Shown here: positions 1 through 64,000 of the stretch, piece after piece
Position numbering within the stretch: the stretch's first letter is position 1
Layout of the letters: every line of letters starts with the position of its first letter
Assembly: GCA_963662175.1 (NCBI GenBank)
Contig: OY759227.1
Location: 6,790,501-6,854,500 of the forward strand
Direction of reading: 5' to 3'
Source: Aradus depressus
Taxonomy: Eukaryota; Arthropoda; Insecta; Hemiptera; Aradidae
DNA length: 64,000 nucleotides
Notes under the pieces: generated by a model
What the model saw: the letters and a program-made list of their open reading frames with translations, nothing else
The model's database searches: none
Told to the model about the DNA's origin: nothing
Program-made: the position numbers and the translations under genes

Positions 1-665
1 GAAAGCTCCATGTGAGATTCATTCAGCATTAATGCACCCCCGCCTCTCCCGTCCAAAAGGGTCACAGCCAATTTTTAAATATTGCTTTTGAAACTACTAT
101 TTAGTATCCTTTTTTTGTTTTTGTCTTTTAAGAATACTACATGTCAAATTCCATAACATTCCGCTCATCCGTTAAAGACCTATCACTATTTTTATATTTA
201 GGCCTAGCCCCACCATCCCCTCCCTTTCAAAGTTTTGAGATGTCACGTAGCATATTTTTCAATTTGGCCTTAAGAATACTACAAAAAAAAAAAAAAAAAA
301 AAGAATACTACAAATTCCATGACAAACCGATCATCCGTTAAAGACCTATCACTATCTTTATATTAGGGCTAGCCCCTCCTCCCTTTCAAATTTTGTGACC
401 ACACACCTTATTTTTAAATTTGGCTCTATTAGCTAGCACTATATTTATACTTAGGCCCCCCACAACCCCCCTTCCCGTTCAAAATTTATGGATGTTACAT
501 AGCCTATTTTTTAACTTGGCTTTTAGGAATACTAAATGTGAAATTTCATGATAATCCGTCCATCCGGTAATGCGCTAGAGCAATTTTTATGCTTAGGCTC
601 CCCTTACAACCCTCCCCCCCCCCTCCAGTTGACAGCTAGGAACTCTCTTCATAAGAACTTTCCTC
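1..665 (-). repeat. Imperfect tandem units of about 150 bp, Helitron-like interior
   Basis: Three to four degenerate units share a head (aagaatactac, seen near 131, 300 and 525), a middle (tcatccgttaaagacctatc) and a C-rich tail followed by tttcaaa. A run of A lies at about 282-301. There is no convincing coding frame. The last unit is repeated in inverted orientation at 3009-3216, directly after a Helitron-like 5' end, so I read this stretch as the interior of a non-autonomous Helitron lying on the minus strand. The assignment is inference; the repeat structure is seen. Confidence 0.5.
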
Positions 666-666
666 G
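458..666. repeat. Left arm of 208-bp inverted repeat
   Basis: This arm is nearly the reverse complement of 3009-3216. Shared landmarks are the C-run next to the cttacaacc stretch, ccatccggtaatgcgctaga and agctaggaactctcttcat. The two arms enclose the reverse transcriptase half of an R1-like element. Confidence 0.85.
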
Positions 667-2537
667 TGGCGTATACGTCGCCGACCCTGGAGGAGGCCGG
701 AGAGATGTACCTGAGGGAGGCCTTCCCGGCGGATAGCCCGGACGAGGATACCCCCGCACAAGCAGCGGTAAGGTTAGCATCCCGCGCCTTCGGGAGGCAG
801 AAGAATGGCGGGGCCCCTGGGGGTGACCTCATTGACGCCGCCATGATCAAAAAAGCGCTCCCGATCATCGGGCGGGACCTTTTGTAGCTGTACAACACCT
901 GCCTTAGGTTGGGCCACTTTCCTAGGGCTTGGAGACGAGCCATAGTGTGCACGTTTGCAAAGCCAGGGGATAGGGACCCAGCCCGGGCGGGGAGTTTCAG
1001 ACCAATCAGCCTGTTGCCTATTTTCGGCAAAGTGCTGGAGGCCCTCGTCCTCCTTAGTATACGGGACCGGGTATATGCCTCGGTGTCCCAGCGCCAGTTT
1101 GGCTGTTCCAGGGGTCGTTCCAAGGAGGATGCACTGCGGACGCTGAGGGCAGATGTAGAGGAGAGCAGGGACAAATATGCTCTCTGTGTCTTCTTCGACA
1201 TAGTGTTCGACTGGGCCTGGTGGCCGGCCATACTGACGAGGCTACAAGCGATTGGAACACCAAGGAATACATTTGGACTAATCGCGAGCTTTCTGAGTGA
1301 TAGATCAGCGACCATAAGCAATCTGTACTCAAGCTCATCAGTGGACATCACAAGAGGCTGCCCGCAAGGTTCGATCCTAGGACCGGCTCTGTGGAACATA
1401 CTCTTTGACGGATTGCTCCGTGAACTCGAGGCTCGTGGATTTAAGGCAATATCTTATGTCGACGACCTAGTGGTCACGGAGCACGCTGATAGCCGAGCCG
1501 CTCTAACCCGACAAGCCCAGGCTGCCGTCGACTATATAGGCGAATGTTGCACCGGCAACAAGCTCTCGCTTTCACCAAGTAAGACCCAGGCCTTGCTTAT
1601 GAGAGGGAGAGTGGACGCGCGCCATCCACTTTTGGTCAGGATCCAGGGGATGCGCATTGAGAGCCCGGAGACCGTAACATACCTAGGGGTGAGGTTGGGC
1701 CGGGGTCTCAATGTGACTCCACACGTCGTTGGCATCAGGGATAGGACCAATGCCACCTCCAACGCTCTGAGCTGCTTAGCCAGGGCTACCTGGGGCCTCG
1801 GCTACCCTGCGTGTCGAGCAATCTACACAGGGGTTTTCGAGGCAGTTGCAAGATACGCGACTGCTGGGTGGCAGCGTCGTCCCACTAAGCAGCAACGCCG
1901 GATTCTTCTGCAGGCCCAGCGATCCACACTGCTGCGGGTGACGAGGGCCTATCGCACCGTCTCTACGGCTGCGCTGCAGGTGCTGGCCGCGGCCCCGCCC
2001 ATTGACTTAGTCTTGGACGGAGCCGTCGCCACGTACTATTGCAGACGCAATTGCAGACAGGATGTGGATGGGCCCTTGGGCGCGGCTTTGGCGGCGGAGA
2101 TGCAGGGCGATGGCAGGCCAGAGCGTTGCGGGGACATTGTCCAGGAGTGGATAATGACCAGATGGCAGCGCCGCTGGACGGATTCTTCGGATGGCCGGAC
2201 GACACACGCCTTCTTCCCGGATGTACGGGCACGACTTGCCTCGACATGGGTCCAGCTGGACCATTGGTCGTCCCAGATACTATCTGGTCATGGCGACTTC
2301 AACGCCAAGCTTTTCTTTTTTGAAAGAAAAGACAGCCTGAACTGTGCGTGTGGTGGCGTCGAGACTGAGGAACACGTGGTCATCGAATGTCCACTGTACG
2401 ACGGGCCTAGGGCGGCGTTGATACGCTCTACCGGATCGTACCTGGGGCTGACCCTGCAGCAGCTGGTGGCCGAGTCTTGTTACCTGGCACTCACCCAATT
2501 TGTAGCGGAGTGGAGGAGGCGAAAAAACGCCTCCTAA
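666..2537 (+). pseudogene. R1-like non-LTR retrotransposon, ORF2 3' half (reverse transcriptase)
   Basis: This is the C-terminal part of an R1-clade ORF2, which copies element RNA into DNA at a nicked target. One frame runs through the region but is cut by TAG at 885-887. Visible are the fingers motif FRPISLLPIFGKVLE, the palm motif with GCPQGSILGPALWN, the catalytic YVDD (ISYVDDLVV), a thumb region typical of R1 elements (VTRAYRTVSTAALQVLA) and a C-terminal zinc region (CACGG...H...C). The N-terminal endonuclease is missing here. A matching 5' half lies inverted at 3230-5543, and the two halves end at nearly the same point of the protein. No 28S rDNA flanks are seen, so the usual R1 target site is not evident. 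R1 clade is likely; a close relative is possible. Confidence 0.85.
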
Positions 2538-2818
2538 CCTCGAGCCTCGGCGGACCGCCGGTGTCAATAACACCTGGCGGGCCTAACCCGGCATGAACTT
2601 TCCGAGAGTCAGCGCACTCCAGAAAGCTACAACTATGGTTCCTCACCGAGGAAGAAGAGGCTGTTATGGTCCCACACCAGGGACGAAAGCACCCAGGAGC
2701 TCTGGGAGGAGGTTTTAGTGGGTGCGATTCCCACACTGTTGGGAAGCTCGATACTTCCCTTCGTCCCTTAGGGATTTCCTCCTCCCAGAGAGAGTAAACA
2801 AAAAAAAAAAAAAAAAGT
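2538..2818 (+). other. 3' UTR and poly(A) end of the R1-like element
   Basis: GC-rich non-coding sequence with short stem-like segments follows the stop codon and ends in an A-run at about 2800-2817. This is the expected 3' end of a non-LTR retrotransposon and fixes its orientation as plus. The bases from 2819 to 2907 are AT-rich flank with nothing recognisable. Confidence 0.7.
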
Positions 2819-2907
2819 TCCTCTCGATTTACCTTTGGTTGTTTGGTTGTCATCTTTGTCATTTACTTACTGTTTCGTTTTATTCAGTTTTTACATATGT
2901 ATATCTA

Positions 2908-3216
2908 TCTATATAATAAAAATGAATGGCTAAATTTTGCTAGGCGCAAAACTCGAGAACGGCTGGACCAATTCGGCTAATTTTTTTTTTCAAATATTCG
3001 TTGAAGTCCGAGGAAAGTTCTTATGAAGAGAGTTCCTAGCTGTCAACTGGAGGGGGGGGGGAGGGTTGTAAGGGGAGCCTAAGCATAAAAATTGCTCTAG
3101 CGCATTACCGGATGGACGGATTATCATGAAATTTCACATTTAGTATTCCTAAAAGCCAAGTTAAAAAATAGGCTATGTAACATCCATAAATTTTGAACGG
3201 GAAGGGGGGTTGTGGG
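2908..3216 (+). mobile_element. Helitron-like 5' end fragment
   Basis: The sequence starts TCTATATAATAAAAATG directly after an A, as Helitrons do (TC start, insertion between A and T). It is followed by the usual insect-Helitron phrase about an aactcgagaacggctggacc block. It runs into the 208-bp inverted repeat (right arm 3009-3216) and stops abruptly where R1-like coding sequence begins. No 3' hairpin or CTRR end is seen and no helicase is encoded. The family assignment rests on the end motif only. Confidence 0.5.
3009..3216. repeat. Right arm of 208-bp inverted repeat
   Basis: This is the reverse-complement partner of 458-666. The junction with R1-like coding sequence is sharp at about 3217. 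Confidence 0.85.
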
Positions 3217-3229
3217 ACCCTGATTGCAG

Positions 3230-4384
3230 CCATCGGAATGACCGACCTGAGCCTGCCGACAGCCACCCGGTAGGGGATCCCCCAAGGATTGCTCTGGCTC
3301 TCGTCCTCCACGAACTTACGCCAACTCGCTCTCTTCGCTGACTGAACCAGCTTCCCATAAGCCCTGTCCTGGTGCCTATACTCTTCCCTCCGCATTAAAC
3401 GCAGCAGGGGGTCTCGGCACCTCTGATATCTCCTCCTGCAAAGATTAACAGCCCTCTTGGCGAGGGTGAGGGCCTCGTTCCACCATGGAACATTCCGAAC
3501 CCGACTGACCCTCTTGGGGATGGTGCCGTCTGCCGCACTAAGCATTATGTTGCTAACTCGCCTACGCCCTCCTCAACCTGGTCAATCAGGTCGGCTGAGT
3601 TGAGGCCCTCCCATTCTGCGTCGCAGGAGAAGGCTGCCACCGACGTCACGAAGGCCTCGGTTATTTTACCGCGGATCCCTAGACTTGGCCGCCGGCCGGT
3701 GGCGGTCGGAAAGCACCATATCCAGCACGCTATGGTCGCTGGACGTGATCTCCCGCACACTCCACCCACCAAGTGCCCGGTATAGCCCGCTCAACACCAG
3801 TGTGACGTCGATGTGAGACACCATGCGCGCTCCCTGACAGGTTGGCGGTGACTGCTGGTCATTAACTATGCACAAGTCATGGCGGGCTATCAGCTCCTGT
3901 AGTCTATCTCCCCAGCGGTCGGTACGAATCGACCCCAGGTGACCGACCAAGCGTTGGAGTCCGCCATGATCACCACGTTACCCCGAGCCAGGGCGCCTAA
4001 GACTCCGTCCAGGTGGCCCAACTGTCGCTCAATGTTCTCAGACGGAGGGAAGTATCCGCTGATCACATTGCAGCATATGTTCGCTGACTTGACATTGGCC
4101 ACAACAATATGACTAGTGGACATGTGCTGCAGAACCATCACATCCACTTGGGGGCTAGTTACAACGATTGCGGCCATGGGCCGTTCGTTGTCCTTCGCTC
4201 CAGTCATTATCCTGTAGCCCTTGCCTAGGCCATCCACAACGCCTCTTACACAGTAGGGCTCCTGAAGGGCCAGGATCGAAACGTCCCCTTCGGGGATCAG
4301 GGTGCGCAGTTCGTCTGCCACGATTCTGCGCCTGTGCATCTTATGTTGCCACAGGCGTAGATCTCCGATCCTCCTATGCGCCAT
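3230..4384 (-). pseudogene. R1-like ORF2 5' half (apurinic-type endonuclease)
   Basis: Frames at 3890-4384, 3545-3950 and 3217-3545 together cover the N-terminal endonuclease of an R1-clade ORF2 and the linker to the reverse transcriptase. Visible are ILALQEPY (catalytic Glu), VIMADSNAWS and SHIDVTLVLSG, then the linker with VPWWNEALTLAKRAV and the arginine-rich helix before the RT. The frame is broken at least twice (about 3550 and 3900). The protein stops just where the RT half at 666 begins, so both may come from one element split by an inversion. That link is inference. Confidence 0.75.
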
Positions 4385-4421
4385 AGTCGGTCCGGGAGAC
4401 CAGCGCCTCCAGGGCCTTTAT

Positions 4422-5543
4422 TTATATATAGGCCGGGCACACATCGCTGTCCGTTTCGTGGGGGCGGGCTTTCTCTCCGCAGTTTTTGCACTTGGGAGGA
4501 TCATCCTTCCTCGGGCAGGCAGCAATATCGTGTCCTTTGGCAGCGCACCATGCGCACGCCATCGATTTGTTGCAGCCCTTCTCCGGATGACCGAACCCCA
4601 GACACCTTCTGCACTTCGTGATGTCCAGGCAGTCCCCCACTCGGCAGGAGTGCCAGCCCACCGTTATCCTTCCTGACTTTAGAAGGGCAGTCCTAGTGGC
4701 CGGTATCACCTCGGCCACCCAGTGTACTTGTGGTTGGCCTTTTGGGCCTTTCTTGTACAGCAGTTTGGGGGGTCCATATCGGGATACTGTTCCCTACACC
4801 TCCCCTCAAACTGCTCTGATGACCAGTCCACAGGGACGAACTTGATTTAAGTGCTTGGCTGGTGGTGAGTGCATGGAGTTGTTCCTCGTTGGATACCTCC
4901 AGGAGGAGCCCCCCTCCCCCCCCCCCCTCCTAGCTGTTCTTGTGGCTATTACGTTGACCCCTATGGTTTTTGGGGTCAATTTGCTGAAGGCTTCATCCGT
5001 GTGCCCCTCCATAGGGGCCACCACAGCCACATAGGGCCGTTTCTTTGAGGTCTGGTGGGGCGGCCCTTATTCGTTCCAAAATTTTCTCTTTCGTTTTGCC
5101 ATTCCTGGCTGTCCGGGCTGCCTGTTGGGATGGGGCGGTAGGAGGTGCCAGCTGCTTCGCTCTATCCCTCTTCTCTTTTTTTCCTATCACCTCCGTCCAG
5201 GCGGTGGGGTCCGCTGGAGACTGCTCCAATTCCATCGGGGACGACAAGGTGGATTGGAGGGCTATGGTGGCGTTTGGAGGTTTCTTGCAGACGCCCTCTG
5301 TTGGGGGTTGAGGGCCCGAAATCTTCACCGTCGACCTCTTCTGTCCTATACTAGGTACAGGGTGGTGAAGAGCGCCTGTCTCCTCAGTCGGCTTCTTCGC
5401 AACCAATTTCTTCTTTTTTGAGTTTGGCCTCTCCGGCTCTTCCCTGCTGACTCCAACCCCGGTCGCCGGGCGGGTGGGGTCCTGGTCCGGAAGGGGGGGG
5501 GGGGGGGGGTCGGCTGAGAAAGTTTCTTTAAAGCTTCGTCCAT
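4422..5543 (-). pseudogene. R1-like ORF1 (gag-like, CCHC zinc knuckles)
   Basis: Several minus-strand frames make up an ORF1 nucleic-acid-binding protein. The N-terminal part is proline- and lysine-rich (about 4993-5543) with a frameshift near 5410. The C-terminal part (4422-4718) has three zinc-knuckle-like clusters: CRRCLGFGHPEKGC, CAWCAAKGHDIAAC and CKNCGE. A run of G/C at 4915-4927 and 5495-5508 disturbs the frame. The gene precedes ORF2 as in R1 elements. It is clearly dead. Confidence 0.7.
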
Positions 5544-5699
5544 TGTTTAGAACTGCTTAAACCAATAACATCGAGGACTGCGACTCTTATGGTACATGGG
5601 CGGGCCGTCCGACTTATATCACATTTCAGGCTACAGTAGACACATATTGCATTACCATTTAAATGTCATACAAAACCGTGAAAAGCCAGCACTTTATTA
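5544..5699. other. No gene seen
   Basis: This is presumably the 5' UTR of the R1-like element and the junction into the Polinton B remnant. I see no terminal repeat or other marker for the exact boundary. Confidence 0.4.
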
Positions 5700-6219
5700 T
5701 TAGATTTTTAGATTTACGAAAGGTTTTTTACGAACCTTTTCATTGTATAAATGACTCTTGGTTGGGTGTTTGTTTATCCAATCCTCCAACTTGAAGGCTT
5801 GATTGAGCGAGGAAGACTGGGATGTCCCGCCATGGAAACTACAAGTAGTTTCTTGCGCAGGCAACTTTTTTAAATTCGGGCAACCGTAATCATGCAGATC
5901 ATAAACAGGCTTTTTGATAATAATTTCAAGGAAATTACACTTCTCCCGTCCTTTCGCCCAGATGAATTTGAATGAGGCGGTGGCGGCACATAGAGATGTT
6001 CAAGATGTGTATATTCGGTATCTCCATACTCCCAAGGAATATTATGAATATACTTCTTAACCCATTGATTTACACGACTAGTTTGCAAAGATTCATCAAC
6101 ATTCTGAGGCGGAAGAAAAAACCAGTGACGTGATGTATTATGGGCGAGAACTCCTTGATAATAAATATACCGTCCCCTTGATAACCTTGGAAATCCACAA
6201 TCGCAAACTGATGATTCAT
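5700..6219 (-). pseudogene. Polinton B: DFQGF-family protein (exonuclease-like), broken
   Basis: The start codon at 6219 opens a frame beginning with IVDFQGYQGD, matching VVDFQGFQGE in the intact homologue at 48895-49563. Further homologous blocks follow in shifted frames, including a CPNLKKL segment matching CPSLKNL. At least two frameshifts interrupt it. The function is unknown; see the intact copy. Confidence 0.7.
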
Positions 6220-6269
6220 GGCTAAGGGCTAGAAAGCCAATGATTGCTCATAGTACCTTTACAATCTTT

Positions 6270-6996
6270 TTATAGCTTCCTCACAAGGCCAGTAAGAGGA
6301 TTCAATTCAATTAATTTATCGTGTATTATGAGGCAGTAAGCTCGAGTATTAGCAGGAAACGGTTTAGTTGCATGAAGATCCAAACGAATGTCGACTGCAG
6401 CAATCTTCAAAGTGTCTTTCTGCCTTGATACATCAAGAACTATAATGGGAGCAACCTCACCATAATTATTGCCATAATAGCTTATTTCAAATCGTTGATA
6501 CATATCATAAAGGAGAGCATATCGACCTTTATCGGAACCAAGGTTTAAATCATCATATGGAAACGTTTCACTGTTCAGATACAATTTAATATTGGACAAG
6601 TTACAGGCATCAAATTGGCTCGAATCATTCATCTCGTTGTCAACTCTATCTGTCTGAAAAGCTACAATTATGTATCGAGGTTTTTCCAGTGCTGAACTTG
6701 TCTTGACACTCCATGTATTATGTATGACGGTAGGTCAGGGTACTCTGACAATTCCTATGATTGGAAAGGAATTGTCAACGTCTGATCTCGGTCAAAAATG
6801 CGTAATAGCCGTAATCTTTGTACGTCGGATACATTAATGTGCGGGACTCTCCAGTTCACTTTGGTCAAAGTGAGTTGAACCTTGTCTTCCAACATTGAAT
6901 TTGCGTCACTCTTTGACCTAATTAGAATTAGCTCATGTTTTGTGTGGATAATGACCTTTTTGAAATAATTTAGAAATCCCATGAGAGTGTTTAGAG
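6270..6996 (-). pseudogene. Polinton B: major capsid protein, C-terminal part
   Basis: The frame 6755-6996 (LTKVNWRVPHINVSD) and the frame 6270-6632 (AVDIRLDLHATKPFPANTRAYCLIIHDK) match consecutive parts of the Polinton A capsid protein. The family is a double jelly-roll capsid protein inferred for Polintons. A frameshift and stop lie between 6632 and 6755. The N-terminal part lies at 9599-10066 beyond the hAT insertion. Confidence 0.85.
6989..6996. repeat. 8-bp target site duplication of hAT (left)
   Basis: GTTTAGAG is repeated exactly at 9599-9606. Eight base pairs is the normal hAT duplication length. Confidence 0.85.
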
Positions 6997-7255
6997 CATA
7001 TGTGGGCAAGATCGAGTAGGATGGGGTTTGTCGCTTGCTCCTGCGGAATCAAGTGAGCGAGCAAGGCGAGTGAGAAAAAATTCATGTCATCGCGTGTTTG
7101 TTTATGGTCAATAAATTTGCGTATTTTTTTGGTGTTTTTAATGTGCGTGTTTGCGGATGCGATCGTATTCATGTGATTGATTGATAGTGTTACGACCGAA
7201 CGAAATACATGCAAAAGAATAGGCAAATGAATAGGGTCCTCGTGGCGGCGATTAT

Positions 7256-7310
7256 CAAAGAGTGAGGCGGCAAACATCAAAGCCTTTGACGTTTGCCGCC
7301 TCACTCTTTG
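7256..7310. repeat. 20-bp perfect palindrome inside the hAT element
   Basis: caaagagtgaggcggcaaac (7256-7275) is repeated inverted at 7291-7310 with a 15-base loop. It sits 260 bp inside the left end and upstream of the transposase. It may be a subterminal binding site or a fold-back; the function is not known. Confidence 0.8.
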
Positions 7311-7585
7311 ATCAAATGGTTTGCTGGCGGTGCAACAAAAGATTATTGATTCTCAGTTGTTCTACACTAGACGATTCTAGATCATTCCTTCATTTTGCCT
7401 ATATAAGCGGATGGATGGCCCGTACTTTAGTTCAGTTCTATTTGAGCTACCGAGGTGATAACTTCCCTAAGCGATATCCCAGCGAACTGCTCGTGCCGTC
7501 AATTTGCTTTGTGACTTTGTGTGCATCTTGAGTGCTTACTAATTATATTTTGCTATTAAGTTTATCGAACGAAAAGTACACGAAA

Positions 7586-9280
7586 ATGATGTCTGGTGGA
7601 AAGAAACGGAAAGTAGATGCAGAGGGTCGCCAGTTTAAAAAAAAAATGGACTGAAGAATTCTTTTTTATCTTGCACAATGGTAAGCCCATTTGTTTGCTG
7701 TGTAATGAATACATTTCAGTGATGAAAGAATTCAATATAAAGAGGCATTATTCAACTAAGCATCCTATGCTGCACTCACTGACAGGACAAATAAGAAAAG
7801 ACAAAATCCAGAAGCTTACCGCAAATTTGGAAAACCAGCAGTAAATGTTTCATAAACAAAAAACACAACTTGATAATGTTGTGAAAGCTAGTTTTATAGT
7901 TAGTTCAAAATTGGCCAAGTCATTAAAACCATCTGCCAAAGGAGAATTTATCAAGGAGTGTATGTTAGAAGTTTGCAGTGTTTTGTGTCCTGAAAAGAAA
8001 AATGAATTTGAAAAAATTAGTTTGTCAAGACGAACTGTTGTCCGACATATAGAAATGATGGCTAATGATATAAAAACAACATTGACTGACCGTGTGGCTG
8101 GTTTTGAATCATTTTCTATAGCATTAGACGAGAGCACCGATTTGTCTGACACAGCTCAACTGTCTATATTTATTCGAGGTTCACTGTTACTGAGGAATTG
8201 CTTGCTTTACAGCCGCTAAAAGGAACCACTACAGGAGAGGACATTTTTAATGAAGTTCAGAAGGTATTCACAAGGTTTGGCTTGCCATGGTCAAAATTAG
8301 TTGGAGTATGCACAGATGGTGCACCTTCTATGGTTGGCTTACGTAAAGGTTTCATCGGATTTTTGAATGAAAAAGCAACTGAATTAAATGTGCAAAAAGA
8401 TGATTTGATAGTCCTTCATTGCATTATCCACCAACAGAACTTGTGTTCTAAGTCCATTCGACTCCAGAATGTTATGAATGTGGTAGTAAACACCATAAAT
8501 TTTATTCGATCCCGAGGGCTTAACCATCGTCAGTTCAAGGCGTTTTTGGATGAAATATCAGCCGAATATGACGACGTAACATATTATTGTGAAGTCAGAT
8601 GGCTAAGCAAAGGGAAAATGCTGAAACAGTTTTACGAGCTTAGAAATGAGATAGGAGATTTTATGCAAATAAAAGATAAACCACTATCTGAATTGAGTGA
8701 CCCAAAATGGATATGTGACTTAGCATTTCTGGTTGACCTTACAGGCTATTTGAATGATTTAAATTTGAAACTTCAAAAACAAGGACAGTTAGTAAATGAT
8801 TTGTACAGCCATTTGAAAGCGTTTCTGGAGCGCTGTCTGGTAATAGTTACCATTTCACCACCCTCTCTGCGCATGAAAATATTGCTTATGCTCAATATGC
8901 TGAAGAACTCAAGTTACTGTCGGAGTAATTTTCGAACAGATTTGGCGATTTCAAAAACATGGAAGACTGTTTCAATTTATTTGCTAATCCAACAAAATGC
9001 TCCAATAAACGTGCAAATGGAGTTGATCGAGATTCAAGAAAACTCACTCCTAAAATCTAAATTTGAAGACGTGGAGTTGTGCGATTTCTACAAAAAATAC
9101 CTCGAAGAAGACCATTTTTCGCAGCTTAGAAAATTCGCAAGAAGATTGATTTGTGCGTTTGGCAGTACTTATAAATGCGAACAGTTCTTTTCAATGATGA
9201 AAGTTAATAAATCAAAACATCGTACAAGGCTCACTGAAGATAATTTGGAAATTCTTTACGTCTTTGTATCTGTGGAATGA
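7586..9280 (+). pseudogene. hAT transposase (ZBED / GTF2I-repeat-like type)
   Basis: It opens at ATG 7586 with a basic nuclear-localisation-like stretch (GGKKRKVD). A BED-type zinc finger follows (CLLCN ... HYSTKH), then the RNase-H-like catalytic core (SIALDESTDLSDTAQL, VGVCTDGAPSMVG, LHCIIHQQNLC) and a C-terminal dimerisation region (CAFGSTYKCEQFFSMMK). The family cuts and pastes DNA. The gene is dead: there is a frameshift in an A-run near 7640, TAA at 7842-7844 and another frameshift near 8195. The family resembles the hAT lineage found in GTF2IRD2, ZMYM and SCAND3 proteins. Confidence 0.85.
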
Positions 9281-9598
9281 ATCCAAACATCAATGGATTA
9301 GTTTTCCAAATTCAAGCTCAAGTGTCTCATTGATTTCGGTGTCGCTACTTAACTTTCGTAGTTTGTAATAATTCTAAATTTCACGATTTAATTATACTAT
9401 TGAACCTATTTTTTTTCATTTCATTTTGTTATTTTAATAACATTGTCTTATTATTTCATGTCTGATATCTATCGCTAAAAATTATGAACACTACTTTAAA
9501 GTCCGACGTTATTTTATTTTGAACCATCTACGCGGCCCGCGAACGTATTTGCACACCAAAGTTTGGCCCGCAACATGTCAAAGGTTGCTCCATACATG

Positions 9599-10066
9599 GT
9601 TTAGAGGGAGGCATACATTAAAATGCCCGTCTTTGTCTACTGAAATATCGCCATATTTTTTAGGCATCATCCAACCTGCATTATCTAATCCACCGACTTG
9701 GTTAGGTGTTAAAGACACGTACCCTTTCAAAATACTCACAATCCCCGGAATGCGGACTTTATCAATTTCCACGTCATTCAGTTCATAGCGGATTTCATCA
9801 AACATAAATGCAAAGGCGTTATTTGATAACTTTGCTGATGATGTAGTTATTATTTTATCAGCTCCCTCTCTTTGAATAGATCCCTCCAGATAGAGATAAC
9901 TTGCGCATGGCAATATGCACAAATCCTGCTGATGAATAGGTATGCGAATCTCATCAAAATTCTTCAAATTTGCAGTATTAAAGGGATTATATGTATGGAA
10001 CTGCAGTTCTGTAATACTATCATCAAACCTGACTTCTTCTGTGATGTCTAAAATATCGCCGCTCAT
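9599..10066 (-). pseudogene. Polinton B: major capsid protein, N-terminal part
   Basis: The start at 10066 gives a frame with ILDITEEVRFDDSITEL and IRIPIHQQDLC, matching the start of the Polinton A capsid protein. The reading frame continues to the edge of the hAT insertion, then resumes at 6996. The start codon overlaps the stop of the micro-gene (ATGA). Confidence 0.9.
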
Positions 10067-10200
10067 TGTCGTTTCACTTTCAAACGTAGTCTTTTCAATA
10101 TTCGGATACTGGCAGGAGTCGATTGTCTCATGTACAGTCTCGTACTAATACGATGAGGGTGGTCCCCTAAACTTATATACCGAGGCCAGTAGTCAATCAT
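10063..10200 (-). CDS. Polinton B: 45-residue basic micro-gene between capsid genes
   Basis: A short frame starts at 10200, overlapping the end of the minor capsid gene, and ends in ATGA with the capsid start. Its C-terminus TPASIRILKRLRLKVKRQ matches TPGNARFLKELGLKLKKW of the micro-gene in Polinton A at the same place. Small size, basic charge and position suggest a structural or capsid-associated peptide; this is inference. Confidence 0.7.
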   Translation of the reverse strand: MIDYWPRYISLGDHPHRISTRLYMRQSTPASIRILKRLRLKVKRQ

Positions 10201-10907
10201 TTTTCCTTATACGAATGTGAATGGTTATAGTTTCGTTTCTAAAGTTGATTGGATGACCGTCTTGTTCGACTATTCATAATGTAATGTTGTCAATAGATTT
10301 GGTGCTAACTCCTAAATATACAATGGGTGATGTGGTCTCTACAATACCCTGCCTCGACCGTTGGATAAAATTCATACAATGTGTGAACTGGTTTTCCATT
10401 CCGATACGCACCAAAAACTATGTTGCATTCAATAGCAATTGTATAGACTTTCACCATGTCTACAATCCCCGGTGAGGTGTGATACCCATCACCAGGATGT
10501 AGAGTACGCTTTGCCTCATTTGTACTATCATCCCACCCCAATAAAGGTCCAATGGAATTTTTTTTACCTGATGTATTAAAATATACCGTTTTTGTGCATC
10601 TCAATTCGGTTTTTAATGTATTATTATTGGCTCGGATTATAACATGGTCGCCTTTCCTCCTGGATGTCATCTGTTCTTGTAAATATTCTGCGAGCGCTTC
10701 CAACTCATTTGTTCCCATTGGCACTTTAATTTTGTCATCACCAAAAGAGAACATGTCATTCTCCCCCTCAATAATGTAAGGTATTGAATTGTACGTGGTA
10801 AATCCTAAAAGTCCAATGAAATACTCTCCATCTGATAAGTCTATTGCGGGAAAAATGTCCGCGCTTAAAATGTTCTCTGCACCCGAAAGGGTAATGCTGT
10901 AACTCAT
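10193..10907 (-). pseudogene. Polinton B: minor capsid (penton-like) protein
   Basis: The frame 10305-10907 aligns with the Polinton A protein at 46757: it begins with ITLSGAENILSADIFPAID, and the conserved core LRANYNTLKTEIRC corresponds to IRANNNTLKTELRC. A single frameshift near 10,310-10,330 shifts the last about 40 residues to another frame that ends at 10193. The family is the single jelly-roll minor capsid protein inferred for the vertices of Polinton virions. Confidence 0.85.
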
Positions 10908-11275
10908 GAATGTATGCTACACGGCCCCTTGTTTTCTTTATAAAGGAATTGGATGCATAAGTGCCCGCAATACGGAGTGTTCCAATCCTGATATCGATCG
11001 CGATTGTATTCAATTGTACACCCTTTTATGTATTTGATTATTTCATGAGGAGGTGGTAAATTTCCAAACGAGTCGAAATACTTGACTTTATTTTTACGTT
11101 TGACATAGCAAACCCAATGTGATCCGGGTTCATTGACTCTATTAAGGTTCACAATAGCAGACTCATATTCATTTGGCTTCTTTGGCAATGCGCCTCTCAA
11201 GAATACACCTCTAAAATGACATAGGGGTTTGGCATATTTTACCAAGTCCAAATTTGTAAGAGCTCTGTCTGGTAG
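10904..11275 (-). CDS. Polinton B: adenain-like cysteine protease without its own ATG
   Basis: The frame contains FRGVFLRGALP, the catalytic His in GSHWVCYVK, the acidic residue in KVKYFDSFG and the catalytic Cys in TPYCGHLC, in the order of adenovirus-type (C5) maturation proteases. The family cleaves capsid precursors during virion assembly. There is no methionine codon anywhere in the frame. Upstream, the frame runs without interruption back to the TGA (11276-11278) that ends the hydrophobic protein. Translation by readthrough of that UGA (followed by CUA), or from a non-AUG codon, would be needed. The catalytic residues are present, so the domain itself looks intact. Confidence 0.8.
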   Translation of the reverse strand, partial: LPDRALTNLDLVKYAKPLCHFRGVFLRGALPKKPNEYESAIVNLNRVNEPGSHWVCYVKRKNKVKYFDSFGNLPPPHEIIKYIKGCTIEYNRDRYQDWNTPYCGHLCIQFLYKENKGPCSIHS

Positions 11276-11611
11276 TCACATTTGAATTTTTTTGTACGGT
11301 CTCACATACAGACCGTATCCTTTTCTGTATGGCCTCACATACAATCCTTGACCAATCTTCTGGCCTTCCATTGTTCTATTATGTCTTTTCATTTCCTCCA
11401 ATTTTGCTCTCGCATTCTGGACATCAGAAACGGTTTTAGCTATCGCTGACGCGCCTCCAGCTAAACTACCGAGTGCAGACAAACCTGCAAATAATGGAAC
11501 GAGAAAGGGTAATACCCCTCTCGTTTTAGGAAGCGGAAAGACTCGAGGCGTTTTGCTAATTTTCCATTTTTGTAAATATCGTTTAGCCTTTTTCAATAAC
11601 TGAGGCTTCAT
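11276..11611 (-). CDS. Polinton B: glycine-rich hydrophobic virion protein (PX-like)
   Basis: The conserved block is FLVPLFAGLSALGSLAGGAS, a membrane-prone hydrophobic segment, followed by a short coiled stretch (RAKLEEMKRHNRTMEGQKIG) and a Tyr/Gly/Lys-rich tail with two YVRPY copies. It corresponds to the second half of the Polinton A protein at 41212. I chose ATG 11611, but comparison with Polinton A suggests it was once in frame with the phospholipase-like ORF just upstream. The role is probably in virion core or entry, by analogy with adenovirus minor core proteins; this is inference. Confidence 0.7.
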   Translation of the reverse strand: MKPQLLKKAKRYLQKWKISKTPRVFPLPKTRGVLPFLVPLFAGLSALGSLAGGASAIAKTVSDVQNARAKLEEMKRHNRTMEGQKIGQGLYVRPYRKGYGLYVRPYKKIQM

Positions 11612-12011
11612 CAATAGGCAAATGATGGCTGACTCTTGCAGCTTTTATAAGTTTGCCAAATGATCCGCGGGATCCCGAGCCTATTTTGACTTTGGCTTTC
11701 ATTCCGGAAGTTACAACTAAAGCAGCCGCTTTCTCTCCCCACTTTGCGTCCTTAGATTGCACTCTTGTCCAAGCTTTATCTGCCCAAATTCTGTCGGCTA
11801 TATGCCGCTGAGATAAATCTTTAGTTTTTGAATAGGATATATCGTGTTCACGACAGGCTTCGTCTAGGGGATTAATTCCTCTAACGCCTCGGGCTAAGCG
11901 TTCTTGTGGATGGGTGCCAGGCCCGCAAAAATTATACCCGGGGATGTGAGCTTCAAATGGTAGCTTATTGATCAAAGTGTTTACTATGCCTTCTCCGATC
12001 TTTCGTTTCAT
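11583..12011 (-). CDS. Polinton B: phospholipase A2-like domain protein
   Basis: Starting at ATG 12011, the calcium-loop motif YNFCGPGTH (residues 26-34) is followed by the catalytic helix DEACREHDISY (residues 50-60, His56-Asp57). This is the arrangement of parvovirus VP1-type secreted phospholipase A2 domains, which in those virions open endosomal membranes. The last 30 residues (SFGKLIKAARVSHHLPI) match the first part of the Polinton A hydrophobic protein. It seems that the two ORFs were one protein, split here by a one-base shift near 11,611. The domain is absent from Polinton A. An alternative GTG start lies at 12026. Confidence 0.8.
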   Translation of the reverse strand: MKRKIGEGIVNTLINKLPFEAHIPGYNFCGPGTHPQERLARGVRGINPLDEACREHDISYSKTKDLSQRHIADRIWADKAWTRVQSKDAKWGEKAAALVVTSGMKAKVKIGSGSRGSFGKLIKAARVSHHLPIDEASVIEKG

Positions 12012-12082
12012 ACTGAATGCCGGCACTCATAATCATAAATTTATATATAGACGCTTCTACCCAAGAGATTCCATTTGCCGAG
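12012..12082. promoter_or_regulatory. Divergent promoter region, Polinton B
   Basis: The 71 bp between the phospholipase-like gene (minus) and the ATPase (plus) contain TATATATA at 12042-12049. The same gene pair is divergent in Polinton A, so a shared bidirectional promoter is plausible. No other element is recognised. Confidence 0.35.
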
Positions 12083-12253
12083 ATGCATTTGGAGTCTCAG
12101 CCTTTACAACTGAAAGTTGTTAATCTTCTCCCCCATGATGAAAATGCGGAATCCGCCAGTCTGTTACCAGCAAGACCTCTGATAATTGTTTGCGGCGCAA
12201 GCGGATCGGGTAAAACCAATTTGGTCATTAGTCTTCTCCTCGATGAAAATGGT
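12083..12253 (+). pseudogene. Polinton B: packaging ATPase, N-terminal part
   Basis: ATG 12083 starts a frame with QPLQLKVVNLLP and Walker A CGASGSGKTN, followed by SLLLDENG, then homology stops abruptly at 12,253. The next homologous codon is at 33,067. The family is the FtsK/HerA-type genome packaging ATPase. Confidence 0.9.
12243..12253. repeat. 11-bp flanking duplication (left) of the 20.8-kb block
   Basis: ATGAAAATGGT is repeated exactly at 33056-33066, in the same codon phase of the ATPase gene. It looks like the target site duplication of the I-like element that opened the block. Confidence 0.8.
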
Positions 12254-12786
12254 TGGCTGGTTTATTTATTTTGGGCGAACAACTGCTTCAGTTATTATCG
12301 CCCTATCTTGTTACGTTCATTACCCTAACTATGCCAGCGAACTCTTAATGCAGTTGACGAGAACAGCCATGATGGGATCCCACAGGGGGCCAGGGGGCCC
12401 AGAGGAAGGCCAAGCACAGGACCCAGGGCACCAACGAACAGGCAGGCCGGGCGGGGGGACAAAGACAACGGCACCGCCGGGCCACTCACTCAAGTATATG
12501 AAGCATTTAGCTTAATCGTGAAGGTAATGGGACTTGGAGACGAGAGTGTGCATGTGAGGAAAGCCGTCCACACCCTCCAAGTCCGGGACCGTTCCAGTCC
12601 AGAGGCCCCGGCGGCGCCGCCCCAGGCCCCCCTATCCAGCCAGCCGTGCACGCTAGCCACCCGAGAGCCCCACGCAGGACCCCCCCCGGCCCCCCGATCC
12701 CCAGGGGGAATCCCCATGGACTGCTTAGGTCCCACTCAACTGGCGGAGCGTCCTAAAAAAAGGCAAATGATAGCAGACAGTAGGTC
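12254..12786 (-). other. GC-rich 3' region of the I-like element, no gene
   Basis: The stretch 12,360-12,740 is strongly GC-rich (C-runs around 12,675) and unlike its AT-rich neighbours. Plus-strand open frames exist but look like by-products of composition. I treat it as 3' untranslated sequence of the minus-strand element. Confidence 0.45.
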
Positions 12787-15700
12787 TCACATTTTTTGGT
12801 ATAGCCCAGTTTCTTTTAAGAAATTAATGACTCCATCCAGGATGGAGGGGTTGTCCCCCAGCGCCTCCTCCAAGCTCCTCGGAACATTATTTTTCCTGAG
12901 AAAGTCTTCATAAAAGGAGCACTCCGAGAATATGTGGTATACACTCAGGGAGAGGTGGCAATGATTACACCTGGGGGGCTGTTCTTTTGCGATCAGGTAG
13001 CCGTGGGTGAGCCGCGTGTGCCCGTTTCTCAGCCGGGCGATGGCCACTTCCTCCTGTCTGCAGCTTCTTGTAGACGAACTCCAGGGCGATACCGACTTCT
13101 TGATTTCTTTAAGTTTGTTCGGATTCACCTCCTCCCACATTTGCTCCCAATGACTTTTAATTGTTAGGAGTAGGGAGCGTTTTACTTCGTTGGGGGTCAG
13201 TGGGGTTCTGCAAATCTCAGTAAGGTCATGGGCCGCGTTAGCAGCTTTATCAGCTCGCTCGTTCCCTGGGATTCCAACGTAGCTTGGCACCCAGACGAAG
13301 ACCACTCGTTTTCCCATTTCTCTCAGCATGGCGGCATAGCGATGAACCTTGTAGACGGCATGATGGGGTGAGTACATGCGATCCAGGCTCTGGAGTGCAC
13401 TAAGGGAGTCCGTACAGATCGCAATCTCATTTTCCTGGACAGACAGGGCATAATATAATGCGAACCCCACAGCAGTCAGCTCCGCTGTGAAAATACTACA
13501 AAGGTCATGCAATTTATACTTATTTCCCCAAACGTTGTCCGTGAAAGCACAAGCAGTAGACCCGGTTACTTTGGAGCCATCGGTATAGATGACTCTATGA
13601 CCCGTGAAGCGACTCAGAACAGAAAGAAATCTCTGCTTGACCTCTTCCTGGTTGGTTGAGGCTTTGTGGACTTCGCCTTTCAGCTCTAGATTGCAGAGGG
13701 GTTTCCTAAATGTCCAAGGAGGGATATCTTCCCGGGTTTCATTTATGTCAACTTTTAATAACTCCTGGGTGGCTCTTGACATTCGTAGACCTAAAGGGAG
13801 TGTGGCATTGTTTGAGTTGTTGAAGAGGGCTCTGAATTTTGGACGAAAAAGGTAGTTGAAACAAGGATGTGAAGTCTGGGTTACAATTGTTGAGAGGTAG
13901 TTCGCTGCAAGCGTCTGTCTTCTAAATAAGAGGGGGGCGGTTCCAGACTCCGCGCATAGGCTTATAACAGGCCTGGTGCTGAAGGCACCTGTTGCCAGTC
14001 GTATCCCAGCGTGGTGAACGGCATCCAGAAGAGCAAGGTTGGGCAATTTAGCCGAGCCATACACGAAACAGCCATAGTCTAGCTTTGAGCCTATCAGTGC
14101 CTTTTATACTCTGAGGAGGGTTATCCTATCAGCTCCCCATCCAGTATGGGCAAGGATCCTCAGCATCTTCAGCCGCTGATAGCACTTCTCCTTTAACTGC
14201 TTGATATGGGGGATCCAGCTGAGTCTCCTGTCCAATTCGAGACCCAGGAAACGCGCATGTTCCTTGTATTGTAGAAGGGAGTCGTACAGGTTGATACTCG
14301 GAGAGCTTCCTCAGTCGGTTGAAGTGAATACAGAAAGTTTTCTCCGAGGAGAACTGAAATCCTGTCTCAAGGGCCCATTCCTGTAGTTTGTTGACTGCCG
14401 TTTGTAGGATGACTTGTATGAGGTCAAGTTGACTAGACCGACAGTGGATGGCAAAATCATCAACGAACAAGAAGCCTGTAGTGTATCTGTTAATGCAGCC
14501 TGTGATTTTATTGATGGCGATGGAAAACAAGGTAGTACTAAGGACACTGCCTTGTGGGACACCGGTTGTCTGGATCTGGGGATCAGAGAGTGTGCCACCC
14601 ACCATCACTCTGAATGTCCTTTCCTTCAGGAATTCCTTAATAAAGATAGGAAGATTGCCTCGGAATCCCCATTCGTACATGGAGTTTTCATGATGTGGGG
14701 AGTCCAAGTGGTGTCAAAGGCTTTTTGGATATCGAGGAATATTGCTACGGCATGCTCTTTGTTAATGAAAGTGTACTGTAACTCTCCTTCCATCCTTACC
14801 AAGTGGTCCAGGGCAGATCGTTTTCTTCTGAAACCGCTTTGGAGGTTCAAGATACGGTCTGATTGTTGAAGTACCCACCTGAGTCTCTTGTTGATAATTC
14901 TTTCCATCAGCTTACAGAGGCAGCTAGTGAGTGAGATAGGTCTGTAGCTGTTGGCTGACCTCTTGTCTTTCCCTGCTTTTAAGATTGGTAGGATGTAAGA
15001 TTCTCGCCACTCCTTGGGCAGGACTCCTTTACCCCAAATTTGGTTATATATGCCTAACAGCCTGCGGAGGGCTACTAGAGGAAGGCCTTGTATCATCTGG
15101 TATTGAATTCCATCAGGGCCCGGAGATTTGCCTTTAAGTTCACGGAGGGCGTTCAGTAGTTCCCATTCGGTGAGAGGCTCGTTATACTTCTCTGACGATT
15201 GACTAGGCAGGTGGAAATTCATTGTTGCGTCTTCTTGAGTTTCTTGGTTTGCCAGAAACTGGGGATCATATCCCTGAGAAAATATATCATGGCGAGTTCC
15301 TCAGCAACTATTTTTTCGTCGGAGCAGAGTCTACCTTGAATATTCAGCATGATGGGCGGATGAACCTGACATGGACTTGATTTTTCTCCAGACGGTATGA
15401 TACGGGGTTGAAGAATTAATACTACTCACATAAGTTTTCCAGAAGTTGGATTTATTGGTGTTTATAGTCCTCTTGGTTAGAGCTTTCTGTTTTTTATAAG
15501 CGATGTAGTTACTTTGAGTCATAGAGCTTTTAAAGATTCTATAGACCCTTCTCTTTTCTCTAATCGCTTCTTTGCACTCTTCATTGAACCAGGGGACTGG
15601 TCTTCTTTTGGGATGAGAAGAGCTCCTAGGTATAGAGGCACAGGCCGCAGAGTAGATGAGATTGGAGAGGCCATGGTAGTTGGTCATTGGATCTTCTGAC

Positions 15701-16428
15701 CGAACTTCTGATGGGGTGGCCAGTTCTTGGAATTTGTGCCAATCAGCTCTCTCCAGTATCCATCTACGGCGTCTGCTGGGGGTAGGAAGGCAAGTGTTTG
15801 CGGAGATTAAGATGGGAAAATTGTCGATGGAGTATTGCTCCAGACAAACGATCCATTTCATGTGCGGGAGGAGAGAGGTTGAGCAGGCGGTGATGTCGAT
15901 GGAAGAGAAGGTGCCGTAGCTAGGGCTTAGGTATGTAGGTTCGCCAGAGTTGAGGATAACGAGGTTGGAGACGTCAAGGACTCTCTCTATGAGGGAACCC
16001 CTGGGCATGGTGTGAGTGGAGCCCCAGGAAGGGCTGTGGGCATTGAGGTCCCCCAGTAGCAGGATGGGCCCCTCCAATTGGGACATAAGGTCCCTGAGCT
16101 CAGTCTGAGGGGGCAGATAGGTGTTGCAGATGGTGATGGGGGGTGGTGTCTAAAGTCTGATGGCGACGGCTTGGAGTGAGGTCCGGAGCGGCACTTCGGT
16201 GGCAGGCACCCGGACGGACACCGCAACAGCCACCCCTCCACACGCTCTTCCCCTGGGAGGTCCTCTGTAAACCTCGTAGGTCCTCAAGTCGAAGTCTTCG
16301 TTTGTTTTCAGATGGGTTTCCTGGAGACAGTTACAAATAGGGTCGAAGTCTTTGGCGAGTAACAGTAGATCACTGATATGTGTCTTGGCACCGTTTATGT
16401 TGTATTGAATTATGTTCATGTACCGCAT
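12787..16428 (-). pseudogene. I-like non-LTR retrotransposon ORF2 (EN-RT-RNase H), decayed
   Basis: The start is at 16428 or 16419 with MNIIQYNINGAKTH. The endonuclease follows (CLQETHLKTNED; GPILLLGDLNAHSPSWGS; SSIDITACS), then the RT (SYRPISLTSCLCKLMERI; TTGVPQGSVLS; catalytic FVDDFAIH in place of the usual YADD). RNase H comes next (VIYTDGSKV, FTAELTAV, ICTDSLSAL, WVPSYVGIPGNERADKAA) and a C-terminal zinc motif CNHCHLSLSVYHIFSEC. Stops and frameshifts lie near 16,150, 15,330, 14,660 and 14,100, so it is dead. The RNase H domain places it in the I/jockey superfamily rather than R1 or RTE. Confidence 0.85.
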
Positions 16429-17690
16429 GCACTTCCAAGCACTCGCAGGCACACACAGGTTCATACATGATCGGGAGGATACGAAAAAAGAGGAAAGATA
16501 AACAAACAAAATAATAGTAATAGTCGTACAAAATAGTAAAGAAAAAAGAAAAAACATATAATATATACATACCTATACTCAAACACAAGTTACAAACACA
16601 CATATATACACAAATAAATATATTAAAAGGTAATAACAAATAGTTGGGGTAATGAGAAAAAACAAAGTAATAAATAACAATGATAGCAGGCAAATTACTA
16701 TATACATATGTACGCCAACATTCATACTTTCACATGTACTAACATATACACGCAAACGTGCAATAAAAATACGTACATGCGTTAAAAGAATAAATACTAA
16801 AATATATTGAGATGTATTGAATATGAGAGATCCAGTGGTGAGTTACAAAAAGAACAATAAACAAGGAGTAGTTGCAACTTTGACGGGTAGGGATCGTTTG
16901 TATGTACAATTATGAAAAATTAGTGACTGTAGTTCATGTGACGGCCACTGGGAGCGTATTGGGTATGTGCTCCATAGACTGGCGGGATTAGAATTCTGGG
17001 CTGCTCCAGTGTCCATAGCGGGGAGACACTCCTGTTTTAGCTGCCGGAGGAGGCAGATCTTTCCCGTCTTAGCTGCTAGAGGGAGAGCATCCCCGCTGTA
17101 TATCTCCAAGGGACTGGACTTTTCTCGCCTCTCCGTGGATTTGGAGGACTCTGGATGAGAGATCCCAGGCTGGAGTATAATTTAGAAGTGGAAGATTTTT
17201 GAAGGTAACGCAACCATTTTTACATTTTATCCGACGTCGAAGCGAATTGCTGAGCTACAACCTAGAAGGGGCTCCAGGACACATTTATAATTATTTTATT
17301 AAAAGATACATTTAATACAGGAGATATCTAATAAGCGGAGATCTACGGAAAGAGGATCCAGAGCTGGCTGACCATCAGTTAGATATCTTCACATTGGGGG
17401 GATATAAAGACATTTAAGATCATACAAATTCTTTTCATATTTTATTAATGTATGTTTTATTGATAATTTATCTCAGATGTTTGATTCTTTAAGGGACGCC
17501 TCATAGTTATATTGATTGATGGTTATTGTAATAAATTATGTTTTTCTTTATAAATTGTTCTCTGAATTCTCTGTAGCCTAACTCACCATCTGACTACATG
17601 ATTTAACCCCAATAAGTAACTTCAATTTATTTTAGATAGTTTAACCAAATTAAAGACACAAAACAGGTCACTTCAATATATATATTGTAG
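16429..17690. other. No clear gene; probable linker between ORF1 and ORF2 of the I-like element
   Basis: AT-rich DNA with CA/TA-rich stretches (16,560-16,760) is followed by a more balanced stretch (16,840-17,170). There an 88-codon minus-strand frame can be read but not recognised. It lies between ORF2 and the gypsy insertion and would fit the inter-ORF or ORF1 C-terminal part of the interrupted element. Confidence 0.35.
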
Positions 17691-18580
17691 TGTGTCGTTT
17701 TGACAACTACATGACTTTATGGTTTTAAATAAAAAATTAAGGGGGGGTGAATCTATTTGGTATGTAGTAATCTAATTGATTAAAAAAAGAGTGATATCGA
17801 TTGACTAAAAAAGTTAATCGATACCACATGTTGATGATAATTGGATTAAGAATTCATAAATTCACAATAAATAAATAAAAAATAAATAAAAATAAAAATA
17901 TCGGAGCTAAGTAAATTTTAAATAAATTTATAATGAGATACTGATTAGGTATTATATAATCTGGAGAGTCATGGTACGAAAAACAATGGAGTCGTATGTG
18001 ATAAAGTGAGAGAGGAAGTAGTGATCTCTCTGTGTGCGCAAAGAAAAAAAAAGAAGAAAAAATTAAACAAGTGAAGTTATGGAGTGAGTGGTAATGAAGT
18101 TGATGATGGCTACACGGATACGTAACAAAAGTATAAATGAAGCCATGAGGATGAGCTTATGAGACCAACGTGGAGGTACCCACATGGAGCTCGATCATTA
18201 AGAAGCCAAAATCATCTCATCAATGAAAGTATAAAGCAAGTAAGCTAATCAATGCGCAGTTTCCATTTGATAATTTGTATATTTTATAAAAAATATAATA
18301 CGGTTGAATAAAAAATAATTGTAAGCTTGTCTTAATAACTAAAAAAAAAGGAAATTGAATTAAAATATGGATTTTAAAAGTTTAAATGTCTTGCTTATTT
18401 TTTATGATATCACTTTTCACCCATAATCATTCCAATAAAAAGAACCCTGAGGTTGTGGTCTGTGCATGTGACTAGAACAAAGTGAGTATTTATATTTTCG
18501 TAGAAAGTCAAAAGAATAGAGCATGACAATTGTCGCAACGAACAAAGGACAGTAAATTATTATTAAAAATAAAAAATATT
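17691..18580 (+). repeat. 5' LTR of gypsy element 1 (end estimated)
   Basis: The start is defined by the match with 24,992-25,040. The end is estimated from the primer-binding-like TGGCGCC at 18,583. It contains no gene. Confidence 0.5.
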
Positions 18581-18698
18581 AAATATGGCGCCCAGAAATA
18601 TTGGACATGATGAGTGAGTGAAGGGTGACGCAGAAAATAATTTTAATTGTGATTTTTTTTAAATTTAAGAATTTGTGTTTTTGTGTATCTTTGATAAT

Positions 18699-20451
18699 AT
18701 GTCAGAGGAAATGAGTTATGTGGACTTGGGAGAAGGGAAAACAGAACGGGTTGTAGTTGCGGTAGAGGATACAGACGATCGTAGGGAAAGCAATATTTAT
18801 AGTGAGGGACCGAGTACCCAACCAGAATCGGGTATTTATGATTTAACAATGAGTGAAGAGGTAGATAAAGAGAGAGAAACATCAACTCCAAAAAGTATTA
18901 AAAATAAAACGGATGAGGGCCTTCAGCCGGAGAGTGAGACGAATTTGAATTTAAAAACAATGATGGAAATGTTAATACAAAATATAAACGTAAACCATTC
19001 GGAAATGAAATCAGATGTAACTTTTAAATTTGAGCAACAATCCAAAAATTTTAATGAAATGAAGTTAGAACTAAACTCAAAAATTGATGAATTAAAGGAG
19101 GACGTTAGCGCAAAATTTGAAAATATAAAAAAAGATGTAAACAAACGGTTCGATGAAGTAAATAAAAAAATAAAAGAGATGAAGGATGAATGTAACATCA
19201 ATATGAATGATGTAAATAACCAGTTAGGTGAACGTATACAAAAAAATAGAACAGAAATAATCGGTCAGAAAGAGGACATGGATAAATTTAAATTACAAGT
19301 AGATGATAATACACAAAGGTTAGAGGGAGCAATCAACAATAGTAAAAACCAACTAGAACAGTCGTTGAAAATCCGTATTGATAGTGTTAAAAAAATAAAT
19401 CAAGATGAACATAATAACATTAGGGAAAGTATAGATAAGGAAAAAGAAAGAACAGATCGGGAAATGGGTAATATAATACAAATAGTAGAAAAAGTGCAGG
19501 GGGATATTGGGGAACTTAAATCAGAAAATAATAGGAATAATATTACTGTTGCCGAAATGAAGGAGGAATTAGACAAGAGGTCTGTAATCGCAGAGACAAT
19601 GTTGGGTCTTAGTCCGGGAGCTAGACAGGGTCAATATAAGAAACTTCCTAAATTTAATGATAATATCAAGGAAAATCCTATCGAGTTTATTAAGAAACTT
19701 GAGGAGTATTTTGAAATGTTCCATATTAGTAGTTGGAAGGAAAAAAAAATTAACAATATCTGAATGTTTTACGGAAGATGTCGACATCTGGTGGGAGATG
19801 GAGGCGACGCGATTTACCGATTTTAAAAATTTCAAGGAATGCTTTTTAATTAAATATTGGAATAAAATTAGGCAGTCGGAGATAAGCGATCGATTAAATA
19901 ATGGAAACTATAGAAGAGGGGATGGTCGGTCAATGGAGAAATATGCCCGGAAAATATTAAAAGATTGTAGATACCTAAAGCCAAAAATTCAAGAGGAAGA
20001 TATAATAACAAAAATGATAAATCAATATCCTCCAGCTGTACAATATTTATTATCATTTTCAACTTTAACGGATGAAGATCAATTATTAAACGCATTGGCC
20101 AAATTAGATGAAAATCCGAATTGTTTTATAAATGTGTGGGCGGAAAAGGAATCAACAAGTTATAACCCAACACCACATGAATCTAATAACAATAATCATT
20201 ATTGGAAAAGGGATAACCAGTATACACCCAAGCGATCAGATAGGGACAGGGATGATGATAAAAATCGCGAGCGGAACAACGGGAGATGGAGAGAGCGATG
20301 GGATCGGGGACGAGGGAATTATAACCCGAGATCCAATTTTAATCCGAACAACCGAACGCCACCGCGGGTTAATATGGTCCCAATAAAATATTCAGATGAT
20401 CATCCGAGGGAAACAAAAGATGCGCAAAAAGGGGGAGAACAAAAAAACTAG
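18699..20451 (+). pseudogene. Gypsy 1 gag, coiled-coil type, frameshifted
   Basis: ATG 18699 (a GTG lies 24 bases upstream) opens an acidic N-terminus. A long heptad-rich coiled coil follows (about residues 80-290, with repeated KFENIKKDVNKRFDEV-like stretches). The capsid-like part continues in another frame (WWEMEATRFTDFKNFKECF, MEKYARKILKDCRYLKP). The C-terminus is Arg/Asn-rich (WRERWDRGRGNYNPRSN) instead of a zinc knuckle. The frame changes at the A9 tract 19741-19749. Confidence 0.75.
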
Positions 20452-20489
20452 GTTCGCCTCAGGTATCCCGTAATAGTCCGAGGGAGTGC

Positions 20490-23400
20490 TTGCGAGAGGC
20501 GATTAATATGAGGGACAAAGTGAGAAATAATAAGAATATTAAAAAATTTATAAATAATGTTCATAGGATAGAGATGAATAGTTCATGGGAAAATCCTAGG
20601 GATTTTCTATTTTGGGAAGAAGAAGGGATTAATGTCAATTCAGATATGAACCCGGAAACATACATAAAATTTCATGATGTGTCATTAAAAACTCTATGGG
20701 ATTCAGGGTCTCAGATAAGTTGTATCTCTGAGGAATTTGTGGCGAAATATGGAGAAGAATTGGGTGTGTTGAGTCAATTACAGTTACCGTCAACACAGAT
20801 AATAGGTGCATTTGGTAAAAAATCAAAAAATATTAAAAGTCAAATTTTGGTAGAAATTTCTATAGTTGATATTAGAGTTAAGGTAAATTTATGGGTCATA
20901 CCAGAATTGATATATGATGTTATTTTTGGTTTAGACACTTTAAATAAATTAAAGACAAGAATAGATTTTGATAAAAATCAATTACAAATTTCATATGAAG
21001 AAAAAATTCGAAATATTCCATTTGGATATAATAACAATAATTGTAAAAATAGTAAAAAATATCAAACATGTCTAATAAATAAAAAAAATAATAACAAAAG
21101 CAATTATAAATATGTAAATCAGGTAGTATCATCTGATGATGTAGAAAACCATAGTCAGGAGACCGACAGATTTGATGCAGAGTGTGGGATCGATCATCCG
21201 GATACTAGGCTAGAGTTGTCGCACCTAATAGAAGGGTTCAGTCAGATCTTTTCGGACAAACCGGGCAGAATCAAATCTTATACACATGAATTAGAAATGG
21301 CTCCTGGAGTCAATAGTTTCCGTCCAAAATCATATCCAGTTCCGATGGCACTAGAAAAGGAGGTAGAAACAGAATTAAAAATGATGATAGATCAAGGAAT
21401 TATAACTAAAGGCTTCTCTAACTTTATTAGTCCATTAGTGGTAGTTAAAAAGAAAAGTGGGAAAGTTCGACTCTGCCTTGACGCAAGGGAACTAAACAAG
21501 CATATCATACCTCAGTATGAAAACCCACCAAGCATGGAGATGGTATTCACGAGGTGTAAGAATATTAAATATATGTCAACGTTAGACTTGACTAATTCAT
21601 TTTGGCAAATACCATTAAACAGAAATTCACAAAAATATACAGCCTTCATGTACAAACAAACCTGCTATTATTTTCTAGTGACTCCGTTTGGTTTAAAAAC
21701 AAGTTGCGCAAGCTTAATTAGGGCTCTAACACCACTATTTGATGGTACAGAGGCATTTTGTCTAATATTTGTGGACGAAATTTTAATTTTTTCAGAGTCC
21801 GTAAATAGTCATATCAAACATTTGGAAATTATATTAAAATTCTACATAACAATAATATTACGACCAACCTTAAAAAAGCAAAATTTTTCTATCAGCAGTT
21901 AAAATATTTAGGCCACCTAATTTCTGAGAATGGAATAGAAATGTGTCCGGATAAGATAGAAAATATACAAAATTATAAAAGGCCGAGAAATATAAAGGAA
22001 TTAAAGGGATTTCTTGGACTTCTTGGATTTTATAGGAGATTTGTGAAAGAGTTGGCTATAACCACGGGTCCTCTGAATGATTTGCTAAGTCAAAAGAATA
22101 AATGGAGATGGACGCTCGAGGCGGAAAATGCATTCGCGGCAGCGAAAAGTTTATTTATGAATAAGATTATATTGCATGTTCCTAACCCAAATTATTCATA
22201 TGTGGTCCAGACTGATGGTAGCGGTGTAGCGATAGCCGGACACTTATATCAGGCAGATGATCATAAACAAATGTATCCAATCAGTTTCGCGGCACGGGTG
22301 TTATCGAAGTGCGAAAAGAATTATAATACATCAGAAATAGAATTATTAGCTATAATGTATGCATTACAAAAATTTAGACACTATTTACTGGGGCATAAAT
22401 TTAACATTCTTACAGATCACAACGCTTTAACGCATATCAGGGAATGTCGACTTACGACGTCACGATTGTCTCGATGGATACTGTTGATACAAGAATACGA
22501 TTTTGAAATTAAATATTGTCCGGGTAAGGAGAATATAGTTGCTGATACATTAAGTAGGTTTGCAATTCCCGAGGATGAGCAAACTAAAAATCATATTGCA
22601 ATAGCACCACAAATAGCCAATATTACGAATAAACAAATGGCGGATATAATCAGAGGGTTACCTAATAAGCAAAGCCTAGATAAGGAATTAGGTAAACGAA
22701 GAATAGAAGCTAAAAATGGTAGGGAGGATTATAAAATTGAAAATGGTATATTGTTTAAATTACATAATTCTATGTGGAAAATATGGATTGACAGAGATAC
22801 CGCAGATAAATTAATTGAGTTTACGCATAACAAATATGTTCATATCGGAGTGCGTAAGACATACAATATTTTAAACACGGATTTTTATTGCCATGGGTTG
22901 CTTGCAATGACAAAGGAACATGTTTCAAAATGTATTATATGTAAAAAAACAAAATACGCCAATTATGAACCTTTTGAGGGGATGCACAATGTAAACGCAA
23001 GTAAGCCATTAGAATGTATTTCTATTGATTTCATAGGGCCATTGCCGTTAACAGCTAACAGAAACAGATATTTATTAACAGTTTTGGACATTTTTTCCAA
23101 ATATGTAAGGATTTATCCAATAAGGAAAGCCGATACTAAGTGTGTTCTAGATGTGATCTTTAAAGATTATATCCCTAATGTAGGTCAACCGATAAAAATA
23201 TTATCAGATAACGGAACTCAGTTTATATCTAAAAAATGGATTGATACTCTAAATAAAAATAATATTAAAGCAATAAAAACTGCAATCCGGAACCCTCAAG
23301 CTAATCCTGTAGAACGGACGAACGGTTTAATATTAAAATTTTTTAGGGCACTTATAAAAGAAAAACATGATAAATGGGATACATTAGTTGATAAAATACA

Positions 23401-23836
23401 AATATGCCTAAATGAAGTAATACATGAAACAACGGGTTTCACCCCTGTTGAACTAATGTTTAATAAAAGACCAAGTCGCATCTGGTACCAATGGGTAAAG
23501 TCGGAATTCGAACTAAAAAATCTCGATAAAAAAACACACGAGTTACGTTTATATTTGGCAAAGGAACATTCTAAAAATAAAAGAGAAAAACAGAATGCTC
23601 GAATAAATTGTAAAAAGAAAATAATGGAACCATTACAAATTGGTGATCAAGTTCTAGTAAAAGCTTTAAGAGTTTCTAATAAAAAAAATAAAATATTCGC
23701 GAAGTTTTTGGAGTTATATAATGGACCATTTATAGTTGCCGAAAATTTTAATAATGGATCATATCTAATTAAATATGTATTCCCTAAAAATAAAGTAAAA
23801 GGAATATTTAATATGAGAGAACTTAGATTATTATAA
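20490..23836 (+). pseudogene. Gypsy 1 pol (protease, RT, RNase H, integrase), frameshifted
   Basis: The first frame (to 21,902) has a retropepsin DSG site (LWDSGSQISCIS) and the RT with VRLCLDARELN and STLDLTNSFWQIPL. The catalytic YxDD box reads FVDE, so one Asp is replaced. A frameshift near 21,850 leads into the second frame (21,941-23,836). This carries RNase H (VVQTDGSGVAIAG) and integrase with an HHCC zinc site (HIGVRKTYNILN...CIICKKTK) and the acidic triad (SIDFIGPLP, ILSDNGTQF, NPQANPVERTN). It ends in a GPF module (LYNGPFIVAENF). The altered RT box and the frameshift make it non-functional. Confidence 0.85.
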
Positions 23837-24991
23837 TTTCAGAATCATGAAGGTGAATAATATAGCTAGTCGGACGGTGTTATAGAATAAATAGATAGTT
23901 ATTACTATGTTTGTATTTCCGGATTTCTTTGTTTTGTATTTCCCAGGTCCACCATGCGAATTATATCAACAAAAAAAAAATTAATTATATAGATGAATTA
24001 TTTTTCGTGGTCATGTATTGAAGAGGTATACATTCTGCATGTTTTATTATAAAGAGTGTTGTAATTGTAAAGGGATATTTTATATGGATATTTATATAAG
24101 AAAAGAAAAAAAATATGTCATGTAATATTGATTATGTTTGTTTATAGAAATATGTTTTTGTAATCATGAATGTATTTTAATTAGTTGTAAGGATATTTAT
24201 TATTGGTAATGGGGTTTGAATTTTATAATTATTGGTGCATGTTAATCGTAGGTTAAGAATCATAGAAATTATTTTAGTATGAATGGAAACTTGTATTACT
24301 TAGGATATGGAGTTATAAGATTGGACAAATTAATTACTAGAATACAGAAAGGATGTGATAAAATTGTGAAGGAAAGTTAATGTTAGATAAAGTATTGTTA
24401 TAATTTACATGTGATATGGAGGTTCGAGTATTTATTAGCCCATTTGAATTGGGTAGTGTTTATAAAACCTATATGGGATGTTAAAGTTTTAGGAGGGGGT
24501 TGTATATTTTGTTAAATCAGTCGATTTGGGAAAAAGTTGTTATTTATCATGAATGGAATGATGTGTAAACATCAGAGTTAATTGTACTGATAATAATGTA
24601 AAAAATAAATGTATTATATTGAATGAAATTTGTAATTGGCAATAGAATAAATAAGATGGCATGTGATAATATGATGTCACTTACCTTAAGTATGTTATAA
24701 GAACTGTAATATCCATAGTGATAGTTAATGTTGGTTATGCTATCAAGAACTAAATGAAAAAAAAAAATATATATATTATGACGGTACTTGAATATAATCA
24801 AATTCTAGAGTCAAGCTAAATGGTGTAACCAGCATGGCGTCACGACTAATAATTATAATCCCGCAGTGTAGCCAACACGAGAATTTTTAATATGTTTTTA
24901 TTATACCAAGATATTATAATGTAAATATCCGATCATATTATGTTTCACATATTTTTATTTTTTTTTTAAATGTTTAGTGAGGGCATATATA
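23837..24991. other. AT-rich non-coding 3' region of gypsy element 1
   Basis: No gene or repeat is recognised. It lies between the pol stop and the start of the truncated right LTR. Confidence 0.5.
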
Positions 24992-25387
24992 GTGTGTCGT
25001 TTTGACAACTACATGACTTTATGGTTTTAAATAATAAATTCAATGCAATACAGCTGTAGCTATCGTATAGTGCATATAAAAAGTTTAGGTTAACTTTCGA
25101 GATTTATATTTTCTTTTTCATTTTAATTCTTATTTTCTGTCGTGTGCCTCATCCCAAGCAGTCTATATCTCTTCTAGGACTAGTGATAAGTACACCACTA
25201 CTGTATACGTTCCTTTTTTTTTTTTTTGTTTTTGTTTAATTATTCATTACCATTATTTCATTTTCCTAGTTTAAGTTCGTACTTAGCGACGTACCGATTA
25301 ACTAGATGTTAAAACACGATTCAGGGCCAGGCCCTCCTGACCCTGCTATTAATATTTCCATTAATGATAATAAAAATATAGTACCTA

Positions 25388-26695
25388 ATGGAAACAACTA
25401 CATCATTGAAAAGACAGGCGGATAGGGCAGAATTAACCCCGATAAATAAAATAAATAAAATAACTGAGTTTGCTCAATATAACAATACACATCAAACAAA
25501 AAATTTCTTTGACCAATTAAAAAAAAATAGATTTAGAAATACAGACAATGGTCCATATTTCTTATTTGTAGAGAGCAATGAAGGTAATTTAGGAAATTTG
25601 CATCCGATGTCATTTGGAAGGAAATTATTCACCTTAGGTGAATCATTAACTAATGAAATCCTCAATATTATCAGTGTTGGAAAAAATAGAATTAAATTAG
25701 AATTTAAAACTGCAACAGCATGTAATTCTATGTTGGAGACGGATTTTTTCGAAAAAGTAAGTTTCCGCGCCTATATCCCTAATTTCTTGTTGTATAAAAG
25801 TGGAGTGATAAGAAATGTAGATCCGGATTTAAGTGAGTCAGAAATTTTAGAACAAATAAAATCACCCCTTAAAGTTATCAATGTTAGAAGGCTAACTAAA
25901 CGAATTTCTAATGATAAAATAATTAAACTCAGAACTTGCATTCTTTCTTTTGACTTCCAATCTATCCCGGAATATGTCTCTATTTATGGAGCTAGATGCA
26001 GAGTAGATCCGTATATCCCCCCTCTTAGACAGTGCAAGCAATGTTTACGTTTTGGTCACATTGAGATACAATGTAAGGGTAAAAAGCGATGTGAGATTTG
26101 CGGTGGGGAGCACGAGACGGATCCATGTCCTTCCACGGCCCCCAACCCTACCTGTCTCCACTGTGGAGGGCCACATCTGGCCACCGACCGTAAATGTCCC
26201 GTATATCTACAGAAAATTGAAAATAAACGAAAGTCAATACTTAATAATACTTCTTACTCCGAGGTTGCATCTTTTAATCAGTTTTCCTTATTGTCTGAGG
26301 AGCACTTCCCCCAGCTGGATTCTGTCCCGACAGGGGCTAGTCCCCTCAGGGTCGACCCTGCCCCATTCAGAGCTAGGGCCAGACCTCGCACTACATTCCG
26401 CGCCACCCTCCCTTATCAGAAGTCAATCCCAGTACCCTCACCGATACAGCAATTAAAACCTCCTACGCCCGTCTCACGTCCCACTATAGATAGAAAGGTA
26501 CCTCCAACAAAACTTACTCTTCCTTTGAATATTCACAATCATATGAATCAAATTTCCCAACTCATCAATGAAATAAATACAAAAACATATTCAGAGAGTG
26601 ACCATGCCTTGGTACGTTTAGGAGATCTATTGAACAAATTTTTACTTGATTATAAGGTACACAATAACACCGCTCCCCCTCCTATGGATACATAG
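25388..26695 (+). CDS. I-like retrotransposon 1 ORF1 (RNA-binding gag-like protein)
   Basis: The 435-residue protein has an N-terminal segment with PYFLFVESNEGNLG and a following RRM-like region (PNFLLYKSGVIRNVDPDLSESE). Three zinc knuckles follow (CKQCLRFGHIEIQC, CEICGGEHETDPC, CLHCGGPHLATDRKC) and then a proline-rich tail. Proteins of this type coat element RNA for retrotransposition. The frame is complete. Its homologue at 34,737 has the same order of blocks. Confidence 0.85.
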   Translation: METTTSLKRQADRAELTPINKINKITEFAQYNNTHQTKNFFDQLKKNRFRNTDNGPYFLFVESNEGNLGNLHPMSFGRKLFTLGESLTNEILNIISVGKNRIKLEFKTATACNSMLETDFFEKVSFRAYIPNFLLYKSGVIRNVDPDLSESEILEQIKSPLKVINVRRLTKRISNDKIIKLRTCILSFDFQSIPEYVSIYGARCRVDPYIPPLRQCKQCLRFGHIEIQCKGKKRCEICGGEHETDPCPSTAPNPTCLHCGGPHLATDRKCPVYLQKIENKRKSILNNTSYSEVASFNQFSLLSEEHFPQLDSVPTGASPLRVDPAPFRARARPRTTFRATLPYQKSIPVPSPIQQLKPPTPVSRPTIDRKVPPTKLTLPLNIHNHMNQISQLINEINTKTYSESDHALVRLGDLLNKFLLDYKVHNNTAPPPMDT

Positions 26696-26724
26696 GGGAG
26701 GGTGTCCAATATTTGTAACTTAGA

Positions 26725-29700
26725 ATGCAGTTTAAATTTTTACAATGGAACGCCCGTTCTGCTATCTCGAATAAGGGTTCTCTAGAATATTGCCTAGTTA
26801 GAGAAAACATAGATATTGCTCTTTTATCGGAAACATGGTTTAAACCCAATAGACCGGTTCACTTCCGGGGGTATAATGTGGTCCGTGAAGACCGAGAGGA
26901 TGGAAGAGCAGGAGTGGCTATTTTAATTAGGTCCAATATTGCATTTAGCAGAATTAGTTTATCAGAAGGATTAGAGGGATTGATGGCTGTGGGAGTGTCC
27001 TTGGAAGAGAACTCAGGTAGGTCCGTCTCTATAGTGTCGCTGTACAATCACCCCAACAGTTCCGTTTCCCACCTTCAGTGGAACACCTTCATTGGGGCTA
27101 TCCCCAGCTCCCAGGGTCTCGTCCTGGGGGGAGATTTTAACTGTCATCACCAAGCTTTCGGTTCCAATTTTACAAATAGTAAAGGGGAAGCTTTAATGGA
27201 AGCTGTAGACGATAACCAACTTGTATTTTTGAACGATGGCTCACCCACTTATGTAAACAATATTTACCAAACTCGTCTATCTGCCATAGATCTGACCTTT
27301 GTTTCCCGGAACATAGCCCATAGTTTTCAATGGGCGACTCTTCAGGATCCCATGGGCTCCAACCACTTGCCAATTATTTTTTCGTCTAAAATATTTAATT
27401 ATCCCTGGGTCTCTCATAAAAATAAGTGGAACATTAAAAAAGCCGACTGGACTACATTTTCATCCTACATGAACAATCAAAATTGTAAAAACGTAAAATA
27501 CAATGAATTTATAAATCTCATTAACGAGGCATGCGAAAAAGCCATTCCGTCAAATTTTCCGTCTAACAGCAACTCGAGAAAACCTAAAGCATGGTGGAAT
27601 TCGGAGTGTGAGAGACATATCCGGGATCGGCACCTGGCTTACTTAACATACAAAAGGAATCCGTCGAAAGACAATTTTCTGTACTATCAAAGGAAAGTAT
27701 TAGAAACGAAAAGAATCATAAAAGATAGTAAAAAGAAAAATTGGTCAGAATTTTGTGAGTCTTTAAATCGAAATACGCCATTAACTGTTATTTGGAAAAA
27801 ACTAAAATCATTAAAAAATATTAATGGCAAAATCCCTACTTGCATCAAAACAGGAGACTGGACAAAAGAGTTCCTGGAAAACCTTACTCCTCCTTTTGTT
27901 ATGAACACCTTCGATAGCCATGAGTCCGACCAAAGCGTCTTTTCACAACCCTTCACAGTAGCCGAAATGAAGTCCGCATTAAAAAATGTAAACAATTCTG
28001 CTCCTGGTATGGACAATATTCACTATTCTATGCTCTCTAACCTACCTCCCAAAGCTAAAATAGCATTACTTCACATTTTCAATGAGATGTGGAGCTCAGG
28101 CTGCTTCCCGGACGATTGGAGGGAGCATCTTGTTATCCCCATCCTAAAACCTAACCAAGATCCATCCCAGGCCAAGTCCTACCGTCCCATCTCCCTCTCC
28201 TCTTGTGTTAAAAAAACCTTCCAACGAATGATTAAGTATCGTCTCGAATGGTGGGCAGAATATTATAATAAATTCCCAACCAGTCAATTTGGTTTTCGAA
28301 AGGGCAAATCAATATATCATGCACATTCTGAACTGATAACCGATATCCACCTTGCATTTTCAACACAAAAATCCACTTTGGCTTTATTTTTAGACATCTC
28401 AGCTGCTTACGATAGCGTAGATCTGTCTCTTTTGGGTAATAAAATGATTGAGATTGGCATCCCAGGGAAAGTGGCTAAACGTATTATAAATCTAGCTTCA
28501 GATAGAAATATTTATCTCAGAGTTGGTAACACTATGTGTGGTCCTAGGGTAGCTAACAGCGGGCTCCCTCAGGGTGATATACTTAGTCCCATTTTGTACG
28601 CCTTATACGTTTCTGGTATTGAATCTGTTTTACCCCCTGGTGTGAGAATTCTGCAATATGCTGACGATATTTGTCTTTATGTAATACATAAAAACGTTGA
28701 AAAGGCTTTAGAGTCGCTTAACACTGCAATGTCCAGTCTCAAGGCATGGTTCCTTCAGATCGGATTGTCGATATCCCCTAGTAAGTCCTTTTTGTGTCCG
28801 TTCTCTCGGCAGAGAAGCTTACCTTTGGGAGAAGTAGTCACTCTTGGTAATGATAACTATAGGGTAAATAAGGAAGCTAAATTCTTGGGTCTGTACTTAG
28901 ATAAAACTTTAAGTTGGAAAGCGCACATTAACTATCTGTTGGGTCAGTTAGAATCCCGGATCAACATCTTGCGCTGTTTCAGCCATTTTAGGTGGGGCTC
29001 TGATCCAAATATCGGCCTCCTCTTTTACAGATCCAACATAAGATCCATAATAGACTTCGGCTCATTATTTTATGGCGACGCAGCGAAAACCAATCTCCAG
29101 AAGGTACAATTAGTTCAGAATCGCTGTTTGCGGCAAATCCAGGGATATCTCCGGAGCACCCCGATAGATGTTATTCATGCAGAAGCGAATGAACCGCCGC
29201 TAGAAGTTCGGCGACAAATCTTAACCCAAAGGTTTTTGCTGCGACTCATTTCTGTAGAATCTCCAACAGTTAATAAAATATCCCAATTAGTAAAATTAGA
29301 TCGAACAAGTAGCTTCTGGCAGAAAAAAAGGTCACCCAGTTTAGCATATAATTTCACAGCCATAACCAATTATTACAACCAAATTTATGTAAACACAAAG
29401 TTACCGGTGTACAACTCACAGTACTTCTTGCATAAAGTTGCTATCTCTACGGCCTTTTTGCGAGACTATTCGTCAATCCCATCGCTATTTACCAACTCTG
29501 CTTTCTCCGTGGATATCCAGCTATTATGGCCACAGTGGCATTATATTTTTACAGGTGGCTCTGTAAAAGACAGTAAGGTAGGTTGTGCCTTCTTTGACCC
29601 ACAATTAGATAGATCTGAGTTGTTTAAGTTGCCAGAGCTAACAACAATATATTCTGCCGAGTTAGTTGCCATTCTCGAGGCTTTAAAGTACTTAGAGACC

Positions 29701-30297
29701 TTACCTTTCAATAGAGTGGTTATCTTTTCCGACAGTCAAAGTTGTATTAGAAAACTTAGCAATATTAAAATTGGAGTTCACTTAAATAATTTCGAGTTGG
29801 ACCTCCTATTGACTTTAAACAACATACAAGAGTCAGGCAAAGTTGTAGTGTTCTGTTGGATAAAGGCTCATATAGGAATAAAATATAACGAAGTGGTTGA
29901 TGGTTTTGCTAAACAAGCGTTATCAGAAGGGACCCCCTTACCAGTCCGGCTACCCAAAGAGGATCTTAGTGGACAAATTAAAAGGAACATTCGGTCCATT
30001 TGGCAAGAGATGTATACCAGTAGTGACAAAGGAAGTTGGTATAAGAGGATGAACCCGAGAGTGGGCTCAGAACCCTGGTACAGGGAGGCCTGTCTCCCCA
30101 AGTCTGTATGTACTGTTATCAATAGATTGAGGGTGAACCACGGGATCTGTGGGACGTATCTCTTTAGGATAGGCAAGGCAGACAGCCCACTGTGCCGGGT
30201 GTGTCGGGTGGAGGAGAACCTGGAGCACATTGTACTTACTTGTACCAAATATCATACCCAGAGAGAACTTATGTTCACTGAACTGTATATACAATAA
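26725..30297 (+). CDS. I-like retrotransposon 1 ORF2 (endonuclease, RT, RNase H)
   Basis: The single 1190-residue frame holds the endonuclease at residues 1-230 (LQWNARS, LLSETWF, GGDFNCHH, SAIDLTFVS, GSNHLPI). The RT lies at about 440-720 (KSYRPISLSSCVKKTF, SGLPQGDILSPILY, catalytic YADDICLYV). RNase H lies at about 940-1080 (SAELVAILEAL, FSDSQSC, FCWIKAHIG...DGFAKQA), with a C-terminal CxxC...H...C motif. The first RNase H aspartate, normally in a TDGS box, is replaced by glycine (FTGGSV, near 29,554), so that domain is probably inactive although the rest looks sound. Confidence 0.9.
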   Translation: MQFKFLQWNARSAISNKGSLEYCLVRENIDIALLSETWFKPNRPVHFRGYNVVREDREDGRAGVAILIRSNIAFSRISLSEGLEGLMAVGVSLEENSGRSVSIVSLYNHPNSSVSHLQWNTFIGAIPSSQGLVLGGDFNCHHQAFGSNFTNSKGEALMEAVDDNQLVFLNDGSPTYVNNIYQTRLSAIDLTFVSRNIAHSFQWATLQDPMGSNHLPIIFSSKIFNYPWVSHKNKWNIKKADWTTFSSYMNNQNCKNVKYNEFINLINEACEKAIPSNFPSNSNSRKPKAWWNSECERHIRDRHLAYLTYKRNPSKDNFLYYQRKVLETKRIIKDSKKKNWSEFCESLNRNTPLTVIWKKLKSLKNINGKIPTCIKTGDWTKEFLENLTPPFVMNTFDSHESDQSVFSQPFTVAEMKSALKNVNNSAPGMDNIHYSMLSNLPPKAKIALLHIFNEMWSSGCFPDDWREHLVIPILKPNQDPSQAKSYRPISLSSCVKKTFQRMIKYRLEWWAEYYNKFPTSQFGFRKGKSIYHAHSELITDIHLAFSTQKSTLALFLDISAAYDSVDLSLLGNKMIEIGIPGKVAKRIINLASDRNIYLRVGNTMCGPRVANSGLPQGDILSPILYALYVSGIESVLPPGVRILQYADDICLYVIHKNVEKALESLNTAMSSLKAWFLQIGLSISPSKSFLCPFSRQRSLPLGEVVTLGNDNYRVNKEAKFLGLYLDKTLSWKAHINYLLGQLESRINILRCFSHFRWGSDPNIGLLFYRSNIRSIIDFGSLFYGDAAKTNLQKVQLVQNRCLRQIQGYLRSTPIDVIHAEANEPPLEVRRQILTQRFLLRLISVESPTVNKISQLVKLDRTSSFWQKKRSPSLAYNFTAITNYYNQIYVNTKLPVYNSQYFLHKVAISTAFLRDYSSIPSLFTNSAFSVDIQLLWPQWHYIFTGGSVKDSKVGCAFFDPQLDRSELFKLPELTTIYSAELVAILEALKYLETLPFNRVVIFSDSQSCIRKLSNIKIGVHLNNFELDLLLTLNNIQESGKVVVFCWIKAHIGIKYNEVVDGFAKQALSEGTPLPVRLPKEDLSGQIKRNIRSIWQEMYTSSDKGSWYKRMNPRVGSEPWYREACLPKSVCTVINRLRVNHGICGTYLFRIGKADSPLCRVCRVEENLEHIVLTCTKYHTQRELMFTELYIQ

Positions 30298-30420
30298 GAA
30301 TGTAGGAAGTAAATGTAAAAGAGTAAAAATAAGAGTAAAAAAAATACAATAGCGAGTAAATAAATACGTAGAGGGGAGTAAATCGGTGGTAATGGTAAAC
30401 GTAAGCAGACATAGTTAGAA

Positions 30421-30434
30421 AAAAAAGTGTATAT
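30421..30434. repeat. 14-bp target duplication of fold-back 1 (left)
   Basis: AAAAAAGTGTATAT recurs at 31035-31048 on the other side of the fold-back. The length fits Penelope-like insertion. Confidence 0.7.
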
Positions 30435-30503
30435 AAATAAAACAAACTTATTTTTGAAATATTGTCTATTCCACTAAAGATATATATACATATATAACTA
30501 CCG

Positions 30504-30527
30504 GTTTCGGCTTTATACCATCGTCAG
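30504..30527 (-). ncRNA. Hammerhead-like core, left arm of fold-back 1
   Basis: On the minus strand CTGACGA (from 30527) is followed by a 12-base hairpin region and GAAAC (ending 30504), then CGGT. See the partner at 30890-30913. Stem II is weak (two to three pairs). Confidence 0.45.
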
Positions 30528-30889
30528 GTCTAGTTATGAACTAAGTCAGTTTGCAGAGAGCGACCCTTCAAATACATCTCAGGTCAAAGGGGGCTATTAG
30601 AACTTGGGAGTCACCCGGCTGTACCGTTAGATCTTAACATTGTTATTAATTGTATTTCTATTTTTATTTTTTATTATTTACTTGTATTTGTACTTATTTA
30701 TTTGTTATTTTTCCCGTATTAGTCTAGTGACATTGTTTTATTTAAATTTAGAACTAGGTTTTGTTAAGAAATATTTCATGAGTTAGCTAACGGTACAGCC
30801 GGGGGACTCCCAAGTTCTAATAGCCCCCTTTGACCTGAGATGTATTTGAAGGGTCGCTCTCTGCAAACTGACTTAGTTCATAACTAGAC

Positions 30890-30913
30890 CTGACGATGGT
30901 ATAAAGCCGAAAC
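30890..30913 (+). ncRNA. Hammerhead-like core, right arm of fold-back 1
   Basis: CTGACGA at 30890-30896 and GAAAC at 30909-30913 fit the CUGANGA and GAAA core boxes. ACCGGT gives a two-base-pair stem III with A in the cleavage position. GTT downstream can pair with GAC just upstream as the base of stem I, followed by an internal loop and an AUAAC/GUUAU pairing. Such tiny stem III forms are typical of retroelement hammerheads. Confidence 0.45.
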
Positions 30914-31034
30914 CGGTAGTTATATATGTATATATATCTTTAGTGGAATAGACAATATTTCAAAAATAAGTTTGTTTTATTTATTTGTTACAAGTTTCCA
31001 CAATATGTCCGCGTTTCTCAACTTAGAAGTTATT

Positions 31035-31048
31035 AAAAAAGTGTATAT
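31035..31048. repeat. 14-bp target duplication of fold-back 1 (right)
   Basis: Exact copy of 30421-30434. Confidence 0.7.
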
Positions 31049-31467
31049 GTATATCATGACAAGCAAGATTAGCGGGAATTGGGAGTTTCCCTTTCTTTCG
31101 TTTCACTTCTAGTTTTACTTCGATTTCTGTTTTTATTTTTTTGTTTTGAGGAGTTGTCTCCCACTTCCATCAGATGGGGCCGATTAATTTTTAACTTGAG
31201 TAAAGATGAAGGGGAGGGTTTTGCCGGGTCCGGGGGGGGGGGGGGGGGGGGGGGCGATGAGGCCCGGGACGTGGGGACGGAAGGAGAGGGTGTCGGGGCC
31301 CGTGGGGCAGTGATGAGGGGGGGCGCCCGGGTGGGCTCTGGAGGCGGAGGTGGGGTGGGTTGAAAGGTAGGGGGGACGGAGGGGGAGATCGGGAGCGCTC
31401 GGACCGGCTCGCTAGAGATCGGCTCCTGACTCCCATTAGCAGTATTGTTTACGACAATAGCATTAAT

Positions 31468-31479
31468 GGTTGAACTATT
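31468..31479. repeat. 12-bp target duplication of fold-back 2 (left)
   Basis: GGTTGAACTATT recurs at 31733-31744. Removing one copy and the insert restores the ORF1 reading phase. Confidence 0.8.
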
Positions 31480-31569
31480 CATATGTGCATATGTGATAGT
31501 GATGTTGTGGGACTAGATTTCTAATAGAAATCAAAGACGTTGTCCACTGTTTTATTTATACCAGAACCG

Positions 31570-31597
31570 GTTTTCGACGCAACAGCGTCATCATCAG
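31570..31597 (-). ncRNA. Hammerhead-like core, left arm of fold-back 2
   Basis: Minus strand: CTGATGA from 31597, stem II GACGC-TGTT-GCGTC, then GAAAAC ending 31570, followed by CGGTT. There is one more A than the canonical GAAAC. Confidence 0.45.
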
Positions 31598-31652
31598 TGG
31601 TTCATCCCACCACACAGCACAGCGGTTCCAACCTGTGTGGTGGGATGAACCA

Positions 31653-31680
31653 CTGATGATGACGCTGTTGCGTCGAAAAC
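31653..31680 (+). ncRNA. Hammerhead-like core, right arm of fold-back 2
   Basis: CTGATGA at 31653-31659, perfect stem II, GAAAAC at 31675-31680. The following CAGGTT differs from CCGGTT of the left arm, so this copy may have lost stem III. Confidence 0.4.
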
Positions 31681-31732
31681 AGGTTCTGAGATAAATAAAA
31701 CAGTGGGAAGACAACGTCTTTGATTTCTATTA

Positions 31733-31744
31733 GGTTGAACTATT
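31733..31744. repeat. 12-bp target duplication of fold-back 2 (right)
   Basis: Exact copy of 31468-31479. Confidence 0.8.
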
Positions 31745-32736
31745 GTTATCTGTCTTGTTTGTGTCTAAAACATTATTAATAACATTAGATTTAAAATTAA
31801 AATCGTCTGTCTTAGTGGCAGAATAACACATTTTTTTTGGTTTAATTTCAGGCAAATTCTCATTGCCTACAAACGCTACTTGGGCAAAGGACTTGCTAAA
31901 TGAGGGCGCTTATTTAGCTCTATAGATTTTCCTGGCTTCTGGAAATGGGACTTTCTCAGCTAGTTGAATTTCTTTAATGGCTTTTTCTTGTTTAAATATG
32001 GGACAGTCCCTATTGAAGGCTGCGTGGGGGCCCTTGCAGACGGCACAAACGGGTGGGGCGGTGCAAGGCGGTGAACCGGCGGGGTGCTGTGCCTGGCCAC
32101 AGTTGGCACACAACGCCGTCCTGGAGCAGGTCCTGGCCACATGACCGAAGTGCAGGCACGACATGCATCTGAGTGGGTTAGGGACGTACAGCCTCACGGG
32201 GAGACAGGTACCCGACATTAATGTGGGGTGGCGGCGTGGGAAGAAAAAAAGTTAGAACATAACTGTCCGGGTTCATTTTAACCCTCTTTTTTTCGCCATC
32301 TTCCTCCATGGTTCTATTGCTAGTGATTCGATAAACCTCAGTGACATAAAAAGGGATAATTCCGATTTGATAGTTTCCAGGGGCACCTCGTCCAGGTCCA
32401 TGCACCGAATTACCCCTTTGGAGTAATTGAGAGTGAAATGGGCCTCTACTTTCACAGGTACCTGCCCAGAAAGACAAGTCGTCTCCAAAAGTTTATTGGC
32501 CTGGCGGGCATTTTTGACTTCTACCAAAATCTGACCCGTTCTGATTTTTTAATGTTAGTTACTTTCCCAGCTATGGAACTGATGGACTTCTATATAAGGA
32601 AGGGGGATGTCTTTTTGAGATCACCCGCCCCCTCCTTAGAGATAAGTAGGAATCGTGGAAATTGCCCTACCCCCTCAGGCGGACTGTTTGTCCGAGGCCT
32701 TTTGGACCTGGGGTTGGGGTCTGGGGGCTTGTTCAT

Positions 32737-33055
32737 TGCCTCTCAGATTATGAGAGATGGTGAAACCTAGAAAAATAGTGAGAGAAAAAGAAAAGAATTG
32801 CCAGTGTGCAAGAAAAAATCAAAATTTCATCAAAAAAATCAAAAAACAAAAAAAAACAGATGGGTAGATGAACAAAAGTGAGAACAAGATAGTTCTAATA
32901 GAGGGAAAAATAGATAAATAAAATAAATAGGTAAAAAAATAATTAAAATAGATAGATAGGTGAAAAATAGCAGTATGTGAGATACGAGTGGCCTGTAAGC
33001 CGGGAGCTCCGTGCACTAGATCCTTCCTGCAGGACGGTCTGGACACAATCCCAAA
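32737..33055 (-). other. 5' UTR of the minus-strand I-like element
   Basis: Non-coding and AT-rich (32,800-32,970), with a more GC-rich start at 32,985-33,055 that could hold the internal promoter of a non-LTR element. No gene is seen. Confidence 0.45.
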
Positions 33056-33066
33056 ATGAAAATGGT
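33056..33066. repeat. 11-bp flanking duplication (right) of the 20.8-kb block
   Basis: Exact copy of 12243-12253, followed directly by the next codon of the ATPase. Confidence 0.8.
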
Positions 33067-33576
33067 CTTTGTTCTGAAACTATTTACGTTTACTCTCGAT
33101 CTTTAGCCCAAAGGAAATATACTTTTTTGAAAGATGGCATGGACACTGTTCCTGAAATTGGATATTACACAATCGATGACTCGGAAAATATGATACAACT
33201 TGAAGATGCAAAACATAAATAGATCGTTTTATTTGATGACGTCAGTCTTGATAACCACAATATAATAAGAAAATATTTTAGCATGGGACGACATGTCTAT
33301 ATATCCTATTTATATTGGACAAACTTATGCGCATATACCAAAATATTAATTAGAGACAATGCCATCTTTTTAATACTTTTTCGTCAAAATTTGCTAAATT
33401 TAAAACATATTTATCAAGATCACGTCAGCTCGGGTGATCTCACATTTGATTTGTTTGAAAACATGTGTGCTCTATGCTGAGACAATGATCCCTATGGGTT
33501 CTTTGTGCTCGATAAAACCCGAGAGACAAGCAAGGGGAGGTATCGAAAAGGGTTTGACACCTTTATATTGCTGTAA
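33067..33576 (+). pseudogene. Polinton B: packaging ATPase, C-terminal part
   Basis: Blocks match the intact protein at 40334-41038: ETIYVYSRSLAQRKYTFL, VPEIGYYTIDDSE, the Walker B region IVLFDDVSLDNHNIIRKYF and NLKHIYQDHVSS. The C-terminal FFVLDKTRETSKGRYRKGFD is also present. In-frame stops lie at 33,220-33,222 and 33,478-33,480, and a frame change occurs near 33,290. Confidence 0.85.
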
Positions 33577-33601
33577 ATAGATCTTTCCCCCTCAGTTTAA
33601 A

Positions 33602-34510
33602 ATGAATCGCTCAGTAGTACACGATATTATAGAGACCTCTAAAGGGTTGAAAAAAAAATCAAATCTCTTAAGAGCTTTAGAGAGCCATGAGTCATTGGAA
33701 AGGACATTCGAACCTGTTACAAAACCTCTTCATCAGCTAGCAGAGACTCTTAAAAAGAGGTCCCCACATGCAAAAATGGGAACTCATCCAGTCTTCCCGT
33801 CTGCTCCTATGAAATCTGAAATATACACGCAAACACTTGCCCCCTCCATCACTCCGATAAGTGGAACAATTGGGAGACGAAAGACTCAGATGTACACTCC
33901 GACTAGTCATGAAGAAAAAATTGCCCCACCATCCGTCACTCCGATAAGTGAAACAATTTGGAGAAGCTAGACTCAGCTGTACACCCCCACTACTTATGAA
34001 GAAGAAATTGTTCAAGGGCCAATTGAAGAAGTGTTTGAAAGCGCATCGCCACCCATTACTTCTGTGGAAGAGGCGCAGCGTTTTCCCAGACATCGATGGA
34101 TAAGGAAGAAGTTGAGCCTATGTTTGACACAACCAATATTGGCCCCTATTTGCGCCCATATATCAGAAAGTTTCTAAGCGGAGATACATAAGACTTGGAC
34201 AATCGCTATGGGCTTCGTTTTCTTCCCAGCGGCGGGCTGACATTAGGCGATACCGCAGTTCGAGTAGACCATAATGACCTGGACGTAAATGATAAATTTT
34301 ATCAAGGAACGCCGGGGCTTCACCAACTTTTGTTTTTAAAAGACCCCAAGACTTATACGAATGCCGTTTTAGGAGTATATAAAGAGCTGTTGATGGCTTC
34401 AAATGCCCACAGGAAACAGTATAGCGAAATAAATAAAGGGTTTGAGTGGCAATAAAAGTCTCAAGTATAAAAATATGTATCCCATATGGTGTCCAGCTCT
34501 AGTAGCGATA
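33602..34510 (+). pseudogene. Polinton B: homologue of the 361-residue protein next to the ATPase
   Basis: The N-terminal block IIETSKGLKKKSNLLRALES and FEPVTKPLHQLAE, and the C-terminal block YGLRFLPSGGLTLGDTAV ... KFYQGTPGLHQLLFLKDPK, match the intact gene at 39212-40297. A tandem of similar segments (TPTSHEE, ITPISGT/ITPISET) sits in the middle. Stops at 33,968 and 34,188, and decay after 34,455, disable it. Confidence 0.8.
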
Positions 34511-34736
34511 AGTAGTTATAGGTTATGTTTAATTAACAAACAAAGAAAAAATTAAATTTTGTTTAAATAATTAATTAATCTAAATTGATAAGGGGTACCA
34601 AATGAGTTTTGTGTTCCAGGATATAATTTGTGTATGCCAGACCTCGAACCCGTGCGGATCTAAGTATCTGTGTGCTTAAGACTACTCACGGATAAGGCGT
34701 TTTTATATATATATTTCTTGTTATTATTAATTGAAA

Positions 34737-36437
34737 ATGACTTCCGAAAGTGATGGGAGGGATATCCCTCCCGATACTATTAAAAGCGATGCAATGGATA
34801 GTATAAGTTCGGTCGAAATGAATACATTATACAGTGAATGTGCTACGGAACCAAATGTTTCTAATAGCAACCCAGAGGGAAGTGGAAGACAGGTTAGTAA
34901 AGATGATGTTAGTAAACATTTTAACCCCAGATCATACGAATATTTTGATGAAGGCCCATTTTATGTCTTCATTGAATCGAAAGCCACAGACAAAAACATT
35001 GGAAAATTACATCCAATGGCTTTAGGCTCTCTTATTTATAAGGGCGTACCTGGAGTACAAAAACATATTCTACAAATAAGATCTATAGGTCGAAACAGAG
35101 TGAAGGTGGAACTTGGTAATTACGAAAGTGCCAATCTACTCATCAAAACTGTAAATAGCAATACAACGGTAAATAATTTGCTAGCCCATGCGCCTAATTT
35201 TATGTTAGAGAAGAAAGGCATTATTCGTGGAGTTTGCCAGGAACTATCAGACGAGGACATATTGAACCTTCTTAAAATCGAAAGATCTGTGCGTCACTGC
35301 AGTGTTGTAGGGGCTCGTAGACTTTTTAGGAAAGAAAATAATCGATTACTTCCCACATTTTTATTATTATTATTTTTTTTATTTAATTATTATTATTATT
35401 TTATTTCGTAATTACGAAAGTGCCAATCTACTCATCAAAACTGTAAATAGCAATACAACGGTAAATAATTTGCTAGCCCATGCGCCTAATTTTATGTTAG
35501 AGAAGAAAGGCATTATTCGTGGAGTTTGCCAGGAACTATCAGACGAGGACATATTGAACCTTCTTAAAATCGAAAGATCTGTGCGTCACTGCAGTGTTGT
35601 AGGGGCTCGTAGACTTTTTAGGAAAGAAAATAATCGATTACTTCCCACCGAGACGATTTTATTAACATTTAGAGGTCAGGTTCTACCAGATGTAGTTAGC
35701 ATACTATATGTGCGGTGTGAAGTTGTGCCCTACGTTCCAAGAACCCAACAATGTTATAAGTGTCTCCGTTGGGGGCATGTCCATCGAAATTGTAAAAGTG
35801 CAGTCAGATGTTCGAAATGTGGAGACGCTCATGACAAACAAGACTGTACAAGCTTCCTGGTGAACTGTGTTCATTGTAATGGGGACCACCCCAGTATAGG
35901 CTACAATAACTGTCCGGAATCTATTAAACAGAAGACTATAAGAAGTTTGATGGTACATGAAAATATCACCTTCGTGGAAGCCAAAGAGAGAGCTTCTGGC
36001 AAAACTTTTAAAACAGCGGTAGAGAAGAAGCCCGATATTAGAAGTGGAGCCTCGTTTCCCCCCTCCAGTCGTCCAACAGGGTGCCTACGAAAAGGAAGAA
36101 ACTCTCCTCTCCTCCCTCTGTCAGACCTACTGAGAGCACTATGGTGGAGTACAATAACTTGCTTAGGGACCTCAATTCTGATATAGTCAAACTTCAACCG
36201 ATACAGGTTAACCCGCATAGGGCTAGTCTGCCCCGCACACCCAATACAGCTACAGCTAGGCTCCTTCCCCCTACCGCAACAGTCCAAAGCTCCAAATCGC
36301 AGGATTTTGACAAATTCTGTGATCTTATATTTGAAATTATAGACCAGTTAAAAGATACAGCCAATCAAAATACAGATAAAGAAGCTATTCTCTCCATGGT
36401 TAAAGACAGGGCATCGGCCCTTGGCTTTAATCGATAA
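34737..36437 (+). pseudogene. I-like retrotransposon 2 ORF1, with internal duplication
   Basis: Blocks in order: PFYVFIESKATDKNIGKLHP, APNFMLEKKGIIRGVCQELS, VGARRLFRKENNRLL, then zinc knuckles CYKCLRWGHVHRNC, CSKCGDAHDKQDC and CVHCNGDHPSIGYNNC. A C-terminal part follows in another frame (36,081-36,437). A 241-bp segment occurs twice (35,116-35,356 and 35,408-35,648) with a 51-bp AT-rich spacer, which shifts the frame by one. A further shift lies near 36,080. Confidence 0.8.
35116..35648 (+). repeat. 241-bp direct duplication with 51-bp spacer
   Basis: Two apparently identical copies (35,116-35,356 and 35,408-35,648) flank a spacer rich in TTATTATT that closely matches 36,492-36,543 of the same element, about 1.1 kb downstream. 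Confidence 0.9.
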
Positions 36438-36665
36438 TCGTTTATATATATATATATATATATATATTTTTTTTAATTATTATTTTTTATTATTTTTATT
36501 ATTATTATTATTTTTTTTATTTAATTATTATTATTATTTTATTATTATTATTTTTTAAAATTATTATGATTTTATTTACTTACTTTAATATTATTTTTCT
36601 TATCATTTCTTCATCTGCCCTTCAAAAACCTACTTTCAATATTTTTATAACTAATATTAAACTTT
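36438..36665. repeat. TA dinucleotide and TTA-rich low-complexity tract
   Basis: (TA)n from 36,445 is followed by T-runs and ATT repeats between ORF1 and ORF2. No gene. Confidence 0.8.
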
Positions 36666-36944
36666 ATGATGTACAATATATTACAATGGAATGCAAGATC
36701 GGCTGTTGCGAATAAGGGAAGTTTAGAAATTTGTCTGGGAGGATCGAGCGTAGACATAGCTGTCTTGAGTGAGACATGGTTCCGTGAGGGCTTTTATGTG
36801 AATTTTAAGGGTTACAATAATATTAGAGAGGACAGGATGGGCGGAAAGGGTGGAGTCGCCATTCTGTTGCGGAACCACATTTTCTACCAGAGCATAGATT
36901 CTATTTGCAGGTTAGATAATGTCCAAGTGGTCGGAGTTAGAGTT
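36666..36944 (+). pseudogene. I-like retrotransposon 2 ORF2, endonuclease start (interrupted)
   Basis: ATG 36666 opens an endonuclease domain with ILQWNARSAVANKGS and VDIAVLSETWF, as in element 1. The frame runs into Polinton A at 36,945 and resumes after the target duplication at 61,921. Confidence 0.9.
36939..36944. repeat. 6-bp target site duplication of Polinton A (left)
   Basis: AGAGTT recurs at 61915-61920. Six base pairs is the Polinton standard. Confidence 0.95.
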
Positions 36945-37517
36945 AGTAGAGGAACATTGTGCGTTGAGGAATGAGGAGGTCTTTTTGTACCCCCCTCGCC
37001 TGTGTGAGATCGCAAAACGCCTCCCATTCTCCTCTTTGTCTATGGGTCTCTGTCTTTATCGTCATCTCTGTTCATGCACCTCCTTGTCTAGTTAATATAT
37101 GATAATTGCTCGTACTACAGAAACTAAACTTTTTTGGATTTGATCTGATTTTGATGAGTAGCATATCATTGGAAAGGTCTTTTTATGACGAGTTCAGGGA
37201 AGTTTGATTTGAATAAAAAAGATGAATTGGTGAGATGTAAATGAAGGATACAGATTTTCTTTCATTACTTGGTATGGAGGTAATAAAATTCATGATCCTC
37301 CGGGGAGAAATAGCAATGTGTTCCTCCTTGTCTTAATTGCTTACACTTCAAAAACGTAACTTTCATGGAACTGATCTGATTTTGGTAATTCACATATCAC
37401 TGGAAAGGTCTTTTCAAGACGAACACAGTGATATTAAATTTGAATTAAACAAATGAAGTCTATGGTTTTTCATAGATAGGACTGTGGACAAAATAATTTA
37501 CATATAAAAAAAATGTA
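36945..37517 (+). repeat. Left terminal inverted repeat of Polinton A
   Basis: It matches the reverse complement of 61336-61914 almost base for base. Inside, a segment beginning CCTCCTTGTCT occurs twice (about 37,079-37,232 and 37,323-37,457) with shared tggaaaggtcttttnnagacga. No gene. Confidence 0.95.
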
Positions 37518-37579
37518 GGTATATAATCTGAAATGTGAAATAAAAAAAACTAAAAAATAAAAAAACGTATTTATTGAAA

Positions 37580-38515
37580 TTAAACAACATCAGACGAATT
37601 TATCCAGCTTTTTACATGTGGTAATCCAAGCCATGAAACGTACATTCGCTTTCCTTTTCTTCTTATAATTCTTTCAATGAGGTAAACATCTGGGTATCGC
37701 ACTTTTTGAAGTTCTTCACTGTAGATACCACCTTGAATTATTTGTCCAGTATCATCTTGGATAATGTAGGTTGTAGGAATCGTATTTCGAACTTGAACAA
37801 CTTTGAAGATTTCAGCACTCCAATTTTTAGTGTAACCTTTAGAAAACATTGTCTTATTTTTCGAAAGTCTCACGTAATCCCCTTCTTTAAATTTTGGTAC
37901 TTTATTATAGTTTTGTTCTTTGAACAACTTAGTGTAGACTTGTTTTTCGGTAGAAGGTGTTATTTCAGACGGTTTAGCTCCGGTCATTCGATGAATGCTG
38001 TTATTATACTCGAAAAGGAGCTGAGGAAGAATATCGTAGAATTTGAAATTTCCACGAAGTGTAAACTGCTTCCACATCTTTGATTTTAATGTTCTATTAA
38101 AACGCTCCACGATTGAAGATTTTAAAGAACTGAACGTACTATAATGTTTTATACCATATGATGTCATTAATTTATCAAAAATTTTATTATAAAATTCTTT
38201 TCCATTGTCTGATTGTACATGTTTTGGGATTGGATCACTATCTTGAAAGACCTTCTCCAGAGCAGCCGATACATCAGCTGCTTTTTTAGATTTCAGTGGT
38301 TCAGCCCATGCAAATTTACTAAAAGTGTCAATAACTGTTAATAAATATCTATAACTCTTATTTACACGAGCATAAGGTTGCATTTCCACAAGGTCAATTT
38401 GCCAGAGATCGTCTATACTTTTAGTCAGTACTCTTCGCCGTTGATAATGTACCCGACTAGGTTTGTGAAGCTCATTTACCACCACTTCTTTTATAGAATT
38501 CTTGCTTGCTGACAT
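37580..38515 (-). CDS. Polinton A: retroviral-type integrase with chromodomain-like tail
   Basis: The 311-residue protein inserts element DNA into the genome. The acidic triad is D41 (DLWQIDLVEM), D103 (VQSDNGKEF) and E137 (SSIVERFNRTLKSKMW), with 33 residues between the last two, as in Polinton integrases. The N-terminus is short, with the family's LHKP...RRR segment and no HHCC zinc finger. The C-terminus IERIIRRKGKRMYVSWLGLP resembles a chromodomain. The frame is complete. The start codon lies inside the preceding gene (44-bp overlap). Confidence 0.95.
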   Translation of the reverse strand: MSASKNSIKEVVVNELHKPSRVHYQRRRVLTKSIDDLWQIDLVEMQPYARVNKSYRYLLTVIDTFSKFAWAEPLKSKKAADVSAALEKVFQDSDPIPKHVQSDNGKEFYNKIFDKLMTSYGIKHYSTFSSLKSSIVERFNRTLKSKMWKQFTLRGNFKFYDILPQLLFEYNNSIHRMTGAKPSEITPSTEKQVYTKLFKEQNYNKVPKFKEGDYVRLSKNKTMFSKGYTKNWSAEIFKVVQVRNTIPTTYIIQDDTGQIIQGGIYSEELQKVRYPDVYLIERIIRRKGKRMYVSWLGLPHVKSWINSSDVV

Positions 38516-38984
38516 ATTTTTCTTCCAGAAGTTTCAAGAGATAGTCGAGAGTAACAACATCCGTTGGTTCCGCAGGTTCTTGCACATGTGTAATTCTTCT
38601 CTGGTGTGCATCATATACATACTTTTTCGATAATTGAAGAGTGGTCGCTTCTAAGTAATTTCTGTTTACTACATCATTTTTGTCAATAGGATCACCAACA
38701 TTTACAAGTCTTTTTCCAGCAGTGTTTATATATTTACCAGGCCAATTTTGTAAATTTGTATAATATAAAGCTAACAAATCAACATATTGTTTTGTAACAG
38801 CATCATTTGAAGCAATTGGATACTCTAAATTTTGTATTCTCCTTCGTGCAATATCTATAGTTTTTCCATCGAGTAGATGTTTAAATCGCTCTTCCCCTTG
38901 TAGAGCTGATACTACTTTTTTTAATTTTCTCTGCTCTCGAAAATGTTTTTTTATCACATGAGAACCAAACTTATCAACAGTCAT
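38472..38984 (-). CDS. Polinton A: three-repeat protein resembling phage tail-fibre repeats
   Basis: The 170-residue protein starts basic (KKHFREQRKLKK) and carries three repeats of about 40 residues with the pattern R-I/L-x-x-V/L-x-x-P-x(4)-D-x-V-x(3)-Y-L/V: RRIQNLEYPIASNDAVTKQY at 48-67, KRLVNVGDPIDKNDVVNRNY at 91-110 and RRITHVQEPAEPTDVVTLDY at 129-148. The first is very close to the DAVTKxYVD repeats of phage tail fibres. I infer an elongated trimeric fibre or spike for the virion, but it sits next to integrase and ATPase genes, so other roles are possible. I know no name for it. Confidence 0.75.
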   Translation of the reverse strand: MTVDKFGSHVIKKHFREQRKLKKVVSALQGEERFKHLLDGKTIDIARRRIQNLEYPIASNDAVTKQYVDLLALYYTNLQNWPGKYINTAGKRLVNVGDPIDKNDVVNRNYLEATTLQLSKKYVYDAHQRRITHVQEPAEPTDVVTLDYLLKLLEEKYVSKQEFYKRSGGK

Positions 38985-39014
38985 TTTGCAACTGAAGAGT
39001 AAGTAGAAAGATTA

Positions 39015-39212
39015 TTATGAAAAATAAACTTTACGAACACTGAGATATCGAGTCCGACAAAGTGGACATAGAATGCAATAGACTGAGCAGTTTAGGCATG
39101 TTATCAAATGACCACATGGTAAAAACACACAATCAATATTTTCATCAAAGCATATTTTACATATAATATTTTGTCGTGATTCATTATCGAATATTTGTTT
39201 AGATTCTTCCAT
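39015..39212 (-). CDS. Polinton A: RING-finger protein
   Basis: The 65-residue protein is almost only a RING-HC finger: C18, C21, C33, H35, C39, C42, C49 and C52 (CKICF ... LPCGHLITCLNC ... CPLC). The type is that of IAP and related E3 ubiquitin ligases, with a short hydrophobic-aromatic tail. No BIR domain is present. The start codon overlaps the stop of the upstream gene (TGATG). An E3 ligase acting on a host protein is the natural inference; the substrate is unknown. Confidence 0.85.
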   Translation of the reverse strand: MEESKQIFDNESRQNIICKICFDENIDCVFLPCGHLITCLNCSVYCILCPLCRTRYLSVRKVYFS

Positions 39213-40297
39213 CAGTGTATAATATTTGCCTCTCTAAGTTCTTCAATTATAGACCCTATTTCATTCGTATGAGCTGAATTACCAGCTGCAGAGGATGCGA
39301 TTAAAATTCTCAACCTTGAAACTATTTCATTTGGGTCATCCCAAAATTCATGCAATCTTTCACTTTCTTTTACCCATCCAAAACCTTTACCAACAATTTT
39401 TTTGGGTCTCAGTCTTATATTATATTTGGTCCCAGGAGGGAAGAGCTTTGATATAATTTTTGTGTACTTCGATCCACTGTTGAAATTAATCCCTTTTGAC
39501 GCACTATAACTCCGTCTATGAGCATTTGTAGCGAATAAAATATCTTTATATTTGTTCAAATCTTCTGATGAATACTGTTTAGGATCTTTCAAAAATAACA
39601 ATTCATATAGACCAGGGGTACCTTCATACCATTTATCATGAATATTAAGATCATCATTATTTACTGTAACGACACTATCACCGATAAACATACCACCAGT
39701 TGCACCAAACCGAATACCATAGCGAGTGTCGAATTCTTCAGTTTCTCCTTTGATAATTTTATCTAAATACTTTTGAAACCTTTCACCGAAATAGAAATTT
39801 TGAAAACGTTGATCCAACTCTTTTTGTCCTTCAGGTGTTTGAACGTAAGTTTGAAGCTCATCAAGTGGAGTCTTCGATGGCTCACTTGTATAAATCAATT
39901 CTTCTTTTTCCTCTTTCGGATCCTGCACTTCTTCTTCTTCTTCTTCCTGTGAAAAGCCTGATGCATCCCTGGAGATGGAAGACTGTTTTGGGGTTGAAGT
40001 TGATGGAATCAATGTTTTTCTACTATAAATAGATGGTGCTCCGGCAAAAGACGGAGTATAAGATTGAGGGATCCTTACGGTAGATGGTTTAAATAGTTTT
40101 TCTTCAACAGTAACAGGTGGTATATCCCTTTTCCTTTTCCGTATGTGTTCGGTGAAATCTTTGAGAGGTTTTGTGATCGGTTCAAAAGTTTTTTCTAACT
40201 GCTCCCTAGTTTCTAACACATTTTGTTTTAAAGCTTTAAATTTTTTTCTTAACCCTTTACTCGTCTCAATTATACTGTTTATCACAGTAGGGTCCAT
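39212..40297 (-). CDS. Polinton A: conserved 361-residue protein of unknown function
   Basis: The N-terminal helix-rich block (IIETSKGLRKKFKALKQ, FEPITKPLKDF) is followed by a disordered, acidic middle with a run of E (about residues 115-130). The conserved C-terminal domain comprises TRYGIRFGATGGMFIGDSV, WYEGTPGLYELLFLKDPKQY, FATNAHRRSYS and KPKKIVGKGFGW-like elements. A broken homologue sits at 33,602 next to the Polinton B ATPase, so the pairing is conserved. I recall similar proteins as uncharacterised families in arthropod genomes. A virion or packaging role is inference. Confidence 0.8.
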   Translation of the reverse strand: MDPTVINSIIETSKGLRKKFKALKQNVLETREQLEKTFEPITKPLKDFTEHIRKRKRDIPPVTVEEKLFKPSTVRIPQSYTPSFAGAPSIYSRKTLIPSTSTPKQSSISRDASGFSQEEEEEEVQDPKEEKEELIYTSEPSKTPLDELQTYVQTPEGQKELDQRFQNFYFGERFQKYLDKIIKGETEEFDTRYGIRFGATGGMFIGDSVVTVNNDDLNIHDKWYEGTPGLYELLFLKDPKQYSSEDLNKYKDILFATNAHRRSYSASKGINFNSGSKYTKIISKLFPPGTKYNIRLRPKKIVGKGFGWVKESERLHEFWDDPNEIVSRLRILIASSAAGNSAHTNEIGSIIEELREANIIH

Positions 40298-40333
40298 TGC
40301 TAAATGATAAGAAAGTAGGTTGATGAAAGTTTT

Positions 40334-41038
40334 TTATAGCTGAATAAACACATCAAAACCCTTACGATATCGGCCATTGTTCTTCTCACGTGTTTTATCT
40401 AAGACGAAAAACCCAAAAGGATGTAACCAACAAAGTGAACACATTTCCTTGAATTTATAAAAAGTTAAATCAAGGGATCCTACATGGTCTTCATAAATAT
40501 GTTTCAAGTTCAAGTCATCTTGTTGAAAAACAATAATAAAATTTTTATTATCTCGAATCAAATGTTTTGGGACCCTCGCATAGGTTTGAATCACATTAAT
40601 ACAATCTTGATTTCGGTGTCTCCCCATGCTAAAGTATTCTCTAATAATGTTTTGACTTTCATTAGAAATATCATCGAATAGAACAATGGATTTTGTGTTG
40701 GCGTCTTGAGGTGAAACTACATGATATGTTTCATTAAAAGTGAAATAACCAATCTCTGGTACATTCTTCATTACTTTTTCTAAAAAAACGTATTTACTTT
40801 GTACCAATGATTTACTGTAAATGTAAATGTTTTCAAAATAAAGTCCATTTGAGTCGAGTAGCAGGGAAAGAACTACGTTTGTTTTACCAGACCCTGATGG
40901 CCCACATATGATAGCTCGTAAGCTCTCTGGTAGTAAAGAACCGTGACGACGACGACGATGATTCTCCCCACTGATATTTTCAATTTTATGAAGGAAATTA
41001 GAGACCTCGAGTTTAATAGGCTGTTGTTCAAGTAGCAT
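40334..41038 (-). CDS. Polinton A: genome packaging ATPase (FtsK/HerA type)
   Basis: The 234-residue protein has Walker A GPSGSGKT at residues 46-53 and Walker B IVLFDD at 118-123, followed by YFSMGRHRNQDCINVIQTYA with a sensor-like region. This type pumps DNA into preformed capsids in adenovirus-like and PRD1-like viruses. The frame is complete. The gene is divergent from the hydrophobic virion protein, with 173 bp between. Confidence 0.95.
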   Translation of the reverse strand: MLLEQQPIKLEVSNFLHKIENISGENHRRRRHGSLLPESLRAIICGPSGSGKTNVVLSLLLDSNGLYFENIYIYSKSLVQSKYVFLEKVMKNVPEIGYFTFNETYHVVSPQDANTKSIVLFDDISNESQNIIREYFSMGRHRNQDCINVIQTYARVPKHLIRDNKNFIIVFQQDDLNLKHIYEDHVGSLDLTFYKFKEMCSLCWLHPFGFFVLDKTREKNNGRYRKGFDVFIQL

Positions 41039-41211
41039 CTTGTTCTATACTAAAAAAAGTTTCCCCAACGACATATAAATACATTGCAATGTACACAAGT
41101 TGATTTAGTATGAAAGGAGAGAGAGAGAGCTACTAATATTGTCTACGAACGAAATTTATGGTGAAAAAGTGAGAAAAAAAAATAACACTGGACAAATCGT
41201 GCTAGTCAGTT
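41039..41211. promoter_or_regulatory. Divergent promoter region, Polinton A
   Basis: TATAAAT occurs at 41074-41080 between the ATPase (minus) and virion genes (plus). The corresponding interval of Polinton B also has a TATA-like element. It contains no gene. Confidence 0.35.
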
Positions 41212-41658
41212 ATGATGATGAATACTAAGCTTGGAGGAAACAGTAGGAGAAGAAAAATAAGAAGAAGAGGGAAAGTATATTCATTTCACGATGTAGTAAT
41301 GGCAGCAAAGATGAACCCATCCTTACCAATAATGAAAGCGTCTAAACAAGCACTCGCAAAAGCAAAACATTTTATCAAGAAAAGAGGCACACCACCCTCA
41401 TTGCCAAGAGTGCTTCCACTCCCCAAGACTGGTGGTATATTACCATTTTTAGTTCCTCTATTTGCTGGATTGTCAGCACTTGGTAGCTTAGCTGGAGGAG
41501 CTTCGAGTATAGCAAAAGCTGTGAACGAAGCTAAAAAAGCTCGTGAACAACTCGAGGAAATGAAGCGACATAACTTAGCCATTGAGGCTCAAAAAATAGG
41601 TACAGGCCTATATTTAAAACCATACAAAAGAGGTTATGGCCTCTACACATACAAGTGA
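41212..41658 (+). CDS. Polinton A: glycine-rich hydrophobic virion protein (PX-like)
   Basis: The 148-residue protein has a very basic N-terminus (RRRKIRRRGK), a hydrophobic segment FLVPLFAGLSALGSLAGGAS at about residues 80-99, a helix KAREQLEEMKRHNLAIEAQK and a tail rich in Gly, Tyr and Lys. The homologue in Polinton B has an extra phospholipase A2-like domain in front. A DNA-binding or membrane-active virion protein is inferred. The stop TGA-C is followed in the same frame by the protease. Confidence 0.75.
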   Translation: MMMNTKLGGNSRRRKIRRRGKVYSFHDVVMAAKMNPSLPIMKASKQALAKAKHFIKKRGTPPSLPRVLPLPKTGGILPFLVPLFAGLSALGSLAGGASSIAKAVNEAKKAREQLEEMKRHNLAIEAQKIGTGLYLKPYKRGYGLYTYK

Positions 41659-41784
41659 CTTTTACAATTACCGAATAGAGCCCTAACTAATATTGAACTA
41701 GAAAGTACTGCTAAAAGTTTGAAAATCCGTAATTTTAGAGGTGTCTTTATGCGTGATACTTTACCTGATAAACCGAGAACATAT

Positions 41785-41907
41785 TGTAGCAACCAGCTAT
41801 GCTAGATGTTTTATATTGTTAACCAGTTGAGTTGAGAAATATATATTGAGAAGTTCGTGTTGAGAATTGGATTTTTAATTACTCATACTATTAAGTGCTA
41901 CGCTACA
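41785..41907 (+). repeat. 5' LTR of gypsy element 2
   Basis: Starts TGTAGC, ends CTACA. It lacks 9 bp present in the 3' LTR. Confidence 0.95.
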
Positions 41908-41925
41908 TTTGGTGGCAGCGGTGGG

Positions 41926-42768
41926 ATGCCGAAAAAAAAAGAGGGACAACACGCTCTGGGGAAAAGGATCGGCGCCGATGAGTCAGTCGACGGGAGACCC
42001 CTCATTTTCCCGAAAGAGTTCACTTTGGGGTCATGGAATGACTACATTGAGTATTTCAACAAGGTAAGTCAAGTTAATAAGTGGACTGACGATGTAAAAG
42101 GTCTATTTTTATCTTTGTGTCTGACAGGGGAAAGCCTAAGCATATACAGGAACATGTCTGTGGAAGACCAAGGTAATTTCGCCCTCGTTTGTAGAACCAT
42201 AGAGGTTAAATTAGACCCTCCTGAGCGGCGGGAGCTCAAGAAAGATGAGTTCAAAGGGCGGCGGCAAGCGAGGAGCGAGTCTTTGACACAGTTCGCCACC
42301 GCCCTGGAGACTCTCTACAACGAGGCCTACCCGGAGAGAGTTGGGGAGGCGGTGCGACAGGAAACCTTAAAGGACCACTTCCTGGAGGGTCTCCGGGACA
42401 AAAACGTTCGATTTCAAACTGCGTTAACGTCCCCCGACACTCTAGAGTCAGCACTAAGCAGAGCATCGAAAATGGAAATTATAGCTCTACGTCATGGCTC
42501 ATTGACGTATGCCGCCGAGGTTCAGGATATGGGGGATAGCCCGGTTGTAGCGGCTACTGACCCTATCCCAGGAGCCTCAGTGTTACACATGATGCTGCGA
42601 GAGCAAAATGAAAAAATAACGGCACTTACGAGGGCAGTGGCGGAGCTGGTGGTTCAAAAGGAGACGAAGCGTGCGGATACAGGCCGAAGGGGTCCGGTCT
42701 GCTGGACCTGCGGCAGGTCGGGGCATATCCAAGCCCACTGTTCGGTGAAGCCACCAAAGGGAAACTGA
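41926..42768 (+). CDS. Gypsy 2 gag
   Basis: ATG 41926 gives a 280-residue protein with a capsid-type domain (FPKEFTLGSWNDYIEYFNKV ... KGLFLSLCLTGESLSIY ... LKDHFLEGL) and one CCHC zinc knuckle CWTCGRSGHIQAHC near the C-terminus. The frame is complete. It forms the particle in which the element is reverse transcribed. Confidence 0.9.
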   Translation: MPKKKEGQHALGKRIGADESVDGRPLIFPKEFTLGSWNDYIEYFNKVSQVNKWTDDVKGLFLSLCLTGESLSIYRNMSVEDQGNFALVCRTIEVKLDPPERRELKKDEFKGRRQARSESLTQFATALETLYNEAYPERVGEAVRQETLKDHFLEGLRDKNVRFQTALTSPDTLESALSRASKMEIIALRHGSLTYAAEVQDMGDSPVVAATDPIPGASVLHMMLREQNEKITALTRAVAELVVQKETKRADTGRRGPVCWTCGRSGHIQAHCSVKPPKGN

Positions 42769-42842
42769 AGCCGGCCGGCGACAGGGACCAGTCGTCGGCC
42801 GGGCTACAGGAGGTCCTCACTATCCGAACTGGGGCTTGCAAC

Positions 42843-45800
42843 GTGAGGAACGAGGTGGCGGTGAACATCAATGGGGTTCCTACTCATGCTCTTGTTGATT
42901 CGGGAGCCAGTGTGACGTTAATTAGCAGTGATTTTGCTGGGAAGATGGGCTTGCAACCAGATACACCCTATAAGCAAAATCTGAAGAACGCCAACGGGGG
43001 CAGTATCAGTGTTCAGGGGTCTGCCTGGGCCACTATAACTATCGGATCGCATCAAGGCGAGCACAAATGTGTCATCGGGGACATATGGCGCGACGTCATC
43101 TTAGGTTACGACTTCCTGGAGGCGGTGTCAGCGTGTCTGATATTAGGCAGGGGCACGCTGCAGATCGGGGGAGTGAAAGTACCGCTAAGCGCAAGCATAC
43201 CAGTCGCCAATGAAATTCACGCATTCGTTCCGGAAACTATAGTTATACCAGGAAGGCATGAGGTTGCTGTCAGTGCGAGGGTGGAGGCTGAGGATGGAGT
43301 TGAAGTAATTTTCGAGCCTAGGGATGATATCATGGAGAAGTATGGCCTATGTCTAGCCAGGGTAGCTGCTATAGTTCACCATGGGATGATCCCCGTCCGG
43401 ATGATGAATCCGGATCTTGACCCGAAGACACTTTTTGCTCGGACCAGTATAGGAAAGGTAGAGAAACCAACAGCGGCATCTAACACCTTCGTAGAATCGA
43501 TGGAAACCGAAGCAGGACTCAATTGTAGGGCGGACGAGTTGTTTGACCTGGATAATGTGGCACTAAACCCGACTCAGAGGGAGAACCTCGTGAGACTGCT
43601 AGAGGATTTCCGAGACATTTTCTCAACAGGTCCCACAGATCTTGGGCGCACTGGCCTTATGAAGCACCGAATTGGCACCGCTGACGCTATGCCAATACGC
43701 CAGCCACCTCGTCGTATTCCTTTACAACGCCGACAGGAGGTTGCGAGAATGGTTAGGGAGATGAGAGAGCAAAACGTCATCGAACCATCGGCGTCACCTT
43801 GGGCTAGCCCGATCGTTTTGGTTCAGAAGAAGGACGGGTCAGTACGATTCTGCGTGGATTACCGGCGGCTGAATGGGGTCACAAAAAAGGATGCTTATCC
43901 GTTGCCGAGAGTGGATGACATCTTAGACAATCTGGGGAATGCGAAGTGCTTTTCGTCGTTGGACCTCGCCTCTGGGTACTGGCAGGTTGAAGTGGATCCA
44001 CAGGATCGGGAGAAGACGGCGTTCATAACATCTGAGGGGCTCTTCCAATTTAAAGTATTACCGTTTGGGTTGTGCAATGCCCCTAGCACGTTCCAACGGT
44101 TGATGGACCTGGTCTTAGGAGGGTTAAAGTGGAAGACTGCGATGGTCTATCTGGACGATATTGTTATATGGAGTCCGACAGTAGATGGGCATTTGGAACA
44201 TCTAAGGGAGGTCTTCACAAGAATTCGAAATGCCCATCTCAAACTGAAACCTAGAAAATGTCCTGCTCCGGGAGCAGATAAGTTACTTAGGTCACGTAGT
44301 ATCGAGCGAGGGTGTAGCTACCGATCCTGAAAAAATTAGAGCGGTAAGGGACTGGCCAGAGCCGGCTGACGCTCGGACGTTAAGGGCATTTTTAGGTTTC
44401 GCAGCATACTATCGAAGATTTATTAGAAATTTCGCTGAAATTGCCGCTCCTCTATACAAAGCGGCCGACAAAAAGGAGAAGTTCTCTTTTGGGCCGGAGT
44501 TGTGGAAGAGCTTTAGCCATTTAAAAACGGCCCTAGTGGAAGCCCCGGTACTTGTCTTACCCAAAGGTCCGGGAGACTTCATTGTGGACTGCGATGCTAG
44601 TGACCTGGGGCTAGGGGCCGTGTTGAGCCAAATGCAATACGGCCAGGAAAGGGTCATAGCATATGCGAGCCGATCACTGTCAAAGACGGAAAGGCGATAT
44701 TGTACGACACGGAAGGAAATGTTGTCCCTGGTCTATGGCATTCGGCAATTTCGGTATTACGTTTACGGGAGGAGATTTACTGTCCGCACTGACCATAATT
44801 CACTAAAATGGCTCCAGTCGTTTAAGGAACCAGAGGGCCAGGTAGCGAGATGGCTCGAGCTGTTGTCCCCATACGACTTCGAAGTGATACACCGACCAGG
44901 AAAAAAACATTCGAATGCCGACGGACTTTCCCGATCCTGTCGTCAGTGTGGTGTTGAACAAAATGTTCGGGAGGCCGTGGAGCGAGATCGTCGCAGTGAG
45001 GTGAGCGAAGAGAGAGATGAAGGGTCGAGCTGCGTCGCAGCCATACTCCCTGATGACGAGCTCAGAGTTGCTCAGCAAGAAGACCCCATTCTTTCTGTTG
45101 TCTTCAAGTGGCTAGAGGAGGGAACTCGGCCAAAATTCGAAGATGTCAGAGGAAGTGATCCAAAACTTCTAAGCCTGTGGACTCAAGCGAATCGACTGGA
45201 ACTGCTCAATGGGCTGATTCATCGGCGGTGGGAGGAGGATGGAAAGCCTACCAGGCATCAGCTATTGTTGCCTCGAACCCTTGTTGAGGAAGTGCTTAGG
45301 AGCTTGCATGACAGTTCAGCGGGAGGTGGGCACCAGGGAATCACAAGAACCCTTCGGAAGGTGAGCGACAGGTTCTATTGGCCTGGTCACAGACGGGACA
45401 TTGAAAACTGGATCAACGCCTGTCCTGATTGTGCGGCGAGGAAAGGAACGAAAACACGAGCCCCAATGCAGAGAGTGACCGCGGGATTTCCATTCCAGAG
45501 AATTGCTATGGACATACTTGGACCGCTCCCAACTACTGATCGCGGGAATAAATACATTGTTGTCGTTGCGGATTATTTTACCAAATGGGTTGAGGCATAT
45601 CCTCTGAGGAACATTGAGGCAGCAACGGTCGATGAGGTATTTGTCCTGGAGTTTGTTAGTCGATACGGAGTACCGTACGAGCTGCACACCGATCAGGGTA
45701 GACAGTTTGAGGCGCAGCTGTTTGTGGATCTGTGTAGCCGTCTGGGCATAAAGAAGACGAGGACTAGCCCCTACCACCCAGCATCTGATGGTATGGTTGA

Positions 45801-46368
45801 ACGGTTTAACAGGACTTTGTGCGGTATGTTGTGTCATTTTGTAGTGGGACGGGAAACTTCGTAGGACCAGCAGTTACCTTTAGTGATGATGGCGTACAGG
45901 GCCAGCCAGCATGACTCTACACATATCACCCCGTACTATGCCCTGTTTGGGCGTGAGATGAGTCTCCCGCTCGATGTTATGTATGGGCTAGCGGAAGAAA
46001 GGGAAGATATGAATCTCCACGAGTACGTCCGCAAGCGAGGGGCCCAGCTGGAGGCCGCTTTCGCATCAGTGCGCAAGGAGTTGGGTAAGAGCCAGATACG
46101 TCAGAAAGACTACTATGACAAGAAGAGCCAGGAACTCAAATTTCAGGAAAGTGACATTGTGTGGGTCTGGTACCCGGTGACCAGAAGAGGCCGGAGTTCC
46201 AAGTTCCACCGGCCATGGCAGGGTCCCTACACGGTGGTGAGGCGACTCTCAGACGTGACCTATAGGGTGCAGGATGGCAGGAACCGGAGGCGGCGGCTAG
46301 TGGTGCATGTCAACCGGCTGAAAGGCTACACCGGGACGGCGGCTGCTATTGGGAGGGGGAAAGTGTAG
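42843..46368 (+). pseudogene. Gypsy 2 pol (protease, RT, RNase H, integrase), broken
   Basis: The protease site is ALVDSGASVTLIS. The RT has VRFCVDYRRLNGVTKKD, FSSLDLASGYWQVEV and catalytic YLDDIVIW; RNase H has IVDCDASDLGLGAVLSQ. The integrase zinc site is HQGITRTLRKVSDRFYWPGH...CPDCAARKG, and its triad is AMDILGPLP, LHTDQGRQF and HPASDGMVERFN. A C-terminal GPY-like module (WQGPYTVVRRLSDVTYRV) follows. A one-base shift lies near 44,263 and a TAG stop at 45,862-45,864 sits where relatives have Trp, so the element is dead. Confidence 0.9.
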
Positions 46369-46495
46369 CAACCAGCTGTTGTTGCTATGCTAGATGTTTT
46401 ATATTGTTAACCAGTTGAGTTGAGAAATATATATTGAGAAGTTCGTGTTGAGAATTGGATTTTTAATTACTCATACTATTAAGTGCTACGCTACA
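46364..46495 (+). repeat. 3' LTR of gypsy element 2
   Basis: Same as 41785-41907 apart from the 9-bp insert. Confidence 0.95.
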
Positions 46496-46756
46496 ATATG
46501 AATGTGCTATTGTTAATACGGATTCAGTAAGGAATGCGGGGACTCATTGGGTTTGTTACATTAAAAAATTAAAGAGTGTCAAATATCTAGACCCTATCGG
46601 TAACATAAGACCATTGCCTGAACTGATCACATATCTTAAAGACTGTAACATCATTTACAATCGTGCCCCTCATCAAGATATGAATTCACCACATTGTGGT
46701 CACGCATGTCTTGAATTTTTATATAAGGAGATGAACAAGAGATCTCCTCATCAGTC

Positions 46757-47459
46757 ATGAGTTTAACTTTTACTCTAACGGGGGAGACAAATGTTCTCTC
46801 ATCAGATTTTTTCCCTCCTATCCATCTAGATGGGGATTTTACTCTTGGGCTATTAAGTTTTGATACTTTTAATGCTATACCTAATATAGTAGAAGGTGAA
46901 AATAATATATTTTACTATGGTAGTAAGCAAGTTGAGCTACCCACAGGAGCATATGAACTAGATGCAATAGCCAATTATTTAGAAGAACGTATAAAACACC
47001 CTGATGCAATTGTTCTCAGAGCAAATTATAACACTCTAAAAACTGAAATAAGATGCACTCAACCTGTCTTTTTTAACGATAACAAAAAGCCAAACTCGAT
47101 TGGACCATTATTAGGATTTTAAAAAAAAAATACAATGCTACTACCACAAGAAGGTTACCATACGTCAGATAGTGTAGTCATAAAATAATAAAATTAATTC
47201 TATTTCTATAGTTTGTAATCTGATCACACATTCTTATACCAACGGGAAATCTGAACATGTAATCTATAGTTCTTTCCCTTCAGTTGAACCAGGTTATAAA
47301 ATCGTAGAAACACCTTCTCCAATCATTTATTTACCAGTCAACGTTCAAACAGTTGACAACATCACCATACGTATAGTGGATCAAAACGGCGATCTTGTTA
47401 ATTTCAGAGGTGAAACAATTACAATACGACTTCATTTGAAGAAAAATAATGGGGATTGA
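46757..47459 (+). pseudogene. Polinton A: minor capsid (penton-like) protein, frameshifted
   Basis: The frame from ATG 46757 (LTFTLTGETNVLSSDFFPPI, LRANYNTLKTEIRCTQPVFF, NSIGPLLGF) stops at 47,122. The C-terminal half continues in other frames (FPSVEPGYKIVETPSPIIYL, ETITIRLHLKKNNGD) to 47,459. The break is at 47,120-47,210, around an A9 tract. The homologue in Polinton B has its own, different frameshift. Confidence 0.85.
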
Positions 47460-47595
47460 CTTTAAAAGTATTTATAATGCATCTCGGAGAGCGGGTTCTA
47501 TCAGTAGAAGAAGAGATCTAAAGCGATTGACACCAGGAAACGCTCGATTTTTAAAAGAGTTGGGACTTAAATTGAAAAAATGGACAATATCTTAA
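47449..47595 (+). CDS. Polinton A: 48-residue basic micro-gene between capsid genes
   Basis: It starts at 47449, overlapping the end of the minor capsid gene, and ends 16 bases inside the major capsid gene. The sequence is Arg/Lys-rich with SRRRDLKRLTPGNARFLKEL. Polinton B has a 45-residue counterpart in the same place (10063-10200). Conservation despite many mutations around it argues that it is a real gene. The function is unknown. Confidence 0.75.
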   Translation: MGIDFKSIYNASRRAGSISRRRDLKRLTPGNARFLKELGLKLKKWTIS

Positions 47596-48855
47596 ATGTT
47601 ACAGAAGAGGTGCTCTTTGATGAATCCGTCATTGATTTTGAATACCATTCATATCAACCGTATAAGTCAATTGATACTATCACCTATTCAGATGAAATAG
47701 GAATCAGAATTCACCAACAAGATGTGTACACAGCACCAGGCCTTAGCTACCTCTATATAGAGGGGAGACTAACCAAAGAGGACGGGACATCACCTACATC
47801 ATCCGAATTTGTCAACAATGGACCTTCATTCATCTTTGAAGAAATCAGATTATTACTAAACGGAACCAAAATTGATAGCGTGCGAAATGTTGGAATATCG
47901 TCTAGTATGAAAGGATATATTTCTTTTAGTCCAAATACAGTTAAAGGGATGGAAAACGCTGGATGGTTTTCACCGAGTATCACCACAAATATTAATAAAG
48001 ATGCGAGTGGGAAGGATGTTGAGGTAACCAACATTTCAACAAATAATCAAATAACTAAAAACGGTTACTTTAATGTCAGCATTCCATTGAGCAGTTTGCT
48101 GGGCATTGGAGAAGATTTTAAGAAAATATTAATCAGTGCTGTTTTGGAAATAGTACTTATTCGTTCACGTACAGATATTAATTGTGTAAAAGGAAATGAG
48201 AACGTTACTATAAACTTGTCAAAGTTATATTGGAGAGTACCGCATGTGAAAGTATCGGATGAATATAAACTAAGATTACTTAAAATTGTTAATAGTGGTA
48301 AATCACTATTTATTCCTTTCAGATCATGGGACCTTCTAGAATACCCCAGCCTTCCTTCAAACACCAATAAACATTCATGGGTTGTGAAAACAACAACCCA
48401 GTTAGAAAAACCCCGCTTCATCATTTTAGGATTTCAAATAGATGCAAAAAATAAGCTAAATTCTTATGCTAGTCAATTTAATCATTGTGAGTTAAACAAT
48501 GTAAAATTATCCTTACGAAGATTTGCGAATAGATTTCAAGAAAAACATATATGCTGTATAATAACATATGAAATGTATATAAACATATGAAATGTATGTT
48601 AGATTCCAATCAAGTTATTATGGTAAACGAATAAATGAACCCCTTTTATCGAAAAAAGACTATGAAAAACTCGCACCATTGGTAGTCATTGATTGTAGCC
48701 GGCAAATTGAAGCAATCAACTCGTCTACAGTGGACATCCGCTTGGATTTCGAGACAAATGATAATTTTCCTCCCAACACCTCTGCTTATTGTCTTATTTT
48801 GCATGATAAGATTGTGGAATATTCACCATTGAGTGGGTTGGTTCGAACATTGTAA
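47580..48855 (+). pseudogene. Polinton A: major capsid protein, frameshifted near the C-terminus
   Basis: ATG 47580 starts a frame with ILNVTEEVLFDESVIDFEY, IRIHQQDVYTAPGLSYLYI and LYWRVPHVKVSDEYKLRLL, ending at 48,590. The C-terminal part (VVIDCSRQIEAINSSTVDIR, SAYCLILHDKIVEYSPLSGL) is in the frame 48,598-48,855. The break involves lost bases near 48,500 and a tandem duplication of about 18-19 bp at 48,561-48,597. The family is the Polinton double jelly-roll capsid protein. Confidence 0.9.
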
Positions 48856-48894
48856 AGAGTACTTCAGTCTTGAGTTGACAAGGATCCTGTTAAC

Positions 48895-49563
48895 ATGTAT
48901 ACTGCAGCAGTAGTTGATTTCCAAGGGTTTCAAGGGGAACTGGGTTTCATCGTAAAGGAGCTTAGTGTTTTCGATCTTAATCATCCGACAATCTTTCATT
49001 TTTTCTTCAAACCTCCTCCAGAGAGACCTAACCGACAGAGTGAGATGCTATGGGTGAAAAAAAATCTCCATGGGATCGACTGGAATTTTGGTGAAATTGA
49101 CTACTCATATTTAAACAATGTTTTACAATCAACTACTTCACGATACGATCTAATATGGGTGAAAGGATTAGAAAAATGCAAATTTTTGGAAAGTATCATC
49201 GAGAAACCTGTGTTTGATTTGGATAAGTTTAACTGTCCATCTTTAAAAAATCTAACAGACCAAACCAAATGTGAATATCACAAAGGTACTAACTATGTTT
49301 GTTCCTATGATCAAGTTCATAAACTGGCCAACTGGATAAAATTGAATCCATCTAAAGTGGATTTCAACTGTAACAATATAAGACTTCTCACTTACGATAC
49401 AGCAAGCCCTTACCATTGTTTAGCTTATAATGGATTCATAAGAGGAGGAGGACAGAACTGGATACAATGTGTTCACTGTCATCTAAAGGTTGCAATACCA
49501 CTAACATCATGTCCCTATCTTCAACATAAATTGGAGAGTCGTCAGTGTATATTTACCATTTAA
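48895..49563 (+). CDS. Polinton A: DFQGF-family protein, exonuclease-like
   Basis: The 222-residue protein begins with AAVVDFQGFQGELGFIVKEL, a beta strand carrying Asp as in RNase-H-fold nucleases. It continues with FFKPPPERPNRQ, HGIDWNFGEIDY, IWVKGLEKCKFLESI and CPSLKNL, with a Cys/His pair at CEYHKG. A homologue in Polinton B is broken. The similarity to a DEDD-type exonuclease is my inference from the strand order; the usual D-x-E is D-x-Q here, so activity is doubtful. Confidence 0.65.
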   Translation: MYTAAVVDFQGFQGELGFIVKELSVFDLNHPTIFHFFFKPPPERPNRQSEMLWVKKNLHGIDWNFGEIDYSYLNNVLQSTTSRYDLIWVKGLEKCKFLESIIEKPVFDLDKFNCPSLKNLTDQTKCEYHKGTNYVCSYDQVHKLANWIKLNPSKVDFNCNNIRLLTYDTASPYHCLAYNGFIRGGGQNWIQCVHCHLKVAIPLTSCPYLQHKLESRQCIFTI

Positions 49564-49586
49564 TTGTGAGCTGCTGCAACGTGAAC

Positions 49587-49868
49587 ATGGAACAGGCACT
49601 GCACCTTCTTTCCTTAACTGATATTTGGTACTTGGAACCTTACCAACTTCAAGCTTTACCTAAAGCCCTTGTTCTATACTTTTATGATTTCGCAATCGAC
49701 TACAGATGGGATGATCTCCCAGAAGACTGGAGAAATGATCCTGACTTTCAACAATGTCGCCGATGTTCAAACCACTCAGGTGCTGGAGACACGAGCACCC
49801 AGATTGACGCGCCAGCTCCCATGATAAAACATTGTTTACATTGTGCTTCTAAACTTAAAACATTGTAG
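49587..49868 (+). CDS. Polinton A: 93-residue protein with zinc-binding CxxC pairs
   Basis: The start ATG 49587 was chosen over an upstream frame extension that overlaps the previous gene. An N-terminal leucine-rich helix (LLSLTDIWYLEPYQLQALPK) is followed by an acidic loop and two pairs CRRC and CLHC that could bind one zinc ion. AATAAA lies just after the stop. The function is not recognised. Confidence 0.5.
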   Translation: MEQALHLLSLTDIWYLEPYQLQALPKALVLYFYDFAIDYRWDDLPEDWRNDPDFQQCRRCSNHSGAGDTSTQIDAPAPMIKHCLHCASKLKTL

Positions 49869-50185
49869 AAAAAAAAAAAGTTTACTCAATAAAAAGTTTT
49901 TGAATTTATATATCTTTGAACTTATTTTGCTCCCTCAAAAATCATAGAAACATTTTTTTTGTTTTTACATACTCTGACATTTTGATAACTCATTGGTAAA
50001 GAGGAAAAGAGAGAAAAAAAAAAATCTGATTAAAGTTAATATTTATTAAATAATTCAGAATACATGATATTCCAATATTTATTTTTTTACAAATGGATCA
50101 TAAATTTCATTTCATAGAAAAAACAAACAAATTATGACATTTTAACACAACTCAAAAGTTTATGTTCAAGTTTACAAATATGAAG

Positions 50186-50749
50186 TTACTTTTTATTAAT
50201 CAACTCTGAATACATAATGTTCCAGTCCACAGTGTTTATTAGGTTAGTAAGAGATGAATCACAAATTTCATTTTCATTAAAATATTGACAACATTTTTCT
50301 TTAATACAATTCAAAAGTTTCATACATTCATTAACATGCCCAAAAGTGTTGACAAAATATAAAGACTCTGACTTTGTCAATTTAATTTCTGGAGAAATAA
50401 TTTTCATATGTGGTACAGATGTTTCAATAGAATCAACCAACCAAGGATAGCTATTAAATATTGTTAGTGAACGATTTCTCCCTCCGCTGATAAATGATAA
50501 TGCAATGTTTTTAAAATGAAAAGTTTCGAAACTATCTTCTTCTAATTTTCTTCTTTTTTTGGATTGAAAATAACTTTGAATAACCTCTTTTTTCGATGTT
50601 ATCATCCCCCATTCTGTAATGTCTATATAAATACAAGTATTTTTGTGAGCACATAGAGCAATTGATGGAATATTGTCAAGAAGTCCCACTTTAACACTTT
50701 TTGTATAAGTCTTATTTAGAGAAAACTCAGTCACTAATCTATAACACAT
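50186..50749 (-). CDS. Polinton A: 187-residue protein, unknown
   Basis: I chose ATG 50749 (a GTG lies 15 bases upstream). Visible are a basic patch QSKKRRKLEE, a region FKNIALSFISGGRNRSLTIF and a C-terminal cysteine-containing helix (CIKEKCCQYF). I do not recognise a domain. It lies alone on the minus strand between virion genes and polymerase. Confidence 0.5.
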   Translation of the reverse strand: MCYRLVTEFSLNKTYTKSVKVGLLDNIPSIALCAHKNTCIYIDITEWGMITSKKEVIQSYFQSKKRRKLEEDSFETFHFKNIALSFISGGRNRSLTIFNSYPWLVDSIETSVPHMKIISPEIKLTKSESLYFVNTFGHVNECMKLLNCIKEKCCQYFNENEICDSSLTNLINTVDWNIMYSELINKK

Positions 50750-51645
50750 CGTAGAAGTGTACACAAGCTCGTTTCAAACTAGACTAGCTGAAGGCTACAG
50801 CTAAGCTTTACAAAAAGAGGAGGGGGAATCAGGTTTTTTTTTTTTTTAGTCATATGCTATGATAAAAATACAACAATAAAATACAAAAAGTAATTAAGAG
50901 CTAAGCCTACTTAAAATTCAAAAAAGTAAAAGCTATCTACCATATTTAAAATTAGGTGTTATAGTAATTTAATTATATTAAACAATAATATATGAGACGA
51001 ATAGTAAAATTATGCAAACAACATTTATATATATATATAATAAATATATAATATATTTTTTTTTAACCCTACATTTTAAATAATCTTTTTATGAAAATAT
51101 AAAAGTGAATCGTATATAATGATCATAAAAATTCAAGAAAGTAAAAGCCAAGTCCACTAAATATACTGTACAACTGGAGCGTGAGCTAAGCCTACTCAAG
51201 ATTCAAAAAAGTAAAAGCTAAGTACCATATTTAAAATTATGCACAATAGTATTATATTAAACAATAAAATAAGAGAAGAATAGTAAAAAACATGCAAACA
51301 AAATTTCTATATAAATATATATACCTATATATATATTTTCACTCCTATTTTTTAAATAATCTTTTTATGAAAATATAAAAGTAAATCGTATATAATGATC
51401 ATAAAAATTCAAAAAAATAAAAGCCAAGTCCACTAAATATACTATATTTAAAAGTATTTCTACATTTAATAATGTAAATCTAGAAAGTTTGAACTGGGGA
51501 GTTCAAGGCGCAAGTAAGCCAAATTCAGTACTTCATATATTGAAATATAAGTAAAGAAATAATTGATGTTGGTCTACTTACGTCTCTGAACCCTCATATA
51601 AAAGGTGATTAATAGTTGGTTAGAAAATACACATATATAAAAATA
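50750..51645. other. Non-coding interval with 285-bp tandem repeat
   Basis: AT-rich DNA downstream of the polymerase gene. Two imperfect direct copies at about 50,900-51,170 and 51,185-51,451 share GCTAAGCCTAC, tcaaaaaagtaaaagct and cgtatataatgatcataaaa. No gene is seen. Confidence 0.75.
50900..51451 (+). repeat. Two tandem copies of a 285-bp AT-rich unit
   Basis: Copies 50,900-51,170 and 51,185-51,451 differ by scattered substitutions and short indels in a TA-rich core. Confidence 0.85.
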
Positions 51646-51794
51646 TTAACAAGATTTTTTTGCTTCTTCATTTAATCTAAAATGACCAAAGGCTAAGGTG
51701 TTAATATTATCTGGTAATATATGACGTTTATTATCATAATGTGAAAGTGCTAGTTTCTTTTCTTCTATAGTGAAAATATTGTGTTTTTTTGATC

Positions 51795-51799
51795 TAATG
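51795..51799. repeat. 5-bp target duplication of copia (left)
   Basis: TAATG recurs at 56178-56182. Confidence 0.9.
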
Positions 51800-51955
51800 T
51801 ATTAAATTTATTACATGAAAATAGGATAAGAAAATACTAGGACAAACTATTGGGAACTATGTTTCATTTTTATTAACTGTAATATTGAACTGAACATTTT
51901 ATACTTTTTATAAACATGTGACTTTTATATTAACAGTGATATTGCCATCTCAACA
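51800..51955 (-). repeat. 3' LTR of copia
   Basis: Read on the minus strand it starts TGTTGAGATGGC and ends TTTAATA. The gag-pol stop codon lies in its first bases. Confidence 0.95.
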
Positions 51956-54900
51956 CTCTTCCTCAATATCACTGTTTGTGAAATTTATCAAACCTAATTG
52001 ATTAACAAAAATTAGAAATCGTTTCTTGCTTAATGGTTTAGTTAGCACATCAGCTAACTGTTTTTCAGTACACAAATGTTCAACTTCAATCACCTTATCT
52101 TCTGCCATCTGTTTCACAAATTTAAATTTAACATCCATATGTTTTAAGCGTTTCTGATCTGGATTTTTAACAGCATATATTGTACTCTGATTATCTTCGA
52201 AAATTTTAACACTCTTGACATTAATTGATAATTCTTCTAATAATTTTTTAATCCAGCAGGCTTCAGCAGTTGCTTCACACAAAGATACGAATTCAGCTTC
52301 TGTTGTACTTAAAGCTACTGTTGCCTGTTTTTGTGATTTCCATACTACTGTATTATTATATACTTTAAACAAATAGCCCGTCGTTGATTTCCTATCCCAG
52401 TCTCGAGCCCAATCGGCATCGGCATATCCTATCAACGGCGCACTCTTATTACACTTCGTATACACTAAAGCATAGCCTACCGTATGTTTAACATATCTCA
52501 TAATTCGTCTAAGTGCTAACCACAATTCTTTGGTCGGTTTTGACTGAAATCGACTTAAGTAATAAACGGAAGTTGCTAAATCAGGTCTTGAACCAACAGT
52601 CGCATACATTAGAGATCCTATCATCGATCTACATTCTTTTTCATAATTCTGATTAATTGTACATGACTCATCCATTTTAAAATTAGCATCCATAGGAGTA
52701 TCACACTCCTTACAGTCATTCATTCCAAATTTCTTTAACACACCTTTTAAATATTTAGTCTGATCAATGACAATACTATCAGACCTTTTAGTTATTGCAA
52801 TGCCTAAGTATGTTAAATTTTCATGGCCCATATCTTTCATTCTAAATTTTGATGACAAAAATTCTTTTACTAAATGTATTTCTTTCAAGTTACTTCCTAA
52901 GATCAACAAATCATCAACGTACAATAATAAATACAAGTCTCCGTTTTTATACATACAATAATCATTATCTGATCTTTCGAACCCATATTCAGTAATGGTC
53001 GTATTAAAACATTCATACCAATATTTTGGTGATTTCCTTAACCCATACAATGACTTTGTTAATTTTAGCACATGCCCCTTTTCAACAGTCACACCTTCAG
53101 GTGGTTTCAAGTATACTTCTTCGTCAATTCTACCGTATAAAAAAGCTCCCTTTACATCCATTTGATGTATATAGTAATTTCTTTCACACGCTACCGATAA
53201 CAATATTCTTAACGTTTGAAGTCTTAGTACTGGAGAATACACTTCACTAAAATTATCTTCTTGTTGAAAGCCCCTTACTACTAATCGCGCTTTGTACACC
53301 TCTTTGTCTTTCACTTCTTTCCTTGCAAATACCCATTTACAGTCTATCAACTTAACGTTTTCAGGAGCTGCAACTGTTATCCATGTCTCACTTTCTTTTA
53401 ATACTTTTATTTCTTCTTTCACAGCTTCTTTCCATAGTTTTTTATCTTTTCTTTCTTCAATGTCTTCATAGTTTTTAGGTACATCAGTTAGGCTTCCCAA
53501 TAGAGCATATAATGATTCATTCTGCTCTTCGTAGCTCATGTCCATTGCGAAATCCTTTTGCCATTGAGGTTTTTGAACATTCCTCTTTACTCTTCCTGAA
53601 TCTTGACCTTGTATTGCTCTTTTCTGACTATTATCATCTTCAGCCTGGTCTTGATCTTTAATTATTATTTTAGGAATTACCCTAGTTTCTTTTTCTGGTT
53701 CTTTATTTTTCTCTTTAACTTCAGGTTCTTTATCGATAGATCTATCTTCATTAGCCTGTATATAAACCATCTCTTCTATAACTTTTGGTCGTTCATCGAA
53801 TATTACGTTTCTTGCACTCACTATCTTATAGTTTTCATCATCCCATAGTCTATATCCTCCTTGACAGTAACCCATCATTATCATTTTCTTCCCTCTATTG
53901 TCTAGTTTCTTTCTCCATTCTTTAGGTACGTGATTATATGCAACACTACCAAAAACTCGCATGTTTGATACATCAGGTTTTCTGCCTTCCCACATTTCAC
54001 TAGCAGTTACTTCTCTTCCTGATACTGGACTTCTATTCGTTGCGTAGTTTGAGTAGAGTACCGCCTCTCCCCAAAATTCCTTTCGCACGTTTGATTCAAT
54101 CATTATGGTTCTCGCTTTATCCATTAATGTTCTGTTAAGTCTTTCGGCTACACCATTCATTTCAGGATTATATGCTACAGTGTGTAGTAACCTTATTCCA
54201 CTCACTTCACAAAATTTCAAAAATTCACTTGACAGATATTCTCTACCATTGTCTGACTTTAGTTTTAACAAATTAATATTAAAATGTCGTGTTGCATAAT
54301 AATAAAATTTTTTAAATTTATCGAACACTTCCGATTTGCTTTTCATTAGGTACACGACAACAAAATGGGTGTAGTCATCTATAAATGTTATAAAATACTT
54401 ATTGCCGTCCCATGTCTCGGGTGTTATTGGTCCGCAAACATCTGTATGTACTAACTCTAGCGGTTTAGTCGCTCTATACCCTTTCCTGTTGAATGGTAAT
54501 TTCGTCATTTTCCCTAAGGTACAGGGCTCACATAACGTACTCTCAATTCTCATATTTTCAATTTCACTCATACCTTTAACCAGATTTCTTTGTATCAGTA
54601 TTTTTAAATTATTTAGCCCTAAGTGACCGAACCGTCTATGCCATAAATTTATTAAATTTTGTTCATTCTTTGATGAATAATTGCAGTTTAACATATCACA
54701 AAATGTCTCAACAATATATAGACTACCTTCTTTATCTCCTATCATTGTTAATATATTGTTCTTAAATACTTTTACCTTACCCCTAGAAAATACTATTTGA
54801 AAACCTTTCTCTTCAATTTTAGATACAGAAAGTAAATTTTTCCTCAGTTCCGGTACATAATACACATCTGTTATCGTACACACTTGCTTTTTCCTACCTA

Positions 54901-55951
54901 TCATACTATACAATTTGAGATTTCCGATACCTGTTGCTTTGAGACTCATTCCGTTCTTGGCCACTGCTATTTGTCTCGGCTTTGTCAATTCGATATAGTC
55001 AATAAACCACTCTTTTGTGTTTATCAGGTGGTCAGTACACCCAGAATCCATACACCACACAACGCTTTCCTTGTTTTGATTTTCACACTTAAGCACCTCT
55101 CTTTCACATACGTATATCGCGTCATCATGTAGATCTTCCAGCATGTGAGACTCTCTTCCCTGTCCTCTTCCTCGATGCTCTTGTTGACTGCGACCTCTTC
55201 CTCGGTTGTATTGGTATCTATTTCCACCGTTGTCTCCTTGTGTATGAAAATTTTCTTGTCTATATTTCGTAAAACCATAGCTTCTACCTTGTCCTTGATA
55301 ATTCAGTCGTCGTTGACGACATTGCCATTTCTTATGACCTGGTTTACCACATCCGTAGCACAAGAATGCATAATCGACATCTTGATTTCCTCCCATTGAT
55401 TTCTTTCGTTTTTCTTCTTCACCCAATAGTCTGTCTTTCACAAAATCCACCTTTAAACTTTCCACCGTTTCTAGTGCTGTAATCACTGCCTCATATGATT
55501 TAGGCATTGATAGTAAAATGTAGCTTACTCTTTCTTCTTCTTTTATGTCAGCATTTGCATCTTTTAATTGACCGAATAACTCTTCTAACTTAACAAGATG
55601 ATTTAATAATGGGCTGTTTTCGTTATATTTAATTTCACTCAACTTTCTTCTAATAAACAATTGTCCTCGCACACTTTTCTTCACGAAATTGTCTTCCAGA
55701 TTTTTATACATTAAATAAGCACTAGCTTTATCCTTCAGATATTCCAAGTGGCTATCTGCCACGCCCCCAATAATTATGGCTTGTGCTTTTGCTTCCATTT
55801 TTGCATTTGATGCCACCGTTATATAGGTTTCATCTTCGATTGCTTTTTCTATGCCATTTTCCTTCAAAATACTTTTTATACGAAATGCCCAAGCACTAAA
55901 GTTTTCACCAGCAAATGGCGTAAGGTTGTAGTACTTTTCTTTCGTTGCCAT
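51950..55951 (-). CDS. Copia gag-pol polyprotein
   Basis: The single frame of 1333 residues starts with gag (NLTPFAGENFSAWAFRIKSI). The zinc knuckle is C198, C201, H206, C211 (CYGCGKPGHKKWQC) and the protease site is WCMDSGCTDHLI. The integrase zinc site is HRRFGHLGLNNL...CEPC, and its triad is ELVHTDVCGP, LKSDNGREY and NPEMNGVAERLN. The RT has QMDVKGAFLYG, SLYGLRKSPKYWY and LLLYVDDLLIL; RNase H has GYADADWARD and STTEAEFVSL, DNQST. All catalytic residues are present and no stop interrupts it. All enzymes for replication and integration come from this one protein, in the copia order with integrase before RT. Confidence 0.97.
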   Translation of the reverse strand: MATKEKYYNLTPFAGENFSAWAFRIKSILKENGIEKAIEDETYITVASNAKMEAKAQAIIIGGVADSHLEYLKDKASAYLMYKNLEDNFVKKSVRGQLFIRRKLSEIKYNENSPLLNHLVKLEELFGQLKDANADIKEEERVSYILLSMPKSYEAVITALETVESLKVDFVKDRLLGEEEKRKKSMGGNQDVDYAFLCYGCGKPGHKKWQCRQRRLNYQGQGRSYGFTKYRQENFHTQGDNGGNRYQYNRGRGRSQQEHRGRGQGRESHMLEDLHDDAIYVCEREVLKCENQNKESVVWCMDSGCTDHLINTKEWFIDYIELTKPRQIAVAKNGMSLKATGIGNLKLYSMIGRKKQVCTITDVYYVPELRKNLLSVSKIEEKGFQIVFSRGKVKVFKNNILTMIGDKEGSLYIVETFCDMLNCNYSSKNEQNLINLWHRRFGHLGLNNLKILIQRNLVKGMSEIENMRIESTLCEPCTLGKMTKLPFNRKGYRATKPLELVHTDVCGPITPETWDGNKYFITFIDDYTHFVVVYLMKSKSEVFDKFKKFYYYATRHFNINLLKLKSDNGREYLSSEFLKFCEVSGIRLLHTVAYNPEMNGVAERLNRTLMDKARTIMIESNVRKEFWGEAVLYSNYATNRSPVSGREVTASEMWEGRKPDVSNMRVFGSVAYNHVPKEWRKKLDNRGKKMIMMGYCQGGYRLWDDENYKIVSARNVIFDERPKVIEEMVYIQANEDRSIDKEPEVKEKNKEPEKETRVIPKIIIKDQDQAEDDNSQKRAIQGQDSGRVKRNVQKPQWQKDFAMDMSYEEQNESLYALLGSLTDVPKNYEDIEERKDKKLWKEAVKEEIKVLKESETWITVAAPENVKLIDCKWVFARKEVKDKEVYKARLVVRGFQQEDNFSEVYSPVLRLQTLRILLSVACERNYYIHQMDVKGAFLYGRIDEEVYLKPPEGVTVEKGHVLKLTKSLYGLRKSPKYWYECFNTTITEYGFERSDNDYCMYKNGDLYLLLYVDDLLILGSNLKEIHLVKEFLSSKFRMKDMGHENLTYLGIAITKRSDSIVIDQTKYLKGVLKKFGMNDCKECDTPMDANFKMDESCTINQNYEKECRSMIGSLMYATVGSRPDLATSVYYLSRFQSKPTKELWLALRRIMRYVKHTVGYALVYTKCNKSAPLIGYADADWARDWDRKSTTGYLFKVYNNTVVWKSQKQATVALSTTEAEFVSLCEATAEACWIKKLLEELSINVKSVKIFEDNQSTIYAVKNPDQKRLKHMDVKFKFVKQMAEDKVIEVEHLCTEKQLADVLTKPLSKKRFLIFVNQLGLINFTNSDIEEEC

Positions 55952-56008
55952 TTATATTTTTACTTTTACTCTTACCTATTTTTTAATCTTCAATGATCTT
56001 GACGAACT

Positions 56009-56020
56009 GGGCCCATAACC
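56009..56020 (-). promoter_or_regulatory. Copia primer-binding site (initiator tRNA-Met half)
   Basis: Minus strand GGTTATGGGCCC begins one base after the 5' LTR. It is complementary to the anticodon arm of initiator tRNA-Met, the half-tRNA primer used by Drosophila copia. Confidence 0.8.
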
Positions 56021-56021
56021 C

Positions 56022-56177
56022 TATTAAATTTATTACATGAAAATAGGATAAGAAAATACTAGGACAAACTATTGGGAACTATGTTTCATTTTTATTAACT
56101 GTAATATTGAACTGAACATTTTATACTTTTTATAAACATGTGACTTTTATATTAACAGTGATATTGCCATCTCAACA
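56022..56177 (-). repeat. 5' LTR of copia
   Basis: Identical to 51800-51955 as far as I can read. Confidence 0.95.
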
Positions 56178-56182
56178 TAATG
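56178..56182. repeat. 5-bp target duplication of copia (right)
   Basis: TAATG, matching 51795-51799. Confidence 0.9.
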
Positions 56183-59100
56183 TTTCTAAAACTAGTATAT
56201 TTACATTCAAATTCTATTAAGGTTTTGTAAAAATCATCAAAAGTTATGTGATTTTTAATTGAACTCTATTTTATACCTTTTATAACTTTTTTTACAAGCT
56301 GTTGTGCTTTAAAAGAATAAACTTTAGATTTTAAACCAACATATTCCAACAGTATGTCACCCATTAACTCATCTTTCCATTTACCTAAACTTCGTTTATT
56401 CTCATTAGAGTGTAAGAAATGAGACAAATTATAATCTGAAGTGTTCAACTCATTAAGAAGTCCAACCATGTCTTGATAAACATCATTTGTCTTGATTGAA
56501 TAAAACAAGCTGTCCGTGTCTGTATAAAGTAGTTTCACTCTGTCGAGCCCGTATTTATTTAACATTATATCGTAATGAAATCGATAAAGCACTGTTTTTG
56601 AAATCTCCAATATAGAAAAACCTATGTAAATTGGTTTATTGAATAGTATATTTTCCTGTCTCAAATGAACTATCCCGAAGTTATCATTAAATACATTACA
56701 CTCCTCAAAATTTGTTTTACTGATATATTTTAATAGCTGTTTTTCAGTAGTTACTATTCTACGTTTTTTTCTTTTCCGAATGTTTTCTATACTTTTTCCA
56801 AAAATAGCATTATTCAAGAGTTTAAATTGAACTTTTTCGAATTCATTTTTCGCATTTTTCCGCTTTTCTGTATTAAATACTATATAAGGTGCTAACCATT
56901 TAGATTGTGTGAATTTTAATATTCTATGAATTTTTATAATTTCTAATCCATGGTTTAACGCTTGTCTTAATACTGTATAATGAACAATGTACCTAATTTT
57001 ATCAGATAGAGTATTCATAAGTTTAGGAAATTTGGATCCGTCTGGTGGGTTTTTCTTTTCGCATAAGAAGGGTAATGAGTTGTGTAAGTCATGAAGGGTG
57101 GGCGAATATCGAATATCAGCTTCCAATATGTACCCGATTTCGGAATCCGTATTCAAATTTTCTATATTGAATGTTTGTGGATTAACCCACTCGAAATTTT
57201 TATAAGGAAGCATTTCACACATGGCAAAACCATACAGATTATTTGCGTCTAGGTAAAGCAAATAATTGTCTGATAAGTTTGGATTATAATCACTCATGTA
57301 TTTATTATTAGCTTTTGAATATCTTGTTATACATTGCGTGATCCCTCCACGGATACCTGCTTCAATTAACAAAAGTTTCTCGTAATCTGATATCAACTCA
57401 AGCTCTACTTTCGTGAAAATAAGCATAGCATCCCAACTGTAACCAGGTATTGAGTAGTACCAGACAGGATCAAGCCTATAATATTCTAGACAAACATTTC
57501 TAAAATTCTCGAATACCTCGCAAAGTAAGATAATGTCGACTTTCAAATATAATTCCAAATATGTTTGTAAATTAACAATTTTAAATTTCCCCCAAATATT
57601 AAGAGCGTGTTGATAGTCTTCCTGACTAATAGAGTTTTCATTTAAGCTGTCATAGAATTTCTCTTTTGGTGGGAGACTTGTTTCATTTAGAACTTCAATA
57701 TTTTTTAAATAGTCATATGGGAAAACGCCTTTTCTTTTAACTAATGCATTCTCATCAGGTTCAGGGAAAAATGTATCTATTTCAGGTGTCGTATTAAGAA
57801 ATGAAGCTAATTTTCCTAAACTGTAAGACATAAATCTATAACTATCCAAAAAACGTAATTCTAACCCATTAATTGTTTTTGAAAATGATATATAAACTTC
57901 ATCCGATGAGGGTATCACATCAATTTTACCTCCATCACTCGATAAAGCCTTCAAAAGTAAATGAAAATCATATTTAGAACCACTATGTAGCAGAATCGGT
58001 ATGAACTTTGGTTTTCTTAATAACAAATTACAGTTTGAATGACAAATAAATCGCATTTTGCCTGTAAAATGACAGTGATCTAAAACTCTTTCTTCCGCCT
58101 CCATTGGTTTCCCACAGACTTCGCAAATATTAACTTTTTCAATTTTATCTAAATCAGAGTCATTTAACGGTTCCATGGCTACATTTTTATCATAAAACGT
58201 TTTGATGATTTTAACTAAATTAGTAAGGTATTCAATAAATCTACTCATTACATCTGGCCCAGTATAAATAAATGGTTCACTTGATAGTAAGGGACTACTC
58301 ACAATAGATTTTAAATATAATCCACAACTTATGACAGAATGTTTTTGGACAGGTTTACTTTGAATTTCGGTTTTGATTTTTTTACTTAGAGGTTCAGTTT
58401 CAATCGGCTCAAGTATACATTCAAAATCAGCGTAAATAACAAATGGAACTTTCTGAAGATGCCTGTAATTTTTGAATTTTAATGTTTCACCGTCATTAGG
58501 TAAATCTATTCTTGTTTCTGTGTGCTTATAACATAAAAGTTTATGTTCAGCATATAGCATTTCTGCTGACTTCCTAGATGTTGCGTAAAAATAGGAAAAG
58601 CAACGTTTACATATTAAAAAAGGGCTTCCATTATGGTTTTTCGTCAGTTGGGATCTAACCAATCTCTTGAAATTTTTAATCCAGCAATAATGAGAAGTTT
58701 CTTCTGTTTTTAAATAAAGTAAATCGAAATGACATAATTCCTCTTTTTGACTAATTTTTAATGGGTAGACTTTATTAGTTCTGTCTAGGCCGTAGACGTT
58801 ACAACTAACTTTATTAATTTTTTCAAAAGTTTTTATATCTTTTAACTGTGTTGGAAATGATATACAATCGAAATTTAAGGGGGAAGTAACTTTTTTATAC
58901 ATTTCTATATTGTAAAGAGCATTTTTTGTTTTCATTAGATAACCTAAAATAGCATATTTAAAACAGTAATTATCGTTATTATGAATGTTAATTACAGCTT
59001 TTCGATTTTCTATTACTTTAGGCAAAGGAATAAAGCTATTTCCCTTTAATGGAATGTATCTATAGATTTTTAATAAAAGAAAGTTGATTTTATTTAAACT

Positions 59101-59802
59101 CCAACCGCTGCCTCCTTTTATTTCCATTGTTTCATGCTCATTTAATAGCTGAGAAAATGATTTGGTTATAAGCTTGTGCAAATTGGATGAAGAATCCAAG
59201 TCTTTTAATCGGGTTTTAAATTGTGTTTTCTTTACAATTTCGTCACCTTCAGAAAGTTTTACGTGCTCACATTCGAGTATAAACTGAACTTTTATAGTAA
59301 ACCATTCTTGAATTTTTTTTTGAAGTTTTTCGTAGACATTGTTTTCCAAACTATTTAAAAAAGTTGTAATATTCTTTATACATTTAATATTTTCATATGT
59401 TTGAAAGTCTAGAACATTATTTAAGTTGTTTCTTAATAATTGAATACTTTCTGATTTTTGCTGTGCAATAGAATAATTTGATGTATTCGTTATCTTGTTA
59501 TGTTGTGTTTTTATATGCCTGTTCAGATTATAAAGATTTTTGAATAATTTTCCACAAATGTGACATAATTTTGAATCCATCTTCCCCTCCCTCTACCTTA
59601 ACCGTCTATAAACTATTAATCACCTTTCAATGTTATGCTGCGCTGACTGGAAGGGATGGATGGAAACGTATTACCCTGGGGGAGTCCAATTATAAAAATT
59701 CAAGGATGAATGCGTTTCCCACCGTTCCTTTGTATTTGAGTTTTAACCCACCTGTGAAATAAAAAAAAAAATAATAAAATACATTTAAAAACAAATAGGT
59801 AC

Positions 59803-60087
59803 CTACATTGAGTGATGATTATTTTTTAGTAATAGGTACTTAATTGTAGTAATACCTTTATAGTTGCATTCATAGCATTCACTTTTTATAAGTATATCAG
59901 AATAGCGTTTTGGTAAATATACTCGTGTAACCAATTGACCTTTTTTTATTGTAGCGATTATCGCATCTCCAAACTTAGTCTTGCTTTTCCTGACATATGT
60001 TATTTCATATTCCTCTCCCACTTCGAGCGTTTTGAGATTTACGATCTCAATAGATTCCTGATTAAGTTCAAGTTTAGCTGCTTCCAT
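59803..60087 (-). CDS. Polinton A: 94-residue protein, possible OB-fold
   Basis: Alternating beta-strand pattern: VGEEYEITYVRKSKTKFGDA, IIATIKKG, VTRVYLPKRYSDIL. Proteins with a TKFG...VYLPKRY pattern recur in arthropod transposons, but I cannot name the family. A small nucleic-acid-binding protein of replication would fit its place beside the polymerase; this is inference. An A-run of about 30 lies just upstream of the start. Confidence 0.5.
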   Translation of the reverse strand: MEAAKLELNQESIEIVNLKTLEVGEEYEITYVRKSKTKFGDAIIATIKKGQLVTRVYLPKRYSDILIKSECYECNYKGITTIKYLLLKNNHHSM

Positions 60088-60096
60088 CTATACTTG

Positions 60097-60131
<35 letters not shown>

Positions 60132-60201
60132 TATATTTCACTTAACTGAATGAATGGAAAAAGCAAAATATATATATAGATCTATTCGAGTTGAACGTGT
60201 G

Positions 60202-60531
60202 TTAAATAGGAAACCCTTTTTTTAATGCTTCTCTATATTCATATTCCATCAAATTCTTAGAACATTGGTCACAGAACCAACAATTCGTTTCATGCATCTC
60301 ACTTATTTGTTCCTCACAATTAAAACATTTTATAGATTTATAAATATTGTATTCAGGCACATTTTCTGTTACAGTTGAGTGTAAATACACGAATCGTGAA
60401 CTTCTTCGTTGAAATGAAAACTTTTCGATAGCACAGGAACAACAAGATATTGTATAGTTTTCATTGATAAGAATATTGTAATATCTTGCTTCTACACAAA
60501 AGTATTTTGGCTGATAGAGAGATAAAGACAT
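60202..60531 (-). CDS. Polinton A: 109-residue zinc-ribbon protein
   Basis: ATG 60531 was chosen; the frame is open further upstream without a good start. Cysteine pairs CCSC, CFNC and the cluster CWFCDQC near the C-terminus suggest one or two zinc sites. The function is unknown. Confidence 0.5.
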   Translation of the reverse strand: MSLSLYQPKYFCVEARYYNILINENYTISCCSCAIEKFSFQRRSSRFVYLHSTVTENVPEYNIYKSIKCFNCEEQISEMHETNCWFCDQCSKNLMEYEYREALKKGFPI

Positions 60532-61335
60532 GATCACTAACCTTGTTGGTTGGGCTAAGAATCGTCGCACGTTCAACTCGAATGGAAAAAGTGGACTCCA
60601 AAGAATATTGTAGACTAAGGTATATATACCTACTTGCTGGAGGGGGGCTCTGATGGTGGTCTCTCAGACAAACTCCTTATTTGCTACTTGGATGTTTATG
60701 TGGTTCATTATTTGCACATTTGTAAGCAAACGTTAGTTTCATCTTATCTCTGAAAACATTTAATGTACTTCGTCAGAGCGTGAGGCGGTCTCTTAATAGA
60801 CTCTAATAGACAGTCTTTACGGCTGGCCTATCAACCGATAGCACTTCACTGGAAATCGTTATTATTATTTTCTTCTTGGTTGATGGTCTATAGGTTATTT
60901 CTTTGCCTCGAGGTTTCCAAGAACTATTTGCACTTGAAGTAATGTGAGGCTATTTGGAGGAGAGCGGTTCCTTATATAGATATTCTAATGTATCTAGGGA
61001 TACTTAGTCTAAGAAGGTTGAAGAAGAAGTGTAAAAAACTCTACGCCTGCAATGAACCTCTCACAGTCTAGAAGATATTTGTTTTTGTTTTTAATTTCAA
61101 TTTAAAACATTCTTTTTCAATTTAGCAACGGGGAGGTACTACCTACTGAGTTCAAGATGGTTGGTTCACAACCCATACCTCAACCCAGAGGAGCTGGGCT
61201 AGCTTTGTGGAAGCCTGAGTTTAGCCAGACTTAGAAATCCTTACTTCTCGTACCACTGCGGGCTGACTAAAGTGGTCAAATTTAACTTCATGTGTATTAT
61301 AGAGTTGTATCAATTTCGAGAACTTTCCGTACAGA
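60532..61335. other. No gene seen
   Basis: Interval between the last Polinton gene and the right terminal repeat. It contains short T-rich tracts only. I find no frame or repeat I can support. Confidence 0.6.
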
Positions 61336-61914
61336 TACATTTTTTTTCAATGTAAATTATTTTGTCCACAGTCCTATCTATGAAAAACCATAGACTTCAT
61401 TTGTTTAATTCAAATTTCATATCACTGTGTTCGTCTTGAAAAGACCTTTCCAGTGATATGTGAATTACCAAAATCAGATCAGTTCCATGAAAGTTACGTT
61501 TTTGAAGTGTAAGCAATTAAGACAAGGAGGAACACATTGCTATTTCTCCCCGGAGGATCATGAATTTTATTACCTCCATACCAAGTAATGAAAGAAAATC
61601 TTTATCCTTCATTTACATCTCACCAATTCATCTTTTTTATTCAAATCAAACTTCCCTGAACTCGTCATAAAAAGACCTTTCCAATGATATGCTACTCATC
61701 AAAATCAGATCAAATCCAAAAAAGTTTAGTTTCTGTAGTACGAGCAATTATCATATATTAACTAGACAAGGAGGTGCATGAACAGAGATAACGATAAAGA
61801 CAGAGACCCATAGACAAAGAGGAGAATAGGAGTGGGAGGCGTTTTGCGATCTCACACAGGCGAGGGGGGTACAAAAAGACCTCCTCATTCCTCAACGCAC
61901 AATGTTCCTCTACT
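61336..61914 (-). repeat. Right terminal inverted repeat of Polinton A
   Basis: Reverse complement of 36945-37517, ending CTACT at 61914. Confidence 0.95.
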
Positions 61915-61920
61915 AGAGTT
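61915..61920. repeat. 6-bp target site duplication of Polinton A (right)
   Basis: AGAGTT, matching 36939-36944. Confidence 0.95.
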
Positions 61921-64000
61921 CCCTACAAAAACAGTTTCCTTACCATCATTTCACTTTATAACTTACCTTCGAACAACATCTTGAGAGAGGACTGGGTTAG
62001 ACTGTTCAAGTCTGTCCCTCGGCCATGTGTCATCACTGGAGACTTCAACGTCCATCATCTGCCTGGGGCAACACGCTAACCGACTCCAAGGGAACTAAAC
62101 TCTTCGATGCCATCCAATTAAGCATCTTGGTTTTCTTGAACGACGGTTCACCAACTCTGGTGAGGAATGTTTCTCAGGTAAATGAGAGCGCTGTTGATGT
62201 GAGCCTGGTGTCTCCTGAGCTCGCGTTGGACTACGACTGGGAGACTCTGACTGACCCCATGGGCTCCAACCACCTTCCCATCCTCATCACCCCTCTATCC
62301 AAAGACCACCCCCATCCTGTCAGACAGCATCCCTTCGAGGGCCGCTGGAACCTGAACAGAGCCAACTGGGACCTATACAGATCACTGATGACCAGCTATA
62401 CAATAGAACAAGTATCTAGGGAAAGGAGAATTGATTATGATATTTTCGTTGAAAATATTAATAAAGCGGCTTTTCTCAGCATCCCGAAGAGTACACGACC
62501 CAGACACCACGTTTATTCTAACCCTTGGTGGAATGACGAATGCCGTCAGGTTATCACAGCAAGAAAAGATACCTACAAAAATTATGCTAGATCTTCTACG
62601 TATGACAACTTTCTACGTTATAAAGAAATGACGGCGAAAGCAAAAAGGGTGATAAGATTAAATAAAAAGAGAGTCTGGTCGGATTTTTGCAACACCCTGT
62701 CCAAAAATACAGCACCTTCGTTAATATGGACGTCTCTAAAGAAGATAAAAAATCGGAAAACTTCCAACAAACCACCTCTCGGCATGGGAGATTGGGTTGA
62801 CGAGTTTTTTAATGATCTATGCCCCCCATCAGTAGAAGAAAATGTCATACATGATCTGGGAAATAAAGAAGATCATTGGCTTCTGTACGATTTTACAATG
62901 CATGAATTAAAATTAGCCATTAAATCCACAAATAATTCAGCTCCAGGTAAAGATCAAATCCATTATTCCATGATTGTGAATTTACCTGAGAGATCTAAAC
63001 AACTTCTCTTACAAATTTTTAATAATATTTGGTCAAGAGGAGAGTTTCCGCTTGCCTGGAAAGAGTACGTGGTGGTGCCCATCTTAAAACCCCGAAAGTG
63101 CCCTTCTAAAGCGGATTCATTTAGACCCATCTCCTTATCATCCTGCCTTCTTAAGACTTCAGAACGAATGATAAAACTCAGGTTTGAGTGGTATCTGGAG
63201 AACAACAGCCTACTTCCCAGGAGCCAGTGTGGTTTCAGGAAGGGAAGGTCTGTGTACCATTGTCAACTCCAGCTCCTAACCGATATCAATCTGTCTTTCA
63301 CTCAGAGAGAATCTGTACTTGGAATTTTTTTGGACATAACCAAGGCCTATGACAATGTTGTATTCTCGGTATTAGAAAATGTTATGATTAGTTTAGAAAT
63401 CCCAAAATCATTTATTGTACGATTGATTAACATTCTACGAAACAGGAGAGTATTTTTGAGAATTAATAACGAATATTTGGGACCAAGAATATGTTCCAAG
63501 GGATATTAAGCTGTCTCCTGTATGCCATATATGTAACGGATTTGAGTCAAGTTGTTCCACAAATGCAAATAACTCAATATGCCGACGATGTATGTATATA
63601 TACGTCTGGTAAAACTATTGAAGATTGTATAGTGAAGGTAAATCCATCAATTGGGCAGTTCTTGAGATGGGCTGATGGGAAAGGACTAACTATATCCAAG
63701 ACTAAGACAGTGGTCTGTCCATTCACTCGGCAGAGACACCTCCCAGATTGGGCTCAGATTGAATTAGGAGGAGTCAATTTTCCATATAGAAGAACAGTTC
63801 GTTTTTTGGGGCTAATTTTGGAATGACCACATAAATCATATTCTTAAAAAATCTGAAATTTATATAAATATCCTCAGGTCCATCTGCAGTCTGAAATGGG
63901 GAGCCGAGCAAGATGTTTGTCTTAACTTTTACAGAGTTACTATTAGAGCCGTCCTGGACTTCGGTTGTTTTTTTTATGCCGATGCCTGTAAAAGTCGCTT
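61921..64000 (+). pseudogene. I-like retrotransposon 2 ORF2, remainder (runs off the window)
   Basis: It continues the frame broken at 36,944. The endonuclease end is VITGDFNVHH, WGNTLTDSKGTKLFDAI and ESAVDVSLVSPEL, GSNHLPILITP. The RT has DSFRPISLSSCLLKTSERMI, QCGFRKGRSVYH, VLGIFLDITKAYDNV and catalytic YADDVCIYT at about 63,577. Frameshifts lie near 62,055, 63,500 and 63,822. The RNase H domain would lie beyond the window end. Confidence 0.88.

Follow-up and report, generated by a model that had tools for sequence, protein, structure and literature searches.

The window (the whole 64,000-nt stretch of Aradus depressus DNA analysed here) contains a Polinton at positions 36945–61914, which is bounded by terminal inverted repeats (TIRs) and a 6-bp target duplication and carries an integrase, an ATPase, and a double-jelly-roll capsid protein. 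A gene for a short fibre-like protein sits within this element. The features are given below; the labels PX, PY, penton, and PolB are those that we assume for the respective ORFs.

36939..36944, unstranded, left target-site duplication AGAGTT
36945..37517, unstranded, left TIR, 573 nt (aligned with the right TIR over 579 columns, 568 of them identical and 6 with gaps)
37580..38515, minus strand, rve integrase (PF00665, E=3e-17)
38472..38984, minus strand, fibre-like gene, 170 aa, three repeats (PF03906, E=1.2e-8; repeat test; orthologues)
38949..38984, minus strand, N-terminal peptide MTVDKFGSHVIK, candidate capsid-docking peptide (conserved in relatives)
38745..38861, minus strand, repeat 1, residues 42–80 (internal alignment)
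38628..38741, minus strand, repeat 2, residues 82–119, with NWPG (residues 80–83) at its start
38511..38624, minus strand, repeat 3, residues 121–158 (best Pfam stretch 114–150)
39015..39212, minus strand, RING-finger protein, 65 aa (PF13920, E=2.8e-11)
39212..40297, minus strand, PY-type Polinton protein (matched beside the fibre gene in 37 of 40 loci, including that of the window; no Pfam family above the cut-off)
40334..41038, minus strand, packaging ATPase (PF04665, Pox_A32, E=2.5e-9)
41212..41658, plus strand, PX-type protein (65% identity over 101 aa to a decayed copy in the window)
46757..47122, plus strand, penton-like ORF (no family match)
47580..48590, plus strand, double-jelly-roll major capsid protein (PF21738, E=1.6e-62)
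56266..59580, minus strand, PolB-like ORF, 1104 aa (YTDTDSLFY visible; no PolB Pfam match)
61336..61914, unstranded, right TIR, 579 nt (aligned with the left repeat)
61915..61920, unstranded, right target-site duplication AGAGTT

The first-pass annotation had described a Polinton gene adjoining the integrase, and the TIRs, the AGAGTT duplication, the rve integrase, the packaging ATPase, and the capsid protein confirmed this. Two further elements are nested in the Polinton, one at 41796–46495 with 112-nt identical ends, presumably an LTR retrotransposon, and one at 51800–56177 with 156-nt identical ends, which we take to be a copia-like element; the 100% identity of the repeat ends suggests that both insertions are young. 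The PolB-like ORF stops 89 nt before the copia-like insertion, and this Polinton copy is therefore probably non-autonomous. The element is flanked by one ORF on each side (36666–36974 and 62025–63509), presumably LINE-type reading frames. A second, decayed Polinton was observed in fragments at 5730–12253 and 32959–34488, where capsid, penton-like, PX, ATPase, and PY sequences are split by other elements; these fragments gave no fibre match at E<=0.01. In addition, positions 48895–49563 gave a weak match to the BIR (inhibitor-of-apoptosis) family (E=0.0012, below the cut-off). The same Polinton encodes the separate RING protein at 39015–39212, and it is possible that the two are split IAP-like genes.

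The fibre-like ORF starts with an ATG at 38984, ends with a TGA stop at 38472–38474 on the minus strand, and shares 44 nt with the integrase ORF. In the encoded protein, a linker of about 27 residues connects the N-terminal peptide (MTVDKFGSHVIKKH) to the three repeats, each 38–39 residues long, and the chain ends in a short charged tail. The summed pairwise score of the repeats was 146, compared with a mean of 52.9 (SD 6.6, maximum 93) in 5000 shuffles (z=14). The motif [ILV]x[NH][ILV]xx[PG]x4D[AV][VA], which was composed after the repeats had been inspected, occurs three times in the ORF, and even one occurrence was found in just 2 of 20000 shuffles. Three repeats of a P-x4-DAVTKxYVD pattern had been proposed earlier; the three repeats are real, but the literal pattern is present in repeat 1 only, the corresponding stretches being P-x4-DVVNRNYLE in repeat 2 and P-x4-DVVTLDYLL in repeat 3.

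The likeness of these repeats to those of phage fibres, also claimed in the earlier annotation, was supported by Pfam, PHROGs, and PDB profile matches. The best Pfam family was Phage_T7_tail (PF03906; E=1.2e-8; 35.3 bits, cut-off 25.2), aligned at profile positions 113–149 of 157 only, so the match is to the motif and not to the T7 domain; the whole N-terminal tail-attachment domain of T7 gp17 is not present according to Pfam. In PHROGs, 14 families matched at E<=1 (best 7.4e-10), of which eight were tail, one head decoration, and five of function listed as unknown. All 11 members of the family alignment A2 contained PF03906 at E<=0.1, and seven of them also contained YadA_stalk (PF05662), a family that Pfam did not list for the window protein at E<=1. 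At the same threshold, the window protein matched neither the adenovirus fibre shaft or knob nor the C-terminal YadA membrane anchor.

A PDB search with the family profile A3 (E<=1, best 0.0013) gave 16 sequences, 15 of which were phage fibres or spikes or trimeric adhesins, the sixteenth carrying only the name "orf22". With the profile A2 (E<=0.1, best 0.0011), all 16 sequences belonged to these two kinds, and the individual PDB matches were weak (E 0.001–0.9). We take the entries 2yo0, 2yo3, 4lgo, 3d9x, and 1p9h to be trimeric adhesins and 9m4c to be a tail-spike depolymerase. The long relative P0008 matched seven PDB sequences at E 0.06–0.9, with names of phage or hyaluronidase proteins. 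Since trimeric autotransporter adhesins are matched as well, the repeats are not specific to phage tails. None of 50,697 phage records covered 80% of the window protein, nine of them matching at E<=1; likewise, none covered 80% of P0008, and one matched at E<=0.01.

The first-pass annotation had proposed testing whether orthologues with the repeats occur in other Polintons, and within the same genome they do. In the 698-Mb assembly, the fibre search yielded 238 matches at E<=1e-3, with 150 of 256 candidates scored; the 150 matches listed fall on 15 contigs. A set of 40 loci, among them the one in the window, was inspected, comprising the best 20 and a further 20 selected for their divergence. 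In 39 of them (the exception being L042), an integrase match lay beside the fibre gene on the same strand, and PY was found on the other side in all but L030, L038, and L049. In 20 of the 40 loci, namely the window's subfamily and L036, the fibre and integrase matches share 41 nt; in 19 they are spaced by 3–190 nt, and the remaining locus has no integrase beside the fibre gene. A fusion or frameshift product with the integrase was thus ruled out. The long form P0008 gave 116 matches in this genome, none of which spanned more than 134 of its 288 residues.

A reciprocal picture was obtained from the integrases, for which 127 matches were listed (127 of 2130 candidates scored). Among integrases with at least 50% identity, a listed fibre match lay directly upstream in at least 84 of 94 cases, at a gap of −40 to 347 nt (at least 19 of 22, at least 5 of 5, and at least 60 of 67 by identity band). 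Two more distant integrase lineages had none directly upstream among the matches listed (0 of 33; 0 of 11 and 0 of 22). Both values are lower bounds, because only 150 of the 238 fibre matches were listed, and at least one of the ten integrases without a listed fibre has one, as a fibre match from the P0008 search precedes the integrase at C7:47203963. Pieces of the fibre gene are present at L059, whose integrase is 52% identical. At L058, a single copy of the lineage with 45–46% identity, PY and the integrase are 40 nt apart with no gene in between, and at L057 and L060, of the lineage with 47–48% identity, unrelated ORFs of 147, 109, and 243–249 aa lie beside the integrase. Thus, the existence of two lineages without a listed fibre beside the integrase indicates that the fibre gene is probably not universal in Polintons.

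Many of the fibre copies in this genome are broken. Among the open ones, three subfamilies share an MT[VIL]DKFG start and three repeats, small differences at the start being seen in L035 and L041. Divergent subfamilies, at 36–57% identity, still have this N-terminal peptide (MTxDKFG) and all three repeats. The peptide MTVDKFGSHVIK is conserved in most open copies and in the relatives P0001–P0006. A conserved NWPG precedes the second repeat in subfamilies A and B and the third repeat in subfamily C; this shift indicates that repeat units were gained or lost. The dN/dS ratio (NG86) was 0.11–0.39 in 9 of 14 pairs, two of which have saturated dS, and 0.20–0.21 in four between-group pairs with dS of 0.87–1.10, so that the groups diverged under purifying selection. 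Of the other five pairs, three gave no ratio, and two recent ones, with few changes, gave 1.1 and 3.8. The overall pattern fits such selection acting while the elements spread, with drift after insertion.

Beyond this genome, three protein-collection searches gave 82 proteins in total. A KFG-type start was found in 35 of the 82 by a strict pattern and in 38 by a looser one, a share that is biased upward because the queries contained that peptide; some of the members without it may be phage or bacterial. Longer relatives have a similar start; one of them, P0032, comes from another insect, Apolygus lucorum, where it lies on a 34.5-Mb contig. Of the 72 wider members, scanned at E<=1e-3, 43 contained PF03906, four YadA_stalk, and two F5/8 type C; the latter two, P0058 and P0062, both lack the KFG start, and the match in P0062, at 27.5 bits, falls just short of the Pfam cut-off of 28.2. 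A comparison of the profiles of the short and the long form gave a match at 99% (E=7.4e-18), with columns 11–151 of 169 aligned to 1–175 of 293, the N-terminus included. Scans of viral contigs with the fibre, the ATPase, or an integrase alignment revealed no relatives, and none of 79 candidate stretches obtained with profile A3 from genome contigs was a relative. A DNA pattern for the KFG peptide gave seven loci with ORFs of 9–42 aa, which were judged to be chance. Alignment A7 gave four loci; judged by their ORFs, two (L008 and L011) are stretches of tailed phages, the other two (L009 and L010) contain long fibre-like ORFs, and none is Polinton-like.

On the basis of sequence comparison, it is likely that the Polinton virion carries the gene product as a short homotrimeric fibre or spike. 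In phage fibres and adhesins, the neck unit is the point where three chains pass from beta structure to a coiled coil, and from this role in the matched PDB structures we infer a homotrimeric stalk for the window protein. Each repeat would be a neck-type unit with a short beta part (xxRRIxNxxxP) followed by an Asp-capped turn into a helix (DAVTKxYV); the three chains would associate through these units, and three units would form the stalk. The conserved N-terminal MTxDKFGxH peptide would most likely dock the trimer on a capsid vertex, as the N-terminal peptide of the adenovirus fibre docks on the penton. Contact with the host cell would be made by the free C-terminal end or, in longer relatives, by a head. 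Trimer formation, vertex docking, location in the virion, and cell contact or receptor binding are thus predicted features; cell binding is plausible from the relatives and is the least secure of them, since 170 aa leave little space for a head domain. The first-pass annotation had also offered a tail-like part of the virion. This is unlikely, because the capsid protein of the element is of the double-jelly-roll type, whose capsids are not known to bear tails.

The most durable of the other explanations, which we nevertheless regard as unlikely, is that the same repeats trimerize in a short vertex plug, a cement, or a capsid assembly protein that makes no contact with the host cell. Repeat numbers of 1 to 7 in relatives (loose pattern), as in shafts where length matters, argue against such a role, as do the F5/8-type domains in 2 of the 72 wider homologues, though neither of these has the KFG start. 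The protein is, on the other hand, just 170 aa long, and the longer relatives P0017, P0031, and P0032, scanned singly against Pfam, gave PF03906 and no binding domain. Helical capsid-surface proteins of the Cah class, which have been proposed in adintoviruses and related viruses (PMC11071296, in the part available), would also be compatible with it.

Considerably less probable is a protein outside the virion, such as an integrase partner or an intracellular trimer, whose adjacency to the integrase would be explained by a shared function. The linkage in at least 84 of 94 cases and the 41-nt overlap in 20 of 40 loci would be expected from such a partner; however, the overlap is not kept in the 19 loci with 3–190 nt of spacing, one locus has no integrase beside the fibre gene, and none of the 33 integrases of the two other Polinton lineages has a listed fibre adjoining. 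In addition, most of the named proteins to which the repeats are related are phage tail proteins or adhesins. That the pattern arose by chance, that it stems from contaminating phage DNA, or that the ORF is unselected is of negligible probability, the literal earlier pattern in repeat 1 only being the one point in favour: the shuffle test (z=14) ruled out a chance repeat, the 238 own-genome matches and the lack of any phage record at 80% coverage among 50,697 ruled out contamination, the own-genome matches and the 40 examined loci ruled out a single-copy accident, and there is purifying selection between groups.

The proposed virion fibre can be compared with several known systems. The D-A-V-T-type repeat unit is shared with the T7 gp17 N-terminal domain (PF03906) and similar tail fibres, from which the window protein differs in matching profile positions 113–149 only and in having no whole-length phage homologue in the 50,697 records. 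The stalks and necks of trimeric autotransporter adhesins (PF05662, YadA-type) align in the R-I-x-N-V ... D-A-V-N unit, and PF05662 occurs in 7 of 11 family members; unlike them, the window protein has no PF05662 match and no autotransporter anchor and is encoded by a eukaryotic virus-like element. The adenovirus fibre, with its N-terminal docking peptide and repeated shaft, is alike in the proposed layout only, as the window protein has no Pfam match to the adenovirus models and no room for a knob.

The earlier statement that no fibre is described for Polintons has to be narrowed. According to the available part of PMC12220804, phage-like fibre proteins occur in protist Polinton-like viruses, where they are modular, combined with Peptidase_S74, laminin-G, or collagen (PMC12220804). 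These are alike in having phage-type fibre modules in a Polinton-related element and a proposed role in cell binding (PMC12220804). The protein described here differs as a 170-aa three-repeat protein of a TIR-bounded integrase Polinton, whose family has an insect member. For animal Polintons, our literature searches, which covered chiefly titles and the starts of abstracts and are thus weak evidence of absence, found no report of a fibre, and the words fiber, fibre, and spike are absent from the main texts of PMC4028283, PMC4642659, and PMC8097293 by text search. Tail-fibre-like proteins have likewise been proposed for another small eukaryotic-virus relative, the virophage DSLV2, with a claimed structural homology to T4 gp37; the comparison with the window protein is by description only (PMC12724248, in the part available). 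The Cah proteins of adintoviruses and related viruses are a proposed class of predicted helical or coiled-coil capsid-surface proteins with reovirus sigma-1 as the typical HHpred hit and adenovirus protein IX as the canonical example, and the window gene could be counted within this class, known to us by description only; in the accessible part of the source, "fiber genes" are mentioned once, in a remark on a fish adomavirus vaccine (PMC11071296).

A broader proposal, which we put forward tentatively, is that animal Polintons may own a modular fibre system in which a KFG-type docking peptide is combined with a variable number of phage- or adhesin-type trimer joints and with different tips. If this is true, the multi-copy lineages of this genome would be equipped as cell-entering viruses, and those lineages in which the gene is missing beside the integrase would provide a natural comparison. 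Whether animal Polintons form infectious particles is a long-standing question, for which a conserved, selected fibre-like gene offers a concrete protein to seek. The MTxDKFG peptide together with the repeats provides a sequence handle for fibres in other Polintons, and a single genome allows lineages with and without the fibre gene to be compared.

The distribution of copies within the genome gave some additional observations. Contig C14, which holds the window and comprises 16.36 Mb of 697.7 Mb (2.3% of the assembly), contains 88 of the 150 listed fibre matches and 54 of the 127 listed integrase matches. This is a strong concentration of Polintons, and C14 is perhaps non-recombining or a B or sex chromosome. 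At C1:80745275, C1:80752119, C9:31836700, C14:5875174, and C15:78675, an open frame of 121 aa gave a fibre-like match of equal score. Another type with a 199-aa open frame (e.g., L046 and L047) was present with equal score (E=3.8e-19) at no fewer than 22 places on many contigs, which suggests a recent amplification of that Polinton.
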